Under the pieces are notes generated by a model. The model made no database searches. It was not told the origin of the DNA and saw nothing but the letters and a program-made list of their open reading frames with translations. Source: an uncultured Bacteroidales bacterium (GTDB lineage Bacteria > Bacteroidota > Bacteroidia > Bacteroidales > UBA4417). Taken from it: 39,082 nt of DNA. Below are positions 1-39,082 of this stretch, piece after piece. Position numbers and translations under genes: made by a program. Location: NCBI GenBank assembly GCA_903864265.1, contig CAIPFN010000065.1:1-39082 (forward strand). The letters run 5' to 3'. How positions within the stretch are numbered: position 1 is the stretch's first letter; each line of letters starts with the position of its first letter.

Positions 1-267
1 AGCAGGCTACCTCTGCCAAAGGATTAACCTTAAACTGCATAGTCGGGAAGTAAATGATACAAGCCAGTCCGTCGCATAACAGAGCAATGATGTTATGCCC
101 GAAAACGTCCCAGGTTCAGTTCCTGTTTCTTGCGATTTTTCTGTTTAGCATCCGGGCTGATAGGGAAATCCGTAGCTCAGATGGCTTTTTGTTACAGGAA
201 ACAACTAAAAGCGAAGCTCAATGTGTAACATTTTGTTCAGTTGTACGTCTTATGCGAAATTGTTTTT
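1..267. other. Left-edge region without a supported gene
   Basis: No convincing coding sequence is seen before the DUF5916 gene. The 92-aa ORF at 54-332 overlaps the signal-peptide region of that gene in another frame and has no recognisable features. I saw no clear TAnnTTTG -7 element for the downstream gene here. Confidence 0.5.
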
Positions 268-2877
268 ATGTTGAGAAGTTTTACCTTTTTGTTTTTTTTG
301 TTAATTCCCTTCTTCGCCCTTTCGCAAAATAAGTCCTATACCACCCAAAGACTACATTCCAAACCACCGCTTATCGACGGGAAGCCCGACGATATCTGCT
401 GGAGCGAGGTTGAATGGAGTGGCGGGTTTACCCAGTTTCAGCCTTATGAGGACACTCTTCCAAGTCAAAAGACCACATTTGCTATACTTTACGATGATGA
501 TAATTTATATGTGGCCATCAAAGCTTTTGATACTGATCCGACGAAAATAAATCATCGCTTATCGAGGCGTGATGAAGATGACGGTGACTGGGTAGGAATA
601 GTAATTGACAGTTACGAGGATAAACTTACCGGTTTTTCGTTCAGTGTAACTGCCGCGGGAGCGAAGATGGATGCGATTTTTACCAATGATAATTCGCAGG
701 ACAACAGCTGGGATCCCATCTGGTATGTAAAAACAAGTACAGATGCCGAAGGCTGGTATGCCGAAATGCGGATACCACTTTCGCAACTCCGGTTCACCAA
801 AAAATACAATTATGAATGGGGGCTGGATGTAGCCCGTTTTGTATTCAGGAAGAGTGAGTTGTCATTTTGGAAACCCCTGCATAAAAGTTCCAATAAAGTG
901 GTGAGTGATTTTGGAACATTGGAAGGAATCAGCAATATTTCACCCAAAAAAGACATCGAATTATTCCCCTTCACACTTGGCAAACTCACCTATTCCGAAA
1001 AAGAAGAGGGGAACCCTTTTGCCAGCGGTAAAGATAAAAACATGTCGGCCGGGCTGGATGGGAAAATCAGCATTACCAATGACCTTACTCTTAATCTGAC
1101 TGTAAATCCTGATTTCGGGCAGGTTGAAGCAGATCCCTCCCAGGTTAACCTTTCGGCATTTGAGTCATTTTTCCCGGAAAAGAGGCCTTTTTTTATCGAA
1201 GGGCGGAATATTTTTAACTTCAGGATGACCGATGGGGACGGGGACGGATCGGGGACCGGTATGTTCTACTCCAGGCGCATCGGCCGTTCACCTCATTTTG
1301 AACCCGATCTGAATGACAATGAATATGCCAAAAATCCGAATAATGCCAATATTCTTGGGGCTTTCAAACTATCGGGGAAAACCCGCAAGGGTACTTCAAT
1401 TGGCCTGCTCGAGTCGTTTACCCAAAGGGAAAGTGCAGAGATTGATAAGCTGGGAGTGCGCAGCACCTATCCGGTTGAACCCTTCACTAATTATATTGTT
1501 GCCCGGGTGGAACAGGATATCGACAAAGGAAATACCGTGGTAGGGGGACTGCTTACATCTACCAACCGGGATATCAACTCCGCGAATTTTATAACCCTTC
1601 CGGCATCGGCCTATACCGGTGGGGTAAATATGACCCGTTACTGGGATAACAAGAATTATTTTGTCACGGTAAAAGGGATTTTTAGCAGCATTCACGGCTC
1701 AAAGGAAGCAATAACGGACTTGCAGACCAATGCAACCCATAATTTTCAAAGGCCTGATGCGTCGCACCTGGAGGTTGACAGTACACGAACCAGCATGAGC
1801 GGGCATGGAGGCACGCTTGAATTCGGAAAATTTGGGGGAGGGCATATCCGGGTACTAAGCTGGATCACCTGGTCGTCGCCGGGCCTCGATTTTAACGACC
1901 TGGGGTTTATGCAGCAATCCGATAACATTCAGCAGGTTGCATGGATGGGCTATAACGAATGGAGGCCTAAACATTTCTATAATTCGTACAATTTTGGAGG
2001 CGATGTGTATACCGTTTGGAATTTCGCCAGGCAAAAAGTGTATAAGGGCTTGGAAATGAACGGAAATCTTCAGTTGAAAAACTATTATTCAATCTTTTCC
2101 GGATTCAATCTTCAGGGTAATTCTTTGTCGGCTTATGACCTGCGTGGGGGACCCATGCTGAAAACCCCGGGTAGTTTTACATACCGTATTGGCTTCGACA
2201 GCGATCTGAGGAAAAAGCTTCAGATGAATCTTTTCCTGATGAAGACCTGGAGCCGGGAAAACAATCTGTCATACTCAACAGTACAGTACACTGTCACCTA
2301 TAAGCCGCTTAATACAGTTTCAATCTCTCTTTCACCTCAATATGCCGTTTCCCAGGATAACCTGCAGTATGTGACTACAGTAAACGAAAACGGGTCAGAT
2401 CATTATATCATGGGGCACCTCAGCAGTAAGCAATTTTCGGTTGCAGCCCGCATCAACGTGGGGATTACTCCCGAAATGTCACTGCAGTATTATGGTCAAC
2501 CCTTCTTCTTCTCGGGCGACTATACTAGGCTTAAAGTTATAACTGATGCAGGTGCCGCATCCTATAAAGACAGGTTTCATGAGTATTCGCCTGCTGAACT
2601 TAAATACAACGGTGAATCTGCAACCTATGAAGTTAACAGCAACGGAACCGCTTTTTCTTTTGATGATCCGAATTTCCATTTTCTTCAGTACAGATCCAAC
2701 CTGGTTTTCAGGTGGGAATATAAACCCGGTTCAACCATCTTCCTGGTATGGTCGCAGGGACGAACAACCGACGGGCAGGATGGACAGTTTGTTTTTAACA
2801 AGTACTCTGATGAGTTGGTAAAGGCTAAGCCTCAAAATGACTACCTCTTTAAAATATCATACGCGATTATATTTTAA
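268..2877 (+). CDS. DUF5916 / CBM9-like domain outer-membrane protein
   Basis: The ORF track opens at a TTG (241), but the ATG at 268 gives a clean signal peptide (MLRSFTFLFFLLIPFFALSQ), so I choose 268 and an 869-aa product. The N-terminal part (about residues 25-225) resembles family 9 carbohydrate-binding modules: PPLIDGKPDD, a DDDNLYVAIKAFD strand and a DGDWVGIVID strand. The rest matches the DUF5916 pattern, including NPDFGQVEADPSQVNLSAFE followed by FFPEKRPFFIEG, and ends in alternating aromatic/polar strands expected of an outer-membrane barrel. Such proteins are common in Bacteroidota; substrate and function are not established, and glycan or peptide handling at the cell surface is only a guess. 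It stands alone, followed by a 574-nt gap before gyrB. Confidence 0.88.
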   Translation: MLRSFTFLFFLLIPFFALSQNKSYTTQRLHSKPPLIDGKPDDICWSEVEWSGGFTQFQPYEDTLPSQKTTFAILYDDDNLYVAIKAFDTDPTKINHRLSRRDEDDGDWVGIVIDSYEDKLTGFSFSVTAAGAKMDAIFTNDNSQDNSWDPIWYVKTSTDAEGWYAEMRIPLSQLRFTKKYNYEWGLDVARFVFRKSELSFWKPLHKSSNKVVSDFGTLEGISNISPKKDIELFPFTLGKLTYSEKEEGNPFASGKDKNMSAGLDGKISITNDLTLNLTVNPDFGQVEADPSQVNLSAFESFFPEKRPFFIEGRNIFNFRMTDGDGDGSGTGMFYSRRIGRSPHFEPDLNDNEYAKNPNNANILGAFKLSGKTRKGTSIGLLESFTQRESAEIDKLGVRSTYPVEPFTNYIVARVEQDIDKGNTVVGGLLTSTNRDINSANFITLPASAYTGGVNMTRYWDNKNYFVTVKGIFSSIHGSKEAITDLQTNATHNFQRPDASHLEVDSTRTSMSGHGGTLEFGKFGGGHIRVLSWITWSSPGLDFNDLGFMQQSDNIQQVAWMGYNEWRPKHFYNSYNFGGDVYTVWNFARQKVYKGLEMNGNLQLKNYYSIFSGFNLQGNSLSAYDLRGGPMLKTPGSFTYRIGFDSDLRKKLQMNLFLMKTWSRENNLSYSTVQYTVTYKPLNTVSISLSPQYAVSQDNLQYVTTVNENGSDHYIMGHLSSKQFSVAARINVGITPEMSLQYYGQPFFFSGDYTRLKVITDAGAASYKDRFHEYSPAELKYNGESATYEVNSNGTAFSFDDPNFHFLQYRSNLVFRWEYKPGSTIFLVWSQGRTTDGQDGQFVFNKYSDELVKAKPQNDYLFKISYAIIF

Positions 2878-5440
<2,563 letters not shown>

Positions 5441-5459
5441 ATAAACGATTTCCCCGGTC

Positions 5460-5495
5460 AAAAAAAAAGACAGGCAATTGACCTGTCTTTTTTTT
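5460..5495 (+). terminator. Bidirectional Rho-independent terminator between gyrB and the DUF2461 gene
   Basis: GACAGG and CCTGTC pair around a 7-nt loop. The stem is extended by an A-run on the left and a T-run of eight on the right. Because it has A's before and T's after the stem, it can stop transcription from both convergent genes. Confidence 0.9.
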
Positions 5496-5542
5496 ATTCC
5501 TGCATCCCGGCTTTTTCCGATCCTCATTTTCATGACTTGTTC

Positions 5543-6208
5543 TCATGCGTTGCTGATGGCCCTGTTCAGGAAAGCCATAAACGGCTGAAGTTCTTTCAAC
5601 ATTTCCATTACCTGTTCCTGGTAGGCTGCCGAGGTAACAATAGGGTCGGGGATATTGCGGGATACAATAAAGGAGCGGTATTTAAGCAGATCAATATCCG
5701 GGAAATCAGCCGGGAAATCCTTGGGTGCCTTTTTTAGCTTATCAAAATCGTCCAGCTGGATGAAAAGATTCTTAAATGAGGGTTTCCCCAAAATCGCTTT
5801 TAATTCATCGCTATGGTAATACACTTCATTTCGCAGCAGTTTCAAGGTATCGGGCTGGGGCTGGTACACTCCGCCTGCAAGCATGCTCTGCCCGGGTTCG
5901 AAGTGGAAATAATACCCCGGTAAACTGCTTTTGCGACCGCCCCGCGTGATAAAGGCTCCGAAATTGGTTTTATAAGGTGACTTATCGGCACCAAATCGCA
6001 CATCCCTGAAGATCCGGAACATACAATCCTTCATGGCCGGGCTTTGTACCGAGGGGTCAATGGCCGAAATGGTGGTTATCATGCCGCTGACAAATTTTTC
6101 CATTTCACTCTTTGAAGCTTCGTACCATTTTTTGTTTTCCTGGAACCATTCGCGGTTGTTGTTAAGCTTCAACTGATTAAGAAAGTCAAGAATAAGGGAT
6201 GTGTCCAT
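5543..6208 (-). CDS. DUF2461 domain-containing protein
   Basis: This 221-aa cytoplasmic protein has no signal peptide or membrane segment. It matches the DUF2461 (TIGR02453) family over its full length: NNREWFQENKKWYE near the N-terminus, then RIFRDVRFGADKSPYKTNFG and GGRKSSLPGYYFHFEPG, the family's most conserved block. The biochemical role of the family is not established. The gene is convergent with gyrB and divergent from the barrel gene at 6376. The ATG at 6208 is the only good start. Confidence 0.9.
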   Translation of the reverse strand: MDTSLILDFLNQLKLNNNREWFQENKKWYEASKSEMEKFVSGMITTISAIDPSVQSPAMKDCMFRIFRDVRFGADKSPYKTNFGAFITRGGRKSSLPGYYFHFEPGQSMLAGGVYQPQPDTLKLLRNEVYYHSDELKAILGKPSFKNLFIQLDDFDKLKKAPKDFPADFPDIDLLKYRSFIVSRNIPDPIVTSAAYQEQVMEMLKELQPFMAFLNRAISNA

Positions 6209-6239
6209 ACAGCTATAATTTAAGTCGAAAGTATTTTTA

Positions 6240-6247
6240 CAAAAATA
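6240..6247 (-). promoter_or_regulatory. Possible -7 element (TATTTTTG) for the DUF2461 gene
   Basis: On the minus strand this reads TATTTTTG, an exact TAnnTTTG match about 31 nt before the start codon. No clear -33 TTG is seen, so support is modest. Confidence 0.4.
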
Positions 6248-6281
6248 ATATATATTGAAGACATCTGCGCATATATTTCCT

Positions 6282-6289
6282 TAAATTTG
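6282..6289 (+). promoter_or_regulatory. Possible -7 element (TAAATTTG) for the 270-aa barrel gene
   Basis: TAAATTTG matches TAnnTTTG, with a TTG about 24 nt upstream (6255-6257), slightly longer than the usual spacing. It lies about 87 nt before the ATG at 6376. Confidence 0.45.
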
Positions 6290-6375
6290 TAATACTCTCT
6301 TTTTTCTAATTCTGGTTGACTGTATCCTGACTCAGTAGGTAGTTTTTTTATTAAATCGCTGAAAATTCGGACCGG

Positions 6376-7188
6376 ATGAAGATACGTATAACGCTGTATT
6401 TGTTTTTCGGATTATTCAATTCAATGTTTGCTTCGGGGGAATGGGGGCCAGTGGGAGGCCGTTCAGTTGCCATGGGGCTTTCGCAGGTTGCCTGTACCGA
6501 TTTGTGGAGTGTAAATAACAACCAGGCGGGTATGGCCTTTTACGACCGGACTGCCGCCGGTTTATATTTTGAGAACCGTTTTCTGCTTAAAGAACTTGGC
6601 TCGCAAACCGCCGCGTTCACCCTGAAAACACGGTACGGGGTCCTGGGCTCGAGCGTTGGGTACTCCGGCGATGCCAGTTATAACACTACCCGTGCAGGAT
6701 TGGCTTATTCGCGTAAGTTAGGAAACCGGTTTTCGGCGGGTATTCAGCTTGATTATATCAGCACCAGGCTGGGTGATGAGTATGGAAAGAAAAGCAATGT
6801 AACTTTTGAGGCAGGCATACTGGTGAAGGTGACAGAGCAACTGGCTTTCGGCGCACATGCTTTTAACCCGGTACATGTCAGGCTGTCAGAATACAATAAT
6901 GAGTATATCCCCAGCACTCTGAATGCCGGATTTAGTTTCACTTTTTCCGATAAGTTGCTGCTCACAGCCGAGGCGGATAAAAACAGCGGGTTCCCCTTGG
7001 AATTCCATTCGGGCGCCGAATATAAACTGGGCAGGAACGCCTATGCCCGCGTTGGGCTCACCACAAACCCGGCAAGGTATACGTTTGGATTTGGCCTGGA
7101 AATGAAAAACCTGAGTATTGACCTTTCGTCGTCAATGCATCCCCAACTGTGTTATTCGCCCCAGGCTTCCGTTCAATACACATTTTAA
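6376..7188 (+). CDS. PorV/FadL-like outer-membrane barrel protein
   Basis: This 270-aa protein has a signal peptide ending near MFASG. The mature start carries GGRSVAMGLSQVACTDLWSV and then NNNQAGMAFYD, a pattern typical of small PorV/PorQ/FadL-like barrels in which the ARAxAMGGA-like segment precedes an N-P/Q-A-G motif. The rest is a series of amphipathic strands ending in an aromatic C-terminal strand (SVQYTF), as expected for an outer-membrane barrel. The specific role is unknown; a T9SS link is possible by family resemblance but unsupported. The helix-hairpin-helix gene starts 24 nt after its stop, suggesting an operon. Confidence 0.75.
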   Translation: MKIRITLYLFFGLFNSMFASGEWGPVGGRSVAMGLSQVACTDLWSVNNNQAGMAFYDRTAAGLYFENRFLLKELGSQTAAFTLKTRYGVLGSSVGYSGDASYNTTRAGLAYSRKLGNRFSAGIQLDYISTRLGDEYGKKSNVTFEAGILVKVTEQLAFGAHAFNPVHVRLSEYNNEYIPSTLNAGFSFTFSDKLLLTAEADKNSGFPLEFHSGAEYKLGRNAYARVGLTTNPARYTFGFGLEMKNLSIDLSSSMHPQLCYSPQASVQYTF

Positions 7189-7212
7189 TCATGCTTCAAA
7201 CCTGGCATTTAC

Positions 7213-9312
7213 ATGTTTAAAGCCCAAATCCTTCTGAACCTTGTTTTGATATTCATGAATGCAGGAACGGTTTCGGCACTGGAGCCTGACACGACTAAAT
7301 ACATGGGAACTGAAGAAATTGAACAGCAACTGGAGAGTCTGGCCGAAAGGACTGATATTGAATCGGATTACAGCGACTGGGTAGAAGAACTGAATCTGTT
7401 GCGGCAGAGGCCGGTGAACCTGAACTCCGGCGACGAGAATGAGCTGAGGCGTTTGTTTTTTCTCAATGAATTGCAAATTAAAAATTTACTTGAGTACATC
7501 ACTCTGTATGGGCAACTGGCCTCCATTTACGAATTGCAGGTGATTGACGGATTTAACGAAAAAGTCGTAAGTCAGATCCTTCCTTATATTTCATTATCAC
7601 CTTTTGTTACTGAGAGATTTTCATTTAAAAAGGCTCTCAGATATGGAGAACCCGATGTTTTATTCCGTTTTCAGCGTGTATTGCAGCAGTCAAAGGGGTA
7701 TGCAAATGTTCCGGATTCCCTTCGGCTGGCCAACCCGGATGCGTATTACCTGGGAAGCCGGAACAGTTTGCTTTTCAGGCTGCAATATTCGTATAAGGAC
7801 TATCTGAATTTCGGTATAGTTGGCGACAAGGATGCAGGGGAACCCTTATTCCCGAAATCGGATACTTTACACCGGGGATTTGATTTTTATTCGGTTCATC
7901 TTTTCCTGAAAAATATGGGTTTCGTCAGGCAGATAGCGCTTGGCGATTATCACGTTCAGTTCGGGCAGGGCTTAACCATGTGGTCAGGGTTTTCGGTAGG
8001 CAAGGCTGCCGGGTCCGTAGTAATGAGGAAACGCGCCCCGGCCCTGCGGGCTAATGCTTCATCGAACGAGAATTCCTTTATGAGGGGCGCAGCCACAACC
8101 ATAGCTCTGGGGAAATTTGACATTACTGCTTTCTATTCCAACCGCAGGGTTGATGCCAACCTGCTTGCTGTGGATTCGATGCAGGCGGCGGAAGAAATGG
8201 TGTCGGCACTGCAGCTAAGCGGGTATCACCGTACGCCCGCCGAACTGGCCGATAAAGGAGCCATACATGAAGTGGCCGAAGGCGGGCATATGGCGTACAA
8301 CGGGCAAAGGCTGAGGGCAGGCCTTACGTTGTTTCATGTTGATTACGATCTGAAGTTTCAAACCCGGGATGAATTATACAGGAAATTTCAGCCTGTGCTG
8401 AATTCAAATACCTATGCCGGTTTCGATTATTGTTTTAATTATAGGACGCTCACCCTGTACGGCGAAGTCTCCGGGCAAATGCATGCAGGGCTTGCCCTGC
8501 TGCAGGGGCTTTCTTTCACTCCCGATCCCAGGCTCGCTTTTGCCATGGTCTATCGCAATTATGAAAAGGACTTTGTGAATAATTTTAATGCAGCATTCGG
8601 CGAAGGTAGCAGTACGAACGAGAACGGGTTATATATGGGCATGGTAACCAGCCCGTTCAATGAAATCACCCTGAGTGCGTATGCTGATATTTACCGCTAT
8701 ACCTGGCTTAAGTATAGGGTCGACGCCCCTTCTTACGGGCGGGAGTATTCGCTGCAGCTTGTGTATAATCTCTCACGTCGCGGGGATGTTATTTTTGGAT
8801 TCAGGAACATGGTTAATCCAATGAATGTGGCTTTTAGCGATGGGAAAATGAACCAGGTGGGCGAGTCGGAGCGGGATTACTACAGGCTGCAGTTAAATTA
8901 CCAGGCATTTCCCTGGCTCAAACTGCAGAGCCGTGTTGAAATCACCCGGCGACGGGCTCAGGGCAGGGAACAGGAAAGCGGGAGCCTGATATACCAGGAC
9001 TTTCAGATCAGGCCTGAAAATAAAGGCTGGTCGGCAGGGTTCAGGTATTTGCTTTTTGACACCGACTCGTACGATACGCGTCTTTATGCCTTTGAACAGG
9101 ATGTACCTTACACTTTTTCTGTACCGGCCTTTGCTGGAAAAGGAAGCCGTTTTTACCTGCTGCTGAGTTCAAAATTATCCGGAAAATTTTCAGTAAGCCT
9201 TCGCTTTTCGCAAACATGGTATAGTGACAGGAGTGTGATCAGCAGTGGCCTGGACGAAATTGAAGGGAATAAAAAATCAGACCTAAAGATCGTGCTCAGG
9301 CTATCGTTATAA
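7213..9312 (+). CDS. Helix-hairpin-helix domain outer-membrane protein
   Basis: This 699-aa protein has a signal peptide (about residues 1-22). Residues about 55-130 hold a ComEA-like helix-hairpin-helix region, seen in RQRPVNLNSGDENELRRL and in IYELQVIDGF. The remaining ~550 residues are strand-rich, aromatic and end like a beta-barrel (VLRLSL). This architecture is widespread in Bacteroidota. In exported proteins the HHH need not bind DNA, though a role in DNA uptake or surface binding cannot be excluded. It is probably cotranscribed with the small barrel gene 24 nt upstream. After the stop there is a short hairpin (GCTTTT GAAA AAAAGC) without a clear T-run. Confidence 0.8.
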   Translation: MFKAQILLNLVLIFMNAGTVSALEPDTTKYMGTEEIEQQLESLAERTDIESDYSDWVEELNLLRQRPVNLNSGDENELRRLFFLNELQIKNLLEYITLYGQLASIYELQVIDGFNEKVVSQILPYISLSPFVTERFSFKKALRYGEPDVLFRFQRVLQQSKGYANVPDSLRLANPDAYYLGSRNSLLFRLQYSYKDYLNFGIVGDKDAGEPLFPKSDTLHRGFDFYSVHLFLKNMGFVRQIALGDYHVQFGQGLTMWSGFSVGKAAGSVVMRKRAPALRANASSNENSFMRGAATTIALGKFDITAFYSNRRVDANLLAVDSMQAAEEMVSALQLSGYHRTPAELADKGAIHEVAEGGHMAYNGQRLRAGLTLFHVDYDLKFQTRDELYRKFQPVLNSNTYAGFDYCFNYRTLTLYGEVSGQMHAGLALLQGLSFTPDPRLAFAMVYRNYEKDFVNNFNAAFGEGSSTNENGLYMGMVTSPFNEITLSAYADIYRYTWLKYRVDAPSYGREYSLQLVYNLSRRGDVIFGFRNMVNPMNVAFSDGKMNQVGESERDYYRLQLNYQAFPWLKLQSRVEITRRRAQGREQESGSLIYQDFQIRPENKGWSAGFRYLLFDTDSYDTRLYAFEQDVPYTFSVPAFAGKGSRFYLLLSSKLSGKFSVSLRFSQTWYSDRSVISSGLDEIEGNKKSDLKIVLRLSL

Positions 9313-9494
9313 CAATCAATGTATTGTCAATTTATTTTTGGTAGCTTTTGAAAAAAAGCCGAATTCGAGGTCCGTCCGCCTTTCCTGATTTGTTCGTATG
9401 TATCATCAATTCAGGGTTTGTAAGAGTTTGCGGAAGAGGTAATAACTTTTTTATCTGAAGGAAGGCTCAGGCATATTAGATTGAGAAATTAGTT

Positions 9495-9502
9495 TATTTT
9501 TG
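9495..9502 (+). promoter_or_regulatory. Possible -7 element (TATTTTTG) for the POT transporter gene
   Basis: TATTTTTG matches TAnnTTTG and lies 47 nt before the ATG at 9550. A TTG occurs at 9481 but is too close to serve as a -33 element. Confidence 0.45.
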
Positions 9503-9549
9503 CTTCACAGCAAACCACTTAAACTTTATATAAACTAAATCGTACAGTT

Positions 9550-11415
9550 ATGTTTAAACAACACCCAAGGGGATTGATCGTTGCGTTTTTCACCAATATG
9601 GGCGAGCGTTTCGGTTTCTACACTATGATGGCTATTCTTGTGCTTTTTTTGCAGGCGCGGTATGGCCTTGACGAAGAAGCGGCAGGCGAAGTCTACAGCT
9701 GGTTTTATTTCGGCATTTATGCTCTTGCTCTGGTTGGTGGGCTTCTGGCCGACTATACCAAGAAGTACAAGACCGTTATACTTATAGGGCAGATCGTTAT
9801 GTTTGCGGGGTATGCTGTGATGGCACTTCCCGGTTTGCCACTGGCGTTAACCATTGCCGGCTTATTTACCATTGCACTTGGAAATGGTTTGTTTAAAGGC
9901 AACCTGCAGGCTGTGGTAGGCCAATTGTATGACGATCCGAAATACTCGAAATTCCGCGATTCCGCCTTTATGGTTTTTTATATGGGGATCAATGTAGGAG
10001 CCTTTTTTGCACCTTTTGCCGCAACAGGCATACGGAACTGGTGGCTCAAATCAAACGGTTTCCTGCACGATGGCAGTTTACCTGCTGTGTGTCACCAATA
10101 TATCAACGGTACTCTTGAAGATCCAGGCAAACTGCAGACCCTGGCCAATAAAGTGAGCTTAAACGGACCTGTAACGGATCTTTCGGTTTTTGCCCATACA
10201 TATCTTGACGTTTTTGCCCGTGGGTATAATTATGCCTTTGGCATTGCTGCCATAGCCATGCTGATATCACTCACTGTTTACCTGGTTTATAGCAAACTCT
10301 TACCCAACAAGGAAAAAGTGGCACCTAGCAGTACGGATGTGAAGATGGAGAAAAAGCCACTGACCGGTGTTTTCTCTCTGCTGATTGCTATGGCCGTAGG
10401 AGCCGCAATTTATTTTACAACCCATAACAGGGATATAGCGTTTGCTTTTGGGCTTTTTGCCGCTTTTGTGGCCTGGATTGTCCAGATATCAACCAAGGAA
10501 GAGCGTCCAAGAATCACGGCTCTGCTGATGGTTTTCCTTGTGGTGATTTTCTTTTGGATGTCGTTCCACCAGAACGGGCTTACGCTAACCTTTTTTGCAC
10601 GGGATTATACAGTAAAGACGGTGGGAGCATTTACCAATATCTTCTTTAATCTAGGTTCAATTCTTTGTTTTATTGGTTCGATTGCAGGTTTGATTTTGCT
10701 CTTTAATAAGAAAAAAACTATTAAAATTGGCGGACTAATAATGTTCTTAGTTTTGGGTTCATTATTAATATATATTGTCACAGGCTATGACAAAACTTTA
10801 GCGAATATCATCAATCTCCCAAGTTATTTGAGGGCAACTGGCTTCTTAGAAAATAATTCTATTTCACCCGAAATCTTCCAGTCCTTCAATCCGCTCTTTA
10901 TCGTTTCGCTGACGTTTCCGGTGATGGCATTTTTCTTATGGCTCAACAAGCGCGGACTTGAACCCTCGACCCCTAAAAAAATCGGTATCGGTATGATCAT
11001 AGCGGCTGTAGGTTTCGGAATCATACTGATTGCTTCGCTGAACCTGGTATCGCCCCACGAATTGAAATTTGTGGATGCAAGTGGGATTACCAAGTTTAAC
11101 CCCGTTCCCGACAGTTCGAGAGTAATGCCTTACTGGCTGATGAGTTCCTATCTTATACTTACGATAGCGGAACTGTTTCTCAGTCCTATGGGTTTGTCAT
11201 TTGTTTCGAAGGTGGCTCCTCCCCGTTTCCAGGGTCTGATGCAGGGCGGCTGGTTGCTGGCTACAGCGGTTGGCAACAAATTGCTGGTTGTGGGCAGTTT
11301 CTTCTGGGGAAAACTCGACCTCTCTCATTTATGGCTGATTTTCATAGTCTGCTGTCTCTTATCTGCTGCTTTTATTTTCAGCATCATCAAGCGGCTCGAA
11401 AAAGTAACCCATTAA
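9550..11415 (+). CDS. POT/PTR2-family peptide:H+ symporter (MFS)
   Basis: This is an inner-membrane proton-coupled di/tripeptide transporter of the POT family, 621 aa with about 12-14 hydrophobic segments. Seen motifs are NMGERFGFYTMM on the first helix (residues 16-27), GGLLADY, and the PTR2 signature region GNGLFKGNLQAVVGQLYDD followed by FMVFYMGINVGAFFAPF. A hydrophilic loop of about 70 residues follows the fifth helix. The canonical ExxER proton-coupling motif reads NxxER here. A stretch near 10650-10860 is noticeably richer in A/T and in TTA/CTA/ATA codons than the flanks. It is monocistronic with a downstream hairpin. Confidence 0.9.
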   Translation: MFKQHPRGLIVAFFTNMGERFGFYTMMAILVLFLQARYGLDEEAAGEVYSWFYFGIYALALVGGLLADYTKKYKTVILIGQIVMFAGYAVMALPGLPLALTIAGLFTIALGNGLFKGNLQAVVGQLYDDPKYSKFRDSAFMVFYMGINVGAFFAPFAATGIRNWWLKSNGFLHDGSLPAVCHQYINGTLEDPGKLQTLANKVSLNGPVTDLSVFAHTYLDVFARGYNYAFGIAAIAMLISLTVYLVYSKLLPNKEKVAPSSTDVKMEKKPLTGVFSLLIAMAVGAAIYFTTHNRDIAFAFGLFAAFVAWIVQISTKEERPRITALLMVFLVVIFFWMSFHQNGLTLTFFARDYTVKTVGAFTNIFFNLGSILCFIGSIAGLILLFNKKKTIKIGGLIMFLVLGSLLIYIVTGYDKTLANIINLPSYLRATGFLENNSISPEIFQSFNPLFIVSLTFPVMAFFLWLNKRGLEPSTPKKIGIGMIIAAVGFGIILIASLNLVSPHELKFVDASGITKFNPVPDSSRVMPYWLMSSYLILTIAELFLSPMGLSFVSKVAPPRFQGLMQGGWLLATAVGNKLLVVGSFFWGKLDLSHLWLIFIVCCLLSAAFIFSIIKRLEKVTH

Positions 11416-11438
11416 GTTAAGTACATAATAATAAAAGT

Positions 11439-11475
11439 AAAGGCTGCATCCAACGATGTGGCCTTTATCGTTTTT
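11439..11475 (+). terminator. Rho-independent terminator after the POT gene
   Basis: AAAGGCTGCATC pairs with GATGTGGCCTTT (two G-T wobbles) around a CAAC loop and is followed by ATCGTTTTT. The long stem is good; the T-run is short and slightly displaced. Confidence 0.7.
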
Positions 11476-11576
11476 AGGCGGGGTACCTGCCGCCGGCATC
11501 CGTGTTAATTTGCCTCTTTTAAAGCCAATTAGCAATCCTTGCCGGTGGATGCCCGAAAATTACCGACTTTTGCTGT

Positions 11577-12533
11577 ATGACATCTACTCCTTATCCCTGG
11601 CAACACAAGCGGCTTTATAATTCCTATTCCGAATATTTTCAGCGTGAATTTGGCACCCGGGTACAGAAAGTAACCATTGATGCGGGTTTTACCTGCCCGA
11701 ACCGGGATGGAGCAAAGGGGGTGGGCGGGTGCACCTATTGTAATAACGATGCCTTTAATCCTTCGTATTGCCAGCCGCACAAGAGTATCACACAGCAAAT
11801 CACCGAGGGAATTGATTTTCATAAAGTCCGGTACCGCAGGGCTAAAAACTACCTGGCCTATTTCCAGGCGTATTCCAATACCTATGGTTCGCTCGAATAC
11901 CTGAAGTCGTTGTACGACGAAGCCCTGGCATTCCCGGGGGTAAGCGGCCTGGTGATAGGGACACGGCCGGATTGCATCGATGACGAAAAGCTGGAGTATT
12001 TTGGTCGCCTGGCCGAAACGCACTACATTATTATCGAATACGGTATTGAGTCATGTTGCGACCGGACCCTGAAACAGATAAACCGTGGACATACTTACGA
12101 GGAATCGGTTTCGGCCATACGCAAAACGGCTTCGTATGGCATACATACCGGGGCTCATCTTATTTTTGGATTGCAGGGCGAAACGGAAGAAGATATGCTT
12201 GCCGAAGCCGCCATAGTTTCGGAGCTGCCGCTTGATACTATAAAATTTCACCAATTGCAGATTATTAAGGACACGCCTTTGGCACAGGAATACCTTGATA
12301 ATCCGTCGGACTTCAACCTGTTTAGCCTGGAAAGATATATTGATTTTATTGTTCGTTTTACCGAAAGGCTCAACCCTTCTTTTGTGATAGAACGATTTAC
12401 CGGCGAAGCTCCTCCCCGTTTCCAGGCAGGGCCTACCTGGGGAAACCTGCGCTCGGACCAGGTTCAGATTCTGATTGAAAAAGAAATGGAGAACAGGGAT
12501 ACATGGCAGGGGAAATTATACGGCGGGGATTGA
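11577..12533 (+). CDS. TIGR01212-family radical SAM protein (YhcC-like)
   Basis: This 318-aa cytoplasmic protein has the iron-sulfur cluster site typical of YhcC-like radical SAM proteins: Cys40, Cys52 and Cys55 in FTCPNRDGAKGVGGCTYC, a C-x11-C-x2-C spacing rather than the classical CxxxCxxC. Later family features are ARNTYG-like YSNTYGSLEYLKSLYDEAL, GLVIGTRPDCI, YIIIEYGIES and GAHLIFGLQGETEEDML. It ends in an RFTGEAPP segment, again typical. The substrate is not known from the sequence; an RNA- or translation-related role has been suggested for relatives, but nothing here tests it. Confidence 0.92.
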   Translation: MTSTPYPWQHKRLYNSYSEYFQREFGTRVQKVTIDAGFTCPNRDGAKGVGGCTYCNNDAFNPSYCQPHKSITQQITEGIDFHKVRYRRAKNYLAYFQAYSNTYGSLEYLKSLYDEALAFPGVSGLVIGTRPDCIDDEKLEYFGRLAETHYIIIEYGIESCCDRTLKQINRGHTYEESVSAIRKTASYGIHTGAHLIFGLQGETEEDMLAEAAIVSELPLDTIKFHQLQIIKDTPLAQEYLDNPSDFNLFSLERYIDFIVRFTERLNPSFVIERFTGEAPPRFQAGPTWGNLRSDQVQILIEKEMENRDTWQGKLYGGD

Positions 12534-12540
12534 TAAGAAG

Positions 12541-12589
12541 TGAAGAGTGAAGAGTGAAGAGTGAAAAATGAAAAATGAAAAGTGAAAAA
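12541..12589 (+). repeat. Heptanucleotide tandem array, unit TGAARAR (7 copies)
   Basis: Seven consecutive 7-bp units: three TGAAGAG, two TGAAAAA, one TGAAAAG, one TGAAAAA, starting just after the stop codon of the radical SAM gene. Confidence 0.9.
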
Positions 12590-12745
12590 TGAATGAAAGA
12601 TTAGTAATGCTTGTCTGGTATATTGAACATATTCAAACCGTAAATTTGGGTAGATGAAAGAGGGGGAAATTGGACGATAAAAGCCATGGATGTTTGATGT
12701 CACTGCCAGAACTCACCCTTTGAATTCCAATGTGGAAGTAAGATT

Positions 12746-12775
12746 CTCCCCTTCAGGGGAGATGCCCGAAGGGCA
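12746..12775. repeat. REP-like double hairpin
   Basis: CTCCCC-TTCA-GGGGAG is followed one base later by TGCCC-GAA-GGGCA. Two adjacent short palindromes between tandem arrays resemble dispersed intergenic REP-type elements. Whether this one recurs in the genome cannot be seen here. Confidence 0.6.
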
Positions 12776-12793
12776 GAGAGGTGTTTCGGGGGA

Positions 12794-12842
12794 AGTGAAA
12801 AGTGAAAAGTGAAAAGTGAAAAGTGAAACGTGAAAAGTGAAA
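12794..12842 (+). repeat. Heptanucleotide tandem array, unit AGTGAAA (7 copies)
   Basis: Seven 7-bp units, all AGTGAAA except one CGTGAAA, followed by a partial unit. The unit is a close variant of the array 205 nt to the left. Confidence 0.9.
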
Positions 12843-13039
12843 AGTGTCCCCGGTAGCTATATTGACAATCCCGATAAATCGGGACAAGTACTGACCTTAA
12901 AAAAAATATTACAAATGAAACTGAATTGCAGTTCATTTGGAAAATTATCCGAAAGGAAATGCCACATCGAAAGCAGTCATGGTACTTCAGTTATTTGAAC
13001 CGCTATAATCAACGCATCCGTCAGCCATGGATCAGTTGG

Positions 13040-13735
13040 TCAATTGTTTATCACCAGTCGGTAGCCTATATTGTGCACATTCTCAATTTTAACTCCTGTA
13101 TCGGAGCGCAGCAGTTTTCGTAAGCGTGAAATAAAAACGTCGAGACTGCGGCTTGAAAAGAAATGATCGTTTCCCCACACTTTGTTCAGTATATCTTCTC
13201 TTTTCAGGATATTCCCGCTATGGGCAAGCAGAAAGGAAAGCAACTCCGCCTCCCGGTGGGTGAGAGATTGTATTTCGTTTCCGTTGATGAGCTTCAGTTC
13301 CAGTTTCGAAAACATAAAATTGCCTATCCGCAGTACGGATTCTTTTTGCATGCGGGAGGGATCGATGCTGCTGCGTTTGAGAAATACTTCGATTTTCAGA
13401 ATCAGTTCTTCTATACTGAAAGGTTTGGTGATATAATCATCCGCTCCCAGTTGCAAGCCATATATCTTATCGTCGCGGGTTGATTTGGCCGACAGGAACA
13501 ATATGGGGACGGCTTCGTCTTTTTCCCTGATTTTTCGGGCCAGGGTGAACCCGTCAATTTTAGGAAGCATCACATCCAGGATATAGAGGTCATAGTTGCC
13601 ATTGGCAATCTTCTCGTAGGCGGTTATGCCGTCTTCGCAGGAATCAATGGTGTAGCCGGCTCTTTCGAGGTTGTCGCGGGTTACAAACGAAAGGGTCAGG
13701 TCATCTTCAACGTATAAAATTCGTGCATTCCTCAT
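13040..13735 (-). CDS. OmpR-family response regulator (RprY-like)
   Basis: This 231-aa two-component transcription regulator has a receiver domain at residues 1-122 with the acidic pair Asp11-Asp12, phospho-acceptor Asp54 (YILDVMLPKIDG) and Lys104 (YITKPF). A winged-helix DNA-binding domain occupies about 133-231, with LTHREAELLSFLL and a C-terminal NIGYRLVI hairpin. It is the output partner of the kinase immediately upstream, whose TGA stop overlaps this ATG by one base (TGATG), indicating translational coupling. Architecture and pairing resemble RprXY of Bacteroides. It lacks the PglZ-type effector of PorX, so it is not the canonical T9SS regulator. Target genes are unknown. Confidence 0.94.
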   Translation of the reverse strand: MRNARILYVEDDLTLSFVTRDNLERAGYTIDSCEDGITAYEKIANGNYDLYILDVMLPKIDGFTLARKIREKDEAVPILFLSAKSTRDDKIYGLQLGADDYITKPFSIEELILKIEVFLKRSSIDPSRMQKESVLRIGNFMFSKLELKLINGNEIQSLTHREAELLSFLLAHSGNILKREDILNKVWGNDHFFSSRSLDVFISRLRKLLRSDTGVKIENVHNIGYRLVINN

Positions 13736-15009
13736 CAGTTCAGTTGTTTTTGAGTGATTTCCAATAAAAATGTTGTCCCCTGAGCCGGGGCCGGATCAAG
13801 GCTGATTTTCCAGTGGTGTGCTTCGCAAATGCTCTTTACATAAAACAAGCCCAGTCCAAACCCTTTCACATCGTGCACATTGGCTGTAGGTATCCTGTAG
13901 AATTTCTGAAACACCCTTTTCTGATGGGCACGTCCGATGCCAGGACCGTTATCGCTCACGGTAACCAGTATAGTGTTGATTTTCCGTGTCGTTCTGATTG
14001 TTATTTCGGGTGTATCGCCGGCATATTTCACGGCATTATCCAGCAGGTTGTAAAAAATATTGGTCAGGTGCATGCGGTCGCCTTCAATATCTCCGACCTT
14101 TTCGGATAAATCTGTTTTTATGATTACAGGTTTACTTTGATTTGCCTTGCAGTTTTCGACTACATGGTTTATGATGTCGTTCAGATCAAGCATTTCCATC
14201 CGCAACTGGAACCCGGTTTTTTCAATACGTGCTATCTGTAATACTTTGTCCACCTGGTCGTTCAGTCGGTTCACCTCCTGCTTGATCACAGACCCGTAAA
14301 TCAGAATGCGGGAAGGCTCACTGATGGATTCGGGATTCGATATCACATCGGCTGCAATGTTGATACTTGCAATGGGCGTTTTAAATTCATGCGTCATGTT
14401 ATTGATAAAGTCGCGCTGAAGTTCCGACAGTTGCTTTTGCCTGAGGATGACGAAAATGGAATAGGCAAAAAATATGACCGATACCGCCAGAATCCCGACC
14501 AGGAAAAACCATATGGCCATATCGCCGGCAATGGTATTGGTGAGCAAAGGGAAGTTGACGCCGAAATAATAGTTGTACCCGCTGTATTTGGGGAGGTTAA
14601 CGGAAACCGCATCCCCTTTTACTTTGCCTGTATTAAAGACATAGTTGCCATATTCCATTACATTGGTTTCGCAATTATAGATGCCATATTCAAAGTCGGT
14701 TTGAATGTTATACCTGGCAAATTCAATTTTCAGGTAGTGCTCCAGCACATTGGCGTCCAACTCGCTGTTCACGTCCACCACAAAGTAATTCGACGACAGC
14801 TGCCTTACCGGATTAGGCGTAGAAGGCATGGAATGATTAAACTTATATATTTTGGTAGCTACATTCCGCAGGCAGATGGTGACCGTTTGAGCAAATTGCT
14901 TCTCCTTATTACTCCATTCCTTTTTCATGAAATAGAGCTGAATGGCAATGATTCCTATAATAGCAATGGCTCCTAACAGAACTACATACCTGATATGTTT
15001 GTATCGCAT
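13735..15009 (-). CDS. Sensor histidine kinase (RprX-like)
   Basis: This 424-aa inner-membrane sensor has helices at about residues 8-27 and 165-188 enclosing a ~135-residue periplasmic sensing region of no recognised fold. No PAS domain or clear HAMP follows. The H-box is FINNMTHEFKTPIASI with phospho-acceptor His207. The ATPase domain has an N-box IFYNLLDNAVKY (318-329), G1 DNGPGIG (353-359) and G2 GFGLGL (383-388), so all catalytic elements are present. It is the first gene of a two-gene operon with the response regulator. The nearby T9SS-linked cassette makes surface-protein control conceivable, but this is only proximity. Confidence 0.94.
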   Translation of the reverse strand: MRYKHIRYVVLLGAIAIIGIIAIQLYFMKKEWSNKEKQFAQTVTICLRNVATKIYKFNHSMPSTPNPVRQLSSNYFVVDVNSELDANVLEHYLKIEFARYNIQTDFEYGIYNCETNVMEYGNYVFNTGKVKGDAVSVNLPKYSGYNYYFGVNFPLLTNTIAGDMAIWFFLVGILAVSVIFFAYSIFVILRQKQLSELQRDFINNMTHEFKTPIASINIAADVISNPESISEPSRILIYGSVIKQEVNRLNDQVDKVLQIARIEKTGFQLRMEMLDLNDIINHVVENCKANQSKPVIIKTDLSEKVGDIEGDRMHLTNIFYNLLDNAVKYAGDTPEITIRTTRKINTILVTVSDNGPGIGRAHQKRVFQKFYRIPTANVHDVKGFGLGLFYVKSICEAHHWKISLDPAPAQGTTFLLEITQKQLN

Positions 15010-15448
15010 GGGTTACAACAATAATTAAAGGATAAAAATAAGGTATTTTAGGGCATGAAAAATACTATTTAGAAAGTTGGGAGGCACAAAAAGCCGATTG
15101 AGAGGAAGAAGCCAGTCGGGCAAGGTAGATTCAGCATCATCATATTAATTAACAGTCAGATAGAGCCATTTTTATTTCGGGGCAGGGCCAGGTTTTCCAT
15201 CTTTTAAACCCTGAAGCGGACAGTAAGGCAGGTTCGCGGTAGCGCCATAGCCGGTCATGAACAGGACTCAGAACTGAAAGGGAGCAGGATAAACCTGTTT
15301 TAGATCTTGCTTTTTGAACCATGATGTTCATATTGATTTGCTGCGAAATGGATAATCCAGATGGCCCGGAGGACGCTATGGCGGTTAATTGTTGCCAGGC
15401 CCTGTAATGTTTTCCAGGAACCGTTTTTAATGTGGCGGCTGTGGTAGG
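15010..15448. other. Intergenic region between the kinase and PorP copy 1
   Basis: About 440 nt holding the promoter region of the kinase operon and the 3' end of cassette copy 1, both on the minus strand. I found no exact TAnnTTTG element for the kinase and no convincing terminator after PorP. The 60-aa ORF at 15149-15331 has no support. Confidence 0.5.
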
Positions 15449-16441
15449 TTAAAAGCTGGGATTGCCCATTTTGTGAAACCGGTTCGGGTCAATGTGCTTC
15501 CGAAACATCCAGGCGAAAGATATCTCGTGGGCGCCGCCCGATTTTATGGTGAGCCTCGAAATAGTGTAGTCGAAGCTATAACCGAGTTTATAATCTTTTT
15601 GCTGTATGCCAATCAAAGCTATCACCGCATCGGGATTTCCAAAGGTATGCCGCAGCCACAACCCGCCCACAATCGGATAGGTATTGGCATACATGCCGAT
15701 ATTCAGTTGATGGAAACTGCCCTGTTGCACATACACCACGTTGGGCGAAATGGAGAAATTACGCAGATCCGATCCATCCATCCCCTGAAAAAAGTCGATC
15801 AAAATCCCTGAATGTATCGTCCATCGCATCTTCAGCCTGTTGGAGCTGCCTTCATAAAAAGCCATATCGGGCCGGCTGAGGTGGTTTACGGCAATTCCCA
15901 GATAAAAACTTTCCTTAAACCCGCCCAGCAGCCCGGCACTAAAGTCCACGTTTCCCGTGTTAAGCTTTGGGGGCATGTATTCCCTGGTGGGTTCAATATT
16001 TCCTGTATTGATATCAATCTGGTCGTAAAAAATCAATTTATTCCAGTCGAGCCGGTATTGCATATACCCGGCCTGCATGGCTGCGTTCAGCACTATGTAG
16101 TGTGAGGCCTGCAGACGGTAGGAGTAAATGCCGTGAACGCTGAACCTGTTGTAAATGCCTCCGCCTCCAATATCGGCATTGGCAATTACCCCCAGCGCGC
16201 CGGCTATTTTGTTGAATTGCTCATCCCAGGTGGCACTGTAGCTCACATACCCTTTTTTGAGGCTGGGCCACTGATTGCGATAATTAAACGTGATCCTCTG
16301 GTCCAGTTTAGCTCCCGCCAAAGCCGGGTTCAGGTATAGCGGGTTAGCATAAAACTGCGTGTAGATCACATCCTGGGCAATGCCCCTGGTAAAGCAGGCG
16401 AGCATTATGGACAAAAGCAGGGTTGTTGTTGTAGTTTTCAT
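15449..16441 (-). CDS. PorP/SprF-family type IX secretion membrane protein, copy 1
   Basis: This 330-aa protein has a signal peptide ending near RGIAQ and then the family hallmark DVIYTQFYANPLYLNPALAG, followed by YRNQWPS and VSYSATWDEQF. The remainder is a predicted outer-membrane barrel with IGGGGIYNRFS and AGLLGGFKESFYLGIAVNHL, as usual for PorP/SprF. Members assist type IX secretion or surface attachment of specific cargo, with SprF serving the type B adhesin SprB as the best-known case. The gene starts 6 nt after the stop of the 791-aa type B cargo gene, so it is very probably that cargo's partner. A paralogue of the same length lies at 32807. Confidence 0.93.
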   Translation of the reverse strand: MKTTTTTLLLSIMLACFTRGIAQDVIYTQFYANPLYLNPALAGAKLDQRITFNYRNQWPSLKKGYVSYSATWDEQFNKIAGALGVIANADIGGGGIYNRFSVHGIYSYRLQASHYIVLNAAMQAGYMQYRLDWNKLIFYDQIDINTGNIEPTREYMPPKLNTGNVDFSAGLLGGFKESFYLGIAVNHLSRPDMAFYEGSSNRLKMRWTIHSGILIDFFQGMDGSDLRNFSISPNVVYVQQGSFHQLNIGMYANTYPIVGGLWLRHTFGNPDAVIALIGIQQKDYKLGYSFDYTISRLTIKSGGAHEISFAWMFRKHIDPNRFHKMGNPSF

Positions 16442-16447
16442 TCGGCA

Positions 16448-18823
16448 CTATTTTAAAAGCATTACGGTTCCTTGTTGCGGGGACTTTTGGACGAAATTGT
16501 AGGTTACGGGAGCGTTGTAAATCACCACCCAGGTGTACAGGTCAGGAGGACAAGGCATTCCCTTGAAAGTTCCATCCCATCCCTTATCGATATCGTCGGA
16601 GCTGAACAACTGCTGGCCCCATTTATTGAATACCATCATTTTAAAAGTGATTTCGACCTTATGGTTATATTTGGCAAGGAATTGGTCATTCAGCCCGTCG
16701 CCGTTAGGTGAAAAAACATTGGGTATCCATATCAGCAAATCACAGGGCCTCAATGTCACTGTATCGCTACCCTGGCAGCCATGTGAATCAGTGACTATAA
16801 CCCAATACATTCCTTCGGCGGTGGGTACCAGCTGTGGCTGGGTCGACCCATCCTGCCATGCATAGGAGGCAAACCCTGGTCCGGGATTCAGAACAAGTTC
16901 CGTTTCGGCACATAAGGTATCGTATTCCGAGAGTTGGATGATTGGGTTCGGGAATACCTGTAGCTCAAGGGTATCGGTTTTTGCACAGTTTTTATTATCG
17001 GCGGCCTTCACGGTATATTCACCCGAAGTGTTCAGTTTCAGATGGCCCAGATCCAATTCCGGTCCTGTATGACTTGCCCCGTCGGGACTCGTCCAGGTAT
17101 AGGTAAGCGCCTGGCCCGTGAGCGATCCGGCGCTGAGAACCAGAGGTGTGCCTGCACAGTAATCGCCACCGCCGGCGGTGAAAATCTGGGGCACCGGTAT
17201 AATTTCCACAGCTCCCCTGGTGTAGATGGAAGGTATTTCGTAGCCAAAGCTCGAATACACGACGCTAACCAGTAAATTCCACTGCAATTCGGTATACCCT
17301 GCTGCCTGGCCGTAGAAATTGAGTTTGAACAGAAGGTCTTCGCTTAGTAAAGTTACCGAATCGGATGCGCTGAAATCAATCTGAAGTATGCCAGGCGAGA
17401 CCAGCGAGAAGGTTAGATTGCCGTTATTCAGGATCGTGTTAATCTGTGAAAGACCATTAAAAGTCAGGATGGAGGAATCGAAGGCCATCTGTATGGTGAA
17501 GGCTGAAATATGAGCGAAATCATAGGCCATTACCGGTATTTCGATGGGCAGACTTATGCAGCTCAGCACGTCGCCGGCCAGCACTCCCACTTCGCCGGTC
17601 ATGTTGTTCAGTATGGTAAATTGTTTTGACGTTATGCAGCCATTGGCATCTCTTACCCAGGCAAAATAAGTGCCGGCATAAAGCTTGGTAAAGCTGTTCA
17701 GCAGCTGCCAGTTTGTTCCGTTGAGCGAATAAGTTAACGGTGTAGCCAGGCCGCCGGCTATGATTGTAACATGGCCGTTGGCGTTGCTGTTGGTTGAGGA
17801 AGAAGTCTGAATTTCAATGATCTCAGGACTGCTTACCATAATTGTCAGTGTCGTGGCCAATGCACACTGCCCGCTGTCGGGCGTAAATGTATAAACAGAA
17901 GTTCCCGTTGTACCGGTGTTGACGGCGGATGGAATCCAGGTTCCGGTGATGTTGTTCAGTGATGTATCGCGCAAAGCAGGAGCTGTTGAATTCAGGCACA
18001 ATGGACCTATAGGGGCAAATGCAGGAATAGTTTCAGTCGTTACCGTTGCGACAAGCGTTGCCGGTTCAGCACACTGCCCGCTGTCGGGGGTGAATGTGAA
18101 GATGGAAATTCCTGTCAGGGCTGTATTTATTGCAGCAGGCATCCATGTCCCGGATATCCCGTTCAACGAGGTGGCCGGCAGTAAAGGAGGAATGCTGTTC
18201 CGGCAAAGGGTAACCAGGGATGCAAACACCGGCAGCGTCTCGTTGCCGAGGGTAATGATAACAGAGGATTCAGCAGGCTGACAACTTCCGCTACGCCCGA
18301 ATCCTGTGGCGGTAAGGGTAAGGGTTACCGAGCCAAGCATCCTATCAGCAGGGCCGAAAAGGTAAACCGGATGTAAGGCTGTGGTATCGTTAAATGTGCC
18401 ATCGCCACTGCTGCTCCATCGCAGACTGTAATAGCCCGAAGCCGTGGCGCCGAGAGGCGTGAACGGATTGTTGCTGCAACTTGTAGTTCCAGGGCCGGCA
18501 TACGCCAGTGGCAGATCAAATACGTGTATGCTGCCCAGTTCAAGGCTGTCGCAACCCGACATGCTGGTTTGCAGTGCCGACAAGGTGTATTCGCCGGCAT
18601 TCATGTTCCATGTAATGGTTACTGTATCAGCGGTTTCGGGTAAGAGAATGATGCTCCCCAGCGGGTCAGTCAATGACCAGGAATAAGTGGAGCCGGAATC
18701 GCCATCGAGGCGGTAATGCCGTTCAGCGCCCCTGCAAACACTGTCGATCACATATCCCTGGCCGTCTGCCGTGTAGGCTGCTGCAAGCAATAAGGTCAAC
18801 AATATGGATCTGAGCGTTTTCAT
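16448..18823 (-). CDS. Secreted multidomain protein with cohesin-like domain and T9SS type B sorting domain, copy 1
   Basis: This 791-aa protein has a signal peptide (about 1-21). An Ig/PKD-like domain follows (22-105), then a domain with LRWSSSGDGTFND (107-195), two ~70-aa repeats containing FTFTPDSGQCA (about 196-330), a SprB-like repeat with AGTYFAWVRDANGC (330-400), a cohesin-like domain (about 408-550; ISAFTIQMAFDSSILTFNGL) and two Ig/PKD-like domains. The C-terminal ~95 residues begin IPNVFSPNGDGLND and include FNKWGQQLFSS and WDGTFKG, the gliding-motility-associated (type B) sorting domain. It should therefore be exported by the type IX system and attached to or released from the surface. 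Its start lies 1 nt after the stop of the 226-aa gene, and PorP follows 6 nt later. Confidence 0.93.
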   Translation of the reverse strand: MKTLRSILLTLLLAAAYTADGQGYVIDSVCRGAERHYRLDGDSGSTYSWSLTDPLGSIILLPETADTVTITWNMNAGEYTLSALQTSMSGCDSLELGSIHVFDLPLAYAGPGTTSCSNNPFTPLGATASGYYSLRWSSSGDGTFNDTTALHPVYLFGPADRMLGSVTLTLTATGFGRSGSCQPAESSVIITLGNETLPVFASLVTLCRNSIPPLLPATSLNGISGTWMPAAINTALTGISIFTFTPDSGQCAEPATLVATVTTETIPAFAPIGPLCLNSTAPALRDTSLNNITGTWIPSAVNTGTTGTSVYTFTPDSGQCALATTLTIMVSSPEIIEIQTSSSTNSNANGHVTIIAGGLATPLTYSLNGTNWQLLNSFTKLYAGTYFAWVRDANGCITSKQFTILNNMTGEVGVLAGDVLSCISLPIEIPVMAYDFAHISAFTIQMAFDSSILTFNGLSQINTILNNGNLTFSLVSPGILQIDFSASDSVTLLSEDLLFKLNFYGQAAGYTELQWNLLVSVVYSSFGYEIPSIYTRGAVEIIPVPQIFTAGGGDYCAGTPLVLSAGSLTGQALTYTWTSPDGASHTGPELDLGHLKLNTSGEYTVKAADNKNCAKTDTLELQVFPNPIIQLSEYDTLCAETELVLNPGPGFASYAWQDGSTQPQLVPTAEGMYWVIVTDSHGCQGSDTVTLRPCDLLIWIPNVFSPNGDGLNDQFLAKYNHKVEITFKMMVFNKWGQQLFSSDDIDKGWDGTFKGMPCPPDLYTWVVIYNAPVTYNFVQKSPQQGTVMLLK

Positions 18824-18824
18824 T

Positions 18825-19505
18825 CTATTTTTTCTTATCTCCGGGGGTGTACTGATAGATATGCGAACTGCCGGGCTTCGGGTTAACCGTTACCAACACA
18901 GAGTTAGATGCAAGGTTGTTGCTCCCATAGGCATCACTGACTCTTGTCACGGAGTAAACAGTGTTCGCCAAGGGACTGACGTTGAGTATGAAAGGGCTGG
19001 CGTTGATATCGGTGTAGGTAGTGGTGGTGATGCCATCAAAAACATCGATGCTCCACGGGGCCGTTCCTGTAAGGGTTATATTAAGCGTCGCCTGTTCGCC
19101 CAGGCAAATGGGTGAGGGTTGCAGCAGGGTTGCGGTGGGTAAGAATTCCAGAACGGTAATTTTACCCACTTTCAGGTTCATGGTACACCTTGCCCGGCTG
19201 GCAGTTACTTTGTAAAAGTAAACTCCGGGTTTTAGCCAGGTAACATTTACTGTTGATCCCAGGCTGTTTCCTGAGCTGAAGAAAGCTTCCGATGCAGGGC
19301 AATTGCCTGGTACTGCTGCAAAATTGACACCGGTAACTTCGTTGTAAAGTTCCCAGGAATAGGTGTCGCCTGGAATTTCCACCACGCTCAAAGTGGTTGT
19401 CTGACCCGTGTACACATTATTCTGAGCCATGGTTTGAGCCATAGCCATCAGTACTGGTATTACTACCAGCAACAGACGCAGAATGATATGTTTAAGTCGG
19501 ATCAT
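18825..19505 (-). CDS. Secreted Ig-like protein of unknown function, copy 1
   Basis: This 226-aa protein has a hydrophobic signal peptide ending TMAQ. Two beta-rich halves follow: an N-terminal Ig/PKD-like domain with GDTYSWELYNEVTGVNF and LKPGVYFYKVTASRARC, and a second with PICLGEQATLNITLTGTAPW, a PKD-like opening. It ends in NPKPGSSHIYQY plus a KKK tail that is shared with the copy 2 homologue. No type A or type B sorting domain is visible. Only one nucleotide separates its stop from the 791-aa start, so the two are surely cotranslated; the A-rich KKK codons may double as the ribosome-loading sequence of the next gene. Position and size recall the small genes before sprB in Flavobacterium, but homology to them is not shown. 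Confidence 0.82.
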   Translation of the reverse strand: MIRLKHIILRLLLVVIPVLMAMAQTMAQNNVYTGQTTTLSVVEIPGDTYSWELYNEVTGVNFAAVPGNCPASEAFFSSGNSLGSTVNVTWLKPGVYFYKVTASRARCTMNLKVGKITVLEFLPTATLLQPSPICLGEQATLNITLTGTAPWSIDVFDGITTTTYTDINASPFILNVSPLANTVYSVTRVSDAYGSNNLASNSVLVTVNPKPGSSHIYQYTPGDKKK

Positions 19506-20531
19506 AATTTCTGTTTCGGATTTTAATTCCGGGTTTGGCTTATAGGGCCAGTCCCGAAATTACATTTCCTTCTCTTCTTCATTTAGTTGCAATGTAAGTC
19601 ACGGCGGTGTTCATTGTTGGCCCTGATTTTTACGGCGCCATCCCGGGAGGCCCGGATCACCTTTATTCTTTTGGGTTTCATAACTTCGGAATGTATGGGA
19701 TTGACTTTTTGACAGAGTTTTGGGTTCCTGATTTTCGGGCAAACGAAAACAGATTTGCCGGGCTTATTCGATTAATACATTCATCGTGTTGAAATTCAGC
19801 AGATTGAATGCTCCTTTTCGAAAACTGAGTTGCTTCATTCCGGCCTTAGTTTGCATGAGTAACTCTTTGGCTTGTCGCCAAAGAAATAAGAATCGTACCC
19901 TGAGTATATTTTCGCGGAGCAAAGCCTCGGCCGGATGAGTTAGGCTAATGACGGTTTTTCCCGCGGGCGGTATTATTCCGTCACGGGGCATCCTTTTCGT
20001 CCTGAGCCGGAATAACCTGTGGTAAAGGTTCAGTGTCGTGCATAAGCCTACTGGCTGGCAGAAGGTTAGCTGGCTTTTTGAAAACATGTGTCTGATGAAA
20101 TGGCAAAAGCCCGGCGGTTTGACGACCTGTCGGATATGCCTGCTGAACGGGTGGCTTCGGGGTTTCAGATGACTGAAAATGAAGCTCATGAAAAAAACTA
20201 TCCGGGCCTGCATCAGGCTGAAATCAGGCGGCCTTTGGCGGTCGAAGGGATATGTGAGCCTATACCACGTAGGATGTGGTTTCCCGGGAATCGATACTAT
20301 TCCAGTTTGAAGCAAAGGGGCCGGCAGATTGCCTGGTGGTCGGTTATAGTGCAGTGATTCCGCCTTTCGGTATAACCCTGCATGGCAAGTGGCATTCCCT
20401 GGTTCCTGTTTAGGATTATAAAAATAATATTTCATGGTTCAGAGCTTTGCAAAGAGTTGAATCCTGATGTGATAAAAATGAAACTTCCGGGCTGAAAGTG
20501 AATCCTGGTGAGATAGCCCGGGTATGGCCCT

Positions 20532-20565
20532 CGTGTGTGCGTGTACGCGTGCGTGCGCGCGCACG
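20532..20565. repeat. 34-bp perfect alternating purine-pyrimidine tract (Z-DNA-prone)
   Basis: Every step from 20532 to 20565 alternates pyrimidine and purine, almost entirely CG and TG/CA steps. Its right end, CGTGCGCGCGCACG, is a perfect 14-bp palindrome. The composition is unlike the surrounding DNA. Confidence 0.85.
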
Positions 20566-21265
20566 AAAAAGCAGGCGGCCACCAGTGGTGATCGCACAAT
20601 CTCAACGCCCGTGGATACCCAGCGGGAGTGTTTCCGGAATTTGATTTAAAGCGCGTTGTCATGGCCAAATGTTAGTATTCGACATTCGACTTCGGTTTGC
20701 GTATGCCGGCTTGTGAAGGCAACCAGCTGTTGATCCGGGTTCTTTATAAGAGCCTGGAATGCAGCCTGGAATGCAGGCACTTTCCGTCAATCATGAACCG
20801 CAAAACGGAATCGGTTACGGCTTCGCTTTATAAGGTCGCTATTGAGCCAGGCAGGGCTTGTATGGCCTGGGCTGAGCGTTTATGGATAGGGTAGGAGCGT
20901 TTTCTCCCTGTTGGAAGGGCACACTTCGTGAATCACCTATATGTGTTATGTATCGTCGCGGAAGCTGTGGTGTTTTAAATTCCCACAAAAGGTTCCCGGT
21001 TTTTTTAGCGTTTATGAAATCATTCAACAGGTGCACTTTTCAGAAGCAGTTACCTGTTCAATAGTATCATTATCATGGCTTTGGATTCACTGCTATAAGG
21101 CTGTTTCCCGGCAAAGGTCAAACTATACCTGGATTTAACCAGGTCTGTTTTCCGAAGGATCAGGGGAATATAACTCTTTGAATGTCCGGGCCAGAGAGCC
21201 ATCCTTGCTATCTGTCCACTTTCAATCTGGTCTCATCCCAAAGCTATGAGTCTTTATCCTTAACC

Positions 21266-21342
21266 CTTTAATCTTTAACCTTTAGCCTTTAACCTTTAAC
21301 CTTTAACCTTTAGCCTTTAACCTTTAACCTTTAACCTTTAAC
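21266..21342. repeat. Heptanucleotide tandem array, unit CCTTTAA (11 copies)
   Basis: Eleven contiguous 7-bp units; eight are CCTTTAA and three are one-base variants (TCTTTAA, CCTTTAG twice). It lies about 90 nt downstream of the stop codon of the 374-aa gene. Confidence 0.92.
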
Positions 21343-21364
21343 CTTTCCCACCCCCAAGCCATCC

Positions 21365-21384
21365 GCCCGGAAACCGATCCGGGC
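21365..21384. other. Hairpin downstream of the 374-aa gene, copy 1
   Basis: GCCCGGA and TCCGGGC form a 7-bp stem with a 6-nt loop about 50 nt after the stop codon. There is no T-run on the minus strand right after it, so it is not a canonical terminator. Confidence 0.5.
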
Positions 21385-21434
21385 AGAAGGACATATAAGG
21401 GTATGAAAAAAGCAACGGTCACACTGTTATCTCA

Positions 21435-22559
21435 TTATGGTTTAACAGGCAGCAAACCAGGAGCCGGCATTGTTGCACCAGCATTGATGGTTGGTCTTGG
21501 TTTGAGGGTTTGTGTTGCAATATCATTGGCGAAAAGATCGACCCATGGACAAACGGCTGGTGGTCCGCCACCGGCAACGGTATGAACGTCACCCAGCTGA
21601 TCAGCAGGAGGTGCGCTTAAATTGGTTAGCCCATCCACGGCCAGTGCAACCGGTTCGTCAGCAAGACCTTCGTAGTTTACGGTAGTGCTGTGATCCAGAG
21701 TTACCCGTACATAAAGGGACTCTCCTGCAGCGCCTACAAAGCCCGATGGGTCAGCAACGGTATATACATCAGCTGATGCCCATATCCCGGCTGCCAGTGT
21801 CATGGCATGAGGCGTAGTGAAGTTTTTATCGGTAGCCCATTCAACGGTTACTGTTTCTTCGGCATCAACTCCTGTTAAAGTGAAACTGGGTTTCCATGAA
21901 CCGCTGAAATTGGCTGCAACTACTTCATAGAACATGTAGTCAGTTCCGAAGTCGTAAATGACTCCTTCGGGTGCGGTTGCATCATACTGGGCATCGACTA
22001 TGTCGTGAATACATTTGTCGAGGTTTACGCCATAGCCGGCAACCAGCGTTCCTGCTGTGTTGGGAGTAGCACCGTTGAGAAGGTTGGCAATGTCGAGGGT
22101 AAAGGCGTTTTGTGGTAGAATTTTATACACTTTCATGTTTTGCGAAATACAGGCATCAGGTGTTGATGCCGTGTTTCTTACCTGGATTACAACGAAAACG
22201 GGGTTTGCAGGATTGTATGCAAAACTCTTCCATGTAATTGAAACGGTGTTGGTTCCGGTAGCAGCATTATTGTATCCGGTACCTGTAGCTGCTACAATAG
22301 CACTTGCAGGTGTGATTTCCCGGTTGGCGGTGAGCACCCCGGCATTGATGAAGTGCTGATCCTGGGTTACAAACCAGGTGTACTCCTTTGTGCCGGCGGG
22401 TGTGGGAACCGTTACTTCGTAGGTATAAGGCGCTCCTGCGATAGGATGTAAGGCATCTGCGGTAAGGCAGGTAACAGGGCGGGGAGCAAGCTGCCCGTAA
22501 GCAGTTGAGAAGCTAATGGCGATAAGTACCATGATCAGAATAAAAAGTTGCTTTTTCAT
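21435..22559 (-). CDS. Secreted protein of unknown function, cassette family (374 aa), copy 1
   Basis: I do not recognise this family. The protein has a clear signal peptide (MKKQLFILIMVLIAISFSTA, cleavage near YGQ). The mature N-terminus contains an Ig/PKD-like domain (about 22-130) with EYTWFVTQDQHFINAG and NTVSITWKSF. A middle domain (about 150-320) contains DKCIHDIVDAQYDATAPEGV and a strand-rich part with TVEWATDKNFTTPH. Four cysteines are retained in both copies, suggesting disulfides. The tail TLKPRPTINAGATMPAPG ending LLPVKP is proline-rich and identical in copy 2; no type A or B sorting domain is seen. It is 325 nt downstream of the giant adhesin gene and likely its own transcript. 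Confidence 0.85.
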   Translation of the reverse strand: MKKQLFILIMVLIAISFSTAYGQLAPRPVTCLTADALHPIAGAPYTYEVTVPTPAGTKEYTWFVTQDQHFINAGVLTANREITPASAIVAATGTGYNNAATGTNTVSITWKSFAYNPANPVFVVIQVRNTASTPDACISQNMKVYKILPQNAFTLDIANLLNGATPNTAGTLVAGYGVNLDKCIHDIVDAQYDATAPEGVIYDFGTDYMFYEVVAANFSGSWKPSFTLTGVDAEETVTVEWATDKNFTTPHAMTLAAGIWASADVYTVADPSGFVGAAGESLYVRVTLDHSTTVNYEGLADEPVALAVDGLTNLSAPPADQLGDVHTVAGGGPPAVCPWVDLFANDIATQTLKPRPTINAGATMPAPGLLPVKP

Positions 22560-22884
22560 TTTGTTTAGTTTTTTAAGAGTGAATTGTAAGTTTTGTTAGG
22601 GTTTTAATCCTGGTAAGCATAAGCGTACTTTTTTTAAGAGTTTGTAATTAGTAGATCTACTGTTTGCTGCCTTCAGGCAGACTTTCATCGGCTTTTCGTT
22701 TATTTTCATAGGCGCGTTTATTAGTTAGATACTTCTGGTTTTATGTTTTCGGCCTGGGAAACCCCGGCATAGAGCAGCATTCGGCACTGAATTAGGGTGA
22801 ATGTATCCTGGCAGCAGATGATGTTTTTGCATCAGGCTGAAGTGGATGATCCCGGACTACTGATTGTATTGTGTTCATTTTTTT
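22560..22884. other. Gap between the giant adhesin gene and the 374-aa gene
   Basis: These 325 nt hold the 5' region of the 374-aa gene. I looked for a displaced sorting domain downstream of the adhesin stop; the minus strand gives only a 28-codon ORF (MNTIQSVV...) with no resemblance to one. No exact TAnnTTTG element was found. Confidence 0.5.
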
Positions 22885-25800
22885 TTAGTTTAATTTGATC
22901 ACATCGGGGCGTGGTTTAACTGTTACGGTGATGGTTTGCGATGGCGAAACATTTCCGTGGCAGTCGGCAACCTGGTACGTGACATGGTGAACCACATTAG
23001 CTGTAATGCTTCCCGGAAAGTGAATATTCACCACATAGGTTGATGGTTGCCCGGTGACATAGGTAGCTGGCAAGGCCGGCAAAAAAGTTCCGTCAGCAAA
23101 ATCGATGCGCCAGCGGATTTCGAAAGCACATCCTGAGGGGCAATTGTCGGTGATGGTTGCAAGGTCAAGATCAAGATCGGTATTCCCGGCCACAAAGAGG
23201 TAATATTCGGGCCGGTTAGGCATTATATCGACGGTAGGATCCCAGTAAGTGGCGCCGTAAATATCCTCCACGCAATAACTTAGATCGGCAGGCACATTGA
23301 ATGTTGGAGCCTGGTTATCAATCACAGTGATGGTTTGCGTACACACATCGGAACCCGAAACATTGGTTGCCGTCCAGGTTATAGTAGTTACGCCTACATT
23401 GAAAGTGTAATTCCCGATGGCCCCTGTGCCGGAACCAATGGTAGCTCCGCTCATCACCCACGACCAGGTTACGGGGTCCCCCGCATTCACAAAGGGTTCC
23501 GCTGGATTAACTACAGCATTGCAGGTATTTGTATTTGAGGATGGAGGATCTGAACAAGTGATATCGGGAGGAACAATGATGGTAATAATCTGGATACAGT
23601 GGGTTACATTTCCGCATTTGTCCTTCAATATAAAAGTGCGATCAACAATGATGGGTGAAATTCCTGATTGGGTGTCGCTATATGTGTAAGACTCAATTTT
23701 GCAATTGTCGGTGGCAAGGCCTCCTTCGTTGTTATATTGAGTTTCAGTAATACTTACCGGGGATTCTGAATATACTAAGGGGAGAATTACGGAAACATTT
23801 GTACCGCTTATTATTTTGTCGGGCGGACAGTTAATGATGACGGGAGCTATATTATCATCCACCATAAATGATTCTTCGGCAATCGAGCTGCAGCCAAAAG
23901 CGTCTGTTACTTCAAGGTAGAGTTCGAAAGGGTTTCCACAAGTATTACCCGTAGTTATGTTAGTGTTAATTGCATTGGTAACTCCTGAAATACTCCCGTT
24001 TCCTGAAATGGACCATGCATACGAAGCCATGGCAGAATTTCCAGTATAAATATTGCCGGTTGTTCCTGCACAAACAGGGTTACTCCCGCTAATGACGCTT
24101 ATCGGTAATGGTTGTACTACTACGGTAATGGCCGAATTGAGCGTGCGCTGGCAACCCGTAATGTCAGTTACACTTACCAGGTTATATACATAGGTTCCCA
24201 GGTTGATGGTAGGCGCAAATACAATTGCAGTATTGTTGATGCCGTATGTAGTGATAGTCTGGTTGGATCCACCGTTTATACTATAGGTAAATGTATAGGG
24301 AACAGTTCCACCACTTGCAGTAAATGCAATGAGCGGTGAGGCTCCATACTGGCAGCAGTTTCCTCCGCCATTAACTGTAGCCATAGGTGCAGGAATCACG
24401 GTTAAGTAAAACTGTTTGGTTTGTGGTGTACAACCATAGGAATCGTGCATAGTCAGGTAGTATATCCCTTGTCCCGCTAAAGAGATGTTGGTGATTATAG
24501 GATCCTGCAACGTTGAAGTAAATCCGTTAGGCCCTGTCCAGTTTGTGTGGTATGGTGGCATGCCTCCGGTAATATTGGCATTAAGTTGGACATTCATCCC
24601 CTCGCATATCACATTGGTTCCATTGTTAGCTGAAGGGCTGAAAGAATAAGGCACAGGTGATAAAGTTCCAAAGGAAATATCATCCAGGCCAAAATCATTC
24701 CCTCCGGCAGCCGTTTCGAGGTCAATAATCCGTAAAGTAGCTGATGTGGCTGCACCCGAATTCCATGTCCCATAAAATCTGTCTTTGATCAGCCAGGGGT
24801 TATTCACAATATCAACGCCCGCAGTCAGGGTAGCAATAGTTCCTACCTGAACTCCATTTACTTCGAACCTCAGCTTTGCAAATGGGGCAACATTGTTCAG
24901 ACTCATTGCCCATGCCGAAAAATAATAATCGGTATTAGGGGTAATGGATAAAATTTCTTGCCATACGGTAGGCTGGGGTGCATACTTTGCGCCGTTTACT
25001 ATCATGAAGTTGGCATTACCGATGCCTGTTCCTGAGGTATGGTCGTAGCCCCAGAAGTTTGGGTGAGTGAATTGGGCGTTATTGTAAACTGAATATTCGC
25101 TTTCAGGTGCAATGAGTCCGTTAGCTGCAGGGTCATAATCATAGCCGGAAGTAAAACCGGTGTTCCCGGCTGTGAATGTGCCATTCGAAACCAGTTCATT
25201 CGAAACATTTAAATTAGCTGTTGTTGAACATCCATTCGCCCCGGTTACTATTACCGAATAGGGCCCGGCAATATCTATCACTATTACCTGTGTGGTAAGT
25301 CCGTTGCTCCAAAGGTATGTTCCTCCTCCTGTTGCTGTTAATTGTATCTTCCCGGAAATGGCACAATAATCTGCAGTTATGGAAGCCACAGGCAGTGGTA
25401 ACGAAGTTACACTGACAGAAGCTGAATTGGAGCAACCGGTTAACGGGTTGGTATAGCTGGCTGTATAGGAAGTAGTTACAACCTGACTGACATTGATGGG
25501 GTCGGCAACTGAAGCAGTATAACCCGCAGGGTTTGATGTCCAGTTGATCGTTGGAATCGCGGAAGGTGTTCCCGTAAGGCTCACATTATCAATAGCCCAA
25601 TACCTTCCCCTGTTCGATCCGCAGTAATAGCTGAACCTAAACTGGAAAGTTGTTGAATTGATATAGGCTGATCCAAGATTGAGTATCTCATTCTGAAACG
25701 AAGAAGGTGTTCCTATGTCAACTGTATTGTAGATTATAACCTGGGTCCATGTAGCCCCATTGTTCGTGGAAACTTCAACCTTTGCGAATTCGCCTGTAGT

Positions 25801-28800
25801 GCTGTTAAAATCATAATAGTGCCAAAACGATAACGACAGGCTGGAGTATCCTGCAGTACTCAGTACCGGCGAAACCAGGGTGGTTGCTGTTGTGGTGCCA
25901 TTCTGCGACCTGCTATCCGATAAATAGAACTGGCTGGCGTCGTTAGAATGAAAGGTCTGTGCGTTTGTTATATACCCGTCACCTCTTAAAGTCCAGTCGG
26001 CATTGGCAGGTGTGCCTCCTCCCGATGAATTGGTTCTTGTCCAACTATAGGCGGGGGGGTTAAAGCCTTCGGAGAGGATAAGCGGTGGCGTATTGGCGGA
26101 AGATGTAGAGAAAAGGTTAAACGTGGTCCCGGCACATACTGAACCTACCGAAGAACTGGCTGTTACTGAAGGTTTTGGATTCACCGTTACCGTTATCGTG
26201 AAAGGATTTCCTGTGCACAAACTGACTTGAGATGTTGGCGTGACAACATATTGAACGGTACCGGCCGAAGTATTGCTCGGATTTGTGAGGGTCTGGACGA
26301 TGGCGGTCCCATTCCCGGCTGATGCACCTGTTATTCCCCCGCTTATAGCTCCGATTGTCCACGTAAAATTGCTGGCTACGGAAGCGGTTAATGGAATATT
26401 CGACACTATACCACTGCATATGGCTGCTGAAACAGCATTGGTAACAATCGGTTTTGGGTGTACTGTTACTAATAGGGTTGTTGGATCGCCGGCACAAGGG
26501 CCTGATGCCGACTTCGGAATTACTATATATGCTACTGTGCCGTCAGCGGTATTGCCCGGATTAGTGAGAATTTGATTTATTGCCGTTCCTGCTCCGGCTG
26601 AAGCGCCTGTAATACCGCCAGTTATAGCACCAATCGACCAAATGAATGTGCCGGGCAAAGTAGCAGTTAAAGTAATGCCTGTGGAAGATCCGCTGCAGAT
26701 TCCATAATTTGCAGCACTGGTTACCAAGGGTTCTGGATTTACTGTTACCGTTACCGTGAAAGTATTGCCGGCACATCCGAGTGCGCTGACCGGGGAAATG
26801 GTGTAAACAACATTCACTGGATTTAAAGTTGGATTAGTCCATGCATCATCGGATATACTATTGGCGGCAAAGCCACTGCCTGTTGCAGGTGATCCGGCTG
26901 AGGAAGTTAATCCATTACTCTGAATTGATGTAATGGTATAGGATGCCACCGCGATGCCATTGGTACTCGCGCCCAGTGTAATACCCGCAGGAATATCGCT
27001 GCAAACACCTGTGCTTTGGGCATTAACTAATGGGGAAGGATTTATAGTTACTACTACTGTTGTGGTCGAATTGACACAAACATCGGCTGTTGCCGTAATG
27101 GTATAGGTTACGGTTGATAGGAATGAAGAGGTGTTTGTAATCACTTCGCTAATCACATTTCCTGTTCCGTTTGCCGTAAATGTGGTGCCAGAACCTCCGG
27201 TTAATGCCGCCACCCATGAAAACTGGGTGCCGCTGATATTGCTGGAAAGAACAATGTTGGTGTGTTCTCCGTTACAGATAGTCTGTACTCTGGAGGACGG
27301 ATTAACCGAAACGCTAATGATCTGGTTTGCTATTACCGTAACTGCGTTCAGATTGCTGCAGCCTGTCACGGTAATTGTTTCCTGCAAGTAATATGTGGTA
27401 GTAACAATAGGTGATACTGTGGGGTTTGATGTGACAGAGGTAAATCCGGGGGGTAAGGATGTCCAACTATAGGTATGGCCAGGAATGGACGGGCCCCCGA
27501 TCTGAACACTGGCTCCTGCGCAAATCTCTTTGTTGTTGCCCACAAAGGCAGCGGGAAGCGGATTTACTGTTATTCCAAGCAAGCTCGAAGGACCTGATCC
27601 GCAAATATTTGCAGGGGTCACCTGGACATTCCCGCTGTTGACACCTGTACTCACAGAAATGGAATTCATTCCTTGTCCGCTGTTTATCACCCACCCTGCC
27701 GGTACGACCCAGGTATATGTAATGCCTGCAAAATTTGTCACACTATAGGTTTGTATGCTCCCTTCACAAAATTGTAGATTGCCAAGTATCAATCCAGCTG
27801 AAACCGGAAGGGGTTTGATCGTTATCAACATCGATTTTCCTGTACTGCTTCCGCATGAGTTACCAGGTGTGACCATTATGGAGCCTGAAGTTGCACCAAT
27901 TGTTAGCGTGATTGAATTGGAGCCTTGTCCTGCTGAAATCGAACTCCCTGCCGGGACAGTCCACACATAAGTTACTCCTGCCTGGTAAAGAACACTATAT
28001 ACCTGTATGGAACTTTCACATGGATTGTTATTCCCTGAAATCGGACCGGGATCGGCTGGAATTGCTAAATCCACACTCATAGCCAGCGTTTGCGCCGTGC
28101 CGTTTCCACACAAATTTGAAGGTACAACAACAATGTTCCCGGATAAGGCTCCTGCAGTCACAACAACGGAATTTGTTCCCTGGCCCGAATTGATGATCCA
28201 GCCTGCGGGTACCGACCATGTATAAGTAACTAATGGTATATTAGTCACGCTGTAAGTCAAAGTGCCCGAAACGCAAACTTGCTGATTCCCGATTATTGGG
28301 GACGGTTGTACAGGCACACTGGACCAGGGGTTTACGGCAAACAAGCGGGGAACGCTGCCGCCACAAGCATTTCCGGCAATTACCTGAATGTTGCCAGCGG
28401 CTGCTCCTGCAGTTGTGGTAATTGAATTGGTACCCTGCCCGGCAGTTATAACCCAGCCGGCCGGCACTGACCAGGAATATATAACTCCGACTACGGTTAT
28501 AACAGAATAAATCTGGTTGGATCCTATACAGGGGGCAACCATTCCGCTAATAGGGCCAGATGGAGCAGGGGTTGAATTTAGTATGTTTATGGCCATTGTT
28601 TGGGGTGGGCCATTACCGCAGATATTCGATGGCGTGATCGTGAGGTTTCCCGACAGTATACCGTATTTTATCTGGATAATATTGGTGCCCTGGCCACTCA
28701 AAATAGATGATCCTGCAGGGCCAATCCATGTGTAAGTAACCCCTGGGGGGGGTGGGGGATTCACCATATAATTCTGCGTTGAGTTCTGGCATAAATTGGG

Positions 28801-31674
28801 CGTTGATGGAGTAATAGGACTGGTTTGTGCCGGAAGAGATAAAACTGAAATTGCCTGTATGGAGGCCGTGCTTGTTCCGCATACATTTCCTGCAGTCACA
28901 GTGATGTTCCCACTCATGCCTGCAATTCCTACATTTGTTGAAATGGTTGCTGTTCCCTGTCCTGCATCAATAACCCAGCCTGCAGGAACAGTCCATGTGT
29001 AGGTTACTCCTGATATGCCGGCAATGTTGTACGATGGTAAAGTTCCCTGGCAGGGAGCTGTGTTTCCGGTTATAGGGCCAGGTTGCAGTGGTATGGTTTG
29101 CACTGTCAATGCAAGAGTCTGCATTGTGCCAATGCCGCATGCATTGGAAGGAGAAACCTGAACGATTCCGGAAGCGGCACCTGTTGTAACCAGGATGCTG
29201 CTGGTGCCCTGTCCTGAAGTGATAACCCAGCCTGCCGGGAAAGCCCATGTGTAGCTCACTCCTGGTATATTTGTTACAGTGTAATTCAGTAAAGTAGTCC
29301 CGAAACAAGGAGAAACCGGACCGCTGATAGAACCAGGTTGAAGTGGAATGGTTGTGACGGTAACTGCTTGCGATCTTAGCGTTCCATTGCCACATAGGTT
29401 GGAAGGCGTTACTGTAATATTTCCTGCATTCGCTCCAACACTTACAGTGATTGAATTGGTTAACCCCCCGCCGGTTTGTGTCCAGCCTGCCGGTAAAGCC
29501 CATGAATAGCTGACGCCCGGCACGTTGATAATGGAGTAGGTTTGTGTAGAACCTATGCAAGGGCTTAGGTTACCTGTAATGACCGATGGTTGGGCAGGTA
29601 TCGTAATTACCGTTATAGCCAGAATCCGGGCTGTGCCATTACCGCAGATATTAGAGGGAGTAAGGCTGATATTTCCTGATCCGGCTCCCACAGTGACAGT
29701 TATCGAATTTGTTGTACCTCCCCCGGTTTGTAACCATCCGGCCGGGAAGGACCAGGCATAGATGACTCCTGGAACAAGAGTAACACTATAACTCTGGGAA
29801 GAGCCAATGCAAGGATTTAAATTTCCTGTTATTATGGAAGGTTGAGCAGGAATAGTCGTTGTGGTTACAGCAAGAGTAACAGCTGTTCCTATGCCGCAGG
29901 TATTGGACGGGGTCACAGTAATACTTCCTGTGGTGGCTCCGGGAGTTACTATTATCGAATTTGTTGTTCCTCCACCGGTTTGAGTCCATCCTGCAGGGAA
30001 AGTCCAACTGTAGGTTACGCCTGAAACATTGGCGACACTATAGGTTTGGGCTGTTCCTGTACAAGGGTTTGAATTTCCGCTAATGGCTGAAGGTTGTGCC
30101 GGAACCGTGGTGGAAGTAACGCTAAGTATTTGTGCTGTTCCGCTGCCACAGGCATTTGACGGTGTGACAATAATATTGCCTGACTGGGCTGTGGTGGTAA
30201 CAGTCACAGAATTTGTTACCCCCCCGCCTGTTTGTATCCATCCTGCCGGGAAAATCCATGTGTACGTTATACCTGCTACATTGGTTACGTTGTAAATTTG
30301 AGAAGTTGCCATGCATGGCGTAATACTGCCGGTAATAATGGATGGCTGTGCCGGGATGGCTGTGGTAGTGACGGCAAGGGTACGGGGCGTACCGTTTCCG
30401 CAAGCGTTGGAAGGAGTAACACTTATATTTCCTGTACCTGCTCCAACAGTAACATTTACGGAATTTGTTGTCCCGCCACCGGTTTGAGTCCATCCAGCAG
30501 GAAATGTCCAGGCATAAAATACTCCGGGAATATTCGGAACGATGTAGATTTGTGAAGAACTTATGCATGGGGTAATGTTTCCGGTAATAATTCCTGGCTG
30601 GGCAGGCACAGAACTTACGGTTAGGCTGGTTGTGTTATTGGTGGAAATCGGATTATTACACCCGGCAGAAACCAGATTGGTAATCGTTACAACCGTTACA
30701 CCGGGGTTAAGCAGTGCAATGGTATTAAAAGTGGCTAAGCCTGCAGTGCTTACTGTGAAAACAGCTGTTGCACCAGTTGCGGTGTTGGCACCCGTAAGAT
30801 TATACGTCACAGTATAAGTTCCAACAGGTAATCCGACAGTTGTAGCGTTAAGAGTAATTGTTGATGCCATGCCTGTGCATACCAATGTCGCCGAGGTTGA
30901 TGCCAGATTATAGTTTGGACACATCCATGTTAGGGTAACCTGTCCGTCGGCGCCTGATTTGGAAGTAGAAGTGTTTTCTCCCCTGCCTCCTCCTCCTCCC
31001 CCGGGTGTTAGTCCGGCTGCCGCATCCGGAGTTCCGTCACCATCGGCGCCGCGTCCGCCATTTCCTGTTCCTGTTCCTCCGCTTCCGCCTGTCAGGGTGC
31101 CTGTTCCTCCTATGCCACCAACAGTGGTGTTTGTTGCGGATCCACCTCCTCCGCCACCACCTTCATTATTCGAACCAATGGTTGAAATTCGCGCGTCGCC
31201 GCCATTTCCTCCGGCAAAGGATGCTAGTATGTTTCCTCCAACAACCGATGCTGCTCCTCCTGCGCCACCAAGCCTGCTATTGTTTACATAGGTTCCTCCA
31301 TTTGCCAATATACTTGAAATTGACGTTTGTGATCCATTGTTGCCTGCTGTACCTCCGGTTCCAACTGTAATAGTAAGAATAGCTCCTGGGATAAGCCCGG
31401 TAAGAGTGCCACGGGTATAGGCTCCTGCACCCCCACCACCAGCCGCTCCTGATCTGTTTGATCCACCGGCGCCACCACCCCAGTTTTCAGCAACAATAGC
31501 CGTAACTCCAGCCGGAACAGTAAAAGTGCCATTTGTTGTAAACGTCTGTGTGGTCTGAGCGAAAACCGGGCTGCCCGCGAGTAATACGATTATCATCAAT
31601 GCAGGAAAACCTGATTTGATGATGCCTGTATATTCACAGGGAGCTCTGTTAATCATTTTTCTCAGATAATGCAT
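22885..31674 (-). CDS. Giant secreted adhesin-like protein with PKD-like repeat array (2929 aa)
   Basis: The signal peptide is preceded by a long n-region; Met7 is an alternative start. Domains in order: a glycine-rich domain (about 40-245) opening with TFTVPAGVTAIVAENWGGGA; an Ig-like domain; twelve ~85-aa PKD-like repeats (357-1373) with paired cysteines; Ig/PKD-like repeats of other types (about 1374-1850) including FTWTIGAISGGITGASAG; a MAM/jelly-roll-like domain (about 1865-2035, LSLSFWHYYDFNS); a second jelly-roll-like domain (about 2160-2335, NELVSNGTFTAGNTGF); SprB-like and Ig segments; and HYR-like domains from about 2606 (APVIINCPPDK). It ends abruptly in TVKPRPDVIKLN, with no recognised type A or B sorting domain. 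It is probably an extracellular or cell-surface adhesin. It lies between the two cassettes and has no PorP gene directly downstream. Confidence 0.9.
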   Translation of the reverse strand: MHYLRKMINRAPCEYTGIIKSGFPALMIIVLLAGSPVFAQTTQTFTTNGTFTVPAGVTAIVAENWGGGAGGSNRSGAAGGGGAGAYTRGTLTGLIPGAILTITVGTGGTAGNNGSQTSISSILANGGTYVNNSRLGGAGGAASVVGGNILASFAGGNGGDARISTIGSNNEGGGGGGGSATNTTVGGIGGTGTLTGGSGGTGTGNGGRGADGDGTPDAAAGLTPGGGGGGRGENTSTSKSGADGQVTLTWMCPNYNLASTSATLVCTGMASTITLNATTVGLPVGTYTVTYNLTGANTATGATAVFTVSTAGLATFNTIALLNPGVTVVTITNLVSAGCNNPISTNNTTSLTVSSVPAQPGIITGNITPCISSSQIYIVPNIPGVFYAWTFPAGWTQTGGGTTNSVNVTVGAGTGNISVTPSNACGNGTPRTLAVTTTAIPAQPSIITGSITPCMATSQIYNVTNVAGITYTWIFPAGWIQTGGGVTNSVTVTTTAQSGNIIVTPSNACGSGTAQILSVTSTTVPAQPSAISGNSNPCTGTAQTYSVANVSGVTYSWTFPAGWTQTGGGTTNSIIVTPGATTGSITVTPSNTCGIGTAVTLAVTTTTIPAQPSIITGNLNPCIGSSQSYSVTLVPGVIYAWSFPAGWLQTGGGTTNSITVTVGAGSGNISLTPSNICGNGTARILAITVITIPAQPSVITGNLSPCIGSTQTYSIINVPGVSYSWALPAGWTQTGGGLTNSITVSVGANAGNITVTPSNLCGNGTLRSQAVTVTTIPLQPGSISGPVSPCFGTTLLNYTVTNIPGVSYTWAFPAGWVITSGQGTSSILVTTGAASGIVQVSPSNACGIGTMQTLALTVQTIPLQPGPITGNTAPCQGTLPSYNIAGISGVTYTWTVPAGWVIDAGQGTATISTNVGIAGMSGNITVTAGNVCGTSTASIQAISVLSLPAQTSPITPSTPNLCQNSTQNYMVNPPPPPGVTYTWIGPAGSSILSGQGTNIIQIKYGILSGNLTITPSNICGNGPPQTMAINILNSTPAPSGPISGMVAPCIGSNQIYSVITVVGVIYSWSVPAGWVITAGQGTNSITTTAGAAAGNIQVIAGNACGGSVPRLFAVNPWSSVPVQPSPIIGNQQVCVSGTLTYSVTNIPLVTYTWSVPAGWIINSGQGTNSVVVTAGALSGNIVVVPSNLCGNGTAQTLAMSVDLAIPADPGPISGNNNPCESSIQVYSVLYQAGVTYVWTVPAGSSISAGQGSNSITLTIGATSGSIMVTPGNSCGSSTGKSMLITIKPLPVSAGLILGNLQFCEGSIQTYSVTNFAGITYTWVVPAGWVINSGQGMNSISVSTGVNSGNVQVTPANICGSGPSSLLGITVNPLPAAFVGNNKEICAGASVQIGGPSIPGHTYSWTSLPPGFTSVTSNPTVSPIVTTTYYLQETITVTGCSNLNAVTVIANQIISVSVNPSSRVQTICNGEHTNIVLSSNISGTQFSWVAALTGGSGTTFTANGTGNVISEVITNTSSFLSTVTYTITATADVCVNSTTTVVVTINPSPLVNAQSTGVCSDIPAGITLGASTNGIAVASYTITSIQSNGLTSSAGSPATGSGFAANSISDDAWTNPTLNPVNVVYTISPVSALGCAGNTFTVTVTVNPEPLVTSAANYGICSGSSTGITLTATLPGTFIWSIGAITGGITGASAGAGTAINQILTNPGNTADGTVAYIVIPKSASGPCAGDPTTLLVTVHPKPIVTNAVSAAICSGIVSNIPLTASVASNFTWTIGAISGGITGASAGNGTAIVQTLTNPSNTSAGTVQYVVTPTSQVSLCTGNPFTITVTVNPKPSVTASSSVGSVCAGTTFNLFSTSSANTPPLILSEGFNPPAYSWTRTNSSGGGTPANADWTLRGDGYITNAQTFHSNDASQFYLSDSRSQNGTTTATTLVSPVLSTAGYSSLSLSFWHYYDFNSTTGEFAKVEVSTNNGATWTQVIIYNTVDIGTPSSFQNEILNLGSAYINSTTFQFRFSYYCGSNRGRYWAIDNVSLTGTPSAIPTINWTSNPAGYTASVADPINVSQVVTTSYTASYTNPLTGCSNSASVSVTSLPLPVASITADYCAISGKIQLTATGGGTYLWSNGLTTQVIVIDIAGPYSVIVTGANGCSTTANLNVSNELVSNGTFTAGNTGFTSGYDYDPAANGLIAPESEYSVYNNAQFTHPNFWGYDHTSGTGIGNANFMIVNGAKYAPQPTVWQEILSITPNTDYYFSAWAMSLNNVAPFAKLRFEVNGVQVGTIATLTAGVDIVNNPWLIKDRFYGTWNSGAATSATLRIIDLETAAGGNDFGLDDISFGTLSPVPYSFSPSANNGTNVICEGMNVQLNANITGGMPPYHTNWTGPNGFTSTLQDPIITNISLAGQGIYYLTMHDSYGCTPQTKQFYLTVIPAPMATVNGGGNCCQYGASPLIAFTASGGTVPYTFTYSINGGSNQTITTYGINNTAIVFAPTINLGTYVYNLVSVTDITGCQRTLNSAITVVVQPLPISVISGSNPVCAGTTGNIYTGNSAMASYAWSISGNGSISGVTNAINTNITTGNTCGNPFELYLEVTDAFGCSSIAEESFMVDDNIAPVIINCPPDKIISGTNVSVILPLVYSESPVSITETQYNNEGGLATDNCKIESYTYSDTQSGISPIIVDRTFILKDKCGNVTHCIQIITIIVPPDITCSDPPSSNTNTCNAVVNPAEPFVNAGDPVTWSWVMSGATIGSGTGAIGNYTFNVGVTTITWTATNVSGSDVCTQTITVIDNQAPTFNVPADLSYCVEDIYGATYWDPTVDIMPNRPEYYLFVAGNTDLDLDLATITDNCPSGCAFEIRWRIDFADGTFLPALPATYVTGQPSTYVVNIHFPGSITANVVHHVTYQVADCHGNVSPSQTITVTVKPRPDVIKLN
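27556..30606 (-). repeat. Twelve tandem PKD-like repeats (~254 bp each) in the giant adhesin
   Basis: Repeats open with P-[AL]-Q-P, then I-[TS]-G-N, a PC motif, a TYTW-like core, PAGW and a final SN-x-CG-x-GT. Units 1-5 carry TQTGGG in the middle; units 6-12 mostly carry INSGQG or similar. Two cysteines per unit suggest one disulfide each. Confidence 0.9.
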
Positions 31675-32806
31675 TTGAAAAAATATTTTGTGGAAAAGTT
31701 TAGGGTCGTCTAACTCATTTTCCGGTTTTTCCCCTCTTTCTGGACTGTATGCTTTCTGTCATATATTCTTGAGCATGCTAGAAATACTGTTATGGGTATT
31801 CCTTTTTCCCGTTTTGTGATTATCTGTACAAATCCTTCATGTCGTCAACTGTATCAATTGTTTTAAAGTTGTGGATTATTTTTCCCAACAAGTAAATAAA
31901 TATTACTAATAAGAACTTGTACTGCCTAAATTAGTAATAAAAACCTTGGTTTGCGTCCATACTTTAGTAATTATTCATTACCGGGCATGAAAAAAGTAAT
32001 ATGAAAAATCATAAATAATTAAAAAATGTAAAATTTCTTTCAAGGCAGCTTCTTTTACAATAATATCATGGTCTCCCCAGTCCTTTTCTGAGAAAAACAG
32101 ATGGGGTTAATTTTTGAAAATATTGAATAATAATTAGATACAAACTTTCGTATCCTAATTTGAGTTGTTCGGAGTATTTAAAAAACATGAACAAATAAAT
32201 TGCAATGCGGATAAAATAGTATACAGTATAATATTAAAAAAATAATAAATCAAGTAAAATGAATTTATATTATAGGGATATGCAAAATGGATAGTATTTA
32301 TTGTGCAAGTATAAAAAGTTTACACTTTTAGCCATAGGAATGCCAGCCCAACATACTGGTTTGTATATTTATCTATAGCTCCATGGTGCGTGATTTAAAC
32401 TTTGCCTTCGGGGGACGCATCACGGTTTAACGGGAATAATTGATACTTAAGAAATTATAGTTAAAACTTACCATAATTATATGGCTAATTGTGCAGGCTT
32501 TCGAAGCTGACAGTTTCTGAAAGGGATAAGGATGGCATGCTTTCTTCAGGCTTGCGGAATTCTTGAAGCTGTTATTGGCAGTATGCTTTTTTAGTCAGTA
32601 TCTGTTGAAAAGGTATAATTTCGGATGCCAGCAAGAGGTGAAACAGATCGGGGTATATCAAGTTTTATTATTAAATGCAGATATACAGCAGTTTGGCAAA
32701 AAAATATTCACCCTTTCTTCAGGGTAAAACCCCTTTTTCTTTTTGGGATTTAGGGGGAAAAGATACGACCGCAGTCTGAGTCAGGCACTGTAAGATTATA
32801 GGACGC
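31675..32806. other. A/T-rich 1.1-kb gap upstream of the giant adhesin
   Basis: No ORF is listed and none is seen. The stretch from about 31680 to 32340 is clearly richer in A/T than any other part of the window. It must contain the promoter of the adhesin, but I found no exact TAnnTTTG on the minus strand. Near the right end, on the minus strand, ACCCT-GAAGAA-AGGGT followed by GAATATTTTTTT (about 32701-32725) may be a weak terminator of PorP copy 2. Confidence 0.55.
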
Positions 32807-33799
32807 CTAGAAGCCTGGATGCCCGACTTCGTGAAAACGGTTGGGATTGTTGTGCTTTCGGAAAAGCCAGGCAACCGATATTTCGTGGGCGCCTCCCGAG
32901 CGCATGGTGACCCTTGAAATGGTGTAGTCGAAGCTGTATCCTACCTTATATTCTTTTTGCTGAAAGCCTAGCAATAGGATCAGGGCGTCGGGGTTTCCAA
33001 AGGTATGCCTGAGCCATAATCCTGCTACCACAGGGAATGAGTTCACATACATTCCCAGGTTTAGCTGCCTGAAATTGCCTTGTTGTATATAAACTACGTT
33101 TGGCGATACAGAGAAATTGCGTAAATCTTCCCCATCCATACCCTGGAAAAAATCGATCAGCATTCCGGAATGCAGGGTCCAGCGCATGCGTAACCTGTTC
33201 TCATTTCCGCCATAGAACGACATATCGGGCCTGCTGAGATGGTTAACGGCAAGGCCAAAATACAGGCTTTCCTTAAACCCAGCCAGCAATCCTGCGCTGA
33301 AATCCAGGTTGCCGATATTCAGTTTAGGGGGTAAATATTCCCTTGTTGGCTCAATATTGCCTGTATGTATATCAATCTGATCGTAAAAAAGCAGTTTTTC
33401 CCAATCCAGCCTGTACTGCATGTACCCAGCCTGAATAGCGGCATTTAAAACCATAAAATGCGAAGCCTGCAGGCGGTACGAATAAATACCGCTTGCGCTG
33501 AACCGGTTGTAAACACCGCCCCCTCCTATATCGGCATTGGCTATGATGCCCGCCCCTCCCGATATTTTATCGAAATGCTCATCCCAGGTGGCACTGTAGC
33601 TCACATATCCTTTTGTGATAGAAGGCCACTGGTTACGGTAATTCAGCGTAACCCGCTGATCCAGCTTTCCCCCCGCCAGGGCCGGGTTCAGGTATAAGGG
33701 ATTTGCATAAAACTGGGTATAGATCACATCCTGCGAATAGGCCCGGCTGATCAGAGTAAGTAGCGCGATGGCAATGAGAATTAGTCTTGATGTCTTCAT
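32807..33799 (-). CDS. PorP/SprF-family type IX secretion membrane protein, copy 2
   Basis: Paralogue of the gene at 15449. The ORF track starts at a TTG (33808), but the ATG at 33799 gives MKTSRLIL..., aligning with copy 1 and giving exactly 330 aa. After the signal peptide the same DVIYTQFYANPLYLNPALAG hallmark appears, then DQRVTLNYRNQWPS, GGGGVYNRFS and LRHTFGNPDAL. It starts 9 nt after the stop of the second 791-aa type B cargo gene and is presumably its partner. Differences from copy 1 are scattered and mostly conservative, so both copies look functional. Confidence 0.93.
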   Translation of the reverse strand: MKTSRLILIAIALLTLISRAYSQDVIYTQFYANPLYLNPALAGGKLDQRVTLNYRNQWPSITKGYVSYSATWDEHFDKISGGAGIIANADIGGGGVYNRFSASGIYSYRLQASHFMVLNAAIQAGYMQYRLDWEKLLFYDQIDIHTGNIEPTREYLPPKLNIGNLDFSAGLLAGFKESLYFGLAVNHLSRPDMSFYGGNENRLRMRWTLHSGMLIDFFQGMDGEDLRNFSVSPNVVYIQQGNFRQLNLGMYVNSFPVVAGLWLRHTFGNPDALILLLGFQQKEYKVGYSFDYTISRVTMRSGGAHEISVAWLFRKHNNPNRFHEVGHPGF

Positions 33800-33808
33800 T
33801 TTACTCAA

Positions 33809-36184
33809 CTATTTAAGAAGCATTACAGTTCCCTGTGCAGGGGATTTCTGGTTGAAGTTATAGGAAACAGGTGCATTGAAACTTACCACCCAGGTATAGA
33901 GATCAGGTGGACAAGGCATTCCTTTAAAAGTGCCATCCCAACCCTTTGTTTTGTCGCTGGAGCTAAAGAGTTGTTCGCCCCATTTATTGAATATCAACAT
34001 CTTGAAGGAGAAGTCAATATCGTGATTGTATTTTGGTAAAAACTCATCATTCAGTCCGTCGCCGTTGGGCGAAAATGCGTTGGGCATCCATATCAGCAGC
34101 TCGCAGGGGCGCAGCAACACCGAGTCGCTACCCTGGCAGCCATGGTGATCGGTAACAATTACCCAATACAGGCCTTCGGCTGTTGCCACCAATTGGGGAG
34201 CCGTGCTTCCATCCTGCCAGCTGTAAGTGGCAAAGCCGGTTCCGGGGGCCAGCACAACTTCATGATCCGAACAAAGGGTGTCATGATCGCCTATGTGAAC
34301 TTCAGGGCTGGGGAATACGTATAAATCAAGGGTCTCTGTTTTTGAACAGGCTTTACTGCCGGTAGCCGTTACCTGGTATTCTCCCGAGGCATCTGGTCCA
34401 ATTTTACCAAGTTCCCATTCCGCACCGGCATGAGTCTGTCCGTCAGGACTGGTCCATTTGTAGCTGAGGTTCTCTGCGTTCAGTGAGCCGGCACCCAGAG
34501 TGATTGGAGTTCCTGGACAATATTCGCCTCCACCGCTGGTAAAAATTTGCGGAACCGGTGTTATTTCAACCAAGCCCATGGAGTATATAGCCGGTATCTC
34601 GTATCCTGATGCGGAATAAATGACGCAATTCAGCCAATTCCACTTTAATTCAGTGAGCCCCGGCGACAACCCATAAAAACTAAGCTTAAATAATAAGTCT
34701 TCGCTCAGTAAGGTGATGGAATCGCTTGCCTGGAAATTCATTTGTAGTATACCCGGGGAAATTAAGGTGGCCGATAAAATGCCCTGGTTCAATAAACTGT
34801 TCACCTGCGAAAGACCATTAAATGTAAGTATAGAAGAATCAAAAGCCAGTTGTATAGAGAAAGCCGAAATGTTGGTGAAATCGTAGGCCATCAGCGGGAT
34901 TTCAAATGGAATACTTATACAGCTCTCCACATTTCCTGCAAGTACTTCTACCTCACCGGTCACCTTGTTTAAAATGATAAATTGTTGTGAAGCCATACAC
35001 CCGTTTTGATTTCTCACCCATGCGGTATACGTGCCGGCCGTCAGTTTGGAAAATACATTCTGGGTCTGCCAGTCCATCCCGTTTATGGAATATGCCATTG
35101 ATGGTGCTGTGCCTCTGGCTGTGATAATCACGTATCCGTTAGCCAGTCCGTTTGTTGAAGTGAAAGTGCTGATGCCGGTGATTTCGGGATTGCTTATCTC
35201 CACCGCGAGTGTGGCAGGCAGCGCACATTGTCCGGCATCGGGGGTAAAAGTATAAATGAGGGTGGTATCCAATGATGTATTAATGGTTGCAGGCTCCCAT
35301 TTACCACTGACGCCTTCGGGTGAAATGGCGGGTAAAGCCGGCGGTATACTGTTGCGGCAGAAGGGGCCCATAGGCTCAAATGCCGGAACAGCCGGGCGGG
35401 TAACTGTTATTTTCACTGATACGGTTGAGGAACATTGCCCCGAGTCCGGGGTAAAAGTGTAATTGCTGGTCCCGGCGATGGAAGTATTGATGGTGGATGG
35501 ATTCCACTTCCCGTGTATGCTGTTGGCCGAAGTGTCGGGGAGAACAGGTGAAGGCGAATTCATACAAAGCGTTTCAAAAGCAGAGAATGCCGGAATAAGC
35601 GTGTTACTGAGGGTAATGGTGAGCGATGATTCTGCAGGCGGACAACTGCCGTCGCGGCCTAAGCCAGTAGCCGTGAGGGTGAGAGTAACTGACCCAAGAG
35701 CTATATCCGCAGGTCCAAAAGTATATTCCGGGTTTAGGGATAAGGTATTGTCGAAGCTGCCGTCGCCGCTGCTTTTCCAGCTCAGGTTCCGGTAGCCTGA
35801 GGCCGTGGCGTCGCTTAGACTTACGCGACTGTTTTTGCACCAGGAGCTGTTTTCGCCGGCATAGGCTATAGGTGCCTCAAAAACTTTTATGGTACCCAGT
35901 TCCAGGCTGTCGCATCCATATATGCTGGTTTGCAGGGCCGACAGTATATAGTCGCCTGCACTTATATTCCACGAAATAGTTGCCGTATCAGCGGTTTCGT
36001 TAAGGACACCAACAGTTCCCAACGCATTTGTCAGCGTCCAGGTATAAGTGGAGCCAGCCTCTCCGTCAATACGATAATGCCTTTCAGCTCCTCGGCACAC
36101 ACTGTCGATCACATACCCCTGGCCGGCTGCGGTGAAGGCAACTGCAAGGAATAAGGTCAGCAATATGGTTTTGAGGCTGTTCAT
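33809..36184 (-). CDS. Secreted multidomain protein with cohesin-like domain and T9SS type B sorting domain, copy 2
   Basis: This has the same length (791 aa) and domain order as the copy 1 protein. After the signal peptide come an Ig/PKD-like domain with VIDSVCRGAERHYRIDG, two FTPDSGQC / FTPDAGQC repeats, a SprB-like repeat (AGTYTAWVRNQNGC), a cohesin-like domain (ISAFSIQLAFDSSILTFNGL), two Ig/PKD-like domains and the type B sorting domain (MPNAFSPNGDGLNDEF, FNKWGEQLFSS). The cohesin-like and sorting regions are more alike between copies than the two FTPDxGQC repeats, where many substitutions fall. It starts 1 nt after the stop of the 235-aa gene and is followed by PorP copy 2. Confidence 0.93.
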   Translation of the reverse strand: MNSLKTILLTLFLAVAFTAAGQGYVIDSVCRGAERHYRIDGEAGSTYTWTLTNALGTVGVLNETADTATISWNISAGDYILSALQTSIYGCDSLELGTIKVFEAPIAYAGENSSWCKNSRVSLSDATASGYRNLSWKSSGDGSFDNTLSLNPEYTFGPADIALGSVTLTLTATGLGRDGSCPPAESSLTITLSNTLIPAFSAFETLCMNSPSPVLPDTSANSIHGKWNPSTINTSIAGTSNYTFTPDSGQCSSTVSVKITVTRPAVPAFEPMGPFCRNSIPPALPAISPEGVSGKWEPATINTSLDTTLIYTFTPDAGQCALPATLAVEISNPEITGISTFTSTNGLANGYVIITARGTAPSMAYSINGMDWQTQNVFSKLTAGTYTAWVRNQNGCMASQQFIILNKVTGEVEVLAGNVESCISIPFEIPLMAYDFTNISAFSIQLAFDSSILTFNGLSQVNSLLNQGILSATLISPGILQMNFQASDSITLLSEDLLFKLSFYGLSPGLTELKWNWLNCVIYSASGYEIPAIYSMGLVEITPVPQIFTSGGGEYCPGTPITLGAGSLNAENLSYKWTSPDGQTHAGAEWELGKIGPDASGEYQVTATGSKACSKTETLDLYVFPSPEVHIGDHDTLCSDHEVVLAPGTGFATYSWQDGSTAPQLVATAEGLYWVIVTDHHGCQGSDSVLLRPCELLIWMPNAFSPNGDGLNDEFLPKYNHDIDFSFKMLIFNKWGEQLFSSSDKTKGWDGTFKGMPCPPDLYTWVVSFNAPVSYNFNQKSPAQGTVMLLK

Positions 36185-36185
36185 C

Positions 36186-36893
36186 TTATTTTTTCTTTGA
36201 TACTGGATTATATTGATAAATGTGCGAACTACCCGGCTTTGGAGTAACCGTTAGGGATACTGAATTGGATGATGTGCTGTTAGTTGCAAAAGCATCGGAC
36301 ACACTGATCACCATAAAGGAATAAATTCCCGCTGCCGGTGGAATGAACGGTATCAGGAGTTCGCCCGTGGTAATGTTGCTGACAGTTATATTTTGTATGC
36401 CTCCATTCGGGCCGGTGATGCGATAGGTTATACTCCAGGGGGCGGTGCCTGTGAGGTGGATCGAAAGGCTGGTGCCCTGGCCCAGGCAGATTTGCGGTGG
36501 TTCCAGGCTGAGTGTGGCTGTGGGTAACCATTGTTGGACAATGATTTTCCCTGCTTTCAGGTTCATCGAACAGCCGGGTTTACGGGAGGTGACTTTGTAG
36601 AAATACGTGCCCGGGCTCAGCCAGGTCACATGAACTATGGGTCCGGTAGTTATACCGCCTTCGAAAAATGCCTCCGTTGGCTGGCAGTTGCCGGGAACAG
36701 TCACGAAGTTGACACCCGAAACATCATTATAGAGTTCCCAGTTGTAGGTGTCGCCGAGCATTTCAATTACACTGAGTTCGGTTGTCTGACCAACATTGAC
36801 AATATTCGTCTGTGCCAGGGCAGGAGCCAGGGCCAGTAGCAGTGGTATTACTACCATCAGCGTACGAATAAGTCTGAATATAGGTCGTCTCAC
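36186..36893 (-). CDS. Secreted Ig-like protein of unknown function, copy 2
   Basis: Homologue of the 226-aa protein at 18825, here 235 aa. The start is GTG (36893): no in-frame ATG exists before the upstream stop, and the next ATG (Met13) would leave a very short signal peptide. Shared features are the signal peptide ending ALAQ, GDTYNWELYNDVSGVNF, LSPGTYFYKVTSRKPGC, a PKD-like second half (PPQICLGQGTSLSIHLTGTAPW) and the tail TPKPGSSHIYQY ending KKK. The middle of the second domain has an insertion relative to copy 1 (around RITGPNGGIQN). Its TAA stop precedes the 791-aa ATG by one base, as in copy 1. Confidence 0.82.
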   Translation of the reverse strand: MRRPIFRLIRTLMVVIPLLLALAPALAQTNIVNVGQTTELSVIEMLGDTYNWELYNDVSGVNFVTVPGNCQPTEAFFEGGITTGPIVHVTWLSPGTYFYKVTSRKPGCSMNLKAGKIIVQQWLPTATLSLEPPQICLGQGTSLSIHLTGTAPWSITYRITGPNGGIQNITVSNITTGELLIPFIPPAAGIYSFMVISVSDAFATNSTSSNSVSLTVTPKPGSSHIYQYNPVSKKK

Positions 36894-37912
36894 CAGTTTG
36901 ATTGCTTTAGTTTATTTGGTAAGCATCTCATTAATAGGTATAATCCTCCCGTCCTGCTCATGAATTACACATGCAGGCACTATCCACCCCGGCGGACGGT
37001 CCATGCTAAAGGGACTTCCACGGGTAAACGAGTCATATGATCCATGATGGGCAATTCCTGCACTTGCTGTCCGACTCTCCTCAGAAGTGCTGCCCGCAAT
37101 GCCTTTTCGTGGCCTGTAAAAATGTTTAAATACGGAACCAGGTGGCTTGGCTGCGCAGGTGTGCTGACGCACCGGCTCCTGGCCGGGCGGTGGCTTACAC
37201 CTCGGCATACCCGGAGTGCCCCATATTTGACTCACCTCACATTCAGGTGGGTAAACAGGTCCATGCTTGTTATAATTTAATATCATTCAATATTTTACAT
37301 TAAATGAACGTGCGGAAAATGGTGGTCGGCTCTTTCCGTAATCGCACCGGATCATCGTTTTTCGGTATACCTGCTTGTTGCGAAACTGTCAGATAATCTG
37401 TCAGTATACGGCAAGCAATATAATCCGGGCTTTACAGGGCAGCAGTTTCCCATTGGATACACTGCAGCATACCAACTTCATTTCATAAGCTATTGAATTA
37501 TAGTGTGATAAATGGATCGTTTCCGATCCGGGGGCGTTATCTGAATGATGCTGCTATGCCATGAGGATAGGGCAGCAGGAGTTGCCTTGCTGCAATGCTT
37601 GGGCTGTGTTGCGCTCGCCAGTACCCGATTTCCATTTTTATGGGTTGAATGCTACAGAGTGCCAAAACAAGGTTTTTTATCAGGGTAAAGCCAAAGCCAG
37701 GCTTTAACTTGTCTTCTGTTGCGCCGGGTGCTCAACACGCCCTTTTTCAGATGCAGGGCAATTCAGTGTATCAGGTAGCACAACACCGACAGGAGTTTTC
37801 ACGCATGCGGGGTGAATGCGGTGGTTGTATATATATCCGGTTTTTTTACCGTGGATTGATAATACATTCCGATATCACCTTGCATAATCAGGTTGTTCTC
37901 ATGCCCTTTGTC

Positions 37913-37944
37913 CCCTCTGCCGTCGGGCTAACGACGGCGGAGAG
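37913..37944. other. G/C-rich hairpin downstream of the 374-aa gene, copy 2
   Basis: CCTCTGCCGTCG pairs with CGACGGCGGAGAGG (two-base bulge) around GGCTAA. It looks like a dispersed intergenic hairpin of REP type; there is no T-run. Confidence 0.5.
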
Positions 37945-37958
37945 GATTACCGGGTTTG

Positions 37959-37974
37959 AAAAAGCAACTGTTGC
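37959..37974 (-). terminator. Possible weak terminator after the 374-aa gene, copy 2
   Basis: On the minus strand GCAA-CAG-TTGC is followed directly by TTTTT, 10-25 nt after the stop codon. The stem is only 4 bp. A related G/C dyad plus T-run (GTTGCTTTTTT) follows the copy 1 gene. Confidence 0.35.
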
Positions 37975-37984
37975 GTTTAAACCC

Positions 37985-39082
37985 TTACGGTTTAACAGGA
38001 AGTAAGCCAGGAGCCGGCATAGTTGCCCCTGCATTGATGGTTGGCCTTGGCTTGAGGGTTTGGGTTGCAATATCGTTTGCAAACAGGTCGACCCATGGAC
38101 ATGCCGAAGGCGTTCCGCCGGCTTCAGTGTGTATATCGCCGAGTTGCTCGGCAGGAGGCGCGCTTAAATTGGTGAGTCCGTCCACTGCTAAAGCTACCAC
38201 TTCGTCAGCCAGCCCCTGGTAGTTTACGGTAGTGCTGTGATCCAGTGTTACCCGAACATAAATAGATTCACCTGTGGCACCAACTGTTCCGCTCGGGTCA
38301 AGTGCAGTATACACATCGGGTGATGACCATATTCCGGCAGCAAGTGTCAATGCATGAGGCGTGGTAAAGTTTTTATCGGTTGCCCACTCAACATATACAG
38401 CTGCTTCGAGGGTAGTGCCGCCTAAAGTGAAGCTGGGTTTCCATGAAGTTGAAAAGTTAGCGGCTACTACTTCGTAGAACATATAGTCCGTTCCAAAATC
38501 GTAGATTACACCTTCGGGAGCTGTTGCATCATACTGTGCCTCAACTATATCATGAATGCATTTGTCGAGGTTAGCGCCATAGCCGGGAACCAGAGTTCCG
38601 GCCGTTATGGCAGTAGCCCCGCCGTTGAGGTTGGCAATATCCAGGGTAAAGGAATTCTGAGGGATGATTTTATACACTTTCATGTTCTGTGATATACAGG
38701 CGTCAGGGGTTGAAGCCGTATTTTTAACCTGTATAACTACAAACACAGGGTTGGCCGGATTGTATGTGAAACTCTTCCAGGTAATGTTTACCGTATTGGT
38801 TCCGGTAGCCGGGTTGTTGTACCCCACGCCTGTTGCACCAATGAGATTACTGGTTGGAATGATTTCACGGTTGGCTGTGAGTACTCCTGCATTGATAAAG
38901 TGCTGATCCTGGGTTACGAACCAGGTGTACTCCTTAGCCCCGGCCGGGGTAGGAACATCGATGGAATAGTCAAATGGCGTTCCTGCAATAGGATGAAGGG
39001 CATCTGCGGATAAACAGGTCACCGGGCGTGGAGCAAGCTGCCCGTATACAGTTGAGAAACTAATGGCAAAAAGGGCCACGAT
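37985..39082 (-). CDS. Secreted protein of unknown function, cassette family (374-aa type), copy 2, 5' end missing
   Basis: The reading frame is open to the window edge; the track's start at 39079 is a GTG inside the signal peptide (aligned to VLIAISFSTA in copy 1), so the true start lies a few codons outside. The 366 visible residues align end to end with copy 1 and most positions are identical, including EYTWFVTQDQHFINAG, DKCIHDIV, EGVIYDFGTDYMFYEVVAANF and NFTTPHA. Variable positions cluster after the signal peptide (TPFDYSID versus APYTYEVT) and in the TLGGTTLEAAVY region. The last 27 residues are identical to copy 1. Function is unknown. Confidence 0.85.
   Translation of the reverse strand: MVALFAISFSTVYGQLAPRPVTCLSADALHPIAGTPFDYSIDVPTPAGAKEYTWFVTQDQHFINAGVLTANREIIPTSNLIGATGVGYNNPATGTNTVNITWKSFTYNPANPVFVVIQVKNTASTPDACISQNMKVYKIIPQNSFTLDIANLNGGATAITAGTLVPGYGANLDKCIHDIVEAQYDATAPEGVIYDFGTDYMFYEVVAANFSTSWKPSFTLGGTTLEAAVYVEWATDKNFTTPHALTLAAGIWSSPDVYTALDPSGTVGATGESIYVRVTLDHSTTVNYQGLADEVVALAVDGLTNLSAPPAEQLGDIHTEAGGTPSACPWVDLFANDIATQTLKPRPTINAGATMPAPGLLPVKP

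Follow-up and report, generated by a model that had tools for sequence, protein, structure and literature searches.

To our knowledge, current descriptions of the T9SS have every substrate bear its own sorting signal. Chaperone-usher pili and the type V donor-strand pili of Bacteroidota follow a tip-link-anchor order, in which a terminal strand docks into the neighbouring subunit. The sorting domains described for the T9SS are of types A, B and C (PMC10202324). Type B proteins need carriers of the PorP/SprF family and bind to them, and adhesins are kept at the surface by such pairs (PMC9143113, PMC12618676). The same kind of pair, exemplified by SprB-SprF and PG1035-PorP-PorE, closes the gene cluster described here, but the anchor of this cluster appears to carry further proteins that are without sorting signals. 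In the sprC-sprD-sprB-sprF operon of F. johnsoniae, too, further genes come before those for a type B adhesin and the carrier, the likeness being one of gene arrangement. The Cys-x-Cys tail through which SprF of F. johnsoniae attaches to the gliding track (PMC12635249) is absent from the PorP/SprF copies of our cluster.

The window analysed is a stretch of 39,082 nucleotides from an uncultured Bacteroidales bacterium (GenBank assembly GCA_903864265.1, contig CAIPFN010000065.1). Its cluster comprises, in order, the genes for a giant adhesin, a protein of a 374-residue family (F374), a small Ig-like protein, a type B T9SS protein of 791 aa and a PorP/SprF protein; this order recurs in related Bacteroidales genomes, and every gene of the cluster but that of the giant occurs twice in the window (features listed below). 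The initial annotation had picked out the open reading frame of F374, which is real, and had not noticed that it lies on the minus strand; the four-gene duplication and the related tails that end the giant and small Ig neighbours had also been missed. The type B protein with its adjacent PorP/SprF gene (15449-18823) forms an anchor module, and no T9SS sorting domain was found in the window chain on any member other than the last. From the comparisons set out below, we judge it reasonably probable that F374 serves as a connecting subunit in a surface adhesin made up of several proteins, which is anchored via the T9SS and held together by docking of tails onto N-terminal domains (N-domains).

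Features of the F374 cluster in the window
Feature	Coordinates	Strand	Remarks
F374 copy 1 (374-aa family member)	21435..22559	-	PKD-like N-domain, second beta-domain and C-terminal tail
F374 N-terminal PKD-like domain, about residues 33-150	22110..22463	-	Kin to small Ig N-domain (hhalign 93.9, E 1.6e-7)
F374 tail, 38 residues common to both copies, CPWVDLFANDIATQTLKPRPTINAGATMPAPGLLPVKP	21438..21551	-	Core QTLKPRPTI; strand 347-353 predicted, then disorder
F374 copy 2	37985..39082	-	5' end lost at contig end
Giant adhesin, 2929 aa	22885..31674	-	13 PKD_6 and 4 PKD_5 repeats; no T9SS sorting domain
Giant conserved C-terminal domain, last 150 aa, ends TVTVKPRPDVIKLN	22888..23337	-	Same genomes as F374
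Small Ig-like protein copy 1, 226 aa, ends VTVNPKPGSSHIYQYTPGDKKK	18825..19505	-	
igN, the N-domain of the small Ig protein	19104..19424	-	Proposed acceptor for F374 tail
Small Ig-like protein copy 2	36186..36893	-	56% identical; tail core kept
Anchor protein, 791 aa, T9SS type B (CHU_C)	16448..18823	-	CHU_C E 2.5e-13; TIGR04131 E 1e-11
Anchor N-domain	18488..18757	-	Proposed acceptor for small Ig tail
Anchor copy 2, 791 aa	33809..36184	-	64% identical
PorP/SprF-family outer-membrane carrier	15449..16441	-	PF11751 E 6.7e-52; TIGR03519 E 3.7e-61
PorP/SprF copy 2	32807..33808	-	76% identical

Several further features of these loci deserve mention. Genes for a sensor kinase and a response regulator stand right after PorP/SprF (13040-15009, minus strand), as they do in three other loci (L042, L043 and L044), and this pair is a possible regulator of the cluster. 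A short tandem repeat of GGTTAAA units lies 3' of F374 copy 1 (about 21255-21345, minus strand). A long spacer separates F374 from the small Ig gene (36894-37984, minus strand), with matching gaps elsewhere; in 11 loci it holds a short conserved stretch that reads N-[KR]-[HD]-G-P, at times in variant form, and may represent a leader peptide or else an element of the DNA or RNA. An Rfam search of the window and three loci found nothing. The anchor of locus L013 (12766-17829) has 12 matches to the SprB repeat and so may itself be an adhesin. In loci L134 and L043, chain genes are broken by stretches of undetermined residues, where bases are masked or unresolved, which limits how far these genes can be read.

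F374 opens with what reads, by eye, as a Sec-type N-terminus, MKKQLFILIMVLIAISFSTAYGQ, and its two copies agree at 85% of 364 aligned residues. In Gaoshiqia sediminis (locus L016), two diverged F374 genes lie in tandem (8587-9633 and 10001-11185). The suggestion that this is an unrecognised secreted family is supported. None of 29 members matches NCBIfam at E 0.01, the sole Pfam match in the family is a weak one to fn3 in a single member (E 0.0036), F374 has no match above the curated cut-off of either library, and the sequences of solved structures in the PDB give none. Nor do sorting-domain profiles of type A or type B recognize its C-terminus, as had been supposed: F374 has no type A match (TIGR04183 or PF18962) at E up to 1, with 0 of 29 members matched in NCBIfam at 0.01, and none for type B (TIGR04131 or PF13585), a test that the 791-aa anchor of the same cluster passes. 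For type C (the ChiA-type C-terminal domain of about 100 aa), F374 has no match in NCBIfam, a library in which a type C model is unconfirmed. AlphaFold models F374 at low confidence (mean pLDDT 61, from nine sequences) as a pair of beta-domains, with a last strand at 347-353 and disorder beyond it. The best Foldseek matches to this model were two-domain beta proteins at a TM-score of about 0.25 and an rmsd of about 13 angstroms, which is uninformative. The initial annotation had also placed the tail after a beta-rich region, and in the model it does come after the last predicted beta-strand, in predicted disorder.

What had drawn attention to the tail was the identity of its last 27 residues in the two copies despite several synonymous differences, taken as a sign of strong selection. 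That observation is partly confirmed, being real but overstated. The identical run is in fact 38 residues long with 15 synonymous differences (dN 0.000 and dS 0.88, as against 0.122 and 1.34 in the remainder of F374), and in permutations of these two copies a run of at least 38 arises anywhere with P = 0.03 and at the C-terminus with P = 0.0005. The body of F374, however, also holds identical runs of 30 and 25 residues, so the two-copy comparison lends little weight to the idea of a special tail. An alignment of 29 F374 homologues is more telling as to what is constrained. Because the tails vary among these homologues, an outcome that the initial annotation had itself named as refuting, strict invariance of the 27 residues has to be given up; what stands is a constrained C-terminal motif in which a core, D-A-x-Q-T-[LI]-K-x-R-P-x-[IV], is conserved. 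The F374 motif occurs in 29/29 members as against 1/110 other genes. R355-P356 is kept in all 29, with a hydrophobic residue two positions further on, and R355 ranks third in information content across the family. The core positions 345-358 average 2.56 bits and the whole protein 1.80, while the distal 16 residues (359-374) fall below that mean at 1.44. Mostly 13-19 residues follow the RP (range 5 to 27), among which an F or L near the end and a terminal P recur. No family in Pfam or NCBIfam matches the tail.

Such a tail might be nothing but the closing strand of an Ig/PKD-like domain together with the remains of a linker, kept for folding, with the cluster encoding independent secreted proteins. 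AlphaFold indeed pairs 347-353 within the fold and leaves the remainder disordered, and PKD and Ig domains of this phylum commonly close with a strand and then P-x-P, as many domains of these very proteins do. We nevertheless consider this quite improbable: conservation extends beyond the fold to the RP, the hydrophobic residue, the F/L and the terminal P, PRP-x-[ILV] is kept in giants, and the occurrence of the genes in the same genomes and their fusions (see below) would need another explanation.

The neighbours of F374 end in a comparable way. All 24 giants carry an RP-x-[ILV] ending, as against 1 of 110 other genes; this form of the motif was adopted because a P-x-P regular expression undercounted the giants, catching just 4/24. 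AlphaFold models the last 150 residues of the giant, again at low confidence (mean pLDDT 67, from seven sequences), with a strand at 134-140 and after it an end of poor confidence, and Foldseek found nothing for this domain at E 0.001 or below. In the small Ig protein, the tail PKPGSSHIYQY is unchanged between copies that are 56% identical overall. Comparison of C-end profiles finds the small Ig protein and the giant related (93.3%); the match of F374 to the giant is weak (13.6%), in register and on the tails, and owing to this weakness the F374 and giant tails may be convergent.

A layout common to the chain emerges: a short strand plus tail closes the proteins other than the anchor, and a related PKD-like N-domain opens the downstream partners. 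This N-domain sits after the signal peptide, and the sorting domain is confined to the last protein. By inspection, giants do not start with the related N-domain. In hhalign comparisons the N-domain of the small Ig protein matches that of the anchor (96.3); that of F374 shows no significant match to the anchor's (2.1%), and neither the F374 nor the small Ig N-domain matches the repeats of the giant (1.3 and 8.0).

From tip to membrane, the proposed order would then be the giant PKD adhesin, F374, the small Ig-like protein, the type B anchor and PorP/SprF in the outer membrane, the strand-plus-tail of each protein docking onto the N-domain of the next. The PRP tail of the giant would bind F374, the F374 tail would bind igN, and the small Ig tail would dock on the N-domain of the anchor. 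The chain would resemble chaperone-usher and type V pili in its tip-link-anchor order and terminal-strand docking, an analogy that stops at anchoring, here by the T9SS, and no gene for an usher, chaperone or lipoprotein-type subunit was noted in the cluster. Proteins without a signal might come to or remain at the surface in one of two ways, by following behind the anchor or by associating with it later. Cryo-EM of the translocon has type A substrates exiting sorting-domain first together with their carrier (PMC10994853), from which we conjecture that partners at the N-terminal end of an anchor could trail behind.

Docking of the tail into a neighbouring subunit, as raised in the initial annotation, is the idea that fits best, but the gene context points to a hetero-chain and not to the homopolymer it had invoked. 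An F374 homopolymer, in which each tail inserts into another F374 as in a donor-strand pilus, would suit a tail placed after a beta-rich body and the tandem F374 pair of Gaoshiqia sediminis; it appears very improbable to us, since most other loci have one F374 per cluster, set between two constant partners, and a hetero-chain is favoured because the neighbours bear related tails and N-domains.

Among 393 genomes of the order, scored on the best candidates per genome (a scheme that distant members could escape), F374 was found at E up to 0.001 in 16, with two further weak matches; the C-terminal domain of the giant occurs in the same 16, with one weak match besides, and igN in exactly the 16 that carry both. 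In one of them (G503) the giant and F374 lie on separate contigs. A class-wide sample of 395 genomes yielded the window's own genome, one weak match and no others. Wherever the sequence is long enough, igN is directly downstream of F374, except in locus L057, which has no igN in the roughly 3 kb between F374 and the contig end.

The principal alternative to docking along a chain takes the tail for a short T9SS secretion signal of a new kind, recognized by PorP/SprF or by the translocon; the giant, F374 and the small Ig protein would then each be exported independently. These proteins do adjoin a PorP/SprF gene while being without a type A or B domain, and known sorting signals are likewise C-terminal and exist in short forms (PMC11969387). 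In our view this alternative is unlikely. In several loci igN has a sorting domain fused to it, of type A in L053 (TIGR04183, E 9.3e-7) and of type B in L046, L055, L056 and L060 (TIGR04131; L055 under the curated cut-off), and F374 retains its tail beside these fusions to a real sorting domain. In locus L058, igN is fused to the whole anchor, whose sorting domain is weakly type A (E 0.0081, below cut-off), and a tail-like NPLPRSSRIYLKN is retained within the fused protein as a linker before the anchor N-domain. No sorting-domain profile of type A or B matches the tail, and the tails vary with chain position and track the N-domain type of the next gene. Small Ig tails that end in HN, HD or HH (three proteins) precede N-domains of the "inter" type, and IYQY, IYKY and IYRY tails precede anchors; in a tree of small Ig bodies those three proteins are not one clade, which, in these small numbers, fits a tail matched to its partner.

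Docking of tail onto N-domain may extend beyond F374. A profile built from N-domains of the anchor and intermediate types finds matches in 148/295 sampled genomes of the order, a figure that includes PKD-like repeats inside giants. We selected 20 extra loci that carry the N-domain and have no F374, and wrote the tail pattern after viewing their sequences. The gene before an N-domain gene ends in a tail in 27/32 cases, as against 10/45 otherwise (Fisher P 5.6e-8, in counts that are not independent since the loci are related); for a strict I-x-H-x tail the figures are 24/32 and 3/45, with 0/110 among other genes. On sequence evidence, then, these loci mostly obey the rule of a tail followed by an N-domain. 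We tentatively entertain, at somewhat less than even likelihood, the broader proposition that Bacteroidota surface chains are built by a general tail-to-N-domain code and that signal-less proteins are pulled through the T9SS behind one anchor.

In the literature, within which subscription journals were thinly covered, we came across no account of proteins that lack a signal and dock on a type B anchor, nor of the arrangement as a whole: probably a chain of separately made proteins that holds a giant adhesin on the surface, with the tail of each inserted in the leading domain of its successor. A tail and its N-domain make a pair small enough to be assayed for binding directly. If one anchor does carry a signal-less chain, many unannotated surface proteins of Bacteroidota would gain a route to the surface, and the assembly order and partner of such proteins would be readable from the genome.
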